Shown: one piece after another, positions 1-64,000 of the stretch | How the letters are laid out: each line of letters starts with the position of its first letter | Numbering within the stretch: position 1 is the first letter of the stretch | Virus record (IMG/VR): IMGVR_UViG_3300043410_000565 | Coordinates: 1 to 64,000 of that record | Length of the DNA: 64,000 nt | Reading direction: 5' to 3' (one strand) | From: a virus | The notes under the pieces: model-generated | Databases searched by the model: none | Seen by the model: only the letters and a program-made list of their open reading frames with translations | What the model was told of the DNA's origin: nothing | Translations under genes and position numbers: made by a program

Positions 1-46
1 TCCATCTCCCCTTCCTATTTTAAATGCACAAAAGTATGCATAGTTG

Positions 47-54
47 TATTTATA
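47..54 (-). promoter_or_regulatory. T4-type late promoter box, leftward
   Basis: Reads TATAAATA on the minus strand, the T4 late-promoter box. It points out of the window, so the genes to the left are probably late and on the minus strand. It lies back to back with the rightward early promoters that follow. Confidence 0.5.
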
Positions 55-60
55 AATTAC

Positions 61-89
61 TTGACTTTTCTTTGACTTTAGGGGATAAT
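61..89 (+). promoter_or_regulatory. early sigma70-like promoter
   Basis: TTGACT (61-66), 17 bp, GATAAT (84-89). A second TTGACT overlaps the spacer at 72-77. Lies 40 bp before a stronger copy of the phage early promoter. Confidence 0.55.
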
Positions 90-127
90 AGCCGTGTCGG
101 GTATGATGATTACGAAGAAAATAATGC

Positions 128-156
128 TTGACTTTAATTGGGTTCTGCCTTATAAT
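128..156 (+). promoter_or_regulatory. early promoter of the HD-domain gene
   Basis: TTGACT (128-133), 17 bp beginning TTAATT, TATAAT (151-156). An ATG follows exactly 6 nt after the -10 box (163) and would open an 8-codon leader frame ending at 186 that overlaps the start of the next gene. Confidence 0.85.
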
Positions 157-179
157 TAAAGTATGGAAAGGGGAATGAT

Positions 180-629
180 ATGCTAAGAAAAGGTGAAATG
201 TTGGATAAAGCCCTGTTGCTTGCAACTAACTCCCACCACGGTCAGTTCGATAAGGGAGGTGCTCCCTATATCTTGCATCCTATCAAGGTTATGCACTATC
301 TGAAGACCGATGATGAAGAATTGCAATGCATGGCTCTTCTACACGATGTAGTGGAAGACTGTGATGTAACCTTTGTAGATCTAGAAGCTATCGGTATGTC
401 TAAGCGTGTAATCGACGCTGTACGATGCCTAACTAAGCAACGTGGTCAAACCCTTGCAGAGTACAAAGAAGTCATCTTCTCTAACCCCGATGCAATGAAA
501 GTTAAAATGGCTGACTTGCGTCACAACTCTGATATCCGTCGCTTGAAGGGTGTCACTGAAAAAGATCTAGTTCGGATGGAAAAGTACCATCGGTTCTACC
601 TTGAAATTCTGGCCAAATTAAATGGCTAA
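180..629 (+). CDS. HD-domain (p)ppGpp hydrolase, MESH1/SpoT-like
   Basis: 149 residues with the HD metal-site layout of small alarmone hydrolases: HH at 19-20, HD at 55-56 in LLHDVVED, and a C-terminal KMADLRHNSD. Proteins of this type remove the 3'-diphosphate of ppGpp; in a phage this would blunt the host stringent response (inference). It is the first gene after the 128-156 promoter and is followed by the NAD+ genes. Two starts are possible: 180 (GGAAAGGGG just upstream) or 201 (AAAAGG upstream). The length is normal for single-domain members. The exact substrate cannot be read from sequence. Confidence 0.8.
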   Translation: MLRKGEMLDKALLLATNSHHGQFDKGGAPYILHPIKVMHYLKTDDEELQCMALLHDVVEDCDVTFVDLEAIGMSKRVIDAVRCLTKQRGQTLAEYKEVIFSNPDAMKVKMADLRHNSDIRRLKGVTEKDLVRMEKYHRFYLEILAKLNG

Positions 630-679
630 ATAGAAATGAGCAGGTAGTCTGCTTGTATGTATTCTTAGGAGATAAGAAA

Positions 680-1657
680 ATGAAAACTGGTATTTTTATT
701 GGGCGATTCCAGCCCGTTCACGAAGGTCATGTCCACGCTCTTGGAGTGGCTGCTTCTCAAGTACAGAAACTGTACATCCTAGTTGGTTCGGCTAATCAAT
801 GCCGTTCAATCCGCAACCCTTGGACGTTTGAAGAACGCAAGCAAATGTTGCAGTTGAAGCTACACGCTCAACGCATTACCAACTACGAAATCATCCCATT
901 AAACGATTATCGCTACTCGGACACTCAATGGATGTCCGACGTTCGTGCCACTATCGAACATTACGATATGGGTACACCGACCTTGTTCGGTCACATGAAA
1001 GAAGGTAACGACTATCTCAAGTGGTTCCCTGAACTCAAATTTAAATCTATCGAGGCTCAGTACTCTATCAACGCAACAGAAATTCGCAACCGTATGTTTG
1101 CAGAGAACGATCCGTTCATGCCTGAAACTGTACGTGGCGATCGTGCATTTTATGACAAAGAAAAAGACTTATTCGCTGGGTATCCATTCCCAGAAACCCT
1201 CAACTTCAACTGCTCCGATGCTATCCTTGAATGCCAAGGTCACATCTTGCTTATCCAACGTAAGTTCTCCCCAGGAAAAGGTGCTTGGGCACTTCCAGGA
1301 GGTTTTAGAAATCAGCGTGAAACATTTCTCGACTGTGCAATCCGAGAGTTGATGGAAGAAACCAACGTGCGAGTTCCAGAGAAAGTTCTCCGTGGCTCAA
1401 TCGTTAAAACCGAATTGTTTGACGACCCTAGTCGTTCGTTCGGTATTCCCCGCAACACCATGGCTGTGTATATGCGTATCAGTCCAAACCCTGACTGGTC
1501 GCTGCCTCGTGCCAATGGTGCTGACGATGCTGCTTTGTGCAAGTGGGTGCCACTAACCGACGCACTGAACAACATCGAGATGTACGATGATCACAAAGAC
1601 ATCGTATCGAAAGTGACTGGTGTCATGCCGATCCCAGCCTTCGCAAAAATCGCTTGA
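680..1657 (+). CDS. nadM: bifunctional NMN adenylyltransferase / Nudix hydrolase
   Basis: 325 residues. The N-terminal nucleotidyltransferase domain has GRFQPVHEGH at 8-17 (the HxGH signature) and SINATEIRNRM further on, as in NMN adenylyltransferases that make NAD+ from NMN and ATP. A C-terminal Nudix domain shows the box GGF...REL-EET at about 206-228; such domains hydrolyse ADP-ribose and related compounds. The start at 680 has AGGAG 8 bases upstream; an upstream in-frame ATG at 653 lacks one. The next gene makes NMN, so the pair forms a two-step salvage of nicotinamide to NAD+. Known NadM-Nudix fusions have this domain order. Confidence 0.93.
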   Translation: MKTGIFIGRFQPVHEGHVHALGVAASQVQKLYILVGSANQCRSIRNPWTFEERKQMLQLKLHAQRITNYEIIPLNDYRYSDTQWMSDVRATIEHYDMGTPTLFGHMKEGNDYLKWFPELKFKSIEAQYSINATEIRNRMFAENDPFMPETVRGDRAFYDKEKDLFAGYPFPETLNFNCSDAILECQGHILLIQRKFSPGKGAWALPGGFRNQRETFLDCAIRELMEETNVRVPEKVLRGSIVKTELFDDPSRSFGIPRNTMAVYMRISPNPDWSLPRANGADDAALCKWVPLTDALNNIEMYDDHKDIVSKVTGVMPIPAFAKIA

Positions 1658-1682
1658 CTTTAATTCGGAAGTCAGGTATAAT
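1654..1682 (+). promoter_or_regulatory. early promoter of nadV
   Basis: TTGACT (1654-1659), 17 bp beginning TTAATTC, TATAAT (1677-1682). The -35 box overlaps the stop codon of the NMNAT gene. Confidence 0.9.
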
Positions 1683-1711
1683 TAATTATAGAAACAAGTA
1701 AGGAGCTTACT

Positions 1712-3112
1712 ATGAAACTCGCTAAAAACATCATCCTCAACACTGACAGCTACAAAGTTAGCATGTTGAAGCAATATCCCGCTGGTACAACTGGCATCTT
1801 CAGTTATATCGAATCACGTGGTGGTCGCTACGACTCAACCCTGTTCTTCGGTCTCCAAGCATTCATTAAGGAGTATTTACTTGAGCCAATTACCCAAGCC
1901 GACATTGATGTTGCAGATGAAATTCTTACAGCCCACGGTGAACCGTTTAATCGTGAAGCGTGGCAATACATCCTTGATACACACAAAGGCTACCTTCCTG
2001 TGGTCATTCGTGCTGTACCTGAAGGCACTGTGGTGCCTGTCAAAAATGTTCTGGCGACTATCGAGAACACAGACCCAGAATGTTTCTGGTTGACCACTTG
2101 GTTGGAAACTGCGTTGCTCCGTGCAATTTGGTATCCTACAACTGTGGCTACTCAATCCAAAACTATCAAAAACATCATCAAAGATTATTTGGAGAAAACT
2201 GGTGACCCTGCTGGTATTGATTTTAAGTTGCATGATTTTGGTGCTCGTGGTGTATCTAGCCTTGAGTCTGCTGGAATTGGGGGTGCGGCTCACTTGGTTA
2301 ACTTCATGGGCACTGATACTATTACTGGTATGCTCTACGCTCGTGAGTATTATAACGCTGGTGTCGCAGGGTTCTCAATTCCTGCCGCTGAACATAGCAC
2401 AATAACAAGCTGGGGTCGTGCTGGTGAAGTAGACGCATACCGTAACATGCTGAAGCAATTCGGTCGTGAAGGTTCTATCCTTGCTGTTGTGTCTGATAGC
2501 TATGACGTGTTCAATGCTGCAGCGAAACTCTGGGGTGAAGAACTGCGTGACGAAGTTATTGCTTCTGGTGCTACTGTTGTCATTCGACCTGACTCTGGTG
2601 ATCCTGTTGAAGTTAACCGTAAACTGATTGAAATTTTGGGAGCAAAGTTTGGATACACTACAAACAGCAAAGGGTTCAAAGTCCTTAACAATGTCAGACT
2701 CATCCAAGGAGATGGTGTTAATGAACTCACCATCCGATCTATCCTCGGAGCCTTCATGGCTATGGGGTGGTCTGCCGACAACATCGCTTTTGGTATGGGT
2801 GGCGCATTGCTCCAGCAAATCGACCGAGACACTCAAAAGTTCGCTATGAAGTGTTCAGCTGCTCTTATCAATGGTGAATGGGTTGATGTTCAGAAAGATC
2901 CTATCACTGACTCTGGTAAGAAGTCTAAAGCTGGTCGTGTAACCCTTTGGACTAACTCTGGTCGTGAGTTCGCTTCTAGCGTAACTCCACCAACTGGTTG
3001 GTCTGACAAAGGTATCGGTGGTTGGACTAATGCTTTGGAGATGGTGTTCATGAACGGTCAATTGACCAAAGAAATCACCTTCGCTGAAGTTCGAGCCAAC
3101 TCTAACAAGTAA
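1712..3112 (+). CDS. nadV: nicotinamide phosphoribosyltransferase
   Basis: 466 residues, the usual length for NAMPT/NadV. Typical segments are visible: KLHDFGARGVSS and the following GTDT, PAAEHST, and VVIRPDSGDP in the C-terminal half. The enzyme joins nicotinamide and PRPP to give NMN, which the preceding NMNAT turns into NAD+. Together they match the phage NAD+ reconstitution route described as NARP2, which counters NAD+-depleting defences. Start has AAGGAG 7 bases upstream. It has its own promoter at 1654-1682. Confidence 0.96.
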   Translation: MKLAKNIILNTDSYKVSMLKQYPAGTTGIFSYIESRGGRYDSTLFFGLQAFIKEYLLEPITQADIDVADEILTAHGEPFNREAWQYILDTHKGYLPVVIRAVPEGTVVPVKNVLATIENTDPECFWLTTWLETALLRAIWYPTTVATQSKTIKNIIKDYLEKTGDPAGIDFKLHDFGARGVSSLESAGIGGAAHLVNFMGTDTITGMLYAREYYNAGVAGFSIPAAEHSTITSWGRAGEVDAYRNMLKQFGREGSILAVVSDSYDVFNAAAKLWGEELRDEVIASGATVVIRPDSGDPVEVNRKLIEILGAKFGYTTNSKGFKVLNNVRLIQGDGVNELTIRSILGAFMAMGWSADNIAFGMGGALLQQIDRDTQKFAMKCSAALINGEWVDVQKDPITDSGKKSKAGRVTLWTNSGREFASSVTPPTGWSDKGIGGWTNALEMVFMNGQLTKEITFAEVRANSNK

Positions 3113-3136
3113 ACTTTAGTATTAAGAAAATACCCC

Positions 3137-3165
3137 TTGACTTTAATTAAGTCTTGGGGTATAAT
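3137..3165 (+). promoter_or_regulatory. early promoter, leaderless downstream ORF
   Basis: TTGACT (3137-3142), 17 bp, TATAAT (3160-3165), then 6 nt and the ATG of the next small gene. Confidence 0.88.
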
Positions 3166-3171
3166 CATTAT

Positions 3172-3333
3172 ATGAAGACGATAAACGAAATCAACTTAGA
3201 ACTGCAAGAAGCCACTGATGCTGAGCGACAAGAACAACTTGAAGCTGAGTACGAAGAATTTGTAGAGTGGTTACATTATTGTTGGACATGTGAGCAATTA
3301 GATAAAGAATGGATATACAATGAATTCGGTTGA
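3172..3333 (+). CDS. small acidic protein, probable leaderless mRNA
   Basis: 53 residues, MKTINEINLELQ..., rich in Glu, Gln and Trp, with a CWTC motif near the end. No family recognised. The ATG sits where transcription from the 3137-3165 promoter should begin, so there is no room for a ribosome binding site. Its end overlaps the next gene by 14 nt, suggesting coupled translation. Confidence 0.6.
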   Translation: MKTINEINLELQEATDAERQEQLEAEYEEFVEWLHYCWTCEQLDKEWIYNEFG

Positions 3334-3583
3334 ACAAGAGATTATGGATATTGCGCAAGAAGAATGCGCTGAAGTTATCCAAGCAATTAGCAAGGTACGA
3401 CGTTTCGGCTTCGCTACCGTACACAATGGTAAAGATAACCGTGGCCACCTTGAAGAAGAAATTGGTGATTTGGTTTGTATGTTTGACCTGATGCGTGAGA
3501 AGGGTTTGATTCGTTGGGATAACGTGATTGATGCCTCTGAAAAGAAACGTCAGAAATTGAAAACTTGGAGTAACATCGAATGA
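3320..3583 (+). CDS. MazG-like nucleotide pyrophosphohydrolase
   Basis: 87 residues. EECAEVIQAISK followed by LEEEIGDLVCMFDLM fits the two metal-binding helices (ExxE and ExxD) of the all-alpha NTP-PPase/MazG fold. Such enzymes hydrolyse nucleoside triphosphates to monophosphates; phage versions may clean the dNTP pool or act on alarmone control. Overlaps the upstream small gene and is followed directly by another overlapping ORF. Confidence 0.78.
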   Translation: MNSVEQEIMDIAQEECAEVIQAISKVRRFGFATVHNGKDNRGHLEEEIGDLVCMFDLMREKGLIRWDNVIDASEKKRQKLKTWSNIE

Positions 3584-3756
3584 GCCTCCGTGAATTGATG
3601 ATTGAATATATCCTGTTTGCTTTTACTGAAGAGCAATTGATGGAGAAGTTCTCTGTGTTGGATAGTGAGTTGGAAGATCTACCTGATGTAGACTTGCTCG
3701 AGATTTATGATAAAACTCTCTTGACGGAGATCGAAGATGCAGGGGCACAATTTTAA
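3580..3756 (+). CDS. small acidic hypothetical protein
   Basis: 58 residues, MSLRELMIEY..., helical and acidic. ATGA overlap with the MazG-like gene and an overlap of 20 nt with the next gene place it in the same operon. No family recognised. Confidence 0.6.
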   Translation: MSLRELMIEYILFAFTEEQLMEKFSVLDSELEDLPDVDLLEIYDKTLLTEIEDAGAQF

Positions 3757-3916
3757 CCGCACTTCCCATGCAAAAGGAATGTTCGTATACTGCGGTCGTT
3801 GTGGGTTGATTAAATTAAACAACCGAGCTACTCAGAAAGCTATTAGCAAACCTTGTGGTGGCGTTCGTGATTTAGATGATGAAGAATATTTGAAACTTGT
3901 TGGGAGAAAGAAGTGA
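3737..3916 (+). CDS. small zinc-ribbon-like protein
   Basis: 59 residues, basic. CGRCG at about 20-24 and a later CGG suggest a degenerate zinc-binding knuckle. Start lies inside the previous gene; the end overlaps the next GTG start by 4 nt. Function unknown. Confidence 0.55.
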   Translation: MQGHNFNRTSHAKGMFVYCGRCGLIKLNNRATQKAISKPCGGVRDLDDEEYLKLVGRKK

Positions 3917-4413
3917 CTATCCGTTGGATTGAAAATGTGAGCCGTGATTCGGTGAAGAATGGTTTCCACTACGATTGTGGTGTCAATTCTATGCTGATCC
4001 AGATCTCCGATCCGCCAGGAGACCATCCAAAGCCAAAGTATGCTTTCAAAGAAGTTTATGGTTTCGACTTCCTCGATGCCGAGGACGCTGACGGGTTTGA
4101 CGAAGACTTCAAAATCAACGATGAGCAAGCTGCTGAACTTGTGCGTTTGCTTCAACGTGCTTTGGATAACTCTATGAACGTTGTTGTTCACTGCCACGCT
4201 GGTATCTGTCGTTCAGGTGCCGTTGTTGAAGTTGCTACAATGATGGGCTTCACCCCTACTGATCGCTTCCGTCAACCTAACTTGCGTGTCAAGCACAAGA
4301 TGATGAAAGCCCTTGGTTGGACTTACGATCAAGACGAGCCAAAGACTTCCGTTGGTGGTTGGTTATCTGACGGTGGTGTTTGGCTTCCTGATAATTTTGA
4401 AGGTGATGTATGA
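3913..4413 (+). CDS. dual-specificity/tyrosine phosphatase-like protein
   Basis: 166 residues with HCHAGICRSG in the second half, the HC(X)5R active-site loop of cysteine phosphatases. Starts at GTG in a GTGA overlap with the preceding gene. Phage members of this fold are conserved but their substrates are not established; a phosphoprotein or RNA 5'-end role is equally possible. Confidence 0.75.
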   Translation: MTIRWIENVSRDSVKNGFHYDCGVNSMLIQISDPPGDHPKPKYAFKEVYGFDFLDAEDADGFDEDFKINDEQAAELVRLLQRALDNSMNVVVHCHAGICRSGAVVEVATMMGFTPTDRFRQPNLRVKHKMMKALGWTYDQDEPKTSVGGWLSDGGVWLPDNFEGDV

Positions 4414-4601
4414 ATGAACCCACACATGCTGAATTGATGGCACTCTGGAATGTTTGTAAGAAGTTCGTTGAAGACCAAGAAATTGGTAGTCCTGAAACTG
4501 TCTACCAATGTGATTGGGTGATCGAAAACGCATACGAATTTATTGCAGATGTATGCAACGTTGTTGGTTACAAACCTTATGAGGATGATGATGAAAGTTG
4601 A
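4410..4601 (+). CDS. small acidic hypothetical protein
   Basis: 63 residues, Glu/Asp rich tail (YEDDDES). ATGA overlap with the phosphatase-like gene. No recognised family. Confidence 0.6.
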   Translation: MNEPTHAELMALWNVCKKFVEDQEIGSPETVYQCDWVIENAYEFIADVCNVVGYKPYEDDDES

Positions 4602-4899
4602 AGATCTAAAAATCGCATTGCAGTATGCCAAGGATGGTGATGAAGTTACCATTGCGGTCAAATTACCTTATGCAACTGTTGGTTCAATTCCAATGGTTGC
4701 TGTTAAGAATGCTATGACTGGTTTTGATTGGGAGAGTGGTAAGTTTATCATTCGTGCTGTTGAAGAACTAGCATACGCTGATCGCGACTTTGATGCTCAG
4801 TTCAGAGAACTCCAAAAGAAAAATGGTTGGCTTGAATATGAAAAGGCAAACCTGAAGGCTGAAGTTAAACGTCTACAGGCTAAATTAAATGCAAGTTGA
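4591..4899 (+). CDS. hypothetical protein with C-terminal coiled coil
   Basis: About 102 residues from the start at 4591, which has GAGG 6 bases upstream. The C-terminal part (REL-KKN...LKAEVKRLQAKL) looks like a coiled coil. Overlaps both neighbours, so part of the same operon. Function unknown. Confidence 0.6.
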   Translation: MKVEDLKIALQYAKDGDEVTIAVKLPYATVGSIPMVAVKNAMTGFDWESGKFIIRAVEELAYADRDFDAQFRELQKKNGWLEYEKANLKAEVKRLQAKLNAS

Positions 4900-5062
4900 T
4901 TTTGTTATTGAAGACCGTGATATGATTATCCAAGCTGTCTTTGATGGGCAACTTGGCGTTGAACATATCACTATGGATGAGATCTTTGAACTGGAAGATG
5001 CTCTGTTTGAAGAAATCTGCGACGAAGTAACACCGTTCGCAATTTGGGAAACAATTCAGTAA
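4889..5062 (+). CDS. small acidic hypothetical protein
   Basis: 57 residues, MQVDFVIEDRDM..., strongly acidic. Start overlaps the end of the previous gene; the stop lies just before the next promoter's -35 box. Confidence 0.55.
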   Translation: MQVDFVIEDRDMIIQAVFDGQLGVEHITMDEIFELEDALFEEICDEVTPFAIWETIQ

Positions 5063-5091
5063 TTGACTTACAAGAACTTATCAGGTATAAT
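5063..5091 (+). promoter_or_regulatory. early promoter
   Basis: TTGACT (5063-5068), 17 bp, TATAAT (5086-5091); GGAGG and ATG follow at 5103-5115. Confidence 0.85.
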
Positions 5092-5112
5092 ACTCTAAAC
5101 AATGGAGGAACA

Positions 5113-5301
5113 ATGACATACCCACACAAAATTACTGTACAGGAAATTCCAGTACCTGCTGGAACAATTCAAACTGTAATTACCACTGACTATGGGACTT
5201 ATGAAACTAATCATAAGTTCTATGCAGAACCAGAAGAGTTTCTTGCCTTCTGGAAACCTTTAGTTGAATATTATGAAAGAGTGAAAAATGGAAGAAGTTA
5301 A
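5113..5301 (+). CDS. small hypothetical protein
   Basis: 62 residues, MTYPHKITVQEIP.... GGAGG lies 6 bases before the ATG, so this start is preferred over the in-frame ATG at 5044, which is upstream of the promoter. Overlaps the next gene by 14 nt. Confidence 0.7.
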   Translation: MTYPHKITVQEIPVPAGTIQTVITTDYGTYETNHKFYAEPEEFLAFWKPLVEYYERVKNGRS

Positions 5302-5608
5302 ACAACCCTTGGGAAACAACCCTGAATTTCAAGAATGGCTAAGAGGACTATTACACGATGAGCTCACAACAGATTTGTGCGTTACTTTCACCAAAAAAGA
5401 TGGGACAGAAAGAGAAATGTACTGTACCCTCGCAGAATCCCGCATCCCAGCAGACAAACAACCAAAGTCAGGGTTGGAGGAAGCGACAAATAGCACGACT
5501 GGTGGATCCGCACTACGTGTCTTTGACACCGTCACCCAAGAGTGGAGATCCTTCCGTTGGGACTCAATCAAAAACGTAACATTTTCTATTGGAGAAACAA
5601 ATGAATAA
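5288..5608 (+). CDS. WYL_2/DUF2693-like small beta-barrel protein
   Basis: 106 residues. CVTFTKKDGTEREMYCTL and a later SALRVFDTVTQEWRSFRWDSI resemble the Sm/SH3-like phage family DUF2693 (WYL_2). These are common early proteins of T4-type phages; their role is unknown, nucleic-acid binding has been proposed for the fold. In an operon with both neighbours. Confidence 0.65.
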   Translation: MEEVKQPLGNNPEFQEWLRGLLHDELTTDLCVTFTKKDGTEREMYCTLAESRIPADKQPKSGLEEATNSTTGGSALRVFDTVTQEWRSFRWDSIKNVTFSIGETNE

Positions 5609-5792
5609 AGGTTTAGTTGTGATCGGTGTGGTCATCTTCGCTGTAATGGTTGTTATTGGAGCGCCAATCGCTTTAATTTGGGCAATCAATACATTATTCC
5701 CTGCAGTCGCAATTCCATACACTTTGGAAACTTGGTTGGCTGCATTTATTATCCCAGCTGCATTTAAGACGGAAGTGAGTTTTAAGAAATGA
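5601..5792 (+). CDS. small membrane protein
   Basis: 63 residues with two hydrophobic stretches (roughly 4-30 and 45-57). The start at 5601 has GGAGAA upstream. It overlaps both neighbours in an operon. Likely inserted in the host inner membrane; function unknown. Confidence 0.65.
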   Translation: MNKGLVVIGVVIFAVMVVIGAPIALIWAINTLFPAVAIPYTLETWLAAFIIPAAFKTEVSFKK

Positions 5793-6055
5793 GTATGTTT
5801 TCAACAGAACAAGATCGTAAGAAATTTATGGGGGCAATTCAAGAGTTGAGTAACTCTATGCTCCGCATTGAAGCCGAACGTGATTTGATCCGTGAAATCG
5901 TTAAGGAAAAGTCAGACGAATTCAAGATTAGTAAGAAAATCATTAATAAGATTGCAAAAACTTACCATAAACAGAACCGAACTCAGGTGGAAGCCGAGCA
6001 TGAAGAGTTTATGGAGATCTACGACGAAGCTACTACAACGCAAAAAACCGCTTGA
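5789..6055 (+). CDS. dsbA: DsbA-like dsDNA-binding late-transcription coactivator
   Basis: 88 residues. The pattern AERD-IREIVKEKSDEF...KIINKIAKTYHKQN matches the T4 DsbA family, small helical dsDNA-binding proteins that assist late promoter use. Length fits T4 DsbA (89). In T4 dsbA neighbours rnh and gene 33; here rnh follows two genes downstream, which supports the call. Confidence 0.72.
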   Translation: MSMFSTEQDRKKFMGAIQELSNSMLRIEAERDLIREIVKEKSDEFKISKKIINKIAKTYHKQNRTQVEAEHEEFMEIYDEATTTQKTA

Positions 6056-6080
6056 CTTTAATTAGGAAATAGGGTATAAT
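6052..6080 (+). promoter_or_regulatory. early promoter
   Basis: TTGACT (6052-6057), 17 bp beginning TTAATTA, TATAAT (6075-6080). The -35 box overlaps the stop of the DsbA-like gene. Confidence 0.9.
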
Positions 6081-6107
6081 TATTCTATAACTTGGAGGAT
6101 TTATCCT

Positions 6108-7235
6108 ATGGCTACAGCCGCAAAACGACAAAAACTAATTGAAAAAGCCGAGCGCATGAGCAAGGGTGTTGAAGTTACTCTGACTGAAGATAACTACAAC
6201 ACCGACTTGTTGCGTGCGCTTAATTACTACAACACAAACAATGATGACAAAGACAAGAAGAAGTGGTTCATCAGTCACTACGCTAAGATCGACAAGAAAG
6301 TCGCTGTTGAGCTTTTGAAGGTTGATGAATACCATTTCCGCCACGCTGGTATCCTTGCTCGTATGCAAGACGGTGGCTCGGTTCTTAAAGAAAAAGAACT
6401 CAACTACTTCAATGAGCGTGTCAAATTCTTGAAAGAACAAATTGGCTCACGTCAAAAGTCTCAAGACAAAGCCGATAAGAAAGCTGCAGCAACTGCAGCA
6501 CTGGTAGCAGCGCAACCCTCTATCCAGCAACGCATGGATGAAAAGGCACATGAACTAGCAGGTGAAATTGACGGAGCGATTGATGACTACATTCTCTCAA
6601 AGGGTAAGAACACAGACTTCTCGACGAAGGGTTATCTGGCATCGAATAACGTGTCCGCTCCAATCGCAAAACGCATCGGAGAATTCTATGTCTCAACAGC
6701 CAAAGAGTTGCGAGAAGCACTCGAAGGAAAAGACGACCAATTGAAAGAAGGTTATTCTCACTTCACTAAGCGTGAATTGAAGAAGTTCGCTGAGTTTGTT
6801 GAACAGATTATCACTGACTGTAACCAAGCAGTACAAACTGCCAAGGCTACTCGTGCACCTCGTAAGCGCAAACCTGTACCACTGTCCAAGCAAGTTGCTA
6901 AGGTCAAGTACATGAAGGAATTCGCTGAACTCAAACTGAAGTCAGTGAAACCTGAAGATATGGTTGACGCCAAAGAAGTTTGGATCTACAATACCAAGTA
7001 TCGTAAAGTCCAAGTCTATCGTTCAACTGTTGGTCTTGCTGTTAAGGGTACAACCCTGATTGGCTTTGACGTTGTTGAGTCTAAGTCTATGACCCTGCGT
7101 AAACCCGAAGACTTCTTCAAAGGGTTGACCATGACTAAGCGTCCTCTGAATGCAGCATTCAAGACTTTGAAAACTAAACCCTCTGCGCCAAATGGTCGCA
7201 TCAATGAGGAATGTATTATCCTCGGAGCATTTTAA
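6108..7235 (+). CDS. conserved large hypothetical protein, DNA-metabolism operon
   Basis: 375 residues, Lys-rich and largely helical in composition, with a basic linker around 240-256 (RAPRKRKP). No enzymatic motif recognised. It is the first gene after a promoter and is translationally coupled (TAATG) to the RNase H gene, so a role in replication or nucleic-acid handling is plausible but unproven. Confidence 0.8.
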   Translation: MATAAKRQKLIEKAERMSKGVEVTLTEDNYNTDLLRALNYYNTNNDDKDKKKWFISHYAKIDKKVAVELLKVDEYHFRHAGILARMQDGGSVLKEKELNYFNERVKFLKEQIGSRQKSQDKADKKAAATAALVAAQPSIQQRMDEKAHELAGEIDGAIDDYILSKGKNTDFSTKGYLASNNVSAPIAKRIGEFYVSTAKELREALEGKDDQLKEGYSHFTKRELKKFAEFVEQIITDCNQAVQTAKATRAPRKRKPVPLSKQVAKVKYMKEFAELKLKSVKPEDMVDAKEVWIYNTKYRKVQVYRSTVGLAVKGTTLIGFDVVESKSMTLRKPEDFFKGLTMTKRPLNAAFKTLKTKPSAPNGRINEECIILGAF

Positions 7236-8140
7236 TGATTCTCGTAGACTATTCACAAGTTGCTCTGGCGACCATCCTAACTTTCCAACGTGAGTTGAAA
7301 GGTACTGAATCAGAAGTTAAGAACCTGATTCGTCACGTTGTTTTATCCACCATCAAGTCATACAAAAAGAAGTATGGCAAAGAGTATGGTCAGATTGTAA
7401 TTGCAACTGACGGTCGTAAGTACTGGCGCAAAGAAGTATTCGAGCACTACAAGGCAGGTCGTAAGAAAGCACGTGATGCTTCTGACCTTGATTGGAAACT
7501 CATCTTTGACACTATGTCTGAGATCCGCGATGACCTCGCTGAATACTTCCCATACAAGGTAATCAAGTATGACCGTGCAGAAGCCGATGACATCATTGCC
7601 GTGTTGACCGAGTATGTTCAATCAAACGAACTCATTCAAGAAGGCTTGATGGAAGAAGCTCAGAAGGTTTTGATTCTTTCTTCAGACAAAGACTTCAAAC
7701 AACTGCAGTTGGCTCCATACTCATCAGGTAATGTTAAGCAATGGTCACCTATGCTCAAGAAGTTTATCACTGCTACAAAGCAAGAGATTACAGACTTCAC
7801 GATTGAGCATATCGTTAAGGGTGATGCTGGTGACGGTATTCCAAACATTCTGTCCAAGGATGATGTGTTTGTTGTTGGTGAGCGTCAAAAGCCTGTAAGT
7901 GCTAAGAGGCTTGCTGAGTTTTATGAGAAGGGTATTGATGCCTGCCGTAATGATGAAGAACGTCGTAACTGGCAACGCAATGTTACTCTGGTCGCTTTTG
8001 ATAAAATCCCTAAAGATGTCAAAGACGCGATTGTCGAGTCATACCTAAATAGCAAACCCACGAACGATAAAATGAAGATTATGAACTATCTGATTGAACA
8101 TCGTTGCCGACTATTACTTGACGAGTTAGAGGACTTTTAA
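7235..8140 (+). CDS. rnh: RNase H (5'-3' exonuclease, FEN-like)
   Basis: 301 residues. Matches T4 RNase H along its length: ILVDYSQ at the start, ATDGRKYWRK, YDRAEADDIIAVL, LILSSDKDF and KQWSPM-KKF. The acidic residues of the FEN active site are present. The enzyme removes RNA primers and flap DNA during lagging-strand synthesis. The ATG overlaps the previous stop; an in-frame ATG at 7211 lies inside the previous gene and is less likely. Confidence 0.95.
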   Translation: MILVDYSQVALATILTFQRELKGTESEVKNLIRHVVLSTIKSYKKKYGKEYGQIVIATDGRKYWRKEVFEHYKAGRKKARDASDLDWKLIFDTMSEIRDDLAEYFPYKVIKYDRAEADDIIAVLTEYVQSNELIQEGLMEEAQKVLILSSDKDFKQLQLAPYSSGNVKQWSPMLKKFITATKQEITDFTIEHIVKGDAGDGIPNILSKDDVFVVGERQKPVSAKRLAEFYEKGIDACRNDEERRNWQRNVTLVAFDKIPKDVKDAIVESYLNSKPTNDKMKIMNYLIEHRCRLLLDELEDF

Positions 8141-14623: not shown

Positions 14624-14700
14624 GTCCCTTTAGCATAACTGGAGAATGTACCGTCCTACGAAGTCGGGCGATGCAGGTTCGAATCCTGTGGGGGACGCCA
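14624..14700 (+). tRNA. tRNA-Arg(ACG)
   Basis: 77 nt, anticodon loop CTACGAA (A34, needs host TadA), T-arm GCAGG/CCTGT, acceptor GTCCCTT/GGGGGAC, discriminator G and CCA. Confidence 0.9.
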
Positions 14701-14706
14701 AGTTTT

Positions 14707-14898
14707 AGGATCCTTTCAGCAACATAAAATGCAATGAAAGCCTCGTGTCGGTGGTGCAAATCCACCCTTCTCCACTGAGTGTATCAGTGAGTGTGAGTCA
14801 CTTTAAACATAGCCAGAGGACGCTCAGGAGTTCGGCTGGTATATTCAGTGGAGAAGTAGCTCAGTTAGTAGAGCAGAGTTAAAAGCGGATCCTGTTGA
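14707..14898 (+). ncRNA. bracket element B containing a permuted tRNA-like module
   Basis: AGGATCC (14707-14713) pairs with GGATCCT (14887-14893), CAGCAA inside, GTTG after. Order inside: T-arm GGTGG/CCACC (14750-14766), acceptor 3' strand CTTCTCC (14767-14773), 75-nt spacer, acceptor 5' strand GGAGAAG (14850-14856), D-arm GCTC-AGTTAGTA-GAGC (14859-14874). The acceptor helix continues perfectly into ACTGA/TCAGT, 12 bp in all. No anticodon arm is evident; the bracket stem takes its place, as the P2 helix does in tmRNA. CCA is not encoded. Confidence 0.72.
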
Positions 14899-14902
14899 TT
14901 AT

Positions 14903-14992
14903 GGAGATATGGTCGAGTCTGGTTTATGGCACCTGTCTAGAAAACAGGCAACCCGAAAGGGTTCGTGGGTTCAAATCCTACTATCTCCGCCA
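14903..14992 (+). tRNA. tRNA-Ser(AGA)
   Basis: 90-nt class II tRNA: acceptor GGAGATA/TATCTCC, anticodon stem CCTGT/ACAGG with loop CTAGAAA (AGA, UCU codons), variable arm AACCCGAAAGGGTT, CCA encoded. A34 is unusual for bacterial Ser tRNAs. Confidence 0.82.
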
Positions 14993-14997
14993 GTTTT

Positions 14998-15093
14998 AGG
15001 TTATTTGCAGCAAAACAAAATTCATAGGTTCGACTCCTATATTACTCACCAAAATCCGAGTGATTGCATGGCGCAAACAAGATAACCTGTTGT
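14998..15093 (+). ncRNA. bracket element G containing a permuted tRNA-like module with encoded CCA
   Basis: AGGTTAT (14998-15004) pairs with ATAACCT (15082-15088), GCAGCAA inside, GTTG after. Inside: T-arm ATAGG/CCTAT with loop TTCGACT (15024-15040), acceptor 3' strand ATTACTC (15041-15047) with A and an encoded CCA (15049-15051), 6-nt spacer, acceptor 5' strand GAGTGAT (15058-15064), small D-arm TTGC-ATGGC-GCAA. The acceptor pairs over 7 bp with one wobble. The encoded CCA followed by the 5' strand is strong evidence for permutation. No anticodon arm. Confidence 0.74.
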
Positions 15094-15117
15094 ATTTTAA
15101 ATGAAAGAGGTGATACT

Positions 15118-15687
15118 ATGCCAAGTGTATTTTTAGTAAGCGATACGCACTTTGGTCACGCTGGTGTATGTAAATTCACCGAAGCAGACGGAGTGACAAA
15201 AATCCGACCGTGGACTGATCCAGAAGAAATGGATGAAGCCATGGTCAAGATGTGGAACGAAACAGTCAAGCCGACTGATAAAGTTTACCACTTAGGTGAC
15301 GTTGTCATTAACCGCAAGGCATTAAAGATTATGCATCGGTTGAACGGTGACAAGGTTTTAATTAAGGGCAACCACGATATCTTTAGATTAGAGGAATATA
15401 CTCCATTCTTCAGAGACATTCGAGGGAGCCACGTGATGAACGGTATGATTTTAACTCATATCCCAGTTCATGAATCTAACTTGTATCGTTTCGGTACTAA
15501 CATCCACGGTCACACTCATACCAATCGCGTTATGATGACTGATCAATACGGTGTTACTCGAATCGACCCTCGTTACCAATGTGTCTGTGTTGAACAGACA
15601 GATTTTAGACCAATCTTATTTGAAGACGTAATTAAGCGTATCAAAGAAGAAGGTGGATCAGTCGGTTTCAAGAACGGTAACTATTAA
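15118..15687 (+). CDS. calcineurin-like metallophosphoesterase
   Basis: 189 residues. Metal motifs in order: SDTHFGH near the start, GDVV, GNHD, then THIPVH and HGHTH. A small phage phosphoesterase; substrate unknown, and tRNA or nucleotide phosphates are possible from its position inside the tRNA array. The start at 15118 has AGAGGTG upstream. It begins 26 nt after bracket element G, so this RNA lies in its leader. Confidence 0.85.
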   Translation: MPSVFLVSDTHFGHAGVCKFTEADGVTKIRPWTDPEEMDEAMVKMWNETVKPTDKVYHLGDVVINRKALKIMHRLNGDKVLIKGNHDIFRLEEYTPFFRDIRGSHVMNGMILTHIPVHESNLYRFGTNIHGHTHTNRVMMTDQYGVTRIDPRYQCVCVEQTDFRPILFEDVIKRIKEEGGSVGFKNGNY

Positions 15688-15688
15688 T

Positions 15689-15778
15689 GGAGAGTGGGCA
15701 GGACGGTAATGCAGCAGTTTGCTAAACTGTAGATCTCAGGAATGGGGTCAGTGGGTTCGATTCCCACACTCTCCGCCA
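15689..15778 (+). tRNA. tRNA-Ser(GCT)
   Basis: 90-nt class II tRNA, anticodon loop TTGCTAA, acceptor GGAGAGT/ACTCTCC, CCA encoded. Starts one base after the phosphoesterase stop. Confidence 0.92.
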
Positions 15779-15784
15779 ATTGTC

Positions 15785-15859
15785 GGGCTGATAGCTTAAT
15801 GGTAAAGCAGCCGACTCATAATCGGTTGAGTCTGAGTTCAATTCTCAGTCAGCCCACCA
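15785..15859 (+). tRNA. tRNA-Ile2 or tRNA-Met (CAT)
   Basis: Acceptor GGGCTGA/TCAGCCC perfect, anticodon loop CTCATAA on CCGA/TCGG, CCA encoded. One of three CAT tRNAs here; one could be the lysidine-modified Ile2 reading AUA. Confidence 0.88.
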
Positions 15860-15929
15860 AGTTGTGTTGCAACTAATCTGGGGTGCTTGCGTTCTCGCCC
15901 AGTTAAAATGCCAAATAATACGCAGCCAT
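15860..15929 (+). ncRNA. short hairpins between tRNAs
   Basis: AGTTG/CAACT and CTGGG/CCCAG hairpins in a 70-nt gap; no ORF or tRNA. Probably transcribed spacer. Confidence 0.3.
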
Positions 15930-16006
15930 GCGGATGTGACGGAATTGGTATACGTGCTAGACTCAAAATCTAGATTCTGCGAGTTCGAGTCTCGCCATCC
16001 GTACCA
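15930..16006 (+). tRNA. tRNA-Leu(CAA)
   Basis: Acceptor GCGGATG/CATCCGT, anticodon loop CTCAAAA on CTAGA/TCTAG, CCA encoded. The variable region is short for a Leu tRNA. Confidence 0.85.
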
Positions 16007-16012
16007 GATAAT

Positions 16013-16086
16013 GTAGGTGGAGCCAGATGGTCGGGCACTGGATTGCAAACCCATGGAAGCAGGTTCGATTCCTGTCACCTACTCCA
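16013..16086 (+). tRNA. tRNA-Cys(GCA)
   Basis: Acceptor GTAGGTG/CACCTAC, anticodon loop TTGCAAA, discriminator U as in bacterial tRNA-Cys, CCA encoded. Confidence 0.9.
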
Positions 16087-16116
16087 AAAATATTTGATAA
16101 AATAGTCAAAAATCGC

Positions 16117-16145
16117 TTTACTTTTATTCAGAGTTAAGGTATAAT
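16117..16145 (+). promoter_or_regulatory. internal promoter in the tRNA array
   Basis: TTTACT (16117-16122), 17 bp, TATAAT (16140-16145). The upstream TATTTGATAAA run repeats that before the 12342 promoter. Confidence 0.85.
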
Positions 16146-16165
16146 TAATGTAATGAGTTGATAAT

Positions 16166-16252
16166 GCGAGAATGGTGGAATGGTATACGCATCGGGCTTA
16201 AAACCCGACGTCTGTAATGGGCATGCGGGTTCGAGTCCCGCTTCTCGCACCA
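16166..16252 (+). tRNA. tRNA-Leu(TAA)
   Basis: 87-nt class II tRNA, anticodon loop CTTAAAA on CGGG/CCCG, acceptor GCGAGAA/TTCTCGC, CCA encoded. Confidence 0.93.
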
Positions 16253-16255
16253 AAT

Positions 16256-16331
16256 GTCCCGTTAGCTCAGTGGATAGAGCATCGGTCTTCTACACCGTGG
16301 GTCGGGAGTTCGAATCTCTCACGGGACGCCA
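16256..16331 (+). tRNA. tRNA-Arg(TCT)
   Basis: Acceptor GTCCCGT/ACGGGAC perfect, anticodon loop TTCTACA, discriminator G, CCA encoded. Reads the rare AGA codon. Confidence 0.92.
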
Positions 16332-16341
16332 AAAATAAAAC

Positions 16342-16370
16342 TTGACTTTTAATCAAGTTTGTAGTATAAT
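16342..16370 (+). promoter_or_regulatory. promoter of a structured RNA and tRNA-Glu
   Basis: TTGACT (16342-16347), 17 bp, TATAAT (16365-16370). The first product is a 130-nt structured region without ORF. Confidence 0.85.
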
Positions 16371-16376
16371 TAATGT

Positions 16377-16505
16377 TGTTAAGTTAGTTCTTAAAGACCT
16401 TTCTAAGTCACTACGTGGAGTCGGGTGCGTAAGGCAATTTTAGGGGAATCGCTGGAAGAGTGATTCGGTTAGAGTTGCGTTGGGATAGTTAGGGGCAGAC
16501 TCTAC
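16377..16505 (+). ncRNA. structured ncRNA with its own promoter
   Basis: GAGTC near 16417 pairs with GACTC near 16496; inside is a perfect GAATCGCT/AGTGATTC hairpin and TGC-GTAAG-GCA. No ORF with a start site. Ends just before tRNA-Glu. No known family recognised. Confidence 0.5.
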
Positions 16506-16510
16506 AATTT

Positions 16511-16586
16511 GCACGATTCGTCTATCGGTTTAGGACACCAGCCTTTCACGTTGGTAAGACGGGTTCGATTCCCGTATCGTGTACCA
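16511..16586 (+). tRNA. tRNA-Glu(TTC), second copy
   Basis: Acceptor GCACGAT/ATCGTGT, anticodon loop CTTTCAC on CCAGC/GTTGG, CCA encoded. Differs widely from the copy at 14006. Confidence 0.92.
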
Positions 16587-16686
16587 TATCAAAACGCATT
16601 GATGACAGTTAAACGGATAAGCAGGAATTTATTCCTCCGTGTTATACAGAAGGCTTTGTATGACGGTCAATGCGTTTTGATATGGT
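16583..16686 (+). ncRNA. long-stem spacer RNA overlapping the CCA of tRNA-Glu
   Basis: A perfect 20-bp inverted repeat, 16583-16602 with 16667-16686, whose first four bases are the ACCA end of tRNA-Glu. Two hairpins sit inside (AGGAA/TTCCT and ATACA/TGTAT). The tRNA end is paired until cut. Confidence 0.55.
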
Positions 16687-16925
16687 ATAGATTTTATACA
16701 CATGACACTTCAATGTCAGCAAGAGAAAGACACTAAATTCGAGTAGATGGCCATCGAAAGATTTAGTAGAGCACAGTCGGCGTGATTCCGTGCAAAACTA
16801 AGAATCTGTGGTTGAGTATCCCAAGTGACGTACCGAGTCCGTGCAGCTGCTTTAACGATGCGGTGAATGGTATCAATAACGATGGTGATACATTTGAGGT
16901 TGTCAGTTGTATAAAATTTAATGGA
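16687..16925 (+). ncRNA. structured untranslated region before the HNH gene
   Basis: No credible ORF over about 240 nt. Helices seen: ACTAAAT/ATTTAGT enclosing GATGGCCATC, and GCAC/GTGC enclosing CGG/CCG. Probably a leader RNA or further ncRNA; nothing recognised. Confidence 0.35.
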
Positions 16926-16966
16926 AGCGGATTAGAAATCTGCTTTTTACTAAATAAGTAAAAAGG
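16926..16966 (+). terminator. terminator/attenuator before the HNH gene
   Basis: AGCGGATT/AATCTGCT followed by TTTTT. The T-run can alternatively pair as TTTTTACT/AGTAAAAA just before the GGAG of the HNH gene, an attenuator-like arrangement. Confidence 0.55.
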
Positions 16967-16973
16967 AGATAAT

Positions 16974-17414
16974 ATGAAGCAACAGAAAAACAAATTTACG
17001 GATCAAGAAGTAATTGATGCGTATAATGAAGAAAAACATTTAGGTAAACTCGCAGTAAAATTCAAAGTTCCCCATATTCAAATGTGGAGAGTTTGTAAGA
17101 AACTAGGGTTGAGTTTTGGTAATGGTGGTGGAGCAAAAACTAAAATACCTCTTGAAGAGATTTTAGCAGGTGACCATCCTTATTATCAAACTCTAAAACT
17201 TAAAAGAAGATTGATCAAAGAAGGTATCTTAGAGAATAAATGTTCTTGTTGTGGTATAACTGAATGGCAAGGTAGAGAAATCGTGCAACAATTAGACCAT
17301 ATTAATGGAGATTCTTCTGATCATAGAAAAGATAATTTAAGATTACTATGTCCAAACTGTCATTCTCAGACTGACACTTGGTGTGGTAAACAAAATGGAT
17401 GCTTAGTCCCGTAA
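16974..17414 (+). CDS. HNH homing endonuclease
   Basis: 146 residues. N-terminal helix-turn-helix-like segment (LGKLAVKFKVPHIQMWRVCKKLG), then CSCCG...LDHINGDSSDHRKDNLRLLCPNCHSQ, the zinc-supported HNH nuclease motif. The last six codons run into tRNA-Tyr, so the ORF uses tRNA DNA for its C-terminus. A free-standing homing nuclease inserted in the tRNA array is the likely history. GGAG lies upstream of the ATG. Confidence 0.88.
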   Translation: MKQQKNKFTDQEVIDAYNEEKHLGKLAVKFKVPHIQMWRVCKKLGLSFGNGGGAKTKIPLEEILAGDHPYYQTLKLKRRLIKEGILENKCSCCGITEWQGREIVQQLDHINGDSSDHRKDNLRLLCPNCHSQTDTWCGKQNGCLVP

Positions 17415-17483
17415 TGGTATCGGGGGTAGACTGTAAATCTATTGGCTCAGCCCTTCTCTGTTCGAATCGGAGAGCATCCACCA
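17397..17483 (+). tRNA. tRNA-Tyr(GTA)
   Basis: 87-nt class II tRNA, loop CTGTAAA, acceptor GGATGCT/AGCATCC, CCA encoded. The first 18 nt are also HNH coding sequence. Confidence 0.92.
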
Positions 17484-17489
17484 AAATTT

Positions 17490-17564
17490 GGTCTCAAAGT
17501 GTTCATGGACGCACGCATGCCTGTCACGCATGAAGAAGGGGATCGTTACCCCTTGGGACCGCCA
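17490..17564 (+). tRNA. tRNA-Asp(GTC)
   Basis: Acceptor GGTCTCA/TGGGACC, anticodon loop CTGTCAC on CATGC/GCATG, discriminator G, CCA encoded. Confidence 0.9.
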
Positions 17565-17569
17565 AATTT

Positions 17570-17636
17570 AGGATCCTTACCGCAAAACTAAAACATTTCA
17601 CTTTATGGCTGTGAAAAGCAAAGCGGATCCTGTTGT
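17570..17636 (+). ncRNA. bracket element D (compact form)
   Basis: AGGATCC (17570-17576) with GGATCCT (17625-17631); CCGCAA follows the first strand, GTTGT the second. Interior hairpin TTTCAC/GTGAAA and A-rich linkers. Lies 17 nt before the next ATG, so also a leader structure. Confidence 0.65.
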
Positions 17637-17652
17637 TTAAAATGGAGAAATT

Positions 17653-18408
17653 ATGTTAGTTTATCTTGGTAAGCATAAGAATTGGTTTGGACCATATCAA
17701 CTTGCTGATGCCCTATGTTTCTGGGTCAAAGAAGTTGAAGATGAATATGGTATAAAAGCGAAACCACAATGGGTTCATCATTTCGGTGAATGGCTCGCTC
17801 ATGGTGACATTGAACCTGAACATAAGGTTGGTGAGGTTTACCGTTGGAATAAACAAGAACGACATAAGACTTTGCTCTATCGGTTCTTGCTTTGGATTGA
17901 TAAACTGAAGGACAAGTTTCCTCGAGAGATTATCAAGATTGATCGTTGGGATAGTTGGAACATTGATTCCACTCTGTCGCCAATTATCCTTCCTCTGTTG
18001 AAACAGTTGAAGGAAACAAAGCACGGTTCGGCTCAGGTTGATCTGGAAGATGTTCCAGAAGAGTTGCGTGCTGAAGGTCATAGCGATTTTAGTGATCAAA
18101 AAACATTTGACTTTTATCGTGAAAACAACGATAATATAGATTATGAAATGGTACACAAACGTTGGGACTGGGTTCTTAACGAAATGATCTTTGCCTTTGA
18201 TCACTTGGTTGATCGAACTTGGGAAGATAAGTATCATAGTGGTGAACATGACATTACTTGGACTAGACTCGAGAATGGATGTTCACAAATGGGACATGGA
18301 CCAAACGACACATACAAATGTGACTACGATGGTCTGAATGAAGAATGGAAAAGAGTAGATAATGGTCTTAGATTGTTTGGAAAGTATTTCCGAAATCTCT
18401 GGGACTAA
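17653..18408 (+). CDS. conserved phage protein of unknown function
   Basis: 251 residues, Trp/Asp/His-rich (GPYQLADALCFW, HHFGEWLAHG, KRWDWVLNEMIFAFDH). No motif that I can assign. Similar Trp-rich proteins of this length are seen in large myoviruses. GGAG lies 8 bases upstream of the ATG; bracket element D directly precedes it. Confidence 0.78.
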   Translation: MLVYLGKHKNWFGPYQLADALCFWVKEVEDEYGIKAKPQWVHHFGEWLAHGDIEPEHKVGEVYRWNKQERHKTLLYRFLLWIDKLKDKFPREIIKIDRWDSWNIDSTLSPIILPLLKQLKETKHGSAQVDLEDVPEELRAEGHSDFSDQKTFDFYRENNDNIDYEMVHKRWDWVLNEMIFAFDHLVDRTWEDKYHSGEHDITWTRLENGCSQMGHGPNDTYKCDYDGLNEEWKRVDNGLRLFGKYFRNLWD

Positions 18409-18417
18409 ATAGAAAAT

Positions 18418-18492
18418 GCCTCGTTAACTCAGCGGTAGAGTAACTCCCTTACAAGGAGAAGGTCGGCGGTTCAATCCCGTCACGAGGTACCA
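18418..18492 (+). tRNA. tRNA-Val(TAC)
   Basis: Acceptor GCCTCGT/ACGAGGT, anticodon loop CTTACAA on ACTCC/GGAGA, CCA encoded. Confidence 0.92.
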
Positions 18493-18499
18493 GAATTAT

Positions 18500-18575
18500 A
18501 GCGGGTTAGAGAAACGGCATCTCATCAGTCTCATAAGCTGAAGACACCTGGTTCGACTCCAGGACTCCGCTTCCA
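18500..18575 (+). tRNA. tRNA-Met(CAT)
   Basis: Anticodon loop CTCATAA on CAGT/GCTG, T-arm CCTGG/CCAGG, acceptor AGCGGG/CTCCGCT with an irregular inner end, CCA encoded. Initiator features are not clear. Confidence 0.8.
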
Positions 18576-18580
18576 AATTT

Positions 18581-18648
18581 AGAATCGGTTCAGCAAATAA
18601 AATGCATTCAACTTGTAATTGAAAAAAGCAAAAAAACGATTCTGTTGT
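18581..18648 (+). ncRNA. bracket element E (compact form)
   Basis: AGAATCG (18581-18587) with CGATTCT (18637-18643); CAGCAA inside, GTTGT after. Interior GCA/TGC and TTCAA/TTGAA hairpins and an A-rich strand. Precedes the next ATG by 16 nt. Confidence 0.65.
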
Positions 18649-18664
18649 ATTAAAGGAATAAATT

Positions 18665-18856
18665 ATGGATATGGATCAGGCAGCGGTATTTTTCGCTGGT
18701 TCAGTTTTGACAGCACTTGGATTTTTGATCTGGGTTGGCTTTGTACTTTTGGTTAATAACCTTGTACACAAATACTGGAAGAGTTGGGGTTGGTCATGGA
18801 ATGTTATTAACCCTCAACCTGTTCGATTCATGAATGAAGAAGAATTGAAGAAATAA
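18665..18856 (+). CDS. small membrane protein
   Basis: 63 residues with one long hydrophobic segment (about 8-33) and a Trp-rich tail. AAGGAA upstream of the ATG; a second ATG at 18671 is possible. Function unknown. Confidence 0.65.
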   Translation: MDMDQAAVFFAGSVLTALGFLIWVGFVLLVNNLVHKYWKSWGWSWNVINPQPVRFMNEEELKK

Positions 18857-18857
18857 T

Positions 18858-18934
<77 letters not shown>

Positions 18935-18960
18935 AAATTCGTACTATATAGAAGTACAAT

Positions 18961-19037
18961 GCGGATGTGATGGAATTGGTATACGTGTTGGTCTTAGAAG
19001 CCAAATTTTGTGAGTTCGAGTCTCACCATCCGCACCA
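18961..19037 (+). tRNA. tRNA-Leu(TAG)
   Basis: Acceptor GCGGATG/CATCCGC perfect, anticodon loop CTTAGAA, T-arm GTGAG/CTCAC, CCA encoded. Nearly identical 5' half to the Leu(CAA) gene at 15930, suggesting duplication. Confidence 0.9.
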
Positions 19038-19060
19038 ATTAATTTTATGGAGATTCATTA

Positions 19061-19300
19061 ATGCGTAGAGATAAACGACGTAAGTCTTTTGGTTTGACTG
19101 TTATCGTTGAAGATGGTAAATTTGAAAAAGCAATGCGCTTGTTCAAGAAGAAGGTTGACGACTCTGGATTGTTGAAAGAGGTTCGTGACCGTGAAGCCTA
19201 TGTTAAACCGACTATCCGTCGCAAACTTGCCAAGAATGCTGCTCGTAAGCGTTGGGCAAAGTATCTTGAATCACAAACATTGCCCACAAAGCAATATTAA
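19061..19300 (+). CDS. rpsU: ribosomal protein bS21
   Basis: 79 residues. The stretch FEKAMRLFKKKVDDSGLLKEVRDREAYVKPTIRRKLAKNAARKR follows bacterial bS21 closely (RRFKR...EKAGVL-EVRRREFYEKPT-RKRAK). bS21 helps mRNA Shine-Dalgarno recognition at the 30S subunit; phage copies may redirect ribosomes to phage mRNAs. Sits between tRNA-Leu and tRNA-Asn, consistent with a translation-takeover island. Confidence 0.9.
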   Translation: MRRDKRRKSFGLTVIVEDGKFEKAMRLFKKKVDDSGLLKEVRDREAYVKPTIRRKLAKNAARKRWAKYLESQTLPTKQY

Positions 19301-19309
19301 AAAGATTAT

Positions 19310-19384
19310 TCCAGAGTAGCACAGCGGTAGTGCAGTTGACTGTTAATCAATTGGTCGTAGGTTCGATCCCTGCCTCTGGAGCCA
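19310..19384 (+). tRNA. tRNA-Asn(GTT), second copy
   Basis: Acceptor TCCAGAG/CTCTGGA perfect, anticodon loop CTGTTAA on TTGA/TCAA, discriminator G and CCA encoded. Confidence 0.93.
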
Positions 19385-19397
19385 ATAAGGAGAGTAA

Positions 19398-20204
19398 ATG
19401 GCAGTAAAACAGGTTTGTCCTGATGTGGCATTCCCTTCATTTGATCATCTATTCAACCAGTTGAAAGGGTTGAAGTTGTCATTTGATCCAAACTGGCCAA
19501 GTTTACCAACGATGCCATCTCCGATGTTTCCGAACATTAAGATGCCTGAGTGGCAGACTACTAATCTAGCATTTAACATTTCTGTTAATCAAATGCTAAA
19601 GTGGTTTGAGATGATCTTTGCTAAACTGTCGTCATTCTTGGGTTCTGTATTTACTTTTCCAGATATTCCGCATATCAACCTGAAGTTACCAGACCTGTTT
19701 AATTTTAGCGGTGAGACTGATTGGGCTGCGATTTTCGCAAAGATTCCAAGTCTAAAATTACCGTCATTGCCAGATCCGTTGCTTCCAAATATGCATATGC
19801 CTGAGTTTGAGAGTTTAATTAAATTTCAGGCATTGATTTTAAATTACATGTCATCATTGATGGACTCGTTGATTGGGTTGTTACAATCAGTGATCAATAA
19901 ACTGAACATCAAACCTTTCTCATTAGGTTTGTCTATGCCTTCGTTTCCTGATCCATTGTTTCCTTTCGACTTTGAATCGTTAATGTTGAACATGCCTTCG
20001 CTACCGTCGTTGCCAGACCCATTGTTTGGTAACTTTAAAAACCCTTCAATGGAGTGGTTGGAAAGAGGTAAGAATTACTTCCTTCACTTACTTGGGTTGA
20101 TTGGTAAGACGATTGATGATTTTGTGGCATCTATTGCGAATTGGATTGGTGGTTGGACTCCACCATTGATTTGTTTTGGTGTACCTATAACAGTAGAAAC
20201 TTAA
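19398..20204 (+). CDS. repeat protein with PSxPDPLFP motifs
   Basis: 268 residues. Four related segments: PTMPSPMFPNIKMPEW, LPSLPDPLLPNMHMPEF, MPSFPDPLFPFDF and LPSLPDPLFGNF, spaced 60-80 residues apart and separated by amphipathic helices. C-terminal part ends in WTPPLICFGVP. Could be a structural or membrane-associated protein; no family assigned. AAGGAG upstream. Confidence 0.72.
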   Translation: MAVKQVCPDVAFPSFDHLFNQLKGLKLSFDPNWPSLPTMPSPMFPNIKMPEWQTTNLAFNISVNQMLKWFEMIFAKLSSFLGSVFTFPDIPHINLKLPDLFNFSGETDWAAIFAKIPSLKLPSLPDPLLPNMHMPEFESLIKFQALILNYMSSLMDSLIGLLQSVINKLNIKPFSLGLSMPSFPDPLFPFDFESLMLNMPSLPSLPDPLFGNFKNPSMEWLERGKNYFLHLLGLIGKTIDDFVASIANWIGGWTPPLICFGVPITVET

Positions 20205-20215
20205 TTGAGGATATT

Positions 20216-20485
20216 ATGACATTTGAACCATTAGGCAAACGTGTTTACATTGCTGAAGTAAAAACAGAAAAGAAGACAGCATCGGGTATTATCCTAGAAG
20301 GTGCTAACTCTATTCGTGAAACTAAGTTTGCCGAAGTTTTGGCTGTTGGTTATGACGTTAAGAAAGTTCGTGTTGGTCAACGTATCGTTTTGGATTGGTC
20401 GAAGTGTTTCCCAGTCAAGGTTGGTGACGTTGAACGTGCAGTGATTGATGAGGATCATATCCTCGGTACATACTGCGACGAATAA
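20216..20485 (+). CDS. GroES-like co-chaperonin (gp31 analogue)
   Basis: 89 residues: PLGKRVYIAEV, KTASGIIL, a mobile-loop-like stretch, AEVLAVGYD, VGQRIVLDW, DEDHILG. This follows the GroES beta-barrel and matches its ends, though shorter. T4 gp31 replaces GroES so that GroEL can fold the capsid protein; a like role is inferred. Start at 20216 has GAGGAT upstream; the longer frame from 20141 lies inside the previous gene. Confidence 0.82.
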   Translation: MTFEPLGKRVYIAEVKTEKKTASGIILEGANSIRETKFAEVLAVGYDVKKVRVGQRIVLDWSKCFPVKVGDVERAVIDEDHILGTYCDE

Positions 20486-20492
20486 AGGATTT

Positions 20493-20568
20493 GCCCTTTT
20501 AGCTCAGTTGGTAGAGCAGCACATTAGTAATGTGAAGGTCGCGTGTTCGAATCATGCAAGGGGCACCA
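20493..20568 (+). tRNA. tRNA-Thr(AGT)
   Basis: Acceptor GCCCTTT/AAGGGGC, anticodon loop TTAGTAA, D-arm GCTC/GAGC, CCA encoded. A34 form is uncommon in bacteria. Confidence 0.87.
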
Positions 20569-20573
20569 AAATT

Positions 20574-21113
20574 ATGAAGCTAATTGATTTCATTCAAACA
20601 TTTGATGGCGTTCTATCGCCAGAAACATGTAAGTTGATCATTGATCAATTTGAAGCAAATAAAGAAATAACAGAGAAACATGATACAGACTTGTATAAGT
20701 TTGATCAATTGAATCTCAATAAGACTGAAGGTTTATCAGAACTTGCTCAGGTTGTTGCGAATAATCTAGTCTCAGTCTATGATGATTATTTTAAATCGTT
20801 GCAGTTGAGTGAATATGTTAGCATTGAATCGTTTGAAGACATTCGTATCAAGAAGTATGCAAAAGGCTCTGGCGCTGAATTCAAAACTCACGTTGATGTA
20901 GCTGATAAAGCATCTGCTTCTAGGTTTTGTATTGCTATCATCTATCTTAATGATAATGATGGTCTTACTACTTTCCCGACACTTGGTGTTGGTGTAAAAC
21001 CTAAAGCTGGTCGTGTTGTAGTATTTCCTCCAACGTGGATGTTTCCACATAATGGATTACCGCCAACTGACAACGATAAGTACATTATGATGACATGTTT
21101 GCATTATAAGTAG
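20574..21113 (+). CDS. 2-oxoglutarate/Fe(II) oxygenase (prolyl hydroxylase-like)
   Basis: 179 residues. FKTHVDVAD gives the HxD, and a distal His in WMFPHNGLPP with Lys/Arg before it (KPKAGRVVVFPP) fits the P4Hc double-stranded beta-helix. Phage members may hydroxylate ribosomal proteins or other host proteins; target unknown. It ends in TAG, rare here; reading through it would add ten residues before TAA. Confidence 0.78.
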   Translation: MKLIDFIQTFDGVLSPETCKLIIDQFEANKEITEKHDTDLYKFDQLNLNKTEGLSELAQVVANNLVSVYDDYFKSLQLSEYVSIESFEDIRIKKYAKGSGAEFKTHVDVADKASASRFCIAIIYLNDNDGLTTFPTLGVGVKPKAGRVVVFPPTWMFPHNGLPPTDNDKYIMMTCLHYK

Positions 21114-21132
21114 GAGAAGGATATGGGTTCAG

Positions 21133-21348
21133 ATGGTAGCTAAAAATGATATCACTGGAGATGCAATCCAGTCTAAAGGAAATTCTAGGGCATATCAAGA
21201 GAATCTCGAAAAGATTTTCGGTGATAAGTCTGAAGAGAAAGAAAGAAAAGCCAGAGAAAAGGCTGAGTATTTTGCTCGGTTAAATGCCGAGTATGAGGAT
21301 AGAGTTACTCGTAACAACGAGGAAACTCAACAAGTAATGAGTCGCTAG
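21133..21348 (+). CDS. small charged helical protein
   Basis: 71 residues, Glu/Lys/Arg-rich coiled-coil-like. The ribosome-binding site is unclear (GGAGAAGG is 17-19 nt upstream, in front of a short frame starting at 21123). Ends in TAG and overlaps tRNA-Trp by 10 nt. Confidence 0.5.
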   Translation: MVAKNDITGDAIQSKGNSRAYQENLEKIFGDKSEEKERKAREKAEYFARLNAEYEDRVTRNNEETQQVMSR

Positions 21349-21415
21349 TTCCAATTGGCAGAACGATGGTCTCCAAAACCATATGTTGGGGGTTCGAATC
21401 CCTCGCGGCTCGCCA
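21339..21415 (+). tRNA. tRNA-Trp(CCA)
   Basis: Acceptor GAGTCGC/GCGGCTC, anticodon loop CTCCAAA on ATGGT/ACCAT, discriminator G, CCA encoded. The 5' strand overlaps the preceding ORF. Confidence 0.92.
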
Positions 21416-21422
21416 AACAAAT

Positions 21423-21498
21423 GCGGGTATAGCTCAGCTGGTAGAGCACAACGTTGCCAACGTCGAGGTCGAGGGTTCGAATCCCTTTGCCCGCTCCA
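21423..21498 (+). tRNA. tRNA-Gly(GCC)
   Basis: Acceptor GCGGGTA/TGCCCGC, anticodon loop TTGCCAA on ACG/CGT, discriminator U, CCA encoded. Confidence 0.92.
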
Positions 21499-21528
21499 AC
21501 TTTTTAATGAGGTAATAAAGGTGTAATC

Positions 21529-22011
21529 ATGAAAAAACTAAACATTGACGAAGTAAAAGCGTTCATTCAGGCACAAAGTCCAGAGACAAAGATCTACATC
21601 GGGGGTGATTCTGAACGATTCCTAATCGGCAATGATTGGTATGCGGATTACACACTTGCCGTTGTTGTTCATATTGACGGTAAACATGGTGCTAAGGTAT
21701 TCGGTGAAGTTCAAAGAGAACGTGACTGGGACCAAAAGAAAAACAGACCACGTATGCGTCTAATGAACGAAGTTTACAAAATCGCAGAATTGTACCAAAA
21801 GCTGCACGACGTATTAGAAGACAGAGATGTTCAAATTCACTTGGACATTAACCCTGATGAAAAGTACGGTTCAAGCTGCGTGGTGCAAGAAGCTGTGGGT
21901 TATATCCGTGGTATGTGTAACGTGATCCCAATGGTTAAGCCAAAGGCATTCGCTGCATCTTACTGCGCTGATAGATTGAAACATATCATGAGCCATCAGA
22001 AGGCTGCGTGA
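21529..22011 (+). CDS. YkuK/DUF458-type RNase H-like protein
   Basis: 160 residues. IYIGGDSE near the start, VVVHIDG, MNEVYKIAELYQKL and IHLDINPDEKYGSS fit the DUF458 family, a predicted RNase H-fold nuclease. Acidic residues D27, D103 and D108 region could form the active site. Cellular role of the family is not established. Confidence 0.75.
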   Translation: MKKLNIDEVKAFIQAQSPETKIYIGGDSERFLIGNDWYADYTLAVVVHIDGKHGAKVFGEVQRERDWDQKKNRPRMRLMNEVYKIAELYQKLHDVLEDRDVQIHLDINPDEKYGSSCVVQEAVGYIRGMCNVIPMVKPKAFAASYCADRLKHIMSHQKAA

Positions 22012-22028
22012 TTGACTATATAATATAT

Positions 22029-22104
22029 GCTTCTATGGCAGAGTGGCTTATGCGACCGTCTCTAAAACGGGTGAAGGTGGGTTCAAATCCCACTAGGAGC
22101 ACCA
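22029..22104 (+). tRNA. tRNA-Sup(CTA), amber suppressor
   Basis: Exactly 76 nt with every arm in register: acceptor GCTTCTA/TAGGAGC, D-arm, anticodon stem ACCGT/ACGGG, loop CTCTAAA with U33 and anticodon C34-U35-A36, T-arm GTGGG/CCCAC, A73, CCA. This anticodon reads UAG. The amino acid it carries cannot be deduced. Confidence 0.82.
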
Positions 22105-22119
22105 AACTTTTGAAAGGAT

Positions 22120-22197
22120 ATGCAATGGAGAAATTCTCAGCATAGATTCGACCACCGTAAGGTTCTTTTGTTTTATATTATGTCTATCAAATTTTAA
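22120..22197 (+). CDS. possible 25-residue ORF
   Basis: MQWRNSQHRFDH... with GAAAGGA just upstream. An alternative ATG at 22125 gives six codons ending in TAG. Weak; may be only leader RNA. Confidence 0.25.
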   Translation: MQWRNSQHRFDHRKVLLFYIMSIKF

Positions 22198-22211
22198 CAA
22201 AGGAATCTATT

Positions 22212-22589
22212 ATGTGTATCGAACTAAAAATTAAATCTAAACATCTTGCTCTTGAGCCTTCTATTATTCGTTGTGAAGAAAGAAAACTCAAGAAGCGTAT
22301 GAAACATAACCGTGATGGCGAAACATCGTATTGGGAACTTGCTAGACAGCGAGATAACCTAATCCTTCATCGTCGTTGGAATGTGAGAAATGAATCTCGT
22401 GCCACTGAGTTGGCTCGTGCATATCTCGCTGGAAAACCTTATTCTCACGTTGAAAAGAAGCGTAAGGATGAGACAATGTTTCAGATGATGATCGTTCCTC
22501 GTATTGTTGCGATGGTTACCAAATATGGGACCAAAGAACAACGATCCGTTGATCGAAAAATTATTCAAGAATGGTCAAAAATCGCTTGA
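22212..22589 (+). CDS. basic hypothetical protein
   Basis: 125 residues, highly charged (RCEERKLKKRMKHNRDGE), helical. AAAGGAA upstream. No family recognised; may bind RNA. Confidence 0.65.
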   Translation: MCIELKIKSKHLALEPSIIRCEERKLKKRMKHNRDGETSYWELARQRDNLILHRRWNVRNESRATELARAYLAGKPYSHVEKKRKDETMFQMMIVPRIVAMVTKYGTKEQRSVDRKIIQEWSKIA

Positions 22590-22614
22590 CTTTAATTCAG
22601 GAATAAGGTATAAT
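22586..22614 (+). promoter_or_regulatory. promoter of a large structured RNA
   Basis: TTGACT (22586-22591), 17 bp beginning TTAATTC, TATAAT (22609-22614). The -35 box overlaps the previous stop codon. ATG at 22621 opens only a 13-residue frame. Confidence 0.9.
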
Positions 22615-22620
22615 TAATGT

Positions 22621-22900
22621 ATGAATTGGGATGAATACAGCATAGTAAACTACTATGACTAAAGAGTAGCCCACGCACAGGAGGAAACATCGTAAGGTGT
22701 CAATTTTGTGGGCTAGGTTGGAAAGACTATTGCATGCTCTTATGCCTCGTGAACCCTAGTAGGATTCAGATAGTTACACCCGAATGTGTACCAAGTTGCC
22801 GTAACTTGTACGGATATGCCAGTGAACTGGATGATTCTCGTGGGGTTTGCCGAAAGGGACACGATGGTTTAAGTAACTAAAATGATCAACCCGATCATCC
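22621..22900 (+). ncRNA. about 280-nt structured ncRNA, own promoter, upstream of the Ro-like gene
   Basis: Helices in order: CATAGTA/TACTATG, TAGCCCAC/GTGGGCTA enclosing a GTAA-capped hairpin, ACTAT/ATAGT enclosing GAACCCTA/TAGGATTC, TACAC/GTGTA, CAAGTT/AACTTG, CCAG-TGAA-CTGG, CGTG/CACG, GATC/GATC. No useful ORF. A separate promoter follows, so this is a stand-alone RNA unit. Not recognisable as RNase P, 6S or a group I intron. Confidence 0.62.
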
Positions 22901-22917
22901 CGTTGTTTAAATTTTAC

Positions 22918-22946
22918 TTGACTTTAATTCAGAAGTCAGGTATAAT
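22918..22946 (+). promoter_or_regulatory. promoter of the Ro-like gene
   Basis: TTGACT (22918-22923), 17 bp beginning TTAATTC, TATAAT (22941-22946). Confidence 0.9.
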
Positions 22947-22960
22947 TGATGTATTGAGTA

Positions 22961-23116
22961 AGGTTAGGTTCAGCAAACCTAAAACTAGGTGGCAAATCTC
23001 CTCGGAGACTGCTACCACTACGCTGGCACGTGGATCTTTGATCCACCCGAAAGGGTTTGTGCGCCAAGAGTTTCGATTTCTCTTGTAAATCAAAAAGTAG
23101 GAAACTAACCTGTTGT
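22961..23116 (+). ncRNA. bracket element H, leader of the Ro-like gene
   Basis: AGGTTAG (22961-22967) pairs with CTAACCT (23105-23111); CAGCAA inside, GTTGT after. Starts about 8 nt into the transcript. Inside: GGTGGCA/TGCTACC enclosing TCTCC/GGAGA; TGGCAC/GTG..CCA enclosing GTGGATC/GATCCAC and CCC-GAAA-GGG; then a hairpin AAGAG/CTCTT with a TTCGATT loop like a T-loop. A tRNA-like but not tRNA structure placed before the Ro-like ORF. Confidence 0.62.
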
Positions 23117-23155
23117 TTGACTTAGGCTTCGTTGCCTGTAATTGGAGATGTAAAT

Positions 23156-24592
23156 ATGAATACTTTTGTTTCAGCCGTTCAAAATCAAGAAGCACGCACT
23201 ACTAACGGCATGCGTGCCCGTAAGTCTACTGCCAATGCGTGCGTAGACCTTTTCTTCAAAATCGGAGCTTCACGTGGTAAAGACATTACCAAGGAATTCG
23301 TTGCAGCTTATGTTGAGAACCGTGAGATCGCTCTGCGTATCGCACAATGGGTTCGTGACGTTCGTGGTGGCGCAGGTGAACGTGAAATCTTCCGTCAAAT
23401 CCTAAAGTACCTAGACAAGCACCACCCAACTGATGCAGCTTTGCTGTTGATGAAAGTACCAGAAATTGGTCGTTGGGATGACATCTTTGTTGTAGAAAAC
23501 AAAGAGAACAAGTATAAGGCATTCGCCATGCTTGGTGACGCACTACGTGCTAAGAACGGCTTGGCTGCTAAGTGGACTCCTCGTAAGGGTGACTTGGCTG
23601 TTGAGATCCGTCAATTCTTCGGCATGTCGCCAAAGTTTTATCGTAAGTCCTTGGTTGAATTGACTAAGGTTGTTGAAACTGACATGTGTGCAAAGAACTG
23701 GGACTCGATTAACTTCAGCCATGTTCCATCTCTGGCTCACTCTCGTTACAAGAAGGCATTCTTCCGTAACACTCAAGAGTATGCCAAGTATGTTGCTGAA
23801 CTGACTAAGGATCCTAAGGATCGTACAGTTCAAGTCAAAATCAATGCAGGTGCGGTTTATCCATACGATGTGTTGAAGGGTGTTATCGGTTCTTACAACA
23901 AGAACTATAACGCAACTGAACTAGGTGCATTGCAAGCCCAATGGGATGCTATGGAAAACTTTGTTGGTGATGCTAACGTATTGCCACTGGTTGACGTATC
24001 AGGCTCAATGTCTTGCCGTGCTGGTGGCGCGAAGTCTACTTCTGCCACTACTTGTATGGATGTTGCAGTTTCTCTTGGTCTGTATATCGCAGACAAGAAC
24101 AAGGGTAAGTTCAAGGATACATTCCTAACTTTCTCTTCTTCTCCAGAGTTGCTGCACCTGAAGGGTAACATCGTTCAGAAGTGCCAACAAATGGTGCGTT
24201 CTAACTGGGGTATGTCTACTGACTTGGTTCGTGCCATGGATAAGATCCTGAGCGTTGCTAAGCAAGGTGGTGTACCACAAGAAGAAATGCCAGAAATGTT
24301 GTTGATCATGTCTGACATGCAATTCAACCAATGCGCTCGTTTCGACGACTCCGCAATGCAAATGATGGCACGTAAGTTTGAAGCAGCAGGATACGAACTG
24401 CCAAAGATCGTGTTCTGGAACCTAAACGCTGCGGACAATGTCCCAGTGAAGTACGATGCTTCGAACGTGGCATTGATCTCTGGTTTCAGTCCACAGATCA
24501 TGGTATCTGTTCTGGGTGGTGATACTGAAAAGTTCACCCCAGAAGCTATCATGATGAAAGCAATCGGTGTAGACCGATATGCTCTAGCCTAA
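23156..24592 (+). CDS. TROVE/Ro60-like RNA-binding protein with vWA domain
   Basis: 478 residues. The N-terminal two thirds are helical (ALRIAQWVRDVRGGAGEREIFRQIL, LLMKVPEIGRWDD) as in TROVE/DUF2828 HEAT-like rings; the C-terminus has LVDVSGSMS (MIDAS DxSxS) and LLIMSDMQF of a vWA domain. Bacterial Ro60 (Rsr) binds Y RNAs and misfolded RNAs and works with nucleases and RNA-repair proteins. Structured RNAs lie directly before and after this gene, as with bacterial rsr-Y RNA loci. GGAGAT precedes the ATG at 23156; a TTG at 23132 is less likely. Confidence 0.8.
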   Translation: MNTFVSAVQNQEARTTNGMRARKSTANACVDLFFKIGASRGKDITKEFVAAYVENREIALRIAQWVRDVRGGAGEREIFRQILKYLDKHHPTDAALLLMKVPEIGRWDDIFVVENKENKYKAFAMLGDALRAKNGLAAKWTPRKGDLAVEIRQFFGMSPKFYRKSLVELTKVVETDMCAKNWDSINFSHVPSLAHSRYKKAFFRNTQEYAKYVAELTKDPKDRTVQVKINAGAVYPYDVLKGVIGSYNKNYNATELGALQAQWDAMENFVGDANVLPLVDVSGSMSCRAGGAKSTSATTCMDVAVSLGLYIADKNKGKFKDTFLTFSSSPELLHLKGNIVQKCQQMVRSNWGMSTDLVRAMDKILSVAKQGGVPQEEMPEMLLIMSDMQFNQCARFDDSAMQMMARKFEAAGYELPKIVFWNLNAADNVPVKYDASNVALISGFSPQIMVSVLGGDTEKFTPEAIMMKAIGVDRYALA

Positions 24593-24805
24593 TACCCTAG
24601 TCGCTTGGGGACGGGAAGCGTTGACTGGTGCGCTTAATCACCAGTCACCATAATGAAGTATATTCAACACGGAGTAAGGGTTCTGCAGAACAACTGCTTT
24701 GTGTGCCGCATGGTGACCAGCACCCAAGGTCGAAAAGTAGGGTATCCGTCTAGTATGTGCACAGGAAAAACGGAAACGCACGAATGTATTTCATTATGGT
24801 ATTAT
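24593..24805 (+). ncRNA. candidate Y RNA-like ncRNA after the Ro-like gene
   Basis: A perfect 8-bp hairpin GACTGGTG/CACCAGTC (24623-24646), then an 18-bp helix with wobbles, 24648-24665 with 24782-24799, enclosing about 115 nt that hold GTTCTGCAGAAC and GGTG..CACC folds. TACCCTA (24593) can pair with TAGGGTA (24738). A long terminal stem with a complex internal module next to a Ro gene is what Y RNAs look like. Sequence identity to known Y RNAs cannot be checked here. Confidence 0.5.
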
Positions 24806-24882
24806 GCGGGATTGGTGTTCAATGGTTAGCATGTGAGTCTTCCAAACTTGAGGTACGAGTTCGAATCTCGTATCCCGCTCCA
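24806..24882 (+). tRNA. tRNA-Gly(TCC)
   Basis: Acceptor GCGGGAT/ATCCCGC perfect, anticodon loop CTTCCAA, T-arm ACGAG/CTCGT, discriminator U, CCA encoded. Last tRNA of the island. Confidence 0.92.
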
Positions 24883-24918
24883 TAACTTTGACTTTGTTTT
24901 TATTTAAAAGGTGATTTG

Positions 24919-26025
24919 ATGTCTTATTTCATTCGTAATGGTAACAACTTCCGTATCGCTGCTGAAGAAGCACTCGATATTCAAACGGTTCTCCCCGTTG
25001 GAAACTACACTGTCAAATTCAATGACATGGGTGGCTTTTTCTTTCTAGAAATGGTTGACCAATTTAAACAAGTCCAGAAACTGTACGGTGATACAACTAA
25101 GAATGCATCACGCATTATCCGTACATACTTAGACCGAGACGTTTCAACTGGTGTAATGCTCACTGGTGAAAAAGGCTCTGGTAAATCTCTGCTAGCAAAA
25201 ACTCTTTCAATCGAGGCTGCGTTGCTAGACATTCCAACCATCATCATTAACGATCCATGGGTTGGTGACAACTTCAATAAATTCCTACAAGATATCGAAC
25301 AACCTTGCGTCATTCTGTTTGACGAATTCGAGAAGGTTTACGATAACGAACACCAAGAGAAAGCATTGACTTTGCTTGATGGTGTATTCCCTTCACGCAA
25401 GCTGTTTGTTATCACTTGTAATGACAAGTGGCGTGTCAACGAACATATGCGTAACCGTCCTGGTCGTATCTACTACATGTTGGACTTCAAGGGTCTTGAC
25501 CCAGTGTTCATCCAAGAATACTGCGAGGATGCTTTGGAATCTAAACAATACATCGACAAGATCGTTGAGATCTCTGCGTTGTTCGAGCAATTCAACTTCG
25601 ACATGCTGAAGGCATTGGTTGAAGAAATGAATCGTTACGGTGAATCTCCACAAGACGCATTGAAGATGCTGAACGCAAAACCAGAGTTTAACAACAACGG
25701 TAAGTTCGAGTGCCAGTTGATTGTCAACGGTGAGCCTGTCAAGGATCAAAACGTGCGCACTGAATGGCACGGCAATCCTCTGTCTGGTACTATCGGCTTT
25801 GACTTCTACTCAAAGAACAACTATGGCTTCGGTGGTCAAACTAGCGAAGACTTCGCTCCAATCACTGCTGATGAAGATGGCGAGTTCTGGAATGAGATCT
25901 ACTTCAACCCCAACCACATCGTGAAGGTTGACGCTCAGGCTGGTAAGTTTACATACCAGAAGGATCATGTGTTCTGTGTCTTGACTCGCAAGAAAGAACA
26001 AGGCTACAACTACTTGGCATTCTAA
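24919..26025 (+). CDS. AAA+ ATPase
   Basis: About 368 residues. Walker A LTGEKGSGKSLLAKT near 80, Walker B CVILFDEFEK, sensor-like LFVITCND and an Arg-rich NRPGRIYY. AAAAGG precedes the ATG at 24919. Located directly after the vWA Ro-like gene; AAA+/vWA pairs (as MoxR-vWA) remodel complexes together, which is possible here but not shown. The C-terminal 120 residues look like a separate domain. Confidence 0.85.
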   Translation: MSYFIRNGNNFRIAAEEALDIQTVLPVGNYTVKFNDMGGFFFLEMVDQFKQVQKLYGDTTKNASRIIRTYLDRDVSTGVMLTGEKGSGKSLLAKTLSIEAALLDIPTIIINDPWVGDNFNKFLQDIEQPCVILFDEFEKVYDNEHQEKALTLLDGVFPSRKLFVITCNDKWRVNEHMRNRPGRIYYMLDFKGLDPVFIQEYCEDALESKQYIDKIVEISALFEQFNFDMLKALVEEMNRYGESPQDALKMLNAKPEFNNNGKFECQLIVNGEPVKDQNVRTEWHGNPLSGTIGFDFYSKNNYGFGGQTSEDFAPITADEDGEFWNEIYFNPNHIVKVDAQAGKFTYQKDHVFCVLTRKKEQGYNYLAF

Positions 26026-26034
26026 GGAGATAGT

Positions 26035-26478
26035 ATGGACTTAGCATTATTGGTATATGGTATCTCTTTGCTTCACGGCATTGGAACCTTCGTTGTTATG
26101 TGTATGCTCGCAAGCGGTGCGCTTGCTTTTGTATTCTTCCTTTGGCGAGTGTCCGAGTGTGATGAAAAGAGTTATTACTCAGACAAAGAAAACAAACTGC
26201 GTGTTGAAAATGGAACCATGTGCGAGAAATGGATCAGACGTGGGCTTGTAAGTCTATTCTGTTTTGGTTTGTTCCTTGTGTTCATTCCTACTGAAAAGAC
26301 TGCATATACTATGGTTGGTGCTTATGCTGCACAAAAGGTAGCAGAGAACGATAAGGTTCAGAAGATGTCTGGCAAGGTATTAACTATCATCGAACAAAAG
26401 CTGGATGGCTACATTGAAGACGGTATCAAAGAAGCTGAAGACAAGGTTGAACGTGCAACGAAAAACAAATCGCGATGA
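26035..26478 (+). CDS. membrane protein with cytoplasmic helical tail
   Basis: 147 residues, two hydrophobic segments (about 3-40 and 66-85), then a Lys/Glu-rich helix. AAGGAGA upstream. Function unknown. Confidence 0.7.
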   Translation: MDLALLVYGISLLHGIGTFVVMCMLASGALAFVFFLWRVSECDEKSYYSDKENKLRVENGTMCEKWIRRGLVSLFCFGLFLVFIPTEKTAYTMVGAYAAQKVAENDKVQKMSGKVLTIIEQKLDGYIEDGIKEAEDKVERATKNKSR

Positions 26479-26953
26479 TTACTTTGTAATCCATTCGACT
26501 ATGCCCTCTGGCTTTGAATGTAAAATTCCAGCCAGAGGTTATAATCTGAAGTCATGGCTTGCGTTTGAGGATAAATTGAACGCTACATACTATTATGAGC
26601 AAACTACCAAGGCTGTTTATGAGCACTTGGTGTTTGGCGATCCAAATGCTGTTATAGATACGGAGGATGATGATGAGCCAAGAGCAAGTAAAGGTAAAGC
26701 ACTCAAAGAGACTGCAACAAAAAGAAAACCACGTAAAGAAGCAAGCGAAGATTCTGAAGGAGTATCAAAATCCAAGCGACCTGCCAAACCGACAGTTAAA
26801 AGAGCCACATCGACTAGCAAAGCGAAAGGCAATGAATTGCGGAAACCCGCAGTGCCTAATGTGCGGAAACCCAAGAAAGACGTTCAAGGAACTAACAATT
26901 CAAGAACAAAGGCAGCACCAAGAACTCGAAATACAAAGAGCAAGACACAGTAA
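26453..26953 (+). CDS. hypothetical protein with basic tail, overlaps next gene
   Basis: 166 residues from a GTG at 26453 (AAGG upstream, inside the previous gene). N-terminal 70 residues look globular (PSGFECKIPARGYNLKSWLAFEDKLNATYYYEQ); the rest is a Lys/Ser/Pro-rich histone-like tail. The tail is out of frame with, and fully covered by, the next ORF. The start is uncertain. Confidence 0.5.
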   Translation: MQRKTNRDDYFVIHSTMPSGFECKIPARGYNLKSWLAFEDKLNATYYYEQTTKAVYEHLVFGDPNAVIDTEDDDEPRASKGKALKETATKRKPRKEASEDSEGVSKSKRPAKPTVKRATSTSKAKGNELRKPAVPNVRKPKKDVQGTNNSRTKAAPRTRNTKSKTQ

Positions 26954-27005
26954 TGGTACTGTGGTTGATGAGATTGAAGTATATTTACAAGTGAGGAACG
27001 GGTAA
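26673..27005 (+). CDS. zinc-knuckle phage protein
   Basis: 110 residues, Gln/Lys-rich helix, then MNCGNPQCLMCGNPRKTFKELTIQE. The C-GNP-C-CGNPR pattern followed by LT-QE is frequent in small T4-type early proteins. GGAGG sits 6 bases before this ATG (others at 26667 and 26670). Confidence 0.68.
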   Translation: MSQEQVKVKHSKRLQQKENHVKKQAKILKEYQNPSDLPNRQLKEPHRLAKRKAMNCGNPQCLMCGNPRKTFKELTIQEQRQHQELEIQRARHSNGTVVDEIEVYLQVRNG

Positions 27006-27178
27006 TGAGTATGGAACAATGGAAAGCCGATCGGCTTATGAAGAAAGCAAAGAAGGGTGCACGCAAGGCACTTGAAAAGCAAGGGCATCACCGTAAGACT
27101 GCTGCTAAGTTGGTCAATGCTGCGTTGAAACGAATCCACACCCAGCAAGAGGAACAGAATGATTCACCTAACAATTGA
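27005..27178 (+). CDS. small basic hypothetical protein
   Basis: 57 residues, Lys/Arg/Gln-rich helix. TAATG overlap with the previous gene and 20-nt overlap with the next. Confidence 0.6.
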   Translation: MSMEQWKADRLMKKAKKGARKALEKQGHHRKTAAKLVNAALKRIHTQQEEQNDSPNN

Positions 27179-27338
27179 GAGTAATACACCTGTTGCTATT
27201 AATCCACAACAAGTATTGTTTGTTAAAGAAGCACCAACATCAGGGTGTGTAATCGTATTCGATAATGAAACACGATTACATGTAAGAAATAGTTATCTTG
27301 ATGTGGTTGGACAGATCGCTGCAACCAATAACACATGA
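27159..27338 (+). CDS. small beta-rich hypothetical protein
   Basis: 59 residues, MIHLTIESNTPVAINPQQVLF..., resembling one small beta barrel with a hydrophobic core. Overlaps both neighbours; AAGAGGA before the ATG. Confidence 0.6.
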   Translation: MIHLTIESNTPVAINPQQVLFVKEAPTSGCVIVFDNETRLHVRNSYLDVVGQIAATNNT

Positions 27339-27697
27339 GATATTATTCATACATCGATTCAGAAGATGATATCGAAATCACCAAACTCGTCTACTCGGAG
27401 AAAGAAATCCTAGACGAGTTTTGGTTACATTGGTCTAACGAAATGAAGGGTAATGGCTTTGGTCATATGATTAACCCTCAATCGTGTGTTGATGATTGGT
27501 GTACTATGCATTGGGCTCAACGTGAAGATGTTTATAAGTTTAAGAACGGGTTTGATGGCAAAGATTTTATTATCAATGAGTTTAACTTTCAAGACCCATC
27601 ATTTAACCTAGCAACTGTCATCTGTTTAAATGATAGTTCAGTGGTGATTGATAGATATGTTAATTTGAGTTTAGAAATGGAGAGAGCTGATGTTTAA
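27335..27697 (+). CDS. conserved early protein with DDWC-HWA motif
   Basis: 120 residues. EILDEFWLHWSNEM and CVDDWCTMHWAQ also occur, in shorter form, in the protein at 29399 (ILTSYYAYW, CIDDWCIVHWA), so the two are paralogues. Family common in phage early regions; function unknown. Confidence 0.68.
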   Translation: MRYYSYIDSEDDIEITKLVYSEKEILDEFWLHWSNEMKGNGFGHMINPQSCVDDWCTMHWAQREDVYKFKNGFDGKDFIINEFNFQDPSFNLATVICLNDSSVVIDRYVNLSLEMERADV

Positions 27698-28040
27698 TTT
27701 GTTCAAAGTAAAGAAGTTAGAAGCACAGGTTGAGTCATTGAAGGCTGACTTGAAGCGAGCACGTGAAGAAGCAAGCGCAAAGGTTATGGATGATTGCCAT
27801 GCTTGTGATTTTGTTATTGATTGGAAAAACCTAAATGCGTTCTCTGTTGAGCGTCATGGTGGTCCAAAGACAGCATACACAATTATTGGTTACTATGCTG
27901 GCACAGGTGAACAAAAGCAAGTTGAAGAATGGAAGTTCTTCTGCTCACAAGAACAACATAATAAATTAGCACAGGAATTTAGAGATGGAATTGCCAAAAA
28001 AGCTGATATTGCCTTGCGGGAATACAGCACTTCTACATGA
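27690..28040 (+). CDS. coiled-coil hypothetical protein
   Basis: 116 residues; N-terminal coiled coil (KLEAQVESLKADLKRAREEA) and a C-terminal domain of mixed composition. Overlaps neighbours by 8 and 56 nt. Confidence 0.65.
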   Translation: MFNLFKVKKLEAQVESLKADLKRAREEASAKVMDDCHACDFVIDWKNLNAFSVERHGGPKTAYTIIGYYAGTGEQKQVEEWKFFCSQEQHNKLAQEFRDGIAKKADIALREYSTST

Positions 28041-28188
28041 ACTAGAGAATCAATATTACTGTAATTATTGCCACTTTGTAGTTGGCTCAAGTGAAGAACC
28101 ATCGGAGTGTAAACGCAAACGCGAAGAAGCCGAACCTATTAAAAACGATTATTGGATGAATATAAATGACGAACCAGAACAGCACTGA
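27985..28188 (+). CDS. small zinc-finger-like protein
   Basis: 67 residues. CGN, YYCNYCH and a later C give a possible zinc site. Large overlap with the preceding gene, typical of this tightly packed stretch. Confidence 0.55.
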   Translation: MELPKKLILPCGNTALLHELENQYYCNYCHFVVGSSEEPSECKRKREEAEPIKNDYWMNINDEPEQH

Positions 28189-28429
28189 AATTAAAAGCAC
28201 ATTGACTGATGAGCAAATCGTTGCCATTGCCCAGATGATTGATCAATTGATCCTAGATGTGGGTAAACAATATGCTCCATCGGGTATTGAGTTCGCTGCA
28301 ATTGCTCTTGGTCGTTTAATGGTATTCACCAAACACGTTGATTGTTTTAATACATTCCAAGATATGATGACAGAAATTGTAAACATGAGAGAACCAGAGC
28401 CTCTCATCAAACCACAAGATGTCCAGTAA
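28166..28429 (+). CDS. helical hypothetical protein
   Basis: 87 residues, LTDEQIVAIAQMIDQLILDVGKQ..., hydrophobic helices. Overlaps both neighbours. Function unknown. Confidence 0.62.
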   Translation: MTNQNSTEIKSTLTDEQIVAIAQMIDQLILDVGKQYAPSGIEFAAIALGRLMVFTKHVDCFNTFQDMMTEIVNMREPEPLIKPQDVQ

Positions 28430-28610
28430 ATATAAATGCTTCTGTTATAACTGTAACAAGAACGAACGAAACGAATATGGTTTTCCAGTCGTACTGACTA
28501 GGATGATCGTATGTCCAACTTGTGGTAACAAACGTTGTCCGCATTCTACCGATCACAAGTTGGCATGTACTCAATCAAATGAGCCAGGACAACCAGGAAG
28601 TAGATATTAA
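28419..28610 (+). CDS. zinc-ribbon protein
   Basis: 63 residues with CFCYNCNKNE and CPTCGNKRCPH, two Cys pairs suited to a zinc ribbon. Stop overlaps the next ATG. Confidence 0.65.
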   Translation: MSSKYKCFCYNCNKNERNEYGFPVVLTRMIVCPTCGNKRCPHSTDHKLACTQSNEPGQPGSRY

Positions 28611-29107
28611 TGATTGCAACACTAACACAATTCGCCAGACATAAGGATGGAACCTATGTCTCAATGGACTTATCTGACCAATGTAGAGAACTGATTGATC
28701 ACTTTGTTGAGATGAATCTAGGCTTGACTGAGCGGGTTGATAAATCAACATACCATATTACTGTCATCTATTCGAGAGCACCAGTCCCATCAGCTGAACA
28801 ATATGCAGGCATAACGACTGATATTGGCGCAACTGTGACAGGTTACGAAGTATTCCCAACTAAGAATGATGGCAAGTGTTTGGTTATGCGTTTGGACTTT
28901 CCATGTGCTGAAACTCTAAACAGACAATTGACAGCTGAGGGTGCCATGTCTGATTATGATTCATACAAGCCACATATGACTATTGCCTATGATATCAAAC
29001 AAGAGATTGATCCACATACTCTTCCAGTTCCAGAGTTTAAATTACAGTTTGGCCATGTTAAGGTTGAACCACTAGACCCTGAGTTCATTCCAAAGAACAA
29101 GGATTGA
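28610..29107 (+). CDS. 2H phosphoesterase, Acb1-like (anti-CBASS)
   Basis: 165 residues with two HxT motifs, YHITVIYS near 47 and YKPHMTIAYD near 128, the 2H phosphoesterase signature. Size and motif spacing resemble T4 Acb1 (57B), which cuts the cyclic nucleotide signals of CBASS. The family also includes RNA 2',3'-cyclic phosphodiesterases, an alternative given the RNA ligase nearby. Confidence 0.75.
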   Translation: MIATLTQFARHKDGTYVSMDLSDQCRELIDHFVEMNLGLTERVDKSTYHITVIYSRAPVPSAEQYAGITTDIGATVTGYEVFPTKNDGKCLVMRLDFPCAETLNRQLTAEGAMSDYDSYKPHMTIAYDIKQEIDPHTLPVPEFKLQFGHVKVEPLDPEFIPKNKD

Positions 29108-29108
29108 T

Positions 29109-29402
29109 ATGTACCACGAACCAGATTTTAAAACATACGATTACACGATCGGTGGGAAGCTGGTCGTTGGTAGAGCAGTCATTGATGAATCATATCAGCA
29201 TCTGATGTTGAGTGATGCTGAGTCTCGACAAAGGGTCAAAGAGAAACTGATATCTGACATGGCTCAGTACATGTTGGAGAATAACCTCGTTGAGTTTATG
29301 CAGCAGAAGAATGTGGACATGACAACCACTGTTGTTGTTCGTGCTTACTTGGCTCCAAACAACGAGATAAAGATTTTAAGACTAGCAAATAAGATTGTAT
29401 GA
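29109..29402 (+). CDS. hypothetical protein
   Basis: 97 residues, no recognised motif; ends in an ATGA overlap with the next gene. Part of the same operon as the 2H phosphoesterase. Confidence 0.65.
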   Translation: MYHEPDFKTYDYTIGGKLVVGRAVIDESYQHLMLSDAESRQRVKEKLISDMAQYMLENNLVEFMQQKNVDMTTTVVVRAYLAPNNEIKILRLANKIV

Positions 29403-29638
29403 AGTATTATACCATTGTATTCCCAGGCGAGTACGGGCAACATGTCCAAGAAACATGGAGCGAGGCTCAGATTCTAACATCATATTATGCTTATTGGTGT
29501 TCTATGATGATTCAGAACGTGGCTGCTCCCGATCTATCAGAAGTTAATTGTATTGATGATTGGTGTATTGTCCACTGGGCAATGGAGACTGATCAATTTG
29601 GAAATAAGTTATGTCAGACTACACTCAACAATGCCTAA
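29399..29638 (+). CDS. conserved early protein with DDWC-HWA motif (short paralogue)
   Basis: 79 residues; shares ILxxxxxxW and CIDDWCIVHWA with the protein at 27335. Function unknown. Confidence 0.65.
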   Translation: MKYYTIVFPGEYGQHVQETWSEAQILTSYYAYWCSMMIQNVAAPDLSEVNCIDDWCIVHWAMETDQFGNKLCQTTLNNA

Positions 29639-29772
29639 TCGCTGCGGTTTATAACCTTACGATTCTCTTTCTATGTACTACTTTGGTAGTCCTTTTCAAC
29701 TTCAGTCCTTGGTGGTTCGTGGGGGCTGTAATGATCATGGCTTCGGTCTCTGAAGAAGACAAAAAAGATTGA
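29611..29772 (+). CDS. small membrane protein
   Basis: 53 residues, MSDYTQQC..., with a continuous hydrophobic stretch (about 10-45) and acidic end EEDKKD. Overlaps the previous gene by 28 nt. Confidence 0.55.
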   Translation: MSDYTQQCLIAAVYNLTILFLCTTLVVLFNFSPWWFVGAVMIMASVSEEDKKD

Positions 29773-29779
29773 AAATCGC

Positions 29780-29808
29780 TTTACTTTAATTCACAGGTGC
29801 GGTATAAT
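29780..29808 (+). promoter_or_regulatory. early promoter of the RNA ligase unit
   Basis: TTTACT (29780-29785), 17 bp beginning TTAATTC, TATAAT (29803-29808). Confidence 0.9.
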
Positions 29809-29830
29809 TACTGTATTGAAGGAGAAAAGT

Positions 29831-30034
29831 ATGGGATTCGAAAAGAAGGTTCTTGAAGTTGCAACCCCTCATCTTAGCAAAGGTGAGAGTGCTTACTTTT
29901 TCAACGGGACATTGTTCATTGATGGTGTTGAGCGTACATCGCGAAAGATCTTCTCTGATATCATGATGAAGATCACTCCCATGGTCAAAGTCTCTAAGAC
30001 TGGTCCAGAAGAATTTGCTATTGATTTTGTTTGA
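29831..30034 (+). CDS. small hypothetical protein
   Basis: 67 residues, MGFEKKVLEVATPHL..., preceded by GGAGAAAAG. First gene of the unit ending with the RNA ligase. Function unknown. Confidence 0.7.
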   Translation: MGFEKKVLEVATPHLSKGESAYFFNGTLFIDGVERTSRKIFSDIMMKITPMVKVSKTGPEEFAIDFV

Positions 30035-30041
30035 GGTTGTT

Positions 30042-31121
30042 ATGCGTAAACTTGCTAAGATTGTTAAGATTGATGAACTGAACCCGATCGAGGGTGCTGA
30101 TGCCATTGAATGTGCTGTCGTTGGTGGCTGGAAAGTTGTAGCCCAGAAGGGTCTCTACAACGTTGGTGACCTTGCTGTTTACTTTGAGATTGATTCATGG
30201 ATTCCCCATGAGTTGGCTCCATTCCTGTCTAAAGGTAAAGAGCCACGTGAGTTCGAAGGTGTCAGGGGTGAACGTCTGAAGACTATCAAGCTGCGTGGTC
30301 AGTTGTCTCAAGGTTTGCTGATGCCTCTGGAATACACTGAAGACGGTGGATTCTATTTCCGTCGCACCGATGGTGATATTCAGAATGTTAGCGAAGACCA
30401 AGACGTTACTGAATTGCTTGGCATCAAGAAGTGGGAGAAGCCCGTCAATGCCCAGCTGGCTGGTGTGTGTCGTGGTAATTTCCCGTCACTGATCCCTAAG
30501 ACTGATCAAGAACGTGCTCAAAACCTGAAGAAAGAGATTGTTGCTGCGAATGAGGCTGGCACTCAATTTGAAATCACTGAGAAGCTAGAAGGCTCATCTA
30601 TGACCGTATATCGTATGGTTGTGGATGGTGAAATGCAGTTCGGTGTTTGCTCACGTAACATGGATCTCAAGGAAGTTGCTGGTAATACATTCTGGGACGT
30701 TGCTCGTCAGGATGATATCGAGGCTAAGATGATTGCTGTTGATGAGTTCTGGTCATTCGCTATTCAAGGTGAGTTGATTGGTCCTAACATCCAAGGTAAC
30801 ATCTACAAACTGTCTCAACCCGAATTCCGAGTGTTCGATGTTTACGATATTCAGGCTGGTAAGTATCTGAACCCTGAAGCACGTTGGCAATTGATCACTC
30901 GTATGGGATTGAAGCATGTGCCAGTTTTGGCTTTCACTGCTTCTTTGTACGACACACTTGGTATCAGCGACATGAACCAACTGTTGGACTTTGCCGATGG
31001 TAAGTCTATGAACGGTGCTGCTGGCCATGAGCCACTTCGCGAAGGTGTAGTGTTCAAAGAGGTCAACGGAGGCATGACTTTCAAGGTTATCTCTAACCAG
31101 TACCTGTTAGGTGAAAAGTAG
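30042..31121 (+). CDS. RNA ligase (Rnl5/DraRnl-like)
   Basis: 359 residues. An N-terminal OB-like domain (KLAKIVKIDELNPIEGADAIECAVVGGWKVV) precedes the nucleotidyltransferase core with EKLEGSSM; Lys181 is the expected adenylated residue. Later PEFRVFDVY and REGVVFKEV match motifs IIIa and IV. An N-terminal OB domain is typical of Deinococcus-type ligases rather than T4 Rnl1/Rnl2. Likely repairs or joins cut RNAs such as tRNAs. Ends TAG then TAA. Confidence 0.9.
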   Translation: MRKLAKIVKIDELNPIEGADAIECAVVGGWKVVAQKGLYNVGDLAVYFEIDSWIPHELAPFLSKGKEPREFEGVRGERLKTIKLRGQLSQGLLMPLEYTEDGGFYFRRTDGDIQNVSEDQDVTELLGIKKWEKPVNAQLAGVCRGNFPSLIPKTDQERAQNLKKEIVAANEAGTQFEITEKLEGSSMTVYRMVVDGEMQFGVCSRNMDLKEVAGNTFWDVARQDDIEAKMIAVDEFWSFAIQGELIGPNIQGNIYKLSQPEFRVFDVYDIQAGKYLNPEARWQLITRMGLKHVPVLAFTASLYDTLGISDMNQLLDFADGKSMNGAAGHEPLREGVVFKEVNGGMTFKVISNQYLLGEK

Positions 31122-31127
31122 TAAAAA

Positions 31128-31154
31128 AGAAACCCTACCGAGTGTAGGGTTTCT
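31128..31154 (+). terminator. terminator after the RNA ligase
   Basis: AGAAACCCTAC pairs with GTAGGGTTTCT, 5-nt loop. The T-run is short, so strength is uncertain. Confidence 0.7.
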
Positions 31155-31166
31155 ATCAAATATCGC

Positions 31167-31195
31167 TTTACTTTAATTCAACATTAGACTATAAT
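31167..31195 (+). promoter_or_regulatory. early promoter
   Basis: TTTACT (31167-31172), 17 bp beginning TTAATTC, TATAAT (31190-31195). Confidence 0.9.
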
Positions 31196-31225
31196 TAATG
31201 TATTGGTTGAGATAAAGGACATATT

Positions 31226-31903
31226 ATGAAATTGCTGAGCACTGGTAACCCAAAGTTGATCAAAGGTGAGAAGAAAGGTTATTTGTCATTCGTTCTTCAC
31301 CTGTCTCCCGCTGATGTGGCTGGTTATGAAACCTGCCCCAAACGCACTGCTGGTTGCACAGCTGCTTGCCTGAATACCGCTGGTCGTGGTGGTATGTTCA
31401 AACCTGGTGGCACAAATACTATTCAAGAAGCACGCAAGCGCAAGACACGTATGTTCTTCGAGCAACGTGATCAGTTCTTGGCTGATCTTGAAGCCGATAT
31501 TCGTAAGGGTATCAAACAAGCAGAGAAGAAGGGTATGATCCCTGCTTTCCGTTTGAATGGCACCAGCGATATCGCTTGGGAAAAGTATGGTATCATCCAG
31601 AAGTTTCCCGAAGTCCAATTCTATGATTATACAAAGATCCGCAATCGTAAAGTCGCTGCACTGAGCAACTACCACTTGACCTTCTCCAAGGCTGATGGTA
31701 ACGATATGGATGTTCGTTTGGCTGCATCTGCTGGCATGAATGTGGCAGTTGTATTCAAAAATGTACCCGATTCTTATATCGGTCGTACAGTTATTGATGG
31801 CGATGATACCGATCTGCGATTCCTTGATCCAAAGGGTGTTGTGGTTGGTTTGAAAGCCAAAGGTCGTGCTCGTAAAGACACTTCTGGTTTTGTAGTTGTT
31901 TAA
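31226..31903 (+). CDS. Gp88-family protein
   Basis: 225 residues. CPKRTAGCTAACLNTAGRGG and FRLNGTSDIAWEKYG are typical of the phage Gp88 family, which has a conserved Cys cluster. Function is not established. GATAAAGGA upstream of the ATG. Confidence 0.8.
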   Translation: MKLLSTGNPKLIKGEKKGYLSFVLHLSPADVAGYETCPKRTAGCTAACLNTAGRGGMFKPGGTNTIQEARKRKTRMFFEQRDQFLADLEADIRKGIKQAEKKGMIPAFRLNGTSDIAWEKYGIIQKFPEVQFYDYTKIRNRKVAALSNYHLTFSKADGNDMDVRLAASAGMNVAVVFKNVPDSYIGRTVIDGDDTDLRFLDPKGVVVGLKAKGRARKDTSGFVVV

Positions 31904-31919
31904 ATAAGGAAATTATATC

Positions 31920-32276
31920 ATGGCAAAAGCTCAAATTATTCAAGACTCTATCGACGGCATCTTCGGCGAGAAGGTTAATGTTGGTGACCAAGTTATGGTC
32001 GTCACGACTGGTTATTCTCATCGAGTGAATGTTCGTAAGGGTATCTACAAAGGTTATGTTGATACAGGAATGGGCTGGCGAAAGAGCAAGAAAGCAAAGA
32101 TCGAGATCAATACCACTCGTTCTATTCAAGTGAAACCCGATGGCAATGAGTTTTGCTGGAACAAGGATTATGATTCCAAGACATGGCCAGAAGTCAGCAA
32201 GACTCTGACCCGCAAGGAAGTTCCTTATACATACATGACAACCCTTCAACTCAACCGCATCGCAACTATCAAGTAA
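31920..32276 (+). CDS. hypothetical protein
   Basis: 118 residues with KVNVGDQVMVVTTGYSHRVNVRKGIYKG, like a small SH3/KOW barrel. Overlaps the next gene by one base. Function unknown. Confidence 0.72.
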   Translation: MAKAQIIQDSIDGIFGEKVNVGDQVMVVTTGYSHRVNVRKGIYKGYVDTGMGWRKSKKAKIEINTTRSIQVKPDGNEFCWNKDYDSKTWPEVSKTLTRKEVPYTYMTTLQLNRIATIK

Positions 32277-32551
32277 TGGATAAAGATATCATCCTCGCAG
32301 CAGCCAATATGATGTCCGATAAAGGATATGGACTGGGTAATGAACCCGATTATCTCAAGTTCAAGGCAGGTCGCTTGCTCCTGACGTTGGTCAAGTATCG
32401 GGATGCGGGGATGAATTCTTACACCTATTTCTGGAAGAACGAACAAGAGCGAGTTACATCCCCATTCTTTGATTCTGAGAAAGAAGCCTATGCATGGATC
32501 AAACAGGTTGACGAATGGGATAATTGGAAAGCAAACAAGGATATCGTATGA
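32276..32551 (+). CDS. hypothetical protein
   Basis: 91 residues, MDKDIILAAANMM..., Tyr/Trp-rich C-terminus. TAATG start overlap chooses this over upstream ATGs. ATGA overlap with the next gene. Confidence 0.68.
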   Translation: MDKDIILAAANMMSDKGYGLGNEPDYLKFKAGRLLLTLVKYRDAGMNSYTYFWKNEQERVTSPFFDSEKEAYAWIKQVDEWDNWKANKDIV

Positions 32552-32895
32552 GAGTAATTATTGCTGGTGGTCGCGATATCCATGACTACAACCTAGTGCT
32601 TGATGCTATCAACGAATGTAACTTCAACATTCAGGCTGTTGTATCTGGTGGAGCCAAAGGTGTTGATGCTCTTGGTGAGCGATATGCTGAGTCTGCCGAT
32701 GTACCATTGCATATATTTGAAGCTGATTGGGAGACGCATGGTCGTGCTGCTGGTCCAATCCGTAACCGAAAGATGGCAGAGAATGCCGATGCTTTAATCG
32801 CTATCTGGGATGGTAAATCCCGTGGCACTAAGAATATGATTGAAACCGCAACCAAGAAAGGTTTGCTGGTATTTGTAAAGAGGACTGATGTATGA
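32548..32895 (+). CDS. DUF2493/SLOG-family Rossmann protein
   Basis: 115 residues. RVIIAGGRDIHDY, VVSGGAKGVDALGERYA and GPIRNRKMAENADALIAIWDG follow the YAcAr/SLOG fold, which binds nucleotides or ADP-ribose-type ligands. Interesting next to a phage NAD+ pathway, but ligand unknown. Confidence 0.85.
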   Translation: MRVIIAGGRDIHDYNLVLDAINECNFNIQAVVSGGAKGVDALGERYAESADVPLHIFEADWETHGRAAGPIRNRKMAENADALIAIWDGKSRGTKNMIETATKKGLLVFVKRTDV

Positions 32896-33146
32896 TGGCT
32901 ACAATGGAACAAAGAATGGCTCAACTAGAGGCTCGTATTGCCCAGCTAGAAGCACGCATCGCTAATCAAGAAGCGAAGACTATGACGTTTGGTCCATCTA
33001 CTCCGTATCAACCATTCCCTGTCTCCCCATATCCAGATCCCAATAGCCCGTGGAATCCTCCATATACAATCACATGTAAGCTGGCTGATGGTACGACCAA
33101 GGAAATGACATTTACAACTCCAATCGTGGCACAGACAAATGGCTGA
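32895..33146 (+). CDS. small coiled-coil and Pro-rich protein
   Basis: 83 residues; MAQLEARIAQLEARIANQEAK heptads followed by a Pro/Tyr-rich middle. ATG at 32892 is equally possible. Confidence 0.62.
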   Translation: MATMEQRMAQLEARIAQLEARIANQEAKTMTFGPSTPYQPFPVSPYPDPNSPWNPPYTITCKLADGTTKEMTFTTPIVAQTNG

Positions 33147-33504
33147 TACTGTATTAATCCTAATGACGCTTCTGATCCTGAAGCACTTCATCGTTGATTT
33201 CCCTCTTCAAGGACCATATCAATGGATGAATAAAGGGACATATCTACATCCTGGTGGCTTACTGCATGCGTTCATGCACGGAGTAGCAACCATGCTATGT
33301 TTTACTTGGTATGCTCCGCAAGCTGCGTTCTGGTTGGGTTTATTCGATGCCGTTATCCATTATCACGTGGACTGGGCAAAGATGAATATCAATGCCAAAT
33401 TCGGTTGGAAAGCCGACCAACATCCACAATTCTGGTATCTAATGGGAGCCGATCAGCTGGCTCATTATCTAACATATATCTGGTTAATCTATCTTGTAGT
33501 ATGA
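33139..33504 (+). CDS. DUF3307-like membrane protein
   Basis: 121 residues, three or four hydrophobic segments with conserved LKHFIVDFPLQ, LLHAFMHG and HYHVDWAK. This matches DUF3307 phage/bacterial membrane proteins. Role unknown. Confidence 0.75.
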   Translation: MADTVLILMTLLILKHFIVDFPLQGPYQWMNKGTYLHPGGLLHAFMHGVATMLCFTWYAPQAAFWLGLFDAVIHYHVDWAKMNINAKFGWKADQHPQFWYLMGADQLAHYLTYIWLIYLVV

Positions 33505-33950
33505 AGCATCGTGTATGGGTCATTGCTGGTAACGAACACCAGTATCATGATTATGTTAGGGGTAAACCCTTAAATGGTGATAAGAAGTATTCGTATGTCT
33601 ATGCGCCAGATACTCTCCGTGGGTTTGTTAATCCGCATGGTGTATTCATAGGTACATGGAGACATCGGGCTGATATTATCCCCATTCTTGATATGCTGAT
33701 CATGTCCACTAATGAGGACACGAAGAATCTGCATAAGATTCGGCTTGAGTTAATGATGAACGCATCCCATACTCAAACTCTCGCTGCCACCATGCAGACT
33801 GGGTATAGTGATGCCGCTGATTTGTTAGCCAAAGCCATCGACCAAGAAGTATTGGATCAAATGGTGGATAAGCCAAAGATCGTGCAGACTGTATTCGATA
33901 TTATGGAAGAATTCGATACACCCATGACATGGAAAGGATTCGTGAAATGA
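33501..33950 (+). CDS. hypothetical protein
   Basis: 149 residues; start has an ATGA overlap with the membrane protein gene. Short basic N-terminus VWVIAGNEHQYHDY, otherwise helical. No family recognised. Confidence 0.7.
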   Translation: MKHRVWVIAGNEHQYHDYVRGKPLNGDKKYSYVYAPDTLRGFVNPHGVFIGTWRHRADIIPILDMLIMSTNEDTKNLHKIRLELMMNASHTQTLAATMQTGYSDAADLLAKAIDQEVLDQMVDKPKIVQTVFDIMEEFDTPMTWKGFVK

Positions 33951-34195
33951 CCGAAGAAGAAGTAATTAAAGACATTATCAAACGATCCAATGCAAAGGTT
34001 AAGCTGATTCGTAAGCATCAGAAAGAACTCCAAGAGATATATGACCAATGTAATCACCATGGTACAGTTGAGCAGAAATCATCTTATTTCGGTGGTTCAT
34101 ACTATGACCATGCATATACTCGCTACTGGGCTCAATGTACAGTCTGCGGTAAGAAATCAGAAGAAGTAACAAAAGAACATAGTTATTATGGATAA
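33947..34195 (+). CDS. zinc-ribbon-like hypothetical protein
   Basis: 82 residues; CNHHG and CTVCGKK give a possible zinc site. ATGA overlap at 33947 preferred; 33929 also possible. Confidence 0.62.
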   Translation: MTEEEVIKDIIKRSNAKVKLIRKHQKELQEIYDQCNHHGTVEQKSSYFGGSYYDHAYTRYWAQCTVCGKKSEEVTKEHSYYG

Positions 34196-34200
34196 GTCCT

Positions 34201-34380
34201 ATGACACCTGAGTTTATTGAACGAGCAAGAAAAGACTTTGATAAGGATGATCGATATCTAGATTGGGAATCATTCCTGGCTGGATATTGGGCTGCAACTA
34301 AACGATTCGGTCAGAGACAGGATCGTAGAGAGATTCGTTCAAAGCAAGGGTATTCACGTATAGGAGCAAACAACGTATGA
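34201..34380 (+). CDS. small hypothetical protein
   Basis: 59 residues, MTPEFIERARKDF..., charged. ATGA overlap with the next gene. Confidence 0.58.
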   Translation: MTPEFIERARKDFDKDDRYLDWESFLAGYWAATKRFGQRQDRREIRSKQGYSRIGANNV

Positions 34381-34700
34381 ACGAACGAATTGTAAAACTT
34401 ATCACAGAGGCTGATGCCTATGCTTGGACCATTTCTGAAAAGTATGTGCCTGAATGTGGTGAAGTAAACTATCTTTGGGAAGATGCATTCCGTAAAAAGT
34501 TCGCCGAGTTGATTGTTCGGGAATGCATCGGATGTTGTGAACAAGTTATTAGTGATCCTGTTCCTAAATCAGTTGACACTTGGCTTAACGGTGGTTCACA
34601 ATGTATCAAAGAGATTAAAGAACGTTTCGGAGTTGAAGGTATGTCTACAGAAGATAAAAAGACTTTGATTAAAGAATTATTGGGATTGAATAATGTATGA
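34377..34700 (+). CDS. hypothetical protein
   Basis: 107 residues, contains RECIGCCEQVISDP, similar in style to phage proteins listing LIxECxxxL. ATGA overlaps at both ends. Confidence 0.65.
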   Translation: MNERIVKLITEADAYAWTISEKYVPECGEVNYLWEDAFRKKFAELIVRECIGCCEQVISDPVPKSVDTWLNGGSQCIKEIKERFGVEGMSTEDKKTLIKELLGLNNV

Positions 34701-34885
34701 ACTGGGAAGACACCGAACAAGAACTCAAACGTCTAAACGATATCCTGATTAGCCTACACCAACGACCAGAACGCGACTGGGAAATCCATGAAAAGAATTG
34801 TGCGCAAATCGTCCGTCGTAAGCTAAGAGATCTGGGTGAGTATCGTTATAGTCTATTAAGGAAGAAAAATGAACCAACTAACTGA
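34697..34885 (+). CDS. small charged hypothetical protein
   Basis: 62 residues, helical, overlaps both neighbours in the operon. Function unknown. Confidence 0.6.
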   Translation: MNWEDTEQELKRLNDILISLHQRPERDWEIHEKNCAQIVRRKLRDLGEYRYSLLRKKNEPTN

Positions 34886-35102
34886 ACTGTTCGTCCGTCT
34901 AAAGCAGATGGAGAATGCAATTGATCTAATCCTCATGAGTCTACCAGCAACGGATAATGAAGCCTTCAATGCTAGAAAGATTCAAGCTGCAAGACGTCAA
35001 GAACGAATCCAAGCAGAACAACAGGCAACCCAAGAATATCTCAATCTAAAGAGCCGTCTCCAAGAATTAGAGAATGATTATCCAACACTGAAGAAGCTAT
35101 GA
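34869..35102 (+). CDS. coiled-coil protein
   Basis: 77 residues, heptad-rich (ARRQERIQAEQQATQEYLNLKSRLQEL). Overlaps both neighbours. Function unknown. Confidence 0.62.
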   Translation: MNQLTELFVRLKQMENAIDLILMSLPATDNEAFNARKIQAARRQERIQAEQQATQEYLNLKSRLQELENDYPTLKKL

Positions 35103-35245
35103 CACCTAGAATAATCCCTCGCTATGTTGATCATCTATGGTATCCGATTCTATGTCGAGGGCTTGGCTCAGGTCATTGTAGAATTGTGGAGATGCAAGGA
35201 AAAGAAGTAAATGCTTGGAATGATTATGTACGGAGCCAACGATGA
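35099..35245 (+). CDS. small basic hypothetical protein
   Basis: 48 residues, MTPRIIPRYVDHL.... ATGA overlaps at both ends support translation. Confidence 0.55.
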   Translation: MTPRIIPRYVDHLWYPILCRGLGSGHCRIVEMQGKEVNAWNDYVRSQR

Positions 35246-35421
35246 ATAATCTAATTAAATCACTCCTAGCCAAAGCCCATCTAGAGAAACACCCTGATAC
35301 CAATGCAATCGCTGAAAGATTCGCTTATCTAATAGTCCTAGAATGCATTAATACTCTAAGCGAAGACGACGGAGCAACCCATCATGAAGAACTTCTATTA
35401 CAAAGATTCGGTATAAAATGA
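35242..35421 (+). CDS. small hypothetical protein
   Basis: 59 residues, MNNLIKSLLAKAHLEK..., with AYLIVLECINTL like the 34377 protein. ATGA overlaps at both ends. Confidence 0.58.
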   Translation: MNNLIKSLLAKAHLEKHPDTNAIAERFAYLIVLECINTLSEDDGATHHEELLLQRFGIK

Positions 35422-35576
35422 AACTAACTGAAGAACACAAACAATTCCTGATAGATCTAAGAGACAGCGGAGTAACCAACATGTGGGGTGCCTCTCCATA
35501 TCTAGAAAGAGAATTCGGTCTAACCCGCAAAGAAGCCTCGGATATCCTATTACAATGGATCAAATCATTTAAATGA
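35418..35576 (+). CDS. small helix-turn-helix-like protein
   Basis: 52 residues: LRDSGVTNMWGASPYLEREFGLTRKEASDILLQWI could form a short HTH. ATGA overlaps at both ends. Confidence 0.58.
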   Translation: MKLTEEHKQFLIDLRDSGVTNMWGASPYLEREFGLTRKEASDILLQWIKSFK

Positions 35577-35833
35577 GAGAACTAAAACAACTCCTCCTGC
35601 TGGCTCCGAAAGGACATATAGATCCCATAGCAATGAAAACCATCAAGGAATGGGATAAATCTCCTAAAGCAATCCAGATATTAAAGACTCTAGATATGTG
35701 TGTTCACTCGGGATTAGCCTCAGGATTCGTTATACATGTCCTGGAGCAAATGTTTAATAAGGCTCTGAAGAAAGAGAAAACCACATACGAAGAAGTGGTA
35801 AAGGAAGCAGTATGGAGAAAGAATTCGACATAG
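35573..35833 (+). CDS. helical hypothetical protein
   Basis: 86 residues, MRELKQLLLLAPKGH.... Overlaps neighbours; no motif. Confidence 0.62.
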   Translation: MRELKQLLLLAPKGHIDPIAMKTIKEWDKSPKAIQILKTLDMCVHSGLASGFVIHVLEQMFNKALKKEKTTYEEVVKEAVWRKNST

Positions 35834-36015
35834 TAATAGCCACTCTAGAGGAAAAGAAACAAAAACTCTGGAAAATGACCCAAGATAATATGAAGATGGA
35901 TATGGTCAATATGATGGATGATATCCGTCTAGAACAGATTCAAGAGTTAAATGAAGCCATGGGTATGTGGTTATTATGGAAAGAAGAGAAATCTAATAGA
36001 GGCTCAGGGGTATAA
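35812..36015 (+). CDS. small helical protein ending in the iteron array
   Basis: 67 residues, Met/Glu/Lys-rich. Its last codons contain the first repeat of the 24-bp-period array. Confidence 0.55.
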   Translation: MEKEFDIVIATLEEKKQKLWKMTQDNMKMDMVNMMDDIRLEQIQELNEAMGMWLLWKEEKSNRGSGV

Positions 36016-36104
36016 TCGAATAGAGGCTCACACTACCTATTAGAAAGAGGCTCACAGGGTAAATGCGATAGAGGCTCACAGGGTTTCTCTAAGAGGCTTA
36101 TAGG
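35998..36104 (+). repeat. five direct repeats (iterons), 24-bp period
   Basis: AGAGGCTCA at 35998, 36022, 36046, 36070 and, as AGAGGCTTA, 36092: steps of 24, 24, 24 and 22 bp. Most copies continue as CAGGG. The period is close to two and a quarter helical turns. Resembles protein-binding iterons at origins or regulatory regions; gaps are too short for CRISPR spacers. Confidence 0.8.
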
Positions 36105-36156
36105 GCAATATACAGACGTATATGCGGCACGCTAGAGAATACTGAGTGGTGGTCTC

Positions 36157-36163
36157 TATTTAG
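36157..36163 (-). promoter_or_regulatory. possible late promoter box, leftward
   Basis: CTAAATA on the minus strand between the iterons and the rightward late box. No minus gene is visible nearby, so function is doubtful. Confidence 0.25.
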
Positions 36164-36181
36164 GTAGCGTTAAAACAGCCC

Positions 36182-36189
36182 TATAAATA
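36182..36189 (+). promoter_or_regulatory. T4-type late promoter
   Basis: TATAAATA 47 bp before the next ATG. Between them lies a hairpin with T-run. Confidence 0.6.
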
Positions 36190-36213
36190 GAACTTAGCGT
36201 TCGTCTTAATCCT

Positions 36214-36236
36214 TTTGCCAGAAAGGCAAATTTTTT
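36214..36236 (+). terminator. terminator-like hairpin directly before an ATG
   Basis: TTTGCC/GGCAAA with 5-nt loop and six T. It would end transcripts from upstream, and would also sit in the leader of the late gene, leaving no ribosome-binding site. Confidence 0.6.
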
Positions 36237-36554
36237 ATGCCAGGAGTTTACCGAGAAAAGCAGTGTCCCGTGTGTGGTGTTACGCATCGCCGAAGAGGAC
36301 CATATTGCTCTAGGTCACATGCGCTTAGTGACCGCACACATTCCGAAGCCACTAAAGAGAAGATCAGCGAGGCTGGCAAAGCACGTATGGCTGATCGCAC
36401 TGGGGATGCTTACTTAGACGCAGTGGATAATCTCCGTCAAGCCACAGCAGTCTCTAAGGGAAGGGACACGGCTCCGATTCCTCCCCGTCTTCGCGATGAT
36501 CGTCGTGGTGAGGTCATTGACGGAGACTATTGGGTATCGGCTGACGATTGGTAA
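36237..36554 (+). CDS. zinc-finger protein, probably late
   Basis: 105 residues, MPGVYREKQCPVCGVTHRRRGPYCSRSHALSDRTH: CPVC and YCSRSH could bind zinc, like small DNA-binding or HNH-derived proteins. Higher GC than neighbours. An antisense early promoter (36582-36610) points into it. Confidence 0.65.
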   Translation: MPGVYREKQCPVCGVTHRRRGPYCSRSHALSDRTHSEATKEKISEAGKARMADRTGDAYLDAVDNLRQATAVSKGRDTAPIPPRLRDDRRGEVIDGDYWVSADDW

Positions 36555-36581
36555 AAACAATCGGATCCCAGCCCATCTACC

Positions 36582-36610
36582 ATTATAACCCGATTCCGAA
36601 TTAAAGTCAA
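36582..36610 (-). promoter_or_regulatory. early promoter, antisense (leftward)
   Basis: On the minus strand: TTGACT (36610-36605), 17 bp beginning TTAATTC, TATAAT (36587-36582). It is the only leftward copy of the early consensus seen here. The transcript would run antisense to the 36237 gene. Confidence 0.8.
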
Positions 36611-36654
36611 GTCAGATTATTCCCCTGCAAGATTGAGGGGATTGCAAAATAAAT

Positions 36655-36683
36655 TTGACGAATATTCCAGTCCTGGGTATAAT
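36655..36683 (+). promoter_or_regulatory. early promoter
   Basis: TTGACG (36655-36660), 17 bp, TATAAT (36678-36683). Divergent with the antisense promoter at 36582. Confidence 0.75.
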
Positions 36684-36713
36684 ATCCTTGTTGGGTATGA
36701 TAAAGGACTAATG

Positions 36714-36875
36714 ATGACTGATTTTGAAACGGGTGTGACTGACGCTAATCTAGACCGATCTGAAGGCTGGTTGGAAGAAGGGTATGGATTAGATCAGCTG
36801 ATCGCTCATCTCCGTATGGCTGGTGATTATAGCGATTCCTACATCGCTGGATATGTTTCGGTGGTTTTCGGGTAA
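36714..36875 (+). CDS. small acidic hypothetical protein
   Basis: 53 residues, MTDFETGVTDANLD.... AAAGGA upstream; ATG at 36711 equally possible. The longer frame from 36633 starts before the promoter and is rejected. Confidence 0.6.
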   Translation: MTDFETGVTDANLDRSEGWLEEGYGLDQLIAHLRMAGDYSDSYIAGYVSVVFG

Positions 36876-36878
36876 TAA

Positions 36879-36896
36879 CCTTCAATCTCTGAGGGG
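36879..36896 (+). terminator. terminator hairpin fused to next promoter
   Basis: CCTTCA/TGAGGG with 5-nt loop; the following CTTTACTTT is both the T-rich tail and the -35 region of the next promoter. Confidence 0.6.
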
Positions 36897-36897
36897 C

Positions 36898-36926
36898 TTT
36901 ACTTTAATTCAAGATTGCGTTATAAT
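36898..36926 (+). promoter_or_regulatory. early promoter
   Basis: TTTACT (36898-36903), 17 bp beginning TTAATTC, TATAAT (36921-36926). Confidence 0.88.
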
Positions 36927-36950
36927 ACTTCTATTGAATAAGGAAACGAA

Positions 36951-37274
36951 ATGAACTTTACCAAAATCTCCCGTGAGTTGCTCGAATCGCTGACTTTCCG
37001 TGTCTTTACTAAAAATGACTACTATGGGTTCGCTGGGGTTATGTCGCCTGTTCCCCTGATCGCTGAGTTAGAAGACGAAGGCATCTGCGTTGTTATTGAC
37101 GGTGATTTTGCTGAGCTTTATGCCTATGACGGATGCGCGAATTTCGAGTGTATTGATACCTGCGACAATATCCGTGAGCTTCAGTACAAATCCGAGGCGC
37201 AACTGAAAATCGAAGCCGAGATCGCTACTATGGAGAAGGCACTGGCTGAACTGAAGAAAACCCTACAGAATTGA
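36951..37274 (+). CDS. hypothetical protein
   Basis: 107 residues, mixed fold with a C-terminal coiled coil (EIATMEKALAELKKTL). AAGGAAA upstream. Single-gene unit. Confidence 0.7.
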   Translation: MNFTKISRELLESLTFRVFTKNDYYGFAGVMSPVPLIAELEDEGICVVIDGDFAELYAYDGCANFECIDTCDNIRELQYKSEAQLKIEAEIATMEKALAELKKTLQN

Positions 37275-37279
37275 GGGGC

Positions 37280-37308
37280 TTTACTTTAATTCAGGTTGGC
37301 TGTATAAT
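37280..37308 (+). promoter_or_regulatory. early promoter
   Basis: TTTACT (37280-37285), 17 bp beginning TTAATTC, TATAAT (37303-37308). ATG at 37315, 6 nt after the -10. A weaker CCCT/AGGG hairpin precedes it. Confidence 0.88.
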
Positions 37309-37314
37309 TCTTAT

Positions 37315-37542
37315 ATGATGATACGAAAGGGTGATATGAATACAGTGTTCAAGTCGAAGTCCCAGCTCCGCGAAGAAGGTGCTGATGCTCTCCAGGAATT
37401 CCTAGCCCGAGGCGGGAAAATCGAAGTGGTGAAAGCCCGAAAAGCACCCAAGCAAAAGATGCGTGCCAAGGCATCCCGAGGCGGATCCGCATCCACCAGT
37501 GGCTTTGCGGTTGGTTATGTTTCCTCTAAGATCGGAGCCTAA
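37315..37542 (+). CDS. small basic protein
   Basis: 75 residues (68 if begun at 37336, which has GAAAGGG upstream). Very Lys/Ser/Gly-rich C-terminus (KAPKQKMRAKASRGGSAST), likely nucleic-acid binding. Either start is possible; the first would be leaderless. Confidence 0.65.
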   Translation: MMIRKGDMNTVFKSKSQLREEGADALQEFLARGGKIEVVKARKAPKQKMRAKASRGGSASTSGFAVGYVSSKIGA

Positions 37543-37544
37543 GC

Positions 37545-37778
37545 ATGTTGGTTTCTACCCAAGTCCGCAAGTACAACATCGCCACTAAAGACTACGAACT
37601 GATGGATCAGGTTGTGGAGGTGCTGACCGTTCACTTCGAGAAGGGGACGATGCGAGTCCGTTGGGTAGAGAACGATCCCCGCACATACCCAGCGTCACAG
37701 GGTAAAATCCAGACGGATAACATGAGCAACAAATCTTTCCTTGAACAATACAGCGTAGTGGAGAACAAGAATGCCTAA
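37545..37778 (+). CDS. hypothetical protein
   Basis: 77 residues, beta-rich (VRKYNIATKDYELMDQVVEVLTVHFEKGTMRVRW). Overlaps the next gene by 8 nt. Confidence 0.65.
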   Translation: MLVSTQVRKYNIATKDYELMDQVVEVLTVHFEKGTMRVRWVENDPRTYPASQGKIQTDNMSNKSFLEQYSVVENKNA

Positions 37779-38241
37779 TTGGTGCGATAATACCCTTGAA
37801 GTGAGCCACGAAGACCCAGCAATGGTCAAACGACTGACCGATGCCTTTGCAGCTGGTCGTCTATGCGAAGAGTTCATCCCCTCGCCCAATGGTGAGTGGA
37901 GCTTTGACTTCAGCGTCAATAACTGGGGCACCAAGTGGGATGTTGGTGGGGATGACGGATACTGCGAGGCGGAAGGGCATAATGCTTCTATGAGCTTTCA
38001 ATCAGCGTGGTCGCCACCCACTGGTCTGTATCCCGTGCTGGAAGAGCTAGGATTCATCGTCCGTGCCATGTACTATGAGCCAGGGATGGGATTCGCTGGC
38101 ATCTATGAGGACGGGTTGGATGAGACCTATGAACTCGATGGCACCAGCGATGAGGTCAAGGAACAGATCCCAGCCGAGCTAGATGAGGCATTCTGCATCA
38201 CCGAGAACATGGCTATGTTCGAAGAGGAGAACGAAGAATAA
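37771..38241 (+). CDS. YubB/Api92-like (DUF1281) protein
   Basis: 156 residues beginning MPNWCDNTLEV, with NNWGTKWDV in the middle, the hallmark of the YubB ferredoxin-like family found on plasmids and phages. Function unknown. Confidence 0.82.
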   Translation: MPNWCDNTLEVSHEDPAMVKRLTDAFAAGRLCEEFIPSPNGEWSFDFSVNNWGTKWDVGGDDGYCEAEGHNASMSFQSAWSPPTGLYPVLEELGFIVRAMYYEPGMGFAGIYEDGLDETYELDGTSDEVKEQIPAELDEAFCITENMAMFEEENEE

Positions 38242-38243
38242 CC

Positions 38244-38259
38244 CTCATTTCCTGAGGGG
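38244..38259 (+). terminator. terminator hairpin fused to next promoter
   Basis: CCCTCA/TGAGGG with 5-nt loop; continues directly into the -35 region of the next promoter. Confidence 0.62.
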
Positions 38260-38260
38260 T

Positions 38261-38289
38261 TTGACTTTAATTCAGGATTATCGTATAAT
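38261..38289 (+). promoter_or_regulatory. early promoter
   Basis: TTGACT (38261-38266), 17 bp beginning TTAATTC, TATAAT (38284-38289). Confidence 0.9.
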
Positions 38290-38311
38290 CAATGTATTGA
38301 AGGAGAAAAGT

Positions 38312-38494
38312 ATGACTGTATTTGTTGCTGTTGCTGTCACTGAGTCTAGCGATCGCTATGTGTGGGTCTATGCCAAGGAGCCAACCCGTGATGAAGTCAT
38401 TGAGCGTGTCTATGAGCTAGAGATGTGCGAAGATCTCGACTGGTACATGGACACCACGTCCGTGGCTATCTATGAGACGGAGGTTATCGAATAA
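38312..38494 (+). CDS. small acidic hypothetical protein
   Basis: 60 residues, MTVFVAVAVTESSDRY.... AAGGAGAAAAG upstream of the ATG. Single-gene unit. Confidence 0.65.
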   Translation: MTVFVAVAVTESSDRYVWVYAKEPTRDEVIERVYELEMCEDLDWYMDTTSVAIYETEVIE

Positions 38495-38518
38495 CCATAC
38501 GAGCATGAGGGGAATGGG

Positions 38519-38547
38519 TTTACTTTAATTCCAATCCCTGTTATAAT
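38519..38547 (+). promoter_or_regulatory. early promoter of the second AAA+ gene
   Basis: TTTACT (38519-38524), 17 bp beginning TTAATTC, TATAAT (38542-38547). ATGATG begins 6 nt later. Confidence 0.88.
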
Positions 38548-38577
38548 TCTTATATGATGATTAGAAAAGGAAATGAA

Positions 38578-39483
38578 ATGACTGCTCGTATCGTGTTTGA
38601 TAAGTCTTCTGAGAAGTTCGTTGGTTATGTTGGTAACAAGGCTGTTGTTCGTTCTAAGTACAAAGCAGCTGTCGAGAAGCGCATTGCTGAACTCGGTGGC
38701 AATGTAGACTTTGCTGCAGCTGAGAAAGCAGCAGCTGACCGTGATGCGAAATTCGGTATTAATACACGATTCGAGTTTGTTGAGAAGTTGGTTAACATGG
38801 TCGCTGCTGGCGTCCAACCCTCTGCTGTGATCACTGGTGAAGGTGGTCTGGGCAAAACCTATACGGTGACCAAAACCCTTGAGTCCGCTGGTTACAAAGA
38901 CATCAGCGACATGGGTGAATTCCAAGTTGGTCAAGTGGTCAACACTCGCAAGTGCTTCACCACTGTCAAGGGTTACTCTACTGCCAAGGGTTTGTATCGT
39001 ACCCTCTTTGAGAACAACAAGTCGATCATTGTGTTCGATGACTGCGATGCCGTGCTCAAAGACCCAGTCGCTCTGAACTTGCTGAAGGGTGCTCTTGATT
39101 CCTACGGTAAGCGAATCATCAGCTGGAACGCTGACATGCGTGACGAAGATCTGCCTCGTTCGTTCAACTTTGAAGGTCGTGTTATCTTCATCTCCAACAT
39201 GGACCAGAACAACATTGATCAAGCGATCCGTTCGCGTTCTATGCTGATTGACTTGTCCATGAATGCTGATCAAAAGATTGAGCGTATGGAAACCATCGCC
39301 AAGTGTGATTCGTTCATGCCTGAGTACGATGCCAAGATCAAGACCGATGCATTGAACCTGATCCGTGAGTTGAAGACTTCAGCCAAGGAAATCAGCCTCC
39401 GTACCCTGATCAGTGTTTGCAAGATCCGTGCGTCCAATCCCAAGGACTATGCTGCTCTCGCTGAATACATGATCTGCCAATAA
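38578..39483 (+). CDS. AAA+ ATPase, second copy in window
   Basis: 301 residues. Walker A ITGEGGLGKTYTV near 80-92, Walker B IIVFDDCDAV, sensor VIFISNMD and IRSRS arginine finger region. Start at 38578 (AAAAGGAAATGAA upstream) preferred; an in-frame ATG at 38554 would be leaderless. Target unknown. Confidence 0.82.
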   Translation: MTARIVFDKSSEKFVGYVGNKAVVRSKYKAAVEKRIAELGGNVDFAAAEKAAADRDAKFGINTRFEFVEKLVNMVAAGVQPSAVITGEGGLGKTYTVTKTLESAGYKDISDMGEFQVGQVVNTRKCFTTVKGYSTAKGLYRTLFENNKSIIVFDDCDAVLKDPVALNLLKGALDSYGKRIISWNADMRDEDLPRSFNFEGRVIFISNMDQNNIDQAIRSRSMLIDLSMNADQKIERMETIAKCDSFMPEYDAKIKTDALNLIRELKTSAKEISLRTLISVCKIRASNPKDYAALAEYMICQ

Positions 39484-39484
39484 C

Positions 39485-39501
39485 CCTCATGCCCTGAGGG
39501 G
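39485..39501 (+). terminator. terminator hairpin fused to next promoter
   Basis: CCCTCA/TGAGGG around a 5-nt loop, followed by GCTTTACTTT that contains the next -35 box. Confidence 0.62.
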
Positions 39502-39502
39502 C

Positions 39503-39531
39503 TTTACTTTAATTAGACATTATCGTATAAT
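39503..39531 (+). promoter_or_regulatory. early promoter
   Basis: TTTACT (39503-39508), 17 bp beginning TTAATTA, TATAAT (39526-39531). Confidence 0.88.
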
Positions 39532-39554
39532 TAATGTAATGAAGGAGAAAAGAT

Positions 39555-39752
39555 ATGACCAAAGTTGAAGCGATCAAAGAACACATTGCCCTCCGTGAGC
39601 AGTTCTGGGGAAAGTATAGCAAGATGAAGTATGCATATGGCTTCTTCCGTTGCTTGTTCCATAAGCAATCACTGATCGAAGGTGCTTCCGCTGGTCTTCG
39701 TGTTTACATCAAGGACTATGGTACAGCTGCTAATCTGAACAAGGCTCTCTAA
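39555..39752 (+). CDS. small basic hypothetical protein
   Basis: 65 residues, MTKVEAIKEHIALRE..., helical. GGAGAAAAG upstream. Stop overlaps the next ATG. Confidence 0.65.
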   Translation: MTKVEAIKEHIALREQFWGKYSKMKYAYGFFRCLFHKQSLIEGASAGLRVYIKDYGTAANLNKAL

Positions 39753-39901
39753 TGTACACAGTCATCTTCCCCTCTGGTCGTATAATGACCTTTCACATCG
39801 AGTCGGTTGCCCGTATGTATGCAATGACCATGGAGTCAAAGCCAGGACAACTGATTACCCCACAAATTCTAGAAACACTGAAAAGGATGCAAAATGTTTG
39901 A
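39752..39901 (+). CDS. small hypothetical protein
   Basis: 49 residues, MYTVIFPSGRIMTFH.... TAATG and ATG overlaps to both neighbours. Confidence 0.58.
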   Translation: MYTVIFPSGRIMTFHIESVARMYAMTMESKPGQLITPQILETLKRMQNV

Positions 39902-40007
39902 AATGATGATCGCAATTCTCCAAGGACACTCAGCCAAGGTCGTTAAGGCAGTTGAGAAAGAACTCAAGCCCTATGTTAAGGAAGTCCGAGTGATCCGTAG
40001 GAAATAA
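39894..40007 (+). CDS. very small helical protein
   Basis: 37 residues, MFEMMIAILQGHSAK.... Overlaps the preceding gene by 8 nt and precedes a promoter. Confidence 0.45.
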   Translation: MFEMMIAILQGHSAKVVKAVEKELKPYVKEVRVIRRK

Positions 40008-40026
40008 CCCTCAATCTCCTATGGGC

Positions 40027-40055
40027 TTTACTTTAATTACAAGATGCCTTATAAT
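40027..40055 (+). promoter_or_regulatory. early promoter
   Basis: TTTACT (40027-40032), 17 bp beginning TTAATTA, TATAAT (40050-40055). Confidence 0.88.
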
Positions 40056-40076
40056 TACTGTATTGATTAGGAGAAA

Positions 40077-40469
40077 ATGATGTACAGTTTCCAACCCCTC
40101 GCCACTATCCCAGTTGACCACAAAGGTTTCGTGGTCTTCTGTTTCATTGTTGGTGTGATCCTGTTGTTTGCACTGTTCAATGAACCAGAGGCATTCTTCG
40201 TGTACTTCTTCATTGGCACTGTGTTCCTGGGAGGCGTATATTACATCAGTTATCATGTCTGCGACCAAGAGCCAAAAGTCTTCAAGAACGAAGTCGTCAT
40301 CGGTGAGTTCGTTGGCTATGAGTCCGAAGGGTACAAAGAGCGTTCTGGCAAGAGCTATGTTGACCGTCACTATACCTATGTCATCTACAAGACACCTGAA
40401 GGCAACGTGATGCTCCCTTGCGTCGTTGGTACACCATACCCACAGCGTGCTACTCTCTACAAGAATTAA
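40077..40469 (+). CDS. membrane protein
   Basis: 130 residues, two hydrophobic segments (about 17-32 and 40-58), then a soluble beta-rich domain. AGGAGA upstream. Function unknown. Confidence 0.72.
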   Translation: MMYSFQPLATIPVDHKGFVVFCFIVGVILLFALFNEPEAFFVYFFIGTVFLGGVYYISYHVCDQEPKVFKNEVVIGEFVGYESEGYKERSGKSYVDRHYTYVIYKTPEGNVMLPCVVGTPYPQRATLYKN

Positions 40470-40493
40470 CCCTACACACCATATGGTTATCGC

Positions 40494-40522
40494 TTTACTT
40501 TAATTCGAGATCCTGGTATAAT
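40494..40522 (+). promoter_or_regulatory. early promoter
   Basis: TTTACT (40494-40499), 17 bp beginning TTAATTC, TATAAT (40517-40522). Confidence 0.88.
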
Positions 40523-40545
40523 AACTGTATAGATTGGAGAAATAT

Positions 40546-40707
40546 ATGACTGGTTCTATCCGTGCTTTCGTTGGTCTTGTAATCACTATGGGTGCTGCTG
40601 GTGGTATTGACACTGCCACTGATGCACAACTGTTCAGCTGTGTTGCTATGGCAGCAGTCGGTCTTGCGATCATGGCAAGTGGAGTATCCGCTATGCAACG
40701 AGCATAA
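40546..40707 (+). CDS. small hydrophobic membrane protein
   Basis: 53 residues, two Gly/Ala-rich hydrophobic segments. GGAGAA upstream. Might be a small holin-like or envelope protein; not assignable. Confidence 0.6.
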   Translation: MTGSIRAFVGLVITMGAAGGIDTATDAQLFSCVAMAAVGLAIMASGVSAMQRA

Positions 40708-40719
40708 ATTGGAGTTATA

Positions 40720-40866
40720 ATGCCCATGCCTCGCGTATGGGTATGCGGTATGCGTCGGGTCAAAATTGGAGTTAAATGCGTCGTCTGGTGCGCCTCCCGT
40801 TGCGGTATGCGCATCGGTAAAAATAGATTTCAGGGTCCCCTTTTCTTATACCTAAACACGACCTAA
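40720..40866 (+). CDS. 48-residue Cys-rich ORF
   Basis: MPMPRVWVCGMRRVK..., four Cys and many Arg. TTGGAG upstream is repeated 50 bp further on. Followed by an AT-rich stretch with no gene to 40963. Confidence 0.4.
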   Translation: MPMPRVWVCGMRRVKIGVKCVVWCASRCGMRIGKNRFQGPLFLYLNTT

Positions 40867-40963
40867 ACTCCCCCATCATATTATTCTCTCGCCAGCATAA
40901 TCTCAAAAATACTTCCCACTTTTCAATGTGTTTTCTTTAAAAAATTTCCCGCAGAAAAAAATT

Positions 40964-41125
40964 ATGCTTAAAACCTCATTCTCTAAACAAGGTCTTTGGT
41001 ACACCCTTTCTCATAAGGGTGAGACCGTTAATCACCTATTCCGTATTGGCACCACTACAAAGGATGGTATGACCATTTACGAGATTATCGTATGGCGTTT
41101 GGCTATACAATGGAGTTTCAAATGA
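40964..41125 (+). CDS. small hypothetical protein
   Basis: 53 residues from ATG 40964, MLKTSFSKQGLWYTLSH...; a longer frame from 40928 is possible. Ribosome-binding site weak. Confidence 0.5.
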   Translation: MLKTSFSKQGLWYTLSHKGETVNHLFRIGTTTKDGMTIYEIIVWRLAIQWSFK

Positions 41126-41304
41126 TTTTACTTAATATGTTCCTCGTTATCTTCTGTGCATATATTGCAGGAGAGCTAAAATGTTCCATAGATATTGATC
41201 GGTTAGAAGATCGAGAAGTTCCGTGGTATCGCTATGCATTGGTCTTTACGAACCTTCTTGCAAGTTTGCTTAACCTCATTATTTGTATTGGAATACATCG
41301 ATGA
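41122..41304 (+). CDS. small membrane protein
   Basis: 60 residues with two hydrophobic segments. GGAG 7 bases before ATG 41122. ATGA overlap with the next gene. Confidence 0.58.
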   Translation: MILLNMFLVIFCAYIAGELKCSIDIDRLEDREVPWYRYALVFTNLLASLLNLIICIGIHR

Positions 41305-41441
41305 AATACCGTGTTTATTACTGGAAGAAATTCCTTCAACAATTGGAGATTACTTGGCTCATTCTTTGGCACGGTGTAATTCGTAACGAAGGACATCATT
41401 CTGGTTGGGGTAAGGGTTGGTTCTACGGGAAGAAGAAATGA
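41301..41441 (+). CDS. small Trp-rich protein
   Basis: 46 residues, MKYRVYYWKKFLQQLE.... ATGA overlaps with both neighbours. Confidence 0.5.
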   Translation: MKYRVYYWKKFLQQLEITWLILWHGVIRNEGHHSGWGKGWFYGKKK

Positions 41442-41533
41442 CAGCATTATTTGGTTTCTTTATGGCAATTGCCTATGACGCACCCTTCTGGGTATTTTTA
41501 GTTGGTTTTCTTTGTTTAATGGCGGACTCATGA
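41438..41533 (+). CDS. 31-residue hydrophobic peptide
   Basis: MTALFGFFMAIAYDA..., one membrane segment. ATGA overlaps with both neighbours support expression. Confidence 0.48.
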   Translation: MTALFGFFMAIAYDAPFWVFLVGFLCLMADS

Positions 41534-41745
41534 AAGAATCTACTATTGGCGGGATTATCCTTGGATATATCCTAGCATTTATTTTAACATTTGGGCACGC
41601 TTATCACCAGATTCCCGATTCGGAGCAGCGTGAGTTCGCAGGGCAGATGTATACTGTGCACAACGGATTAGGTGCTAAAGCAGCTGGTGCGTTTCTTGCA
41701 TCTATCTTTTGGCCATTGTATTGGTCAGCAAAGGCTTGGGAATGA
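41530..41745 (+). CDS. small membrane protein
   Basis: 71 residues; hydrophobic segments at about 7-22 and 55-67. ATGA overlaps at both ends. Confidence 0.6.
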   Translation: MKESTIGGIILGYILAFILTFGHAYHQIPDSEQREFAGQMYTVHNGLGAKAAGAFLASIFWPLYWSAKAWE

Positions 41746-41927
41746 TTGAACGTTGTTTAGAGTGTGGTGCAAAAGCCACTTGGATGCGGTCAACGCAGTT
41801 TGCAGGTGACCATCCTTATTGTGAAGAACATGCTAAGTTGGAGAAGGACTTTGGTGTTTCGGATTCTTATGCTTACTGGTACGAAATAAAAATTTCGGGT
41901 TCCCCAGAGACAGAGACAACAGAGTAA
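41742..41927 (+). CDS. small zinc-finger-like protein
   Basis: 61 residues; CLECGAK and PYCEEH give a CxxC/CxxH zinc site. ATGA overlap chooses the start. Confidence 0.6.
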   Translation: MIERCLECGAKATWMRSTQFAGDHPYCEEHAKLEKDFGVSDSYAYWYEIKISGSPETETTE

Positions 41928-41933
41928 TTTCGC

Positions 41934-41962
41934 TTGCCTTGCAAGAACTTTTATAGTATAAT
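41934..41962 (+). promoter_or_regulatory. early promoter, leaderless ORF follows
   Basis: TTGCCT (41934-41939), 17 bp, TATAAT (41957-41962). -35 departs from consensus; ATG 6 nt after the -10. Confidence 0.7.
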
Positions 41963-41968
41963 AGTGGT

Positions 41969-42124
41969 ATGAATGATAAAGAAATAGAAGACTTCTATAA
42001 TGAGCTAGTTGAGCACTATGGTGATGAACTGGTTAATTTTGAACATTATCCTTTGCAGTTCGCCATGCAGGTGAAACTGTACAAATATTACAAGGAAGAT
42101 AAAAATGAAAATAGCAGTGTGTAG
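41969..42124 (+). CDS. 51-residue acidic protein, probable leaderless mRNA
   Basis: MNDKEIEDFYNELVEHYGDEL..., acidic and aromatic. The ATG is where transcription should begin. Ends in TAG, overlapping the next gene by 20 nt. Confidence 0.55.
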   Translation: MNDKEIEDFYNELVEHYGDELVNFEHYPLQFAMQVKLYKYYKEDKNENSSV

Positions 42125-43031
42125 TGACGTACACTTGGAATTTGGTCCACTTACTCTTGAGAACCCAGGAGGAGTGGATGTACTCATTTTGAGTGGAGAT
42201 ATCTTAGTTGAACGTGACCTAGACGAGTGGAATGAAGCTCAAGCTGGTCAGGGTTTCATGCGTTATCGTTCGGAGATGTTCCATACATTCTTCCAAGAGT
42301 GTTCTAGAGCGTTTCCTCACGTACTTTATGTTGCTGGTAACCATGAATCTTATCATGGGGACTTCGCTTACACCACTAAAGCCTTGAAACGCAAGTTCGC
42401 TTACCTTGAGAACGTTCATGTTCTTGATAAAGAGGTATTCAAGCTGGGTGATTACACGTTTGTTGGCTCTACTTTGTGGACTGACATGAACAATCGCGAC
42501 CCTTTGACCTTGTATCACATGAAAGATTACATGAACGACTTTAGAATCATCAAGAATTCTAACCGTTCGGTGTTCAGAAATGTGCCAATCTATGAATATG
42601 ACTCAAATGGCAACGTTGCTCGCAATGAAGCAGGTCAACAAATTCAAATTGGTATGAAAAAGAAGGAAGACCCAGCTACTTTTACCCCTGAAGACGCTGT
42701 TGAAGAAAACGAAAAGTGTTTCGAGTTCATCAAATTTGTGGTTTCAGAGGCTAAAGACCATGAAAAAGTCATTGTTGTTGGTCACCACACCCCTTCTCAT
42801 CAATCTTGTCACCCTCGCTACAAGGATGATCAGATAATGAACGGTGGTTATCACAATAACTACGAAGACTACATCATGGATCACCCAAAAATCGCTTTGT
42901 GGACTCATGGTCACACTCATGAACGCTACGATTACATGATCGGTGAAACTCGAATCATCTGTAATCCACGTGGTTACATGGGTCACGAGGCAATTTCCCG
43001 TGATTTTGAATTGAAAGTGGTGGAAGTCTGA
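42105..43031 (+). CDS. calcineurin-like metallophosphoesterase
   Basis: 308 residues. SDVHLEFG, LSGDIL, VAGNHESYHG, VVGHHTPSH and THGHTH appear in the order expected of the metallophosphatase fold. Common in large phages; substrate unknown. AGGAAG upstream. Confidence 0.85.
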   Translation: MKIAVCSDVHLEFGPLTLENPGGVDVLILSGDILVERDLDEWNEAQAGQGFMRYRSEMFHTFFQECSRAFPHVLYVAGNHESYHGDFAYTTKALKRKFAYLENVHVLDKEVFKLGDYTFVGSTLWTDMNNRDPLTLYHMKDYMNDFRIIKNSNRSVFRNVPIYEYDSNGNVARNEAGQQIQIGMKKKEDPATFTPEDAVEENEKCFEFIKFVVSEAKDHEKVIVVGHHTPSHQSCHPRYKDDQIMNGGYHNNYEDYIMDHPKIALWTHGHTHERYDYMIGETRIICNPRGYMGHEAISRDFELKVVEV

Positions 43032-43183
43032 TGATTCGAACTGAAGAATTTGATAAAACCGATAAGGAGCGCGACGACGCATTAGAATATTACATGCGTC
43101 GTTGCTCTGAACTTGAAACTGAGAATAAAAATCTCAAAGAGCGACTTGCTCGTCTATTATGGAGTATGGAAGAACATGACTAA
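43031..43183 (+). CDS. small coiled-coil protein
   Basis: 50 residues; RRCSELETENKNLKERLARLL is a heptad repeat. Stop of the previous gene overlaps the start. Confidence 0.55.
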   Translation: MIRTEEFDKTDKERDDALEYYMRRCSELETENKNLKERLARLLWSMEEHD

Positions 43184-43379
43184 ATTTACCCTTGTGTGTG
43201 ATCATTCTTGTGATCTAGATACACACGTTGTTACTCACACATTTAATGCTGAGTATTTACCCGATGTTCTTTTAAACATTGAACAATTCCTACGTGGTGC
43301 TGGTTATCACTTTGATGGTGTATTAACTATTGAAGAACCTCACTCTGAACACTATTACGATACTGAAAGAAACCGATGA
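43176..43379 (+). CDS. hypothetical protein
   Basis: 67 residues, MTKFTLVCDHSCDLD.... ATG inside the end of the previous gene, ATGA overlap with the next. Confidence 0.6.
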   Translation: MTKFTLVCDHSCDLDTHVVTHTFNAEYLPDVLLNIEQFLRGAGYHFDGVLTIEEPHSEHYYDTERNR

Positions 43380-43747
43380 ATCCTTTTAACGATGTAGAAA
43401 AATTCCTAAACGCTGTTGGACAAAACCCACCTCCGTTCACCGTTGGCGAAAACCCTCAATCGCTTTTGTATAAAGAGTTGATTCGCGAGGAAATCAAAGA
43501 GTTCTGGGAAGCTGATGAAGCTAACGATGATGTTGAACGCTTGGATGCTTGCTTTGATATGATTTGGGTTATCGTTGGATATGCCCGTTCACGTGGTTGG
43601 GACTTTGACCTTGCTTGGGAAGAAGGTGCTGACTCTAACCTATCCAAAATTGATCCAGAGACTGGTTTGGTTCGTCGTCGTGAAGACGGTAAGATTCTGA
43701 AACCAGAAGGCTGGAAACCACCTAACTTTGAGCAATTTGTAAAATGA
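43376..43747 (+). CDS. MazG/PRA-PH-like pyrophosphohydrolase
   Basis: 123 residues. LIREEIKEFWEADEANDDVERLDACFDMIWVIVGYA gives the ExxE-ExxD metal sites of the all-alpha NTP-PPase fold. Expected to hydrolyse nucleoside triphosphates. Overlaps a HAD nucleotidase gene, forming a nucleotide-pool pair. Confidence 0.8.
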   Translation: MNPFNDVEKFLNAVGQNPPPFTVGENPQSLLYKELIREEIKEFWEADEANDDVERLDACFDMIWVIVGYARSRGWDFDLAWEEGADSNLSKIDPETGLVRRREDGKILKPEGWKPPNFEQFVK

Positions 43748-44232
43748 TTACCTTATACCTAGACATGGATGGTGTACTCGCCGACTTCAATAAAGAGTAC
43801 ACAAAGTTTGACCCTGAAAAGGCTGACCGCAAACGTTTTCGCGAATCAGTCCTTCAACATCATATTTTTGAGAAGCTGGATTTTATGCCAGACACTCAAG
43901 AGTTACTAAACCACGTGTCTAGGTTACATGGGGTAACTATTGAGATTTTGACCTCCATGGGTACTCATGAACCACTTCAAGCTCAAGAAGCTAAACATCA
44001 AAAGCTGAAATGGTTAGCTGCTAAGAATATCCCATACAAAGCTAACTTCGTACACAATAAACAAGAGAAAGCAAAATATGCCACTCCTAGAAGTATTCTT
44101 ATTGATGACTCTGCTGGCTGTATTTCTCCCTTTATTGAGGCTGGTGGTCACGGCATTCTTCATACTAATGCTTCTGATACCATTCGCATTCTTGACTCAA
44201 CTATTCTTCAACTGAGAGCATTAGATGTTTGA
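43744..44232 (+). CDS. 5'(3')-deoxyribonucleotidase (HAD)
   Basis: 162 residues. LDMDGVLADFN is HAD motif I of deoxynucleotidases, LTSM motif II and LIDDSAG the C-terminal acidic motif. Dephosphorylates deoxynucleoside monophosphates. ATGA overlap with MazG-like gene. Confidence 0.85.
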   Translation: MITLYLDMDGVLADFNKEYTKFDPEKADRKRFRESVLQHHIFEKLDFMPDTQELLNHVSRLHGVTIEILTSMGTHEPLQAQEAKHQKLKWLAAKNIPYKANFVHNKQEKAKYATPRSILIDDSAGCISPFIEAGGHGILHTNASDTIRILDSTILQLRALDV

Positions 44233-44512
44233 TATTTTAGCACCAACCTTCGACTGGATTAAGAATGACTTCAAAAGTAATAAACTTCGTTTTTGTCTTG
44301 AGGTCACTGCTTGGGTTCTTTCTATTAGTTGTTCTCTCGCTATGGCACTCACCGTTCCAAACCCACCTCTCAAGTATCTTTACACCCCTTGGGTCATTAG
44401 CACTAGCATATATGCTGGGTGTGCTTATAGTCGTCGTTCCTTTGGTATGTTGGCTAATTATATGCTTCTCGCGATCATCGACGGAATCGCATTAAGCCAG
44501 TGGTGGTTCTAA
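44225..44512 (+). CDS. membrane protein
   Basis: 95 residues with about three hydrophobic segments. Overlaps both neighbours. Function unknown. Confidence 0.6.
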   Translation: MFDILAPTFDWIKNDFKSNKLRFCLEVTAWVLSISCSLAMALTVPNPPLKYLYTPWVISTSIYAGCAYSRRSFGMLANYMLLAIIDGIALSQWWF

Positions 44513-44760
44513 TGCAACTAACACAAAAATATATTAATTTACCTGTACCTCAACCACAACCATCAACTGCGCCATTTGTTAAACCTTTATCGTATGAGTT
44601 TCGTGTTGCAGAACTACTAGACGAAGAAGGTAAAATTGAGAAGGTTCAATTACAGCTGCAAATTTGGGAACATGATGAATATGGGTCAGGTATTGTAAAG
44701 CAGCATTGGAGCGCTGTCCCTCGTATTAAAATTGATAAAAATGGGTCAATAATCCCTTGA
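44512..44760 (+). CDS. hypothetical protein
   Basis: 82 residues from TAATG 44512; Pro/Gln-rich N-terminus then beta-rich. The stop TGA overlaps the next promoter's -35. Confidence 0.62.
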   Translation: MQLTQKYINLPVPQPQPSTAPFVKPLSYEFRVAELLDEEGKIEKVQLQLQIWEHDEYGSGIVKQHWSAVPRIKIDKNGSIIP

Positions 44761-44785
44761 CTTTAATTCCGGATTAGGGTATAAT
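44757..44785 (+). promoter_or_regulatory. early promoter, leaderless gene follows
   Basis: TTGACT (44757-44762), 17 bp beginning TTAATTC, TATAAT (44780-44785). Confidence 0.9.
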
Positions 44786-44791
44786 TATAGT

Positions 44792-45340
44792 ATGAATATC
44801 TTTTATGTACACCCCGATCCTGTCATCTGTGCTCAACAGCACGTTGACAAACACGTGGTCAAAATGATCTTAGAATATGCCCAACTTCTTAGTACTGCTC
44901 ATCGTGTTCTTGATGGTTCCATTAGTGTTGGTCTATCCCCTAAAGGACGGAAGAAAACCAGTTACAAACTTGCCGATGATCGCGATGCCGTTCTGTATTC
45001 TGCTACCCATCTTAATCACCCGTCTGCTAAATGGGCTCGGCACTCACTCTCCAACTATCAACATCTTTTCAAACTTTGGATTGAATTGATGCGCGAGTAT
45101 CATTATCGTTATGGCAAGATTCATGCGTCAATGCGTCTTGCTAAACACCTCAAGAATCCACCAACTAATATCCCCACATCAGAAGGTTTCTCTGCTCCAT
45201 GGCGAGCAATGCCTGATGAATACAAATTTGACCGCAGTGAACCTAACTACACTGTTAGATCATATCGTGCATATATCCTTGGCGCAAAAAGTCAAATGCT
45301 TAAATGGAAAAATCGCGAAACACCTGAATGGGTTCGCTAA
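44792..45340 (+). CDS. conserved phage protein, probable leaderless mRNA
   Basis: 182 residues, MNIFYVHPDPVICAQQHVDKHVVKMILEYAQLL, a start seen in many large-phage proteins. His/Asp-rich (HVDKHVVK, HLNHPSAKWARHS, EYHYRYGK) so possibly metal-binding. A relation to pyrimidine-dimer glycosylase families has been suggested for such proteins but I cannot support it. The ATG lies exactly 6 nt after the -10 box, leaving no room for a Shine-Dalgarno site. Confidence 0.75.
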   Translation: MNIFYVHPDPVICAQQHVDKHVVKMILEYAQLLSTAHRVLDGSISVGLSPKGRKKTSYKLADDRDAVLYSATHLNHPSAKWARHSLSNYQHLFKLWIELMREYHYRYGKIHASMRLAKHLKNPPTNIPTSEGFSAPWRAMPDEYKFDRSEPNYTVRSYRAYILGAKSQMLKWKNRETPEWVR

Positions 45341-45343
45341 ATA
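45337..45343 (+). promoter_or_regulatory. possible late promoter (CTAAATA)
   Basis: CTAAATA overlapping the stop of the previous gene, 18 bp before the next ATG with AAGGAG between. Confidence 0.45.
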
Positions 45344-45361
45344 GGTTTGTAAGGAGTTATA

Positions 45362-45604
45362 ATGCCAACATATGATTTTAGAAATAAAGACACTGGCGAA
45401 GTGTTTGAGAAAATTATGAAAATTGCTGAGAAAGAGCAATATCTCATTGACAATCCCCACATCGAACAAGCAATTGTGAGCGCACCAGCGTTCACTGGTG
45501 ATCACATCATCATTAAAAAGGATTCAGGTTTTAAGGAGGTGTTACAGAAAATTAACGAACGAGTGCCAGGTGGCATGAAACAAAGCGGATCTTCTCAACT
45601 ATAA
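45362..45604 (+). CDS. FmdB-like small protein without zinc Cys
   Basis: 80 residues: MPTYDFRNKDTGEVFEKIMKI resembles the FmdB zinc-ribbon start but the Cys residues are missing. C-terminus GGMKQSGSSQL like many T4-type versions. Role unknown. Confidence 0.65.
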   Translation: MPTYDFRNKDTGEVFEKIMKIAEKEQYLIDNPHIEQAIVSAPAFTGDHIIIKKDSGFKEVLQKINERVPGGMKQSGSSQL

Positions 45605-45616
45605 TAAGGGGTATGC

Positions 45617-46378
45617 ATGGCGACAAAGACCAGAGCAAAACTTCTAGATAATGATTTAAGTGACAAACCAAAAGAGGTTAAAGTAAATAACTCTTTGAAA
45701 ATTAGGATCGATGATTTAAAAACTTTTGATCCATTAACTGCGCATCAAAAAGACTTTTATGACGCTTACAAGCGACAAGATTATTTTATTGCATTACACG
45801 GTGTAGCAGGTACAGGTAAAACTTTCATCGCTTTGTATAAAGCATTGGAAGAAGTATTAGATAAAAGCAATCCGTTCAATAAGATTATTATCGTTCGTTC
45901 GGCAGTACCATCTCGTGAAGTTGGTCACCTTCCTGGGGATTTAAATGAAAAAACAGAAATCTACAGACAACCTTACCAGCAAATCTGTACCACTCTCTTT
46001 GGAAGACCTGATGCCTACCAACGGTTGGAAGAGCAACACCACATTGAATTTATTTCTACATCGTTCATCCGTGGGATGTCCTTCGACGATGCTATCATCA
46101 TCGTTGACGAAATGCAAAACCTAACATACGAAGAAATCGACACAGTTATGACTCGTGTTGGTTATCGTTCTAAAATTATCTGGTGTGGTGATTATCGCCA
46201 AACCGACTTGAATAAGAAAAAGAATGACATGTCTGGTATTCTTAAGTTCTTTGAAATTGCTCAACACATGAGAGCTTTCACTAGAATTGAGTTCACACCT
46301 GATGACATTGTTCGTTCATCACTAGTGAAAGATTATATCCTCGCCAAACTACGATATGAGGATTATGTAGAGAAATAA
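45617..46378 (+). CDS. phoH: PhoH-like ATPase
   Basis: 253 residues. Walker A LHGVAGTGKTFIAL, VRSAVPSREVGHLPGDLNEK, Walker B IIVDEMQNL and KIIWCGDYRQTD are typical of PhoH. Common in marine and freshwater myoviruses; linked to phosphate stress or RNA metabolism but not proved. Stop overlaps the next ATG. Confidence 0.93.
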   Translation: MATKTRAKLLDNDLSDKPKEVKVNNSLKIRIDDLKTFDPLTAHQKDFYDAYKRQDYFIALHGVAGTGKTFIALYKALEEVLDKSNPFNKIIIVRSAVPSREVGHLPGDLNEKTEIYRQPYQQICTTLFGRPDAYQRLEEQHHIEFISTSFIRGMSFDDAIIIVDEMQNLTYEEIDTVMTRVGYRSKIIWCGDYRQTDLNKKKNDMSGILKFFEIAQHMRAFTRIEFTPDDIVRSSLVKDYILAKLRYEDYVEK

Positions 46379-47031
46379 TGAAAACATTTATACATCATGA
46401 TTTTGCGAAGTTAGAAAGGGATACAGCTGCTGACGGTCGTCGAGTTTATAAGACGCCAGAAGGTAAGCTGTATCCTTCAGTCACTTCTATCACAGGTGTT
46501 AATAGCACCTTCAACAAGAGTGCGTGGATTCAGCGTGTTGGCGTTGACGAAGCCAACCGTATTACTCAGCGAGCACTTGACCGTGGCACTCGCATCCATT
46601 CTCTCTGTGAAAACTTCTTACTTGGTAATGAAGTAAAGATTGATATGTTTGATCAAGACATGTGGAGCACTATGCTACCTTTGTTGAACAAGATCGACAA
46701 TATTCATTGCCTTGAAACTCCACTGTATTCTGACTTTCTACAAGCAGCTGGTACAGTTGACTGTATTGCGGAGTATGAAGGTAAGTTATCCGTCATCGAC
46801 TTTAAGACTTCATCTAGGGTTAAAGAGCGTGATGATATTCACAACTACTTCGAGCAGACTGCAGCTTATGCCGTTATGTTTGAAGAACGAACAGGTATTC
46901 CAATCGGTCGTTTAATTATCTTGATGGTGATTGACGATGATGCACCAAGAGTGTTTATTGAGAAACGTGATGGTTGGATTGCAGGATTCCGTAAGTCACG
47001 TATGGATTATCGTCAAAAGTATAATATATAG
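46378..47031 (+). CDS. PD-(D/E)XK exonuclease (RecB/MGME1-like)
   Basis: 217 residues. RGTRIHSLCENFL, AGTVDCIAEYEGKLSVIDFKTSSR and NYFEQTAAYAVMFEERTG fit the RecB-type nuclease fold (H, D, DxK, QxxxY). Probably processes ssDNA ends. Ends in TAG, 4 nt before the tmRNA acceptor piece. Confidence 0.88.
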   Translation: MKTFIHHDFAKLERDTAADGRRVYKTPEGKLYPSVTSITGVNSTFNKSAWIQRVGVDEANRITQRALDRGTRIHSLCENFLLGNEVKIDMFDQDMWSTMLPLLNKIDNIHCLETPLYSDFLQAAGTVDCIAEYEGKLSVIDFKTSSRVKERDDIHNYFEQTAAYAVMFEERTGIPIGRLIILMVIDDDAPRVFIEKRDGWIAGFRKSRMDYRQKYNI

Positions 47032-47035
47032 AATA

Positions 47036-47348
47036 TTGCTGTAATCCCTTCAAAGCGAAGGACTTCTGGACGGGGGTTCGACTCCCCCCATCTCCACCAA
47101 AAGAGAATTGACACGGTGTACAACGTGCATCACTGAGTAATCAAATGGTTCAGACGTAGAGCTGAAATTCAGTTTTCTTTTGATGGGGATGCCATGGTTT
47201 CGACAGGGGTAGATAGTAGCGACGGCAGCACGACAGGAGTAGTCGTTAAAAGCAAATCAAAGTAAATGCAAACGATGAAGTTTTCGCATTGGCAGCCTAA
47301 ACGCTGACTAGGGTTTCGATGGGTTTCCTCGTAACAGAATAACCCATC
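47036..47348 (+). ncRNA. ssrA: circularly permuted (two-piece) tmRNA gene
   Basis: The acceptor piece comes first: T-arm GGGGG-TTCGACT-CCCCC (47072-47088), acceptor strand CATCTCC (47089-47095), A and CCA (47097-47099). After an 85-nt insert the coding piece starts GGGGATG (47185-47191). It continues through TTTCGACAGGGG and the tag reading frame GCA AAC GAT GAA GTT TTC GCA TTG GCA GCC TAA (47268-47300), and ends in a GATGGGTT/AACCCATC hairpin (47318-47348). The acceptor stem has G3-U70, the alanine mark. The P2 helix forms between GCTGTAAT/CCCTT (47038-47050) and AGGGG/ATAGTAGC (47204-47220). CAAAAGA/TCTTTTG brings the two ends together. Tag ANDEVFALAA. Confidence 0.93.
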
Positions 47349-47365
47349 ACTAATTCGGAGATATT

Positions 47366-47869
47366 ATGATTGGTGTTGTATTAGGTAATGGTCCGAGTCG
47401 TGAACATTACGACAGAAAAGGTGATATTGTTCTTGGATGTAATATTCCCAATGAAGAACATAGCGTAGATGCCACTGTTATTTGCGATGAAGAGATTGCG
47501 TGGATTATTAAAAATGACTTGACTTTAATTCAGGTTCCAGTTATAATATCTACTAAGGTGTTTGAAAAGTTTAAGGAATTCCGTATCGAGGATCAATTCA
47601 TAATCTTGGATGTTTTCAAACCCAAAGACTGGTACAATGCTGCCCACTATGCAGCCGAGTATCTAATTAAGAATACTGAGTGCGACGAGATTCATTTGTG
47701 GGGGTGTGATTCTATTTTTGAGAATACAGTTTCCTCTACAACTGGTAAACTAATCCAACAAACAACAATTGGCGATACTAGGTTTATCAAGAATTGGCGT
47801 AGAGTTTGGAATGAGATTCATATCGACAACCCCGATGTGCATTTCGTAGCTATGAGAATGCCTAAATAA
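47366..47869 (+). CDS. conserved phage protein, DUF115-like start
   Basis: 167 residues beginning MIGVVLGNGPSREHY; GNGPS start and later LWGCDS recall the DUF115/MptE-like fold. Function unknown. A canonical early promoter lies inside the gene (47519-47547). Confidence 0.7.
   Translation: MIGVVLGNGPSREHYDRKGDIVLGCNIPNEEHSVDATVICDEEIAWIIKNDLTLIQVPVIISTKVFEKFKEFRIEDQFIILDVFKPKDWYNAAHYAAEYLIKNTECDEIHLWGCDSIFENTVSSTTGKLIQQTTIGDTRFIKNWRRVWNEIHIDNPDVHFVAMRMPK
47519..47547 (+). promoter_or_regulatory. early promoter inside a coding sequence
   Basis: TTGACT (47519-47524), 17 bp beginning TTAATTC, TATAAT (47542-47547), encoding LTLIQVPVII of the host gene. Could supply transcripts to 47933 and beyond. 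Confidence 0.7.
47862..47868 (+). promoter_or_regulatory. possible late promoter (CTAAATA)
   Basis: CTAAATA at the end of the 47366 gene, 64 bp before the next ATG. Confidence 0.4.
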
Positions 47870-47881
47870 TATACCAGCTTG

Positions 47882-47912
47882 ACGGTTGCTGGCACACACT
47901 GAAACCGTTTTT
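47882..47912 (+). terminator. terminator
   Basis: ACGGTT pairs with AACCGT, followed by TTTTT. A competing CCAGC/GCTGG hairpin overlaps. Confidence 0.5.
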
Positions 47913-47932
47913 ACACACACAAGGAGTTAGTT

Positions 47933-48211
47933 ATGTCAAATATGACACCGTTCGAAATTCGTCTCGAACTATTAAAAATGGCGAAAGATATGCTTGTTGA
48001 AGAATACCACGGTAAGAAAGAACAAGTATCACAAGATTGGCACGTTAGAGTTGAAAATGCTCGACACGCTGGTTCTGTTCCACCAGAACATCCTGCTATG
48101 CCATCTTATCCGACTGAAGCTGATGTTGTCGCAAAGGCAACTCAATTAAACGGCTTCGTCTCACAAATCCCACAAGCTACATTAGAAAAGGCAAGCAAAA
48201 AGTCCACCTGA
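47933..48211 (+). CDS. conserved T4-type hypothetical protein
   Basis: 92 residues, MTPFEIRLELLKMAKDMLVEEYHGKKEQ, a start common in T4-type phages. AAGGAG upstream. Function unknown; possibly late. Confidence 0.72.
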   Translation: MSNMTPFEIRLELLKMAKDMLVEEYHGKKEQVSQDWHVRVENARHAGSVPPEHPAMPSYPTEADVVAKATQLNGFVSQIPQATLEKASKKST

Positions 48212-48220
48212 TAGGGATTG

Positions 48221-48243
48221 GGATGTGCATCCGCACATCCTTT
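48221..48243 (+). terminator. terminator
   Basis: GGATGTGC/GCACATCC with a 4-nt loop, followed by a short T-run. Confidence 0.65.
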
Positions 48244-48263
48244 AACTTACAAAGGAGATAATT

Positions 48264-48782
48264 ATGCGTAAAGCAAAATTAATACTACTTGGTTCATTCA
48301 TTGCAATCTGCTCCATCATTGGGTTAGGTTCTACGATTGAACAAAACAAAATAATGGAGATTGCTTATAGCGATCTAACAAAAGATGCCAAAAAGCAAGT
48401 AGACTGCTTGGCTGAAAATATCTACCACGAAGCTGGTTATGAATCTGAAACGGGTAAACAAGCTGTTGCTCTGGTTACTCTAAACAGAACCCAAGATGAA
48501 CGTTTTCCTTCGCAAATTTGCGAGGTAGTAAAACAAAAGACACAAGGTACATGTCAGTTCAGCTGGTTCTGTATGCCTGTTAAATTAAACAGGAACACTG
48601 ATGCGTATAAACAGTCACTAGAAGTTGCGCTGTTTGTATATGCTAACTATGAGAAGTTAAAAGATGTCACACATGGTGCTCTTTACTATCATGCCGACTA
48701 CGTCAACCCTCGTTGGCGCAATGTTGAAAAGACAACCGTTATTGGTCGTCACATTTTTTATAAGGAAAAACTGAAATTATGA
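48264..48782 (+). CDS. SleB-type cell-wall hydrolase, candidate signal-anchored endolysin
   Basis: 172 residues. Hydrophobic N-terminus (about 6-24) then CLAENIYHEAGYESETGKQAVALVTLNR and CQFSWFC, the SleB/CwlJ (Hydrolase_2) domain; Glu in YHEA is the expected catalytic residue. The N-terminal segment could act as a signal-anchor-release export signal, which fits an endolysin. AAGGAG upstream; overlaps ClpP-like gene. Confidence 0.85.
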   Translation: MRKAKLILLGSFIAICSIIGLGSTIEQNKIMEIAYSDLTKDAKKQVDCLAENIYHEAGYESETGKQAVALVTLNRTQDERFPSQICEVVKQKTQGTCQFSWFCMPVKLNRNTDAYKQSLEVALFVYANYEKLKDVTHGALYYHADYVNPRWRNVEKTTVIGRHIFYKEKLKL

Positions 48783-49339
48783 TGAATAAATTAAATCTAC
48801 AATTAACTGATGGTGGTGATTCGAAGCATTCGTTTTTCCTCATGATGGAAGAAGTTAGCCTCCCGACTGTTAAGTCTGCAGTTGAATGGATTCTTGAAGC
48901 TAACTTTACCGAAGAACGACCAGAGATGCTTAACCTCATCATCACTTCTCCAGGAGGTGACTTGAATGCAGCGTTTGCATTGATTGACGTTATGCGTGGA
49001 TCAGCTATTCCAGTTCGTACCATTGGGCTTGGACAAATCGCTTCTGCTGGTCTAATGATTTTCATTGCTGGTGAAAAGGGACAACGTATCTTGACGCCAA
49101 ATACTTCAATTCTATCTCACCAATATTCATGGGGTGCTATTGGTAAAGAGCATGAATTGTTTGCTCAAATTAAAGAGTTTGACCTCACTACTAAAAAGGT
49201 TATTGACCACTACAAGAAATGTACTGGTCTTGCGGATAAGAAGATTCGCGAAGTTCTATTACCACCACAAGACGTTTGGTTATCCCCAGTTGAAGCCAAA
49301 AAACTTGGTTTGTGTGACGATGTTAAGGATCTAAAATGA
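48779..49339 (+). CDS. ClpP-like serine protease
   Basis: 186 residues. LIITSPGGDLNAAFALIDVM, GQIASAGLMIF (nucleophile Ser) and TSILSHQYS (His) follow ClpP. Phage copies may degrade host proteins or replace capsid proteases; here it lies in an early/middle region beside gp59 and gp32, not among head genes. ATGATG start overlaps the lysin stop. Confidence 0.88.
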   Translation: MMNKLNLQLTDGGDSKHSFFLMMEEVSLPTVKSAVEWILEANFTEERPEMLNLIITSPGGDLNAAFALIDVMRGSAIPVRTIGLGQIASAGLMIFIAGEKGQRILTPNTSILSHQYSWGAIGKEHELFAQIKEFDLTTKKVIDHYKKCTGLADKKIREVLLPPQDVWLSPVEAKKLGLCDDVKDLK

Positions 49340-49548
49340 AAACTGATTACATTGCAACCCTAGTCGCTATTACTATTTGCGTCATCTCTGGGATCTCAGC
49401 TGCTGTATGGCATCAAGATAAAGAACTAGAAGCCATGAAATCTAACATTGAGTCTGCCATTGTAAAAGGTATTGACCCAATTGCTGTGAAATGTGCATAC
49501 GGGAAGGCTGATTCCGTGTGTATCGTTTATGCTGCTAATAAAAAATAA
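49336..49548 (+). CDS. small single-span membrane protein
   Basis: 70 residues; hydrophobic segment 6-24, then an exported-looking domain with two Cys. ATGA overlap with the ClpP-like gene. A spanin or holin-like accessory is possible but not supported by motif. Confidence 0.6.
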   Translation: MKTDYIATLVAITICVISGISAAVWHQDKELEAMKSNIESAIVKGIDPIAVKCAYGKADSVCIVYAANKK

Positions 49549-49549
49549 C

Positions 49550-49578
49550 TTGACTTACAAACAAATTTGAGGTATAAT
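49550..49578 (+). promoter_or_regulatory. early promoter, leaderless gene follows
   Basis: TTGACT (49550-49555), 17 bp, TATAAT (49573-49578). Confidence 0.88.
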
Positions 49579-49584
49579 TATAGT

Positions 49585-49803
49585 ATGAAAACAAAAAGTG
49601 AACTTCTAACGGAACGCGAAACCCTTTATATTGAGAAGATGAAACTTGATAGATTCTTCTCTTTATTTTTGGATAAGTTTGGAGACTCGATGGATCCCAA
49701 GTCTCCAAACACAAAGGTTTGGACATTATACAAAACCAAACTTAACGACTATGAAAAGGTTTCGCAGTCTATTAAACGATTAGATTATTGGATTTCAAAA
49801 TAA
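49585..49803 (+). CDS. small charged protein, probable leaderless mRNA
   Basis: 72 residues, MKTKSELLTERETLY..., helical. ATG is 6 nt after the -10 box. The upstream in-frame ATG at 49567 lies before the promoter -10 and is rejected. TAATG coupling to the gp33-like gene. Confidence 0.68.
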   Translation: MKTKSELLTERETLYIEKMKLDRFFSLFLDKFGDSMDPKSPNTKVWTLYKTKLNDYEKVSQSIKRLDYWISK

Positions 49804-50018
49804 TGTTTAAAACCTCAAATGAATTCTCGTTGTTTATTGAACAACAAGCAAAAGCAAACCGTATGACTCATATGGATGCAGTTCTGGAATATTGTAGAGT
49901 GAACTTTCTAGAACCTGAAGATGTTGCTAAGTTAATCAACAAATCACTCAAAGACAAAATTGAAATGGATTTTCGGGATGTTAATATGCTCCCGAAGCAA
50001 GCACAGTTAGATATTTAA
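49803..50018 (+). CDS. 33: gp33-like late transcription coactivator
   Basis: 71 residues. MTHMDAVLEYCRVNFLEPEDVAKLINKSLKDKIEMDFRDVNMLPK follows the helical pattern of T4-type gp33, which bridges RNA polymerase and the gp55/gp45 late complex. It lies next to gp59 and gp32, the usual place (33-59-32). Confidence 0.78.
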   Translation: MFKTSNEFSLFIEQQAKANRMTHMDAVLEYCRVNFLEPEDVAKLINKSLKDKIEMDFRDVNMLPKQAQLDI

Positions 50019-50019
50019 A

Positions 50020-50631
50020 ATGGATGGTTTTAAAGCATACAAGTATTACATGGCTGTAAAACTACACTTTACATCTAAGAAGTATAATGTGTTTGAAACT
50101 CGTGGTCATGTTAAAGGTACTCGCGATACATTCAACTCGCGAAACGACAGATATATTTTTGAGAAATTGGCTCAGAAGTATCCATCCGATAAGGATATGA
50201 TTCAGTTCTGTGTTTCCAACTTTGCATATGGTAACGATACCGCAATTTATGGAAACGGTGAAGCTGATGAGTTATACTCAGAATGGCAGAAAAGAAAACA
50301 ATCAATCAGTAAGATTTTTGTGGACGATTTAACAAACATCATGAATATGTGCGATGTTCACAAATTCAACACTGATGGGATTTTCAAAGTTGTAGATGGA
50401 GATCTACCAGTATTGACTTCCATGTTTCTTTCAGGTAAAATATCTATTGAGACATTAAGAATAATTGATGACATTGACCCATTCTTAGATAAGTGGGAAA
50501 ATGATTCAACAATTAAGATCGTTTTAGGTGACAAACTTCTTCGTGTTGAGAAACTTAAAGGTTTCGTAAAATACGATAAAGAAAAACTCACTAAAATTTT
50601 CAATCACTTTAAACAAGAACTTTCTTTATAA
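50020..50631 (+). CDS. 59: gp59 helicase loader
   Basis: 203 residues. AYKYYMAVKLHFTSKKYNVFETRG, RNDRYIFEKLAQKYPSDKDMIQFCVSNF match T4 gp59 (YKLYLMIKQHM-KYDVIKY, RRDKYFFQKLSEKY). Loads gp41 helicase onto forks. Directly upstream of gp32 as in T4. Confidence 0.9.
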   Translation: MDGFKAYKYYMAVKLHFTSKKYNVFETRGHVKGTRDTFNSRNDRYIFEKLAQKYPSDKDMIQFCVSNFAYGNDTAIYGNGEADELYSEWQKRKQSISKIFVDDLTNIMNMCDVHKFNTDGIFKVVDGDLPVLTSMFLSGKISIETLRIIDDIDPFLDKWENDSTIKIVLGDKLLRVEKLKGFVKYDKEKLTKIFNHFKQELSL

Positions 50632-50635
50632 TATC

Positions 50636-50860
50636 ATGGGTAAGACCTACCATAAATCATCTAGTCGTTACGACGAAGAACCCTCAAGCCGTTCAGGGAA
50701 ACATTCTAAACACTCAAATAATCGTAAAAGTGGTGGAATGAGAACGCTAAATAGTTACGTTGAAGAAGATATTAACTTTAACGACGAAGACCTCTTTGAT
50801 GATGACTTCGGAGTTGAAGATGAGATTCAGATTCAGCATATACAAAACAATAAACCGTAA
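50636..50860 (+). CDS. small Ser/Lys-rich protein with acidic tail
   Basis: 74 residues; basic N-terminal half (SGKHSKHSNNRKSGG) and acidic C-terminal half (EEDINFNDEDLFDDDFG). Between gp59 and gp32. No family recognised. Confidence 0.6.
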   Translation: MGKTYHKSSSRYDEEPSSRSGKHSKHSNNRKSGGMRTLNSYVEEDINFNDEDLFDDDFGVEDEIQIQHIQNNKP

Positions 50861-50886
50861 TACAATTACATACAAAGGAAAATACA

Positions 50887-51807
50887 ATGGATATTCAATC
50901 TCTACGCAAAATGCGCAATAACGACTTCGGTAGCATTTCTAATGCTTTTGAGAAGATCGCAAACCCTCAATCAGAAACTAAGTCATACGCTGACGACCGC
51001 TTCTGGAAACTTGAAGGTGACAAAGCAGGCAACGGCACTGCTACTATTCGATTCCTACCAAAGACAGATGCAGATGAACTCCCATGGGTTCGTATCTTCA
51101 GCCATGGTTTCCAAGGACCAACTGGTAAATGGTATATCGAAAACTCCCTTACCACTCTCGGCGAACAAGACCCTGTTAGCGAACTCAATACCACTTTGTG
51201 GAACTCTGGAGTTGAAGCTAACAAGAAGATCGCGCAAAACCAAAAGCGTCGTCTGTCTTACATCGCAAACGTTCTAGTTGTTTCTGATCCGAAGCATCCA
51301 GAGAACGAAGGTAAGGTATTCTTGTTCAAGTTCGGTAAGAAGATCTTTGATAAAATCATGGATAAGGCTCGCCCAACTTTTGAAGACGAGAAGCCAGTCA
51401 ACGTGTTTGACTTTGATCAAGGTGCTAACTTCAAACTGCGCATGCGCAAGAAAGACGGCTTCACTAACTATGATGAGTCTGTTTTCAGCGACCCATCTTC
51501 AATTGGTGATGACGATGAAATCTTGCGTGTATTGAATGCACGCTATGAACTTGCTGAGTTCACTAATCGTAAGAACTTCAAGTCTTATGATGAATTGAAG
51601 CGTAAGTTGGATGAGGTTCTTTCTGGTAATGGCTTCAACGCCAAGTCTGCAGCTGAAATGTCTGCTGATGAGCCAGCTTCTATGGCTGCACCAGAACCAG
51701 CGAAAGCTGCACCAGCGTTTACTCCAAAGGCATCTGCTAAACCAGCAATGGATGAAGATGATGAAGACGTAATGTCTTACTTTGAGAAGATCGCTAAAGA
51801 AGACTAA
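50887..51807 (+). CDS. 32: gp32 single-stranded DNA-binding protein
   Basis: 306 residues. PWVRIFSHGF, KWYIENS and LSYIANVLVVSDPKHPENEGKVFLFKFGKKIFDKI align with T4 gp32; the C-terminus is acidic (MDEDDEDVMSYFEKIAKED) as needed for partner binding. The T4 zinc ligands (three Cys between KWYIE and the helix that follows) are absent, so this is a zinc-free version. AAGGAAA upstream. Confidence 0.95.
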   Translation: MDIQSLRKMRNNDFGSISNAFEKIANPQSETKSYADDRFWKLEGDKAGNGTATIRFLPKTDADELPWVRIFSHGFQGPTGKWYIENSLTTLGEQDPVSELNTTLWNSGVEANKKIAQNQKRRLSYIANVLVVSDPKHPENEGKVFLFKFGKKIFDKIMDKARPTFEDEKPVNVFDFDQGANFKLRMRKKDGFTNYDESVFSDPSSIGDDDEILRVLNARYELAEFTNRKNFKSYDELKRKLDEVLSGNGFNAKSAAEMSADEPASMAAPEPAKAAPAFTPKASAKPAMDEDDEDVMSYFEKIAKED

Positions 51808-51824
51808 TAAGTCTTAGGCAAAAT

Positions 51825-51849
51825 AAAAGGGAGCGTTAAGCTCCCTTTT
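51825..51849. terminator. bidirectional terminator between convergent genes
   Basis: AAAAGGGAGC/GCTCCCTTTT with a 5-nt loop and T-runs on both strands. Separates gp32 from the minus-strand tail genes. Confidence 0.9.
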
Positions 51850-51854
51850 TCATT

Positions 51855-53768
51855 TTAGTATCTAGTGGCGAGATACTTAGAGAAACTAGATTCACTATTT
51901 CTAGCCTGTTGTTTAATAACGTTGGTTTGGTTATTGCTAGTTTGAATAGAAGTCTTAGGTGCATTAACAATATTGCTACCACCTTGAGTCTTAGCGTCAG
52001 CGTCAGCATTACCCTTTGATGCGCTATACACAGAAGCACCAGCCACCTGCATTGCTCCACCAGCAGCGGCAAACTTAGTTGCTTGTTCCCAAGGGAAGTC
52101 CTTCAAAGAAGCCATCGACTTTGGATCAACCTTAGAGAACCCAGCCATTGCGCCAGACATTCTCTCCATACCATCAGCTGCATCCTTAACACCTGAACCA
52201 GCATTACCAATTTTGATCAATTGATCAACTGGAGAACCACCAGGAGTTACAGCGCCCAAGAAGCCACCAACTAGGTTTCCAAGACCACCAAGGGCTTGTC
52301 CAGCACCGAAAGCAGCGATAGCAGCACCTAAAGCAGCTACACCACCAGCGACTGCTAATAAGTTACCACCATCAATGGCAGCTAGTCTTTCCAAACCATC
52401 AGTGAAGTTCTTTAACCCATCACCCATGGCGTTCATTGCTTCACCAATAACCCAAACAGAAGCACCTAAACCTGCTAAAGCAAGAGCACCAAGACCAAGC
52501 ATTGGAGCAATGGAACCTGCCAATGCGCCAGCACCAATTAAAGCAGCAAGAGTGATACCAGCTTTAGCAAGCGTATCCCAATCGAGGTTTGAGAAATTAT
52601 CTAGTGCCTTACCTAAACCCCAAACGACGCCAGTTAGTAATGCCATAACAGCGATACCTGCAACTGTCTTAGCTGAAGCAAAGGTCTTAATACCATCGGA
52701 TAGACCACCAAGAATACCAGCGAAGATAGCACCAATGCCTTGACCGATACCTTTACCAACTGCAGCCACACCTTGACCAAGTGAACTCATGGAATCGGAA
52801 AGACCAGATACAATACTACTTCCACCGCTTCTAGGTCTAGCAGATTTACCAGAATCTTCACCACCGCCAGCAGAAGAACCACCAACTTGAATCAATGATG
52901 AAGTGTTAGTCGCGATCTGTTGTAGTAAGTCAGTTTGCATACCAGTCAAACGAAGCATTTCTACTTGGTTTTCGTGAGCTGCTTGTTGTTCTGCCGCTAG
53001 GTCAGTTGTAGATTGCGAAACTTGACCTTTGTCTGAAGGTAATTGCGTCAACCCAGCGCTCTTATATGAAACGTTGCCACCCATAGAGTTTTTAGCATCT
53101 CTATCGGATGGGTTAACTTGATTCATTCGGTTATAGTTGTTCAGTGCAGCATTACGATTCTTCATCGCTGCGCTGTTGGCGATCTGGTCGTCAGTTGCCC
53201 CTAATTTCTTCAGACGGTCAACACCTTCCTGGGATCTTAGTGCGCTTTCTTTATAACCACGCTGCTTCTGTGAGTCGGCTTTTAATTCTTTATCCGTTTT
53301 GGTAGAACCAAGAGCTTTCATTCTCTTAGTATAGTCAAGGTCTTCCATTTTATTACGGACGCCCTTGAACATACTAAATGGTCCAAGCATTGCTTTCTTG
53401 ATAGTATTTGGGTCAAGCGCATCAGCTAAGTTGCGCTTCATGTCCTTAAACTTATCCCCTACAGACTTCCAGTCTTTGTTACCTTTTTGTAAGGCTTCAA
53501 TCTGTTTATTCTGACTATCGCTGATTTTCTTTAAAAAGGCTGTTGAGTCTTTTTGTAATTCAAGTTGAGCTTGTTGAATCTTAATAGACATTAAGACTCT
53601 AGAGTCATTCTGATTAGATCTGTTATCATCAGAACCAGCAGCCTGAATTTGTTGAAGGGCTTGGGACTGTTGATCTAAAACAGCCGAGATTTGACCAAGG
53701 GCATTATTGGCTTTACCCATGCCTCTTGCTATGGTTTTAATTGGTCCCTTACCACCTCTTTTTGGCAT
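51855..53768 (-). CDS. 29: tail tape measure protein (gp29-like)
   Basis: 637 residues. Helical, Gln/Lys-rich N-terminal 300 residues, then long Gly/Ala-rich hydrophobic stretches (about 335-540) as in tape-measure proteins, ending with a polar tail. Size suits a T4-length tail (T4 gp29 is 590). Last gene of a minus-strand tail operon ending at the terminator. Sequence itself is not clearly T4-like, so assignment rests on composition and place. Confidence 0.75.
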   Translation of the reverse strand: MPKRGGKGPIKTIARGMGKANNALGQISAVLDQQSQALQQIQAAGSDDNRSNQNDSRVLMSIKIQQAQLELQKDSTAFLKKISDSQNKQIEALQKGNKDWKSVGDKFKDMKRNLADALDPNTIKKAMLGPFSMFKGVRNKMEDLDYTKRMKALGSTKTDKELKADSQKQRGYKESALRSQEGVDRLKKLGATDDQIANSAAMKNRNAALNNYNRMNQVNPSDRDAKNSMGGNVSYKSAGLTQLPSDKGQVSQSTTDLAAEQQAAHENQVEMLRLTGMQTDLLQQIATNTSSLIQVGGSSAGGGEDSGKSARPRSGGSSIVSGLSDSMSSLGQGVAAVGKGIGQGIGAIFAGILGGLSDGIKTFASAKTVAGIAVMALLTGVVWGLGKALDNFSNLDWDTLAKAGITLAALIGAGALAGSIAPMLGLGALALAGLGASVWVIGEAMNAMGDGLKNFTDGLERLAAIDGGNLLAVAGGVAALGAAIAAFGAGQALGGLGNLVGGFLGAVTPGGSPVDQLIKIGNAGSGVKDAADGMERMSGAMAGFSKVDPKSMASLKDFPWEQATKFAAAGGAMQVAGASVYSASKGNADADAKTQGGSNIVNAPKTSIQTSNNQTNVIKQQARNSESSFSKYLATRY

Positions 53769-53770
53769 TC

Positions 53771-53956
53771 TTATATCCTCTTCTTGGATTCAATCCGTTG
53801 TTTTTCTTCGTCAAGGTACTGAACTAGCATATGCACATAAAGCTCTCGTTCAAATGGCAGCATATCTTCCAATTCTGCTAACGAATATTTATGATATTGC
53901 ATAAGCGCAAAGTTCATACGATAATAGTTTTGCAGAGATTCATGCCCGAGAGCCAT
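53771..53956 (-). CDS. small tail-assembly protein between gp26 and tape measure
   Basis: 61 residues, NFALMQYHKYSLAELEDMLPFERELYVHMLVQYLDEE, helical. Position between the gp26-like and tape-measure genes suggests a hub or tape-measure chaperone; start overlaps the gp26 stop. Confidence 0.65.
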   Translation of the reverse strand: MALGHESLQNYYRMNFALMQYHKYSLAELEDMLPFERELYVHMLVQYLDEEKQRIESKKRI

Positions 53957-54672
53957 TAGAAAAAATTCTGTAGACCTTCCAATACCTTATGATGTTCTCT
54001 ACCACAGATAGGGCACTTATATTCCACTTTAGTTGAGATCTTTGGCATAGTCTCAAAAAACTTTTGAATTTTAGCGAACTGTTCTGTTGTTAGGTTATTC
54101 AAGAACTGCAATAGTTCTTCTTTCTTAGTCTCATGAGCGTAATATACATCATCGCCGTCATAGATGCAGTCAATTAAGTCTGCCACTAAGTTAAATACTT
54201 CTTCAATACCACTAGCTTCCTGCAACAAATCAGTTGCGTCTAATGTTGGGTATTTCATGATGATACCAACGTTATTGAATAGTGGAATGTTATTTGTGTG
54301 TTCTTCTGGTTTAATAACCTTAATATCTTGAATATTAATTGTTACCTTTGAACGAGCTTTTTCATTTTGTTCACCATGGTCTTCGTCGCAGTTGAACAAT
54401 AGATCAATAGTTTCACCAACTGACTTACCACGGATCTGTAAGAACATGTATTCAATATCAAACGTTGCCAGTTTATCAACGTCGATCTTATCTTGAATTA
54501 CACTAGTGAATACGGTTTTCAACGTATCAACCATAACTGTTGGGTCTTCAGATTGCTGAGCAATCAAAAGAGCCTTTTCTTCTTTTACAACGAAAGGTCT
54601 AAATTTAACACTCTTCCCAGTAGATGGAATGACCATGTTAAATGTTGGTTGTGTATTCATCGGCAAAGCCAT
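53956..54672 (-). CDS. 26: baseplate hub protein gp26-like
   Basis: 238 residues. VIPSTGKSVKFRPFVVKEEKALLIAQQSED and FDIEYMFLQIRGKSVGETI are the hallmark of the T4 baseplate family (PF12322). C-terminal CPICGREHHK looks like a zinc site. Part of hub assembly. Confidence 0.85.
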   Translation of the reverse strand: MALPMNTQPTFNMVIPSTGKSVKFRPFVVKEEKALLIAQQSEDPTVMVDTLKTVFTSVIQDKIDVDKLATFDIEYMFLQIRGKSVGETIDLLFNCDEDHGEQNEKARSKVTINIQDIKVIKPEEHTNNIPLFNNVGIIMKYPTLDATDLLQEASGIEEVFNLVADLIDCIYDGDDVYYAHETKKEELLQFLNNLTTEQFAKIQKFFETMPKISTKVEYKCPICGREHHKVLEGLQNFF

Positions 54673-54673
54673 A

Positions 54674-55090
54674 TTATTCTCCTGTCATTTTCTTAATCAT
54701 TTTATTCAAATCAGCCGTACTGCCAACAAAGATAGCATTGTTAGTAGTAACTTCTTTCGTGGAACCCTTTGTAGGTTCTTCCAGTTTCTTTTTCTGTTGG
54801 TGAACATCCATCAACTGTTGGTTAATATCAGCAAGTTGTTTCATTAACCCACCAACAACTTCAAACGCACGTGGGTGTTCAGAAGATCTAGCAACCGATA
54901 AGGCTGTTTCTAAAGCAGCCTTACCTTGAGATAATAATTCGCGCAAGTTATCTCTAGCGTGATCATAATCATCTTCTATTTTAGCGGAAGTGTGTTTAGG
55001 CTCTTCCGTCGGCGGCAGAACTTCAACTACTTCTTGCTCTTTTATAGGTTCAATATCAAATATCTTTGACAAAGACTCATCAGTATTCAT
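54674..55090 (-). CDS. 16: small terminase subunit gp16
   Basis: 138 residues. DDYDHARDNLRELLSQGKAALETALSVARSSEHPRAFEVVGGLMKQLADINQQLMDVH matches T4 gp16 (EDDYGVVRRNMH...NADSPRHMEVFATLMGQMT). Forms the ring that starts DNA packaging. Start ATG at 55090 preferred to a TTG at 55102. Confidence 0.85.
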   Translation of the reverse strand: MNTDESLSKIFDIEPIKEQEVVEVLPPTEEPKHTSAKIEDDYDHARDNLRELLSQGKAALETALSVARSSEHPRAFEVVGGLMKQLADINQQLMDVHQQKKKLEEPTKGSTKEVTTNNAIFVGSTADLNKMIKKMTGE

Positions 55091-55105
55091 ATACAAATCC
55101 AAAAA

Positions 55106-55822
55106 TTAAAAACGAATAGTGGGGATTCTACTTGTAAAATTAGAGAACCCACGTTGCGCGAATTGACCAACGGCACCAGTAAGGAAGTTACCAGCCTCAC
55201 CAAGCCCTTTAAGATATTTCTGTTGGAAGCCAGAAAAATCATTAATGAAACCAGCAAGTCCACCAGCGCTCTTTTCTAACTTGGTGAAGTCATCTTGCGC
55301 GATTTCAGTGGCAGTCCAATACTTATATTGGAAAGTAACATCTAAACGCATAGTGTCGTTATTGTTCTGTGAATCTAGAGGTACAGGAGCGATAGTCTTA
55401 GGGTATGCTTCGTAGAGTGTGACTAGGTATGTAACTTTGTCTTCCAAATCCTGAATACGGATAGTCATTGGAGTGACATAATCGTTATACCATCCGATTG
55501 TGCGGTTGCTTGGGTTTACGATATACTGAGACCAATCGTCGAAGATAGACTTAACTGTCATTTTTCTATCAACGTGGAATGTCAATTGTACAGGGTCAAA
55601 CATTCTATCATAAACCACTTCTCTACCTTCACCAAATGATCTGTTAGTAACAGTGGCGAAGTTGATACCAGGTAACGATGCTTTTTCACAGAATAGAAGC
55701 ATGCGTTTAGTTTGCGAAGGTACAGCTTTTGGTGGAGTAAAATCTACTGTGAAGCGGTTGGTACGAGCGATACCTTGCGTTTTAATTTCGGCGATAAAGT
55801 CTTTTTGTCTATTTTCAGCCAT
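55106..55822 (-). CDS. 54: tail tube/baseplate initiator protein (gp54/gp19 family)
   Basis: 238 residues. ARTNRFTVDFTPP, FCEKASLPGINFATVTNRSFGEGREVVYDRMFDPVQLTFHVD, FQYKYWTATEI are typical of the T4 tail-tube fold. Shorter than T4 gp54 (320) and longer than gp19 (163). The cap gp48 lies just beyond, so gp54 is favoured. Confidence 0.75.
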   Translation of the reverse strand: MAENRQKDFIAEIKTQGIARTNRFTVDFTPPKAVPSQTKRMLLFCEKASLPGINFATVTNRSFGEGREVVYDRMFDPVQLTFHVDRKMTVKSIFDDWSQYIVNPSNRTIGWYNDYVTPMTIRIQDLEDKVTYLVTLYEAYPKTIAPVPLDSQNNNDTMRLDVTFQYKYWTATEIAQDDFTKLEKSAGGLAGFINDFSGFQQKYLKGLGEAGNFLTGAVGQFAQRGFSNFTSRIPTIRF

Positions 55823-55823
55823 T

Positions 55824-56474
55824 TTATTTTCTCTTCTTTCCTTGATTCATTCTGTTAACATACTGACGAGATTTATCCCAAATTCTATCATCAGGCATCT
55901 TAACAAATTGTTCAACGGGTAATAACACAGCAGTTGCCCAGTCGTACGCACGGATTTCTCTGAACGTAGATCTTAACCCACCGAAGTTATAATTGTGGAA
56001 TGCTGGGACTGCAGCTGCGAATTTTCTAACTCCCTTGATGGCTGCCCAACTATATTTGATACGAGTTGATTCATCCATCTTAGCGTTGGTCTTGTACTGC
56101 ATCAAGTGGTAAAGCAAGTGCATTCTCATCTGATATGGCAGATAGTGGAAGTTGATTCCACTGAATCCGCTAATAGAACGCTGATATAAAAGCGTACAAG
56201 GGAAACGGTCAAAATATGGGATAGAAGACTTGTATAACGGGTCATAGATATACATGTACATTTTCCCAGGCATCAGCTTAGTTGTTAGCTGGGTTGGGTT
56301 ACCCTTCAGTACTGTCCATGGGCTGTTAATTTGCTTCATAAGCAAAATCATCTGCTGTTCGTACCAAGCCTTTGATTTACGAAAGGCTGTTTTCAGGTCG
56401 TATTTGTTCTTCTCGAAGATATCGAGAGCAGCGATCTGGGCAGCAGTGCGAGATTGTTTAATTGCAACGGGCAT
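55824..56474 (-). CDS. conserved T4-type structural-region protein
   Basis: 216 residues: MPGKMYMYIYDPLYKSSIPYFDRFPCTLLY and FSGINFHYLPYQMRMHLLYHLM recur in T4-type genomes beside gp4 and tube genes. Possibly a head-tail or baseplate protein; not assigned. A CTAAATA late box lies 6 nt upstream of the ATG. Confidence 0.72.
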   Translation of the reverse strand: MPVAIKQSRTAAQIAALDIFEKNKYDLKTAFRKSKAWYEQQMILLMKQINSPWTVLKGNPTQLTTKLMPGKMYMYIYDPLYKSSIPYFDRFPCTLLYQRSISGFSGINFHYLPYQMRMHLLYHLMQYKTNAKMDESTRIKYSWAAIKGVRKFAAAVPAFHNYNFGGLRSTFREIRAYDWATAVLLPVEQFVKMPDDRIWDKSRQYVNRMNQGKKRK

Positions 56475-56480
56475 AACTAC

Positions 56481-56487
56481 TATTTAG
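56481..56487 (-). promoter_or_regulatory. late promoter (CTAAATA)
   Basis: CTAAATA on the minus strand, exactly 6 nt before the ATG of the 56474 gene. Confidence 0.6.
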
Positions 56488-56490
56488 GTG

Positions 56491-56925
56491 TTATAGCCCA
56501 AGTTCTTTCTCTGTAATAACTTTAAACTCCCAACCACGATCTTTAGCATATTCAGTGGCAGCTTTCCATTTGGCTTGGTTTTTCAAGAAACTGTATGATT
56601 CAGCTAAATACTTCTTGGTTCTTCTGCCTGGGAATTCTGGCGGAGCAGTATATTTTAGTGGTTTAATCTCTATTAGATACACCCTAATAGATCCATCTCG
56701 TTGTTGAACCCTGATCTTAAAATCTATAAAGTAACGGTGTAATTTGCCATCAGTTGGGCAAACGTATGGGATAACAGTTTCTTCTGAACTCCACCTTATT
56801 ATCTGTGGATTTTTATCGCACCATAGAGCAAACCTTCGTTCCCAACCAGAACGGCATATAATATTAGAAACATCACCTGAGTATTTTTCAGGGTGTAACG
56901 GAGTGTACTTTGATTTATGGAACAT
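56491..56925 (-). CDS. 4: gp4 head-completion nuclease-fold protein
   Basis: 144 residues from ATG 56925. KYTPLHPEKYSGDVSNIICRSGWERRFALWCDKNPQIIRWSSEETVIPYVCPTDGKLHRYFIDFKI follows T4 gp4 closely. PD-(D/E)XK residues (E, D in YFIDF, EIKP) are kept. Required to finish heads before tail joining. A longer frame from 56949 (TTG) is less likely. Confidence 0.9.
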   Translation of the reverse strand: MFHKSKYTPLHPEKYSGDVSNIICRSGWERRFALWCDKNPQIIRWSSEETVIPYVCPTDGKLHRYFIDFKIRVQQRDGSIRVYLIEIKPLKYTAPPEFPGRRTKKYLAESYSFLKNQAKWKAATEYAKDRGWEFKVITEKELGL

Positions 56926-56930
56926 AAATA
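56923..56930 (+). promoter_or_regulatory. late promoter of gp48 (CATAAATA), overlaps gp4 start
   Basis: CATAAATA 35 bp before the gp48 ATG; its first three bases are the gp4 start codon on the other strand. Confidence 0.5.
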
Positions 56931-56949
56931 TAGAAAGCAAAATAACCAA

Positions 56950-56956
56950 TATTTAG
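56950..56956 (-). promoter_or_regulatory. late promoter of gp4 (CTAAATA)
   Basis: CTAAATA on the minus strand 24 nt before the gp4 ATG. Lies inside the gp48 leader, so the two divergent late units overlap. Confidence 0.5.
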
Positions 56957-56965
56957 GAAACCCAG

Positions 56966-58207
56966 ATGGATTTACTTGGTGCTATTAAAAACAAGATTCA
57001 AGGTGGCGTGGACAACGTGCAGCAAAAAGCTGCTGGCGTGGTAGACAATTTCAAGGACGCTGGTAAAGCGTTCGAACATAACTTGGCTAAACCCATGACT
57101 ATCAACAAGATTGGTCCAAGAGCCTATGATGAGACTATGGCAAAATACAGTATGGCGAGCCATATGTACCCAAACGATCTTTTAAGCCAGTCATATGCAG
57201 GTAATTACGCAGTATTCTACATCAATGTGTCTGATGAGTCTAAGCTATTCACTCCAGAAGAAACAGTAGAACTCGACCCAAAGGTTGAAAAGAGATATAG
57301 AAGTAAATTCGTTGGTGGTTCTATTAACACAGCTGGCGTTGTAGGTGCAGCTGCTGCAGTTAACATTGGTGGTGGTATGGTTAAAGGTACTATCAACACT
57401 GTTGCTGGTAATAAAGGTAAAGACTCAAAAGATAAATCTTCGGTTCTTGGTGGAGCACTTGGTGGCGCTGGCGATCAATTGGCGCCAACGATCGGTCTAG
57501 GTTTTGCTGCACAACAAGCTCCAAAATCATATAGATTACAACGTAGATTAAAAACTGCTATCGCTCTTCACGTACCAAACCAATTGTCTGTTAGATATGG
57601 TACTCAATGGGGTGAAGAAGACACTGCCGCTGTTCAAGCAATTTATGACGCAGGTTCTAGTGCATTCGCTGCAGCTGCGCAAGAAAAAGGTGGTCTAGCA
57701 AAAATGGCTGGTGCCGCTGGCGCAGTTACTGGCGTTGGTACTGAAGCCATGGCGAACTATGGTTTAAGCAAGGCTAATAATGCGGGTGCTGTTTCTGCAG
57801 CCATGGGTATTGCCGCGAACCCAAAGAAAGAACAAACATTCAAGGGTGTTGATTTCCGTAAGTTCACGTTTGATTATCAGTTCTACCCACGTAGTGCTGC
57901 TGAAGCTAGAAACGTGTTGAACATTATTGAAACATTCAAGTTACATATGCATCCAGAGTTCAAAAGTGAACTAAACTATATCTGGATTTACCCTTCTGAA
58001 TTCGACATCATCTATTACACAAACCATACAGAGAACTTAAACCTTCACAGACATACATCATGTGTTCTTGAAGAATTAAGCGTAAACTATACACCAAACG
58101 GTGTTTATTCTACATTTGAGAACGGTATGCCGACTCAAATTAATATCTCAATGTCATTCAAAGAACTACAAATCCTTTCAAAGGAAACTGTAAAGGAAGG
58201 TCTATAA
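56966..58207 (+). CDS. 48: gp48 baseplate tail-tube cap
   Basis: 413 residues. C-terminal FKGVDFRKFTFDYQFYPRSAAEARNVLNIIETFKLHMHPE is typical of T4 gp48, which caps the baseplate and starts tube assembly with gp54. A Gly/Ala-rich central part (about 115-290) is longer than in T4 (364). Confidence 0.87.
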   Translation: MDLLGAIKNKIQGGVDNVQQKAAGVVDNFKDAGKAFEHNLAKPMTINKIGPRAYDETMAKYSMASHMYPNDLLSQSYAGNYAVFYINVSDESKLFTPEETVELDPKVEKRYRSKFVGGSINTAGVVGAAAAVNIGGGMVKGTINTVAGNKGKDSKDKSSVLGGALGGAGDQLAPTIGLGFAAQQAPKSYRLQRRLKTAIALHVPNQLSVRYGTQWGEEDTAAVQAIYDAGSSAFAAAAQEKGGLAKMAGAAGAVTGVGTEAMANYGLSKANNAGAVSAAMGIAANPKKEQTFKGVDFRKFTFDYQFYPRSAAEARNVLNIIETFKLHMHPEFKSELNYIWIYPSEFDIIYYTNHTENLNLHRHTSCVLEELSVNYTPNGVYSTFENGMPTQINISMSFKELQILSKETVKEGL

Positions 58208-58208
58208 A

Positions 58209-59024
58209 ATGTACTTTAAAGATTTCCCTAAATTCTTATATGATTTTAATTATGGTGATGGTAAAACAAAAACAACTATTGTTTCTGATATCACCCGCAA
58301 CGTTCGTCTTAGAAAAGAGATTCTAAGAAACGTAACTATCTTTGATGAATATGATATCCAAGACGGTGAAACACCAGAGATTATCGCAGAGAAGTTCTAT
58401 GGTACTCCAGAGTACCACTGGATTGTTATGCTAACAAATGACAAGTATGATTGGATCACTGATTTTCCATTAACAGAAACCCAATTAGTCAAACATACAC
58501 AAGACGTGTATAACCCCCAGCTGTCATCTAATGATTGGTATTGGGACGTGCATGAAGATGGTATCACGTATATTCACATTAAGATTACAAGCACGGACGT
58601 TCCATTTGAGCTTGCATATCTAACTGCTCCAGTGAAGATTACTTTATCTGACGCAACTAAACAATTTGTTAAGGTTATCAATTTCCCAACTGATCCAATT
58701 GGATTAGAAGAGACTACTCAGTACTTCTATTTCCCATACATCGAACCATGGGATATTACTCAATTTGGTAAACCAGGAGCTACTGCAACATCAGGTGTTG
58801 GCGCCATTACAATTTACGTTGATACAGAGGGTAGAGAAAACAACCCCGTGATGTATGTTAACCAACAAGGTTATGTTGTGAATGCTGATCCAACAAATAC
58901 CAACTTGATTCCACTTTCTGGCGAAGAAGTTGTTCGTATTGAGAACGATTTGAAGCGTCGAATCCGTTTAATTTCCCCAGAACTAATTGAAGTTGTTATC
59001 CGAAATTATGAAGAATTGCTATGA
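58209..59024 (+). CDS. 53: gp53 baseplate wedge protein
   Basis: 271 residues. N-terminal ATCYVRN-type core: TIFDEYDIQDGETPEIIAEKFYGTPEYHWIVMLTNDKYDWITDFPL aligns with the LysM-like part of T4 gp53. A further 100-residue domain follows (T4 gp53 is 196). Joins wedges to the hub. ATGA-type overlap with next gene. Confidence 0.85.
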   Translation: MYFKDFPKFLYDFNYGDGKTKTTIVSDITRNVRLRKEILRNVTIFDEYDIQDGETPEIIAEKFYGTPEYHWIVMLTNDKYDWITDFPLTETQLVKHTQDVYNPQLSSNDWYWDVHEDGITYIHIKITSTDVPFELAYLTAPVKITLSDATKQFVKVINFPTDPIGLEETTQYFYFPYIEPWDITQFGKPGATATSGVGAITIYVDTEGRENNPVMYVNQQGYVVNADPTNTNLIPLSGEEVVRIENDLKRRIRLISPELIEVVIRNYEELL

Positions 59025-60298
59025 GTTTTAATCCTAAAAATACATTAAGGTTTGCTGGCGACGTTAACATTGAGAGCGTCGTCATCACAACACCGAAAGG
59101 TGTTTACCAGAACGTCACTGGGCAAACTTTAGCTATTAACGTGTATGAAGATATCTTCTCACCGTTTATTACAGGGTCACTAATCCTGAAAGAGTCATTT
59201 GACTTCTCTAACATGTTCCCATTAGTTGGCGAAGAAGTTCTTGACTTGGTAGTTACAACACCACAGATTCCAACTGGTAAAATTTCAGGCAGATTCCATA
59301 TCTATAAAATGAGTAATAAAACTCAAGTTGGCGATAAGACAACCATGTACGAGTTGAATTTTATTTCAATCGAATCGCTTATTGATATGAACAAAAAGGT
59401 CAGTAAAGTTTACAGTGGTAAAATTTCTGACCTTATCAAACAGTTCATCGTTGACCAAGTTGACGGTATGGAAAGCGAGAAACAGTATGTGATCGAGAAT
59501 ACTAGAAACTCTATCAAATACATTTCAAACTTCTGGAATCCAATTAAGAATCTAACATTCTTGGCAGATAACGCCATCTCCGAAACTCAATCTCCATCTT
59601 TCCTTTTCTTTGAAAACAGAGATGGCTTTAACTTTAGATCTCTGGAAAACCTCTACAAAGGTAACGTTGTTCAGAAGTTTACACGTGACCGATACACTCG
59701 TGATAACTTTGACTTGGGTGGTAACGCACTTAACATCACGGAAGATTACAAACGTATCGTTGATTATACAATCGTTGATTCGTATGACTACATTGATAGA
59801 TTGCGTTCTGGTATGTTATCATCAAAGTTGATGTCGTATGACTCAACTAAGAAGACTTATACTGTCAAGAACTATTCAGCCACAAGTAGATTTTCTTCAC
59901 AGATTCACTTAAACCCGCACCCACTGTTCAGCGAAAAGCCAGTATCTCGTGCGGTATCTAAGTTCTTCTTATACCCACGTGCGTTTGAAACATTTACTTC
60001 TTTCGGTGACACAACCAACGCCAGAATTATTCAAGAACGAACATCGTTTCTTAAAATGGCAGAAGCTCAAAAATTAAACATCACAGTTCCTGGGAGATGC
60101 GATTATACAGTTGGTCAAGTAGTTGAACTTTTCCTAACTAAAAATCAACCAATTAAAAAGAGCGAAACACAAGATGAAATTACCGATAAGATTCTATCAG
60201 GTAAGTATTTGATTTCCGCAATTAATCATAGCATCAAGCACAGCGGTCATGACTGTATCCTTGAGCTAGTAAAAGATTCTTCAATGAAAGCAGCGTAA
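59021..60298 (+). CDS. 27: baseplate hub gp27-like protein
   Basis: 425 residues. The succession NVYEDIFSPFITGSLILKESFDF...LVGEEVLDLVV, SVKYISNFWNP-like KYISNFWNPIKNLTFLADNA, and RSFTPGRCDYTVGQVVELF-like C-terminus is that of T4-type hub proteins which trimerise with gp5. Followed directly by gp5. Confidence 0.82.
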   Translation: MSFNPKNTLRFAGDVNIESVVITTPKGVYQNVTGQTLAINVYEDIFSPFITGSLILKESFDFSNMFPLVGEEVLDLVVTTPQIPTGKISGRFHIYKMSNKTQVGDKTTMYELNFISIESLIDMNKKVSKVYSGKISDLIKQFIVDQVDGMESEKQYVIENTRNSIKYISNFWNPIKNLTFLADNAISETQSPSFLFFENRDGFNFRSLENLYKGNVVQKFTRDRYTRDNFDLGGNALNITEDYKRIVDYTIVDSYDYIDRLRSGMLSSKLMSYDSTKKTYTVKNYSATSRFSSQIHLNPHPLFSEKPVSRAVSKFFLYPRAFETFTSFGDTTNARIIQERTSFLKMAEAQKLNITVPGRCDYTVGQVVELFLTKNQPIKKSETQDEITDKILSGKYLISAINHSIKHSGHDCILELVKDSSMKAA

Positions 60299-60300
60299 TT

Positions 60301-63300
60301 ATGCAAATTTATTTTGGTATTGTTGAAAATAGAAACGACCCACTAACGCTAGGACGTTGTCAAGTTCGCGTGGTGGGTTTACATACTCACGACAAGAACT
60401 TACTTCCAACATCAGACTTACCATGGTGCGCTTCAATGCAACCAACCACATCCGCTGCGATGAATGGTATTGGATATACTCCAATTGGTCCAGTTGAGGG
60501 TACTTCCGTTGTTGTAACATATCTTGACGATTCTATGCAACAGGGTCTTATACTTGGTTCTGTTGGTGGTATTGCTACTGAACCAGTACCGATTGACTAT
60601 GATGACTCTGGACCAATTTTAAAATCTGATGATGTAAAATCAATTTCTTTACGCTCAGTTCCTGGTCCAACGAACGGAAATTCTATTAAGTTCTACGATC
60701 CAAACTCATCTAGAACTAACCTTACAACTGAACTAAAAGCCAACATGCGTGTTATTGGTTATGGTATTCCCGACGGTACTACAATCGTTTCAGTTGATAG
60801 CGGCACGCAAATTACAATCTCCACACAGGTTAGAGATTTTGGCGAGAACATCATTGACTTCATGCCGCCACCAACTAACGCTGCGGCTGTTGTTGAATCA
60901 AAGACTCTAGTTTCAGCCAGCACTGTTGCTGATAAAGCCGCAGATGTTAAACCTTCTGCTGTTAATAGTTCAATTCCAACTATCCCTCCACCAAAATCAG
61001 TAAGTAACCAGACAAAGGCTTCCGAAGGTATTAAGGCTCTTATTGCCGCATGTGATAAAGTTGGTCTAACAACCAAAGAACAGAAATGTGCGTTGTTGGG
61101 TATTGCTGGCGGTGAATCTGGATGGATTCCGCAAAAAGAAAGTTACAACTACAGCCCAACACGCCTCAGAGAAGTATTCCCGAAGGCAACTGACGAACAA
61201 ATTCAGAAATATGCTAATGCCCAAACTAAGGGTATGGCCAGAGAAGAATTCTTCTCTTTCTTCTATGGTCCAACATTCCGTGGAAAAGGATTCTTGGGTA
61301 ACAAGACTGATGAAGACGGTGGAAAATATTATGGTCGCGGTTTCATTCAACTGACTGGACGATCTAACTATCTACAGTTTCAAAATGAAGCAAAGAAGAA
61401 TGGCGTTGATATTAATCTAGTTGATGACCCAGATTCTCTTGACGCTGATATTAACGTATCAGCGCTTGTGGCTGCTCTTTACATTAAAAAGAGAACGCCA
61501 TCTACAGCTAACCCAAACGCATCCCCTGGGTATTTTGAAGCTGCAAAAAATGGAGTTGGTGTAAACCCAGCAAACATTGCTGCTAAGAAATTACGATTCT
61601 ATGAGTATTTCTATGGTGATGTTGGTTCTGGTTCTCACAGAAAAGACGCAGGTGCAGAAGCACCATCTGCACCAGAAGATACAACAGCTATTAACAATTT
61701 CCAACCTGGTCCATCAGAGAAGTCTATTACTTCTGGTTCATTCTCAATTGGTTTCCGTGACCCAAATAACAAATATCCATTGAAAGATTACATTGGAGAG
61801 TCTGACGTTAACCGTCTAGCCCGTGGTGTAATCGAGGGCACTATTATCGGTGATAAAGATGCTTCCAGAAAGATGGGTATTCCACGTGCCCTTGGTGGTG
61901 GTGAATGGAACCAACCAATGGCTCCATTTGGCGCACAATATCCATACAATAAAGTATTTGAATCTGAATCTGGCCATGTTCAAGAATTCGACGACACACC
62001 TGGGCAAGAACGTGTTAATACATACCACCGTTCTGGTACATTTACTGAAATTGACGCCAACGGCACACAGGTCAATTACATCGTTGGTGACAATTACATC
62101 TTGATGGAATCTAACGGTTGTATTCACGTTGCTGGTGAGTGTAATATCACAGTTGATGGTAATGTTAACCTGTTCGCTCGTTCAGATTTGAACGCACAGG
62201 TTTCTGGTAATGCCACTGTTGAAGTTGGTAATAACGCCAACGTTGGTGTCGCTAATGATATAACTCTTGCAGTTGGCGGAGATATGCAAACATACGTTGC
62301 TGGTAAATATCAAGTTACTGCTGCGGAAGGTATTGAGTTCGTGTCAAACAAGAGCGTTAACGTTCAATCTACTGAAGAGATTAGTATTAAATCCAAGACA
62401 ATTAAAGCTGACGCTTCTTCTGAATTCAACGCAAAAGCTGGTTCAGCTGTAAAAGTTTCTGGCTCAACAGTTAATGTTAAAGGTTCTGGCGCTGTCAACG
62501 TTGACTATGGTACATACAACCTTGGCACTGGCGCAGCGCAAGCTGCCTCTGAAGCCACTGCAGTTACTGCTCTGGAATTAACACCTCCAGCAGCTGGCGA
62601 TGCTTTATATACATCACCAGAATATTTGGTTCCACCACCAAGACAGTTTGAGAATAATAGTCCAATTGAAACGCCAGACGACTGGAATACCCCAGAAGGT
62701 AGGGCAGTTCTTGGCGCCATGGCTAGAACCGAAGGTGTGGAAAATCCACCCGCTGCGAGTTCAGAGGAAACTTCTGCGCCAACTGGTGGTAGCCAGTCTG
62801 CTGCAGTTAAGGCTGACTGTGCGATTATCTACACAACTAAAGACTTCACGAAAGACTATCGCTTATCTAAGAACTTCACTCTTGGTATGATGATTGCAGA
62901 TAACAGACACTTGTTACAATCCCAAATGTTGAAGCCTAATAAGCAATCTAATGAACGTCTATACACTGTACAAGAAATTGTATGTAATATGGCGCACTTG
63001 GCTCAGAACGTTCTAGAACCAGGGTTAGCATTCTTCCCAGAAGGCTTGAATGGTTACAAGAAGCTATGGCATATTACATCTGGTTACCGATTGAAGGGTG
63101 TTGTACCACACGAGTCGCCAACATCTGATCACTGTAAGGGTCACTGTGTGGATATTTCTCTTGGTAACGGGTCATCTATGTTCCAGTTCAACTACAAGTT
63201 AGCCAAGCAACTTGAAGCTGCTATTATCTACGACCAGTTGATTCTAGAATACCAATCCCCTGATAAGTGTTGGGTTCATATTGGTTATAAGCCAGAAGGA

Positions 63301-63402
63301 AATCGTAGACAAGCATTTACGATGATCAACCACGTGTATGATCCAAACAGTAAAGGGTTTGTACTTTTATCTGGTTCAGTACCTCAAGTTTCAAAGAAAT
63401 AA
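60301..63402 (+). CDS. 5: gp5-type central spike with GH19-like lysozyme and M15 peptidase domains
   Basis: 1033 residues. 1-90: OB domain (IVENRNDPLTLGRCQVRVVGLH, DLPWCASMQPTTS) as in gp5. About 238-440: GH19-like glycosidase with GIAGGESGW and GGKYYGRGFIQLTGRSNYLQF. About 510-735: spike beta-helix (repeated NxxVxV, YIVGDNYILMESNGCIHV). About 855-1033: M15 D,D-peptidase with SDHCKGHCVDIS and CWVHIGY zinc motifs. T4 gp5 has a single muramidase; this spike could cut both glycan and peptide bonds. Forms the membrane-piercing tip of the tail. Confidence 0.9.
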   Translation: MQIYFGIVENRNDPLTLGRCQVRVVGLHTHDKNLLPTSDLPWCASMQPTTSAAMNGIGYTPIGPVEGTSVVVTYLDDSMQQGLILGSVGGIATEPVPIDYDDSGPILKSDDVKSISLRSVPGPTNGNSIKFYDPNSSRTNLTTELKANMRVIGYGIPDGTTIVSVDSGTQITISTQVRDFGENIIDFMPPPTNAAAVVESKTLVSASTVADKAADVKPSAVNSSIPTIPPPKSVSNQTKASEGIKALIAACDKVGLTTKEQKCALLGIAGGESGWIPQKESYNYSPTRLREVFPKATDEQIQKYANAQTKGMAREEFFSFFYGPTFRGKGFLGNKTDEDGGKYYGRGFIQLTGRSNYLQFQNEAKKNGVDINLVDDPDSLDADINVSALVAALYIKKRTPSTANPNASPGYFEAAKNGVGVNPANIAAKKLRFYEYFYGDVGSGSHRKDAGAEAPSAPEDTTAINNFQPGPSEKSITSGSFSIGFRDPNNKYPLKDYIGESDVNRLARGVIEGTIIGDKDASRKMGIPRALGGGEWNQPMAPFGAQYPYNKVFESESGHVQEFDDTPGQERVNTYHRSGTFTEIDANGTQVNYIVGDNYILMESNGCIHVAGECNITVDGNVNLFARSDLNAQVSGNATVEVGNNANVGVANDITLAVGGDMQTYVAGKYQVTAAEGIEFVSNKSVNVQSTEEISIKSKTIKADASSEFNAKAGSAVKVSGSTVNVKGSGAVNVDYGTYNLGTGAAQAASEATAVTALELTPPAAGDALYTSPEYLVPPPRQFENNSPIETPDDWNTPEGRAVLGAMARTEGVENPPAASSEETSAPTGGSQSAAVKADCAIIYTTKDFTKDYRLSKNFTLGMMIADNRHLLQSQMLKPNKQSNERLYTVQEIVCNMAHLAQNVLEPGLAFFPEGLNGYKKLWHITSGYRLKGVVPHESPTSDHCKGHCVDISLGNGSSMFQFNYKLAKQLEAAIIYDQLILEYQSPDKCWVHIGYKPEGNRRQAFTMINHVYDPNSKGFVLLSGSVPQVSKK

Positions 63403-63414
63403 TAAAGTGGAAAC

Positions 63415-63421
63415 CTAAATA
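63415..63421 (+). promoter_or_regulatory. late promoter (CTAAATA) of gp25
   Basis: CTAAATA exactly 6 nt before the gp25 ATG, the same spacing as on the minus strand at 56481. Confidence 0.55.
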
Positions 63422-63427
63422 AGAGAT

Positions 63428-63820
63428 ATGGCAAGAAATACAAGAATCTTCTCGGATCTAGATCTGAATTTTACCCCGCACCCTGTGACGGGGGATTTAG
63501 TCCGCAAGTACGACGAGAATGCTATAAAGCAATCTATCAAAAACCTCATCATGACTAGGCACTATGAGAGACCGTTCCATAGTGAAATGGGTTCTCCGAT
63601 TAGAGAATTACTATTTGATTTGATCACACCCGTGACAGCGTTAATGGTTAGAAGAGCAATCATTGACTTAATCTCTAATTTCGAGCCAAGAGTTAAACTG
63701 CTTGGGGTAGAGGTTATCCCGTCAGAAGAAAACAACTCACTGTATGTCTCTATTACATTTAAAATTGTAAATACAGAATCACCACTTTCCCTAGAGTTTT
63801 TACTTGAAAGAACACGATAA
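63428..63820 (+). CDS. 25: gp25 baseplate wedge protein
   Basis: 130 residues, matches T4 gp25 (132): SDLDLNFTPHPVTGDLVRKYDENAIKQSIKNLIMTRHYERPFHSEMGSPIRELLFD with the EPR-type core (FEPRVKL). Sheath-initiator of the wedge. TAATG overlap with gp6. Confidence 0.93.
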   Translation: MARNTRIFSDLDLNFTPHPVTGDLVRKYDENAIKQSIKNLIMTRHYERPFHSEMGSPIRELLFDLITPVTALMVRRAIIDLISNFEPRVKLLGVEVIPSEENNSLYVSITFKIVNTESPLSLEFLLERTR

Positions 63821-64000
63821 TGGCTTTCTCAAAAAGAATTAAAGTAAGCGAACTAGATTTTGACACGATTAAGTCAAACCTTAAAAATTTCCTTAGAGGT
63901 CAAGAACAATTTCAAGACTATGATTTTGACGGCTCTTCGTTTTCTATCTTATTAGACTTACTAGCATATAACACTCACTACAACTCGATCTATACTAACC
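63820..64000 (+). CDS. 6: gp6 baseplate wedge protein, 5' part only
   Basis: First 60 residues: MAFSKRIKVSELDFDTIKSNLK, LRGQEQFQDYDFDGSSFSILLDLLAYNTHYNSIY, the start of T4-type gp6. Cut by the window end. Confidence 0.88.
   Translation, partial: MAFSKRIKVSELDFDTIKSNLKNFLRGQEQFQDYDFDGSSFSILLDLLAYNTHYNSIYTN

Follow-up and report, generated by a model that had tools for sequence, protein, structure and literature searches.

The question raised by this locus is whether an acceptor-like strand with an encoded CCA, lying directly upstream of its pairing partner in a phage tRNA cluster, belongs to a genuine permuted tRNA-like RNA, and what such an RNA would be used for. The window analysed here comprises 64,000 nucleotides, positions 1 to 64,000 of a virus record of 160,850 bases (IMGVR_UViG_3300043410_000565) that contains 30 predicted tRNAs as well as a permuted tmRNA. 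The RNA in question was designated element G, and its parts are the following.

14998-15092, plus strand: element G, candidate Y-RNA-like RNA with a permuted acceptor/T-arm module (scaffold scan, fold, covariation)
14998-15006, plus strand: 5' strand of the end stem P1, AGGTTATTT (fold; covariation over 7 bp in 10 relatives)
15008-15012, plus strand: conserved CAGCA motif, at a fixed 10 bases from the P1 start
15024-15040, plus strand: T-arm with the loop TTCGACT (sequence; three of five pairs covary)
15041-15047, plus strand: 3' strand of the acceptor stem, ATTACTC (sequence, cis-pairing statistics, covariation)
15048-15051, plus strand: discriminator A (15048) and encoded CCA (15049-15051) (sequence; most relatives of the class keep both)
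15052-15057, plus strand: linker AAATCC between the CCA and the acceptor 5' strand (a GAAA-capped hairpin in some relatives)
15058-15064, plus strand: 5' strand of the acceptor stem, GAGTGAT (sequence, cis-pairing statistics, covariation)
15065-15075, plus strand: short D-like hairpin TGC-ATGGC-GCA with a conserved GG at 15070-15071 (fold; alignment)
15080-15088, plus strand: 3' strand of P1, AGATAACCT (covariation, fold)
15089-15092, plus strand: conserved terminal GTTG (scaffold scan, alignment)

The bases given in the original prediction, ATTACTC-A-CCA, six bases and GAGTGAT, were found to be exact by direct reading of 15024-15064. They follow a T-arm that reads ATAGG-TTCGACT-CCTAT, and ATTACTC and GAGTGAT form seven pairs, one of which is G-U. 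As read from the bases, the acceptor, discriminator and CCA are in the correct tRNA register, and position 3:70 is G-C. The minimum-energy fold of 14998-15092 consisted of the 9-bp end stem, the T-arm, the 7-bp acceptor with a 10-base loop and the short D-like hairpin. The folding energy by itself corresponded to a z of only -1.5. No anticodon arm was detected in the fold or the alignment of element G, and the D-arm is only a stub.

In the alignment of 10 relatives of the element G class, 97.8% of the cells pair and 11 of the 18 pairs change on both sides. The covariation score was 0.61, compared with 0.18 for shuffled alignments, none of 500 being as high, and at most 0.17 for slid controls. 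Compensatory changes were present in all three helices, including P1 with four of seven covarying pairs, so that the earlier statement that chance pairing is unlikely was borne out. The acceptor strands of 36 non-redundant scaffold elements, whose 3' strands include 30 different sequences, pair in 97% of the cases in cis and in 53% between elements, a difference that is somewhat inflated because the elements were detected by requiring a pairing. The GG in the loop of the D-stub is nearly invariant in the class. In tRNAs, the D-loop GG contacts the T-loop; as the D-stub keeps these bases, an elbow-like contact between the D-stub and the T-loop may be possible in element G.

The strongest support for the main claim of the original prediction, namely that the tRNA-like module is permuted and its CCA encoded, was obtained from natural-order counterparts in related phages (L045, L135, L198). 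In these, the acceptor 5' strand and the D-stub come first, followed by the closed P1 hairpin with CAGCA after it, then the T-arm and lastly the acceptor 3' strand with N-CCA, and they align with the permuted forms only once rotated: the mean alignment scores were +21 to +27 for rotated, about -8 for unrotated and about -4 for shuffled sequences. Since the same RNA exists in related phages with its parts ordered as in a tRNA, the permutation is genuine. Element G's own ends sit where a tRNA has its anticodon arm. In Vibrio phage KVP40 (L131:304-419), Citrobacter phage Ci1 (L128:12012-12125) and Cronobacter phage S13 (L129:11896-12138), full tRNAs were found to bear the scaffold hairpin between the D-stem and the anticodon stem; they are annotated as tRNA-Pseudo, tRNA-OTHER or tRNA-Ser. 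An RNA present in both natural and permuted order constitutes a clean evolutionary case of circular permutation.

Among the class members obtained without selection for CCA, A-CCA was present in window/L002, L053 and L003, and ACCC in L319; the natural-order relative L045, obtained in the same way, ends in G-CCA. Five further members (L136, L145, L164, L167, L193) were found by a search demanding CCA and are thus no independent evidence for it. The CCA-bearing members have a linker of at least 9 bases counted from the discriminator, in some cases with a GAAA-capped hairpin, whereas in most CCA-less members the acceptor is closed by 3 to 7 bases.

Element G is not the only RNA of its kind in the window. 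At least nine elements share a scaffold with an end stem of 7-9 bp, AGNNNNN...NNNNNCT, followed by CAGCA. The 5' side AG(G/A)NNNNNNN-CAGCA and the 3' side NNNN(C/T)CTGTTG recur at 13442, 14514, 14707, 14998, 18581, 22628 and 22961, between and after tRNAs, and variants were found at 17570 and, by eye, at 13931. The sister elements are listed below.

13442-13561, plus strand: permuted near-complete tRNA with the anticodon loop CTGGAAA, T-arm, acceptor and D-arm (scaffold scan, fold)
13931-14000, plus strand: scaffold element with the anticodon-loop mimic CTTTTAA (Lys UUU) (read by eye)
14514-14617, plus strand: mini-tRNA element with a hairpin, the anticodon arm CTTTCAA and a T-arm (scan, fold; Rfam tRNA 38.1 bits at 14537-14601)
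14707-14897, plus strand: permuted tRNA-like element with an extended acceptor and a long intervening segment, no CCA (sequence, scaffold scan)
17570-17635, plus strand: short scaffold element, CCGCA variant (scaffold scan)
18581-18647, plus strand: short scaffold element with the anticodon-loop mimic CTTGTAA (Thr UGU) (scan, fold)
22628-22905, plus strand: large scaffold element upstream of the Ro60 gene, with a promoter-like site at 22586-22614 (scan)
22961-23115, plus strand: large scaffold element directly upstream of the Ro60 gene, with a promoter-like site at 22918-22946 (scan)

Both large elements start about 10-15 bases past their strong promoter-like sites, and no recognisable tRNA parts were detected in their inserts. 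The scaffold was absent from the rest of the phage genome (64001-160850 scanned). A pseudoknot between CAGCA and the terminal UGUUG was considered and rejected, as the closed forms have GACA, GATA or GTTTT loops instead of GTTG and the zero-length linker would be sterically awkward. A sister element was also compared with the Pistol ribozyme (16.6 bits) and the Dictyostelium Class I RNA (19.6 bits), both under the cut-offs; the latter score came from 13443-13491, where a stem and a UUACAGCAA motif resemble that RNA, probably by coincidence.

In the viral contigs fetched via the Ro60 and phosphoesterase proteins, 310 scaffold matches were located on the coding strand and 23 on the other, with CAGCA at the fixed distance of 10. 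The strict pattern, which fixes AGG, CAGCAA and CCTGTTG and thereby only 3 of the P1 pairs, was detected in at least 120 viral stretches, and among the matches listed 120 of 123 distinct viral ones had at least 7 end-stem pairs. In 84,980 bacterial and archaeal genomes (257 billion bases) the same pattern matched 19 times, once with 7 pairs; the other 18 lack the stem and are therefore attributed to chance, by which a bacterial origin was rejected. Because the viral matches form the stem and the prokaryotic ones almost never do, the scaffold is real and essentially phage-borne. It is present in the cultured Citrobacter phage Ci1, Pseudomonas phage Milchi and Synechococcus phage BUCT-ZZ01, which makes the idea accessible to laboratory tests.

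These distributions bear on the possibility that element G is a decaying tRNA gene or a recombination scar in the tRNA array. The cluster is dense and contains degenerate tRNAs, and T-arm and acceptor remnants are common debris; against this, every helix carries compensatory changes, the scaffold spacing is fixed across hundreds of elements in related viral loci, and CCA and GG recur at the same places. Decay is thus strongly disfavoured, with a probability close to negligible.

The tRNA part borne by the scaffold is exchangeable, as seen over hundreds of related viral loci, and can be an anticodon stem-loop, an acceptor/T-arm module, a mini-tRNA or a permuted whole tRNA. Of the 68 non-redundant short elements (55-75 nt), 26 have a 7-nt loop with U33, R37 and at least 5 pairs (0.9 in shuffles), and in 18 the loop is identical to a real tRNA loop (0.09 in shuffles). 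Thr UGU and Lys UUU are the most frequent anticodons, ahead of Ser, Asn, Cys and Arg; in about half of the short elements no recognisable anticodon loop was found. The elements of 100-120 nt contain a T-arm, an acceptor and a D-arm, as parts of mini-tRNAs or permuted tRNAs, and the element G class combines T-arm, acceptor, CCA and D-stub without an anticodon arm. The swapped parts on one scaffold form a natural probe set, in which each module predicts the class of enzyme that it would engage.

The putative protein partner of such RNAs is encoded by the gene that follows the two large elements.

23156-24592, plus strand: gene of a predicted Ro60-like (TROVE-vWA) protein, DUF2828/DUF7788 (profile matches; predicted structure)

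The 478-residue product falls into a PHROGs family named RNA-binding protein. A sequence search with it gave no match to solved chains, and a fold search was therefore needed. The AlphaFold model (mean pLDDT 73) had matches over nearly its full length: Z was 17-19 for the Ro60 of Thermus phage phiLo and for a TROVE-domain entry, 14-15 for the Xenopus and human Ro60 proteins, and 12 for D. radiodurans Rsr. The TROVE ring and vWA fold were recognised, with 392 of the 478 residues aligned to the TROVE entry at Z 19.3, and the product is predicted to be a Ro60 protein. Homologues occur in 681 phage records, in mycobacteriophages under the name "Ro-like RNA binding protein".

The scaffold and this gene are linked. 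Of 45 loci, 35 have a scaffold element that ends no more than 250 bp ahead of the Ro60 gene, the background being 4.8%, and a close Ro60 relative is encoded by 12 of 14 long scaffold-bearing contigs as compared with 5 of 14 other contigs, in which the relatives are more distant. A structured RNA independent of Ro60, with a scaffold that serves to stabilise tRNA-part decoys or to protect the ends of transcripts and with a merely coincidental proximity to the Ro60 gene, would agree with the two scaffold contigs of 14 lacking a Ro60 gene, which may be incomplete, and with several phages whose distant Ro60 proteins are accompanied by few or no scaffold matches. The frequent adjacency and the YrlA-like topology described below make such independence rather unlikely.

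Y RNAs are partners of Ro60 and mimics of tRNA. In YrlA (Rfam RF02553), as in element G, the paired ends form a stem that replaces the anticodon arm, and the order of T-arm, acceptor 3' strand, loop, acceptor 5' strand and D-arm is the same. The families also share a Ro60 gene nearby, element G itself being 8 kb from it within the tRNA cluster. In contrast to YrlA, element G has an encoded CCA, a 10-base acceptor loop in place of about three bases in the YrlA consensus, a D-arm reduced to a stub and a different scaffold sequence, AG...CAGCA...CTGTTG. With the Rfam YrlA model, element G was not matched even at E values as high as 10 and no match was found in this phage at E 0.001, and its cut-off of 69 bits was reached by no element tested; 13442-13561 scored 16.5 bits, and a sister element in L018 scored 41.3 bits across the whole model. 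Bacterial Y RNAs have been reported as tRNA mimics, and YrlA was suggested to be a competitive inhibitor of a tRNA nuclease (PMC7790460); a bacterial Y RNA, as in the YrlA structure (PDB 6CU1), has been stated to overlay tRNA once a circular permutation is allowed for (PMC11472068). According to PMC12282133, Chen et al. 2014 reported phage Y RNAs for mycobacteriophages, and the same text suggests them for Listeria phage CKA15. The mycobacteriophage case resembles the present family in having a phage Ro60 homologue with nearby small RNAs; in the text examined, exchangeable anticodon-loop or CCA-acceptor modules are not described.

On these grounds, and judging from sequence comparison, element G is probably a small structured RNA of a Y-RNA-like phage family that acts with the phage Ro60 as a tRNA mimic. 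It is read so, and not as a translation tRNA, because of the scaffold with exchangeable parts and the link to the Ro60 gene. An end-pairing stem, a permuted tRNA-like module and a Ro60 gene in the same genome were found; Ro60 binding would be expected by analogy, with the scaffold end stem as the binding part, as in known Y RNAs. The 8-kb distance of element G from the Ro60 gene, the missing YrlA model match, the short elements without an anticodon loop and the large elements without recognisable tRNA parts were counted against this reading. The original prediction did not include the lack of an anticodon arm, the large family associated with Ro60 or the sharing of the outer stem as a common scaffold.

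The presence of an open acceptor in correct register raises a further alternative, a permuted tRNA precursor that is matured by RNase P at 15057/15058 and to a CCA end at 15051 and serves as a tRNA or tmRNA-like acceptor in translation. The same phage has a permuted tmRNA at 46986-47391, with the tag ANDEVFALAA and an A-CCA followed by an intervening segment and GGGGATG, and the natural-order relatives resemble processable pre-tRNAs. Element G is like the permuted tmRNA (RF04321 and the beta-proteobacterial form) in that the 3' acceptor half with A-CCA lies upstream of the 5' half and a segment between the halves is to be removed. It differs in the absence of a tag reading frame and an mRNA-like domain, in a much shorter linker and in lacking G3-U70, the alanine-charging pair of the phage tmRNA, by which Ala-tRNA-like charging of element G was rejected. 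By ARAGORN, the sole tmRNA was the one at 47007 and element G gave no tmRNA match. In red algal and archaeal permuted tRNA genes, the 3' half also lies upstream of the 5' half with a short linker, and splicing at the anticodon loop gives complete tRNAs, whereas in element G the anticodon arm is absent and replaced by the scaffold stem. With no anticodon arm, a stub D-arm and acceptor loops of 3-7 bases elsewhere in the family, which leave little room for ends, a role in translation is very unlikely.

Returning to the Y-RNA-like reading, the module of element G would mimic an acceptor end and could thereby engage RNase P, the CCA-adding enzyme, 3' exonucleases and tRNA-attacking effectors, and the sister elements with anticodon loops would in like manner engage enzymes that act on the anticodon. 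The most likely purpose would be that of a bait or adaptor which protects or redirects tRNA metabolism in infection; the panel of anticodon loops appears to fit the idea of a tRNA-nuclease inhibitor better than a single adaptor role. Less certainly, RNase P and 3' processing could cut out the six-base linker and leave an RNA of two pieces whose CCA end is free. The similar construction of the permuted tmRNA in this phage makes such maturation plausible, but the 10-nt loop that connects the CCA with the leader may give RNase P little space. The full proposal, a Ro60 particle whose RNAs with interchangeable tRNA parts are decoys against tRNA-targeting host defences, with element G cut at both acceptor ends and two circular permutations in the family, is tentative and has a modest chance of being right as a whole. 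In the literature examined, the open acceptor with its CCA, the modules with anticodon loops and the occurrence of two permutations were undescribed, an earlier description of the exact scaffold being possible, and neither such phage decoys nor DUF2828 in phages were the subject of any paper found. The family bears on what the tRNA mimicry of Y RNAs serves.

The original prediction had further assigned element G a special role as leader of the gene downstream.

15118-15687, plus strand: metallophosphoesterase gene (PF12850, phrog_547)

Element G ends 25 bases ahead of the start codon, and similarly short spacing occurs in several relatives, as would be expected of a cis-acting leader controlling this gene, possibly through tRNA-processing enzymes. 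However, a scaffold element lies at most 150 bp upstream in only 10 of 50 phosphoesterase loci, the classes differ, with lengths of about 60 to 120 nt, and the same scaffold is also found between tRNAs and ahead of unrelated genes. The leader role was accordingly not upheld, since other element types fill the slot in relatives, and is considered unlikely. In the two closest relatives, L048 and L049, the slot holds a 59-nt Thr UGU element. Varied tRNA-part modules were observed in this slot at L048:1754-1812, L049:4919-4977, L053:4881-4976 and L054:4877-4977, which suggests cassette exchange before the phosphoesterase gene.

Other observations were made in the surrounding tRNA cluster. The region 16586-17482 is structured and intron-like and contains a small HNH endonuclease ORF (16974-17414), the end of which overlaps a tRNA-Tyr(GTA)-like sequence absent from the ARAGORN predictions. 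Degenerate or undetected tRNAs resembling Ser, Asn and Ala were noticed at 13647-13734, about 14176-14256 and about 14352-14428. At 22029-22104 there is a tRNA with the anticodon CUA (tRNA-Pyl by ARAGORN), a possible amber suppressor.

Follow-up and report, generated by a model that had tools for sequence, protein, structure and literature searches.

A predicted circularly permuted tmRNA of betaproteobacterial type at a conserved locus of a T4-like phage

Genes for tmRNA were found in 2.3% of phage genomes in one survey, in which 53 of 133 unique structures were two-piece (PMC9004378). One of the described carriers is the Methylophilales (OM43) myophage Melnitz (EXVC044M, MZ577097; PMC9004378), a T4-like phage whose permuted two-piece tmRNA lies in a locus with PhoH, a PD-(D/E)XK nuclease, a late-transcription coactivator, a gp59 loader and an SSB, and is followed on its 3' side by a glutamine riboswitch. 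The two-piece tmRNA of C. crescentus is known to work (PMC3985003), and nearly all bacteria have SmpB (PMC4131195). Two further connections between tmRNA and mobile elements have been described, namely the use of ssrA as an attachment site by phages and islands (PMC9004378, PMC11915505) and the decoy role proposed for a tRNA-like domain in phage DS6A that lacks a tag (PMC4131195, PMC11915505).

The DNA analysed here, called the window, is a stretch of 64,000 nucleotides (positions 1 to 64,000 of IMG/VR record IMGVR_UViG_3300043410_000565) from a 160,850-bp T4-like phage, in which ARAGORN calls a circularly permuted tmRNA gene (tmRNA*) at 47037-47348 on the plus strand. The Rfam covariance search matches this gene to the beta_tmRNA model RF01850 with 161.3 bits (cut-off 84, E=6.5e-50) and to the tmRNA_permuted model RF04321 with 145.6 bits (cut-off 47, E=1e-28), values which rule out a chance match, and in the whole phage it is the single RF04321 match. 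The permuted, phage-encoded tmRNA with the tag ANDEVFALAA that the initial annotation had proposed is thereby borne out, including the covariance comparison that it had named as a check. The acceptor half with the T-arm stands 5' of the coding half with a spacer between them, and the distance of 85 nt claimed earlier is exact, the acceptor piece ending in the letters CTCCACCA at 47099 and the coding piece beginning with GGGGATG at 47185 (Table 1). Sequence inspection likewise located each of the other elements listed in the initial annotation: the G3-U70 pair of alanine identity within the acceptor stem GGGGAUG/CAUCUCC, the TTTCGAC motif 3' of the 5' acceptor strand, complementary P2 strands, and a ten-residue tag frame (GCA AAC GAT GAA GTT TTC GCA TTG GCA GCC TAA) with its resume codon, hydrophobic C-terminus and stop. 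Behind the tag, the strands GATGGGTT (47318-47325) and AACCCATC (47341-47348) form an 8-bp closing stem, which is the counterpart of the post-tag stem in the beta_tmRNA model. Taken at the level of sequence, the gene is a genuine, complete and conserved phage-borne tmRNA of a known kind, phages with such genes having already been described.

Table 1. Features of the tmRNA gene and of the genes discussed with it (phage coordinates)
Feature	Positions	Strand	Basis
PhoH-like ATPase, upstream part of conserved locus	45617..46378	+	phrog_170 8.7e-82; PF02562 157.9 bits
PD-(D/E)XK exonuclease, directly upstream of tmRNA	46378..47031	+	phrog_298 2.4e-63
3' (acceptor) piece: P2 3' strand, T-arm, acceptor 3' strand, encoded CCA	47037..47099	+	RF04321/RF01850 alignments; stem covariation
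Intervening sequence, 85 nt, predicted to be removed in maturation	47100..47184	+	between encoded CCA and GGGG 5' end
Spacer-closing stem, 5' strand AAAGAGAATTGA	47100..47111	+	12-bp fold with 47169-47180
Spacer-closing stem, 3' strand TCAGTTTTCTTT, then TGAT 47181-47184	47169..47180	+	fold; phage spacer comparison
5' (coding) piece, probable 3' end	47185..47348	+	RF01850 match to 47366; terminal 8-bp stem
Tag frame: resume codon GCA, peptide ANDEVFALAA, stop TAA	47268..47300	+	ARAGORN and sequence
ClpP-like protease, 1.4 kb downstream of tmRNA; possible functional partner	48779..49339	+	PF00574 98.7 bits
Late-transcription coactivator	49788..50018	+	PF16805 62.7 bits
gp21-type prohead protease, separate from ClpP	108370-108825		PF03420

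The gene is surrounded by T4-like genes, which include a gp59-type helicase loader, a gp32-type SSB, the late-transcription coactivator, PhoH and the PD-(D/E)XK exonuclease, and these neighbours confirm that it is phage-borne. The exonuclease adjoins the tmRNA also in Melnitz and in many viral contigs, the coactivator is found downstream of the tmRNA in Melnitz as well, and the order PhoH, nuclease, tmRNA, coactivator, gp59 is that of the Melnitz locus. The two tmRNAs themselves differ, that of Melnitz being alpha-type (RF01849 scores best, with 106.7 bits) and the present one beta-type (161 bits), with a mutual identity of 52%; moreover, the Rfam search of the present tmRNA gave no riboswitch match at the gathering threshold, and a ClpP gene lies in its vicinity. 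The usual order in relatives is a transcription-regulator-like gene (phrog_385), PhoH, exonuclease, tmRNA, orf92, cell-wall hydrolase, ClpP, gp59 and gp32. The orf92 gene (47933-48211, plus strand) encodes a 92-aa protein that is 47-86% conserved beside the tmRNA in many related contigs, with no Pfam or PHROG match and none in the named phage collection. No sigma-70 promoter was recognised on the plus strand upstream of the tmRNA. ARAGORN also finds 30 tRNA genes at 12792-24882 on the plus strand and none in the remainder from 64 to 160.8 kb, an array that covers most amino acids and is large for a phage of such size. One of these tRNAs (22029-22104, plus strand, anticodon CTA, labelled Pyl by ARAGORN) is an apparent amber suppressor; the standard code seems otherwise to be used, with TAG ending 8 of 153 long ORFs, the exonuclease adjoining the tmRNA among them.

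Conservation was followed through IMG/VR, where a scan by a pattern of the acceptor end gathered at least 120 stretches that were then passed to ARAGORN. Among the IMG/VR matches listed, most ARAGORN tmRNA calls are permuted and many of the phage tmRNAs adjoin a PD-(D/E)XK nuclease gene. The initial annotation had called tmRNAs on phages uncommon, which the permuted majority in this sample and the 2.3% of the published survey (PMC9004378) show to be an overstatement. Where loci were picked solely by a relative of the exonuclease, a permuted tmRNA often follows at a downstream distance of no more than about 2.5 kb, and at these loci the covariance search recovered three extra tmRNAs that ARAGORN had missed. 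In a set of 18 close relatives from phages, pairing in the acceptor, T and proximal P2 helices reaches 100%, as against 81-90% for shuffled partners, even though 8 of the 18 base pairs that make up these helices are altered on both sides. Compensatory change backs the acceptor, T and P2 stems among 69 phage homologues too, and G3-U70 is invariant in 69 of 69 phage sequences and in the present gene; helices held by compensatory change together with an identity pair that is never altered argue for a working RNA. In the acceptor piece, a hairpin CCTTC/GAAGG can form throughout the close phage clade, where it is nearly invariant and shows one compensatory pair; this element is weakly supported and not general.

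The spacer, which RF04321 and RF01850 treat as an unpaired insert, has ends that fold to a 12-bp stem, with UGAU left directly before the mature 5' end, and the stem places, in the modelled fold, both mature ends side by side. TGAT terminates 38 of 57 distinct phage spacers. When pairing was scored as Watson-Crick matches at ten fixed positions in these 57 spacers, the ends paired at 7.40 of 10 positions with their own partners and at 4.19 of 10 after swapping between phages, a value that 0 of 2000 permutations reached, with the qualification that the spacers are non-independent, many of the phages being related, while the swapping preserves shared composition. The ends of bacterial spacers pair as well. 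Bacterial spacers are shorter, with a median of 30 nt (range 24-42), as compared with phage medians of 73-80 nt. No description of the spacer-closing stem was found in the literature consulted, and an earlier description may exist elsewhere.

As for the kinship of the gene, RF01850 is its best-scoring clan model, and a tree of 110 permuted tmRNAs from phages and bacteria joins its phage clade to bacterial permuted tmRNAs, taken from the order sampled around Thauera, with support of 0.90-0.93 at the enclosing nodes and some low values at internal ones. By this model and this grouping the tmRNA is of the betaproteobacterial subtype. It shares with the bacterial tmRNAs of RF01850 (e.g. that of Thauera, tag ANDERFALAA) the gene order, the acceptor and P2 helices, the T-arm, the post-tag closing stem and the tag type ANDExFALAA, and differs from the sampled betaproteobacterial genes in being phage-borne rather than chromosomal, in its longer spacer and in an identity of at most 71.6%. 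The betaproteobacterial kinship read earlier from the tag thus holds as to type; the hint at a host that had been drawn from it does not, since the nearest sequences are those of phages (87.6% at best) and the tag ANDEVFALAA occurs in 0 of 399 genomes of the Thauera-sampled order, 16 of which have a permuted beta tmRNA above the cut-off. Assignment of a host by name was dropped, the bacterial identity peaking at 71.6%. The nearest relatives are IMG/VR contigs of uncultivated T4-like phages (e.g. L151, L062, L072 and L130) of the same clade, several of them with the tmRNA at the nuclease locus, which differ in spacer length and sequence and in their tags (ANDESYALAA, ANDSVFALAA and ANDEVYALAA).

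Two types of phage tmRNA, A, to which the present gene belongs, and B, occupy the same locus and are scattered over the exonuclease tree, on which the type changes 9 times compared with a mean of 9.7 after shuffling. The tmRNA at this locus would thus appear to have been exchanged repeatedly, which is the simplest reading of the sequences, and recombination of the exonuclease would look alike. The closest relative by exonuclease (L127, 89% identity) has no tmRNA in the 5 kb covered. In that part of L127 (1004-1700), a radical-SAM-like gene directly follows the exonuclease, in the place of the tmRNA. The tmRNA would accordingly be dispensable in some phages, and the position after the exonuclease would be a site of gene turnover.

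The explanation that fits best, and which is considered very likely, is that the gene encodes a functional two-piece tmRNA of betaproteobacterial type that uses the SmpB, alanyl-tRNA synthetase and proteases of the host during infection. It draws on the presence of all recognition elements, the compensated helices, the degron-type ALAA tag and the stem-closed spacer, and also on the recurrence of the locus, both in Melnitz and in viral contigs in number, and on a phage that has 30 tRNAs and no integrase match. In the mechanism proposed, a single transcript would be made and cut by host RNase P at 47185 and by a 3' tRNA-processing enzyme at 47099, following which the two pieces would be held together through base pairing; for the two predicted cuts the spacer-closing stem offers indirect support. 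The RNA would then be charged by the host alanyl-tRNA synthetase via G3-U70, and host SmpB would bring it, in the infected cell, to ribosomes that have stalled on broken mRNA, so that unfinished proteins bearing ANDEVFALAA would pass to ClpXP or proteases like it. Dependence on the SmpB of the host would follow from the phage itself, in which a search for SmpB found none. This dependence counts against the explanation, as do the negative promoter search on the plus strand and the tmRNA-free locus of L127. The gain for the phage may be that translation capacity and amino acids stay available while host RNA is degraded, and such a role in sparing translation fits with the 30 tRNA genes.

A variant that is compatible with this explanation, and that is judged unlikely as it stands, is that proteins of the host or the phage, once tagged by the tmRNA, go to a protease which contains the ClpP of the phage. 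The protein encoded near the tmRNA scores above the Pfam CLP_protease cut-off, and its Ser/His/Asp triad is apparently kept, as judged by eye from GQIASAG, ILSHQ and PQDVWLS, which we take to be the triad motifs by comparison with known ClpP. Its relatives in other permuted-tmRNA phage contigs are mostly 71-85% identical, named relatives reaching at most 53.7%. The recurrence of ClpP behind tmRNA, orf92 and the hydrolase in relatives would suit such a partnership, as would the ALAA terminus of the tag and the separate prohead protease, which makes head maturation an unlikely role for ClpP. Against it stand a search of the phage for the ClpX zinc finger that gave no match, and the counts themselves: among deduplicated complete intervals, ClpP occurs in 5 of the 13 that have a tmRNA and in 2 of the 22 that have none (Fisher p=0.075), an association that kinship confounds and that is not significant and suggestive only. 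The Kyanoviridae-assigned Synechococcus phage BUCT-ZZ01 (ON615601) also combines a permuted tmRNA, whose tag reads ANDETFSMALAA, with a relative of ClpP (53.7%), but its tmRNA is located inside a tRNA array, about 41 kb from PhoH and ClpP, unlike the present locus. In the record of that phage (L314, ON615601.1), both the permuted tmRNA (4749-5167) and the surrounding tRNA array are unannotated. A wider proposal, in which tmRNA and the adjoining ClpP would form a viral tagging-degradation module, the slot would be a swappable, host-matching cassette and the long spacer stem would control maturation, is likewise put forward as an improbable one.

It is very unlikely that the gene is a captured host gene without function, left by imprecise excision or random transfer and retained by chance, for which the absence of a tmRNA at the L127 locus and the known use of ssrA as an attachment site could be adduced. 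The gene is complete rather than a fragment, compensatory changes in many phages preserve its helices, its spacer stem covaries, and the same locus recurs in Melnitz and numerous contigs. An attachment-site relic in particular is rejected on these features of a complete, conserved gene together with the search of the phage for a tyrosine integrase, which gave no match. Blocking of host trans-translation by a phage RNA that merely occupies host SmpB or stalled ribosomes is hardly to be expected either and is less likely than trans-translation itself, because, even though no SmpB was found in the phage and, in E. coli, tmRNA is inhibited by an RNA of the DS6A kind that consists of a tRNA-like domain only (PMC4131195, PMC11915505), the coding half with its resume codon, ten-residue ALAA tag and stop is intact here and in relatives and would be needless for a decoy.

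With the functional two-piece tmRNA as the preferred reading, the gene adds a clear betaproteobacterial-type example to the few two-piece tmRNAs published for phages, and the slot beside PhoH and the nuclease emerges as a conserved T4-like locus at which the tmRNA lineage seems to be repeatedly replaced. The details that are new are the alpha/beta contrast with Melnitz, the apparent switching of lineages, the covarying spacer stem with UGAU, the longer spacers of phages, and the ClpP gene 1.4 kb downstream. The covarying stem offers a testable hypothesis for the maturation of permuted pre-tmRNA, and the nearby ClpP offers one for what a phage may gain from tagging. Should the slot indeed be a swappable cassette, tmRNA lineages would be exchanged to suit the SmpB, synthetase or processing enzymes of the host.
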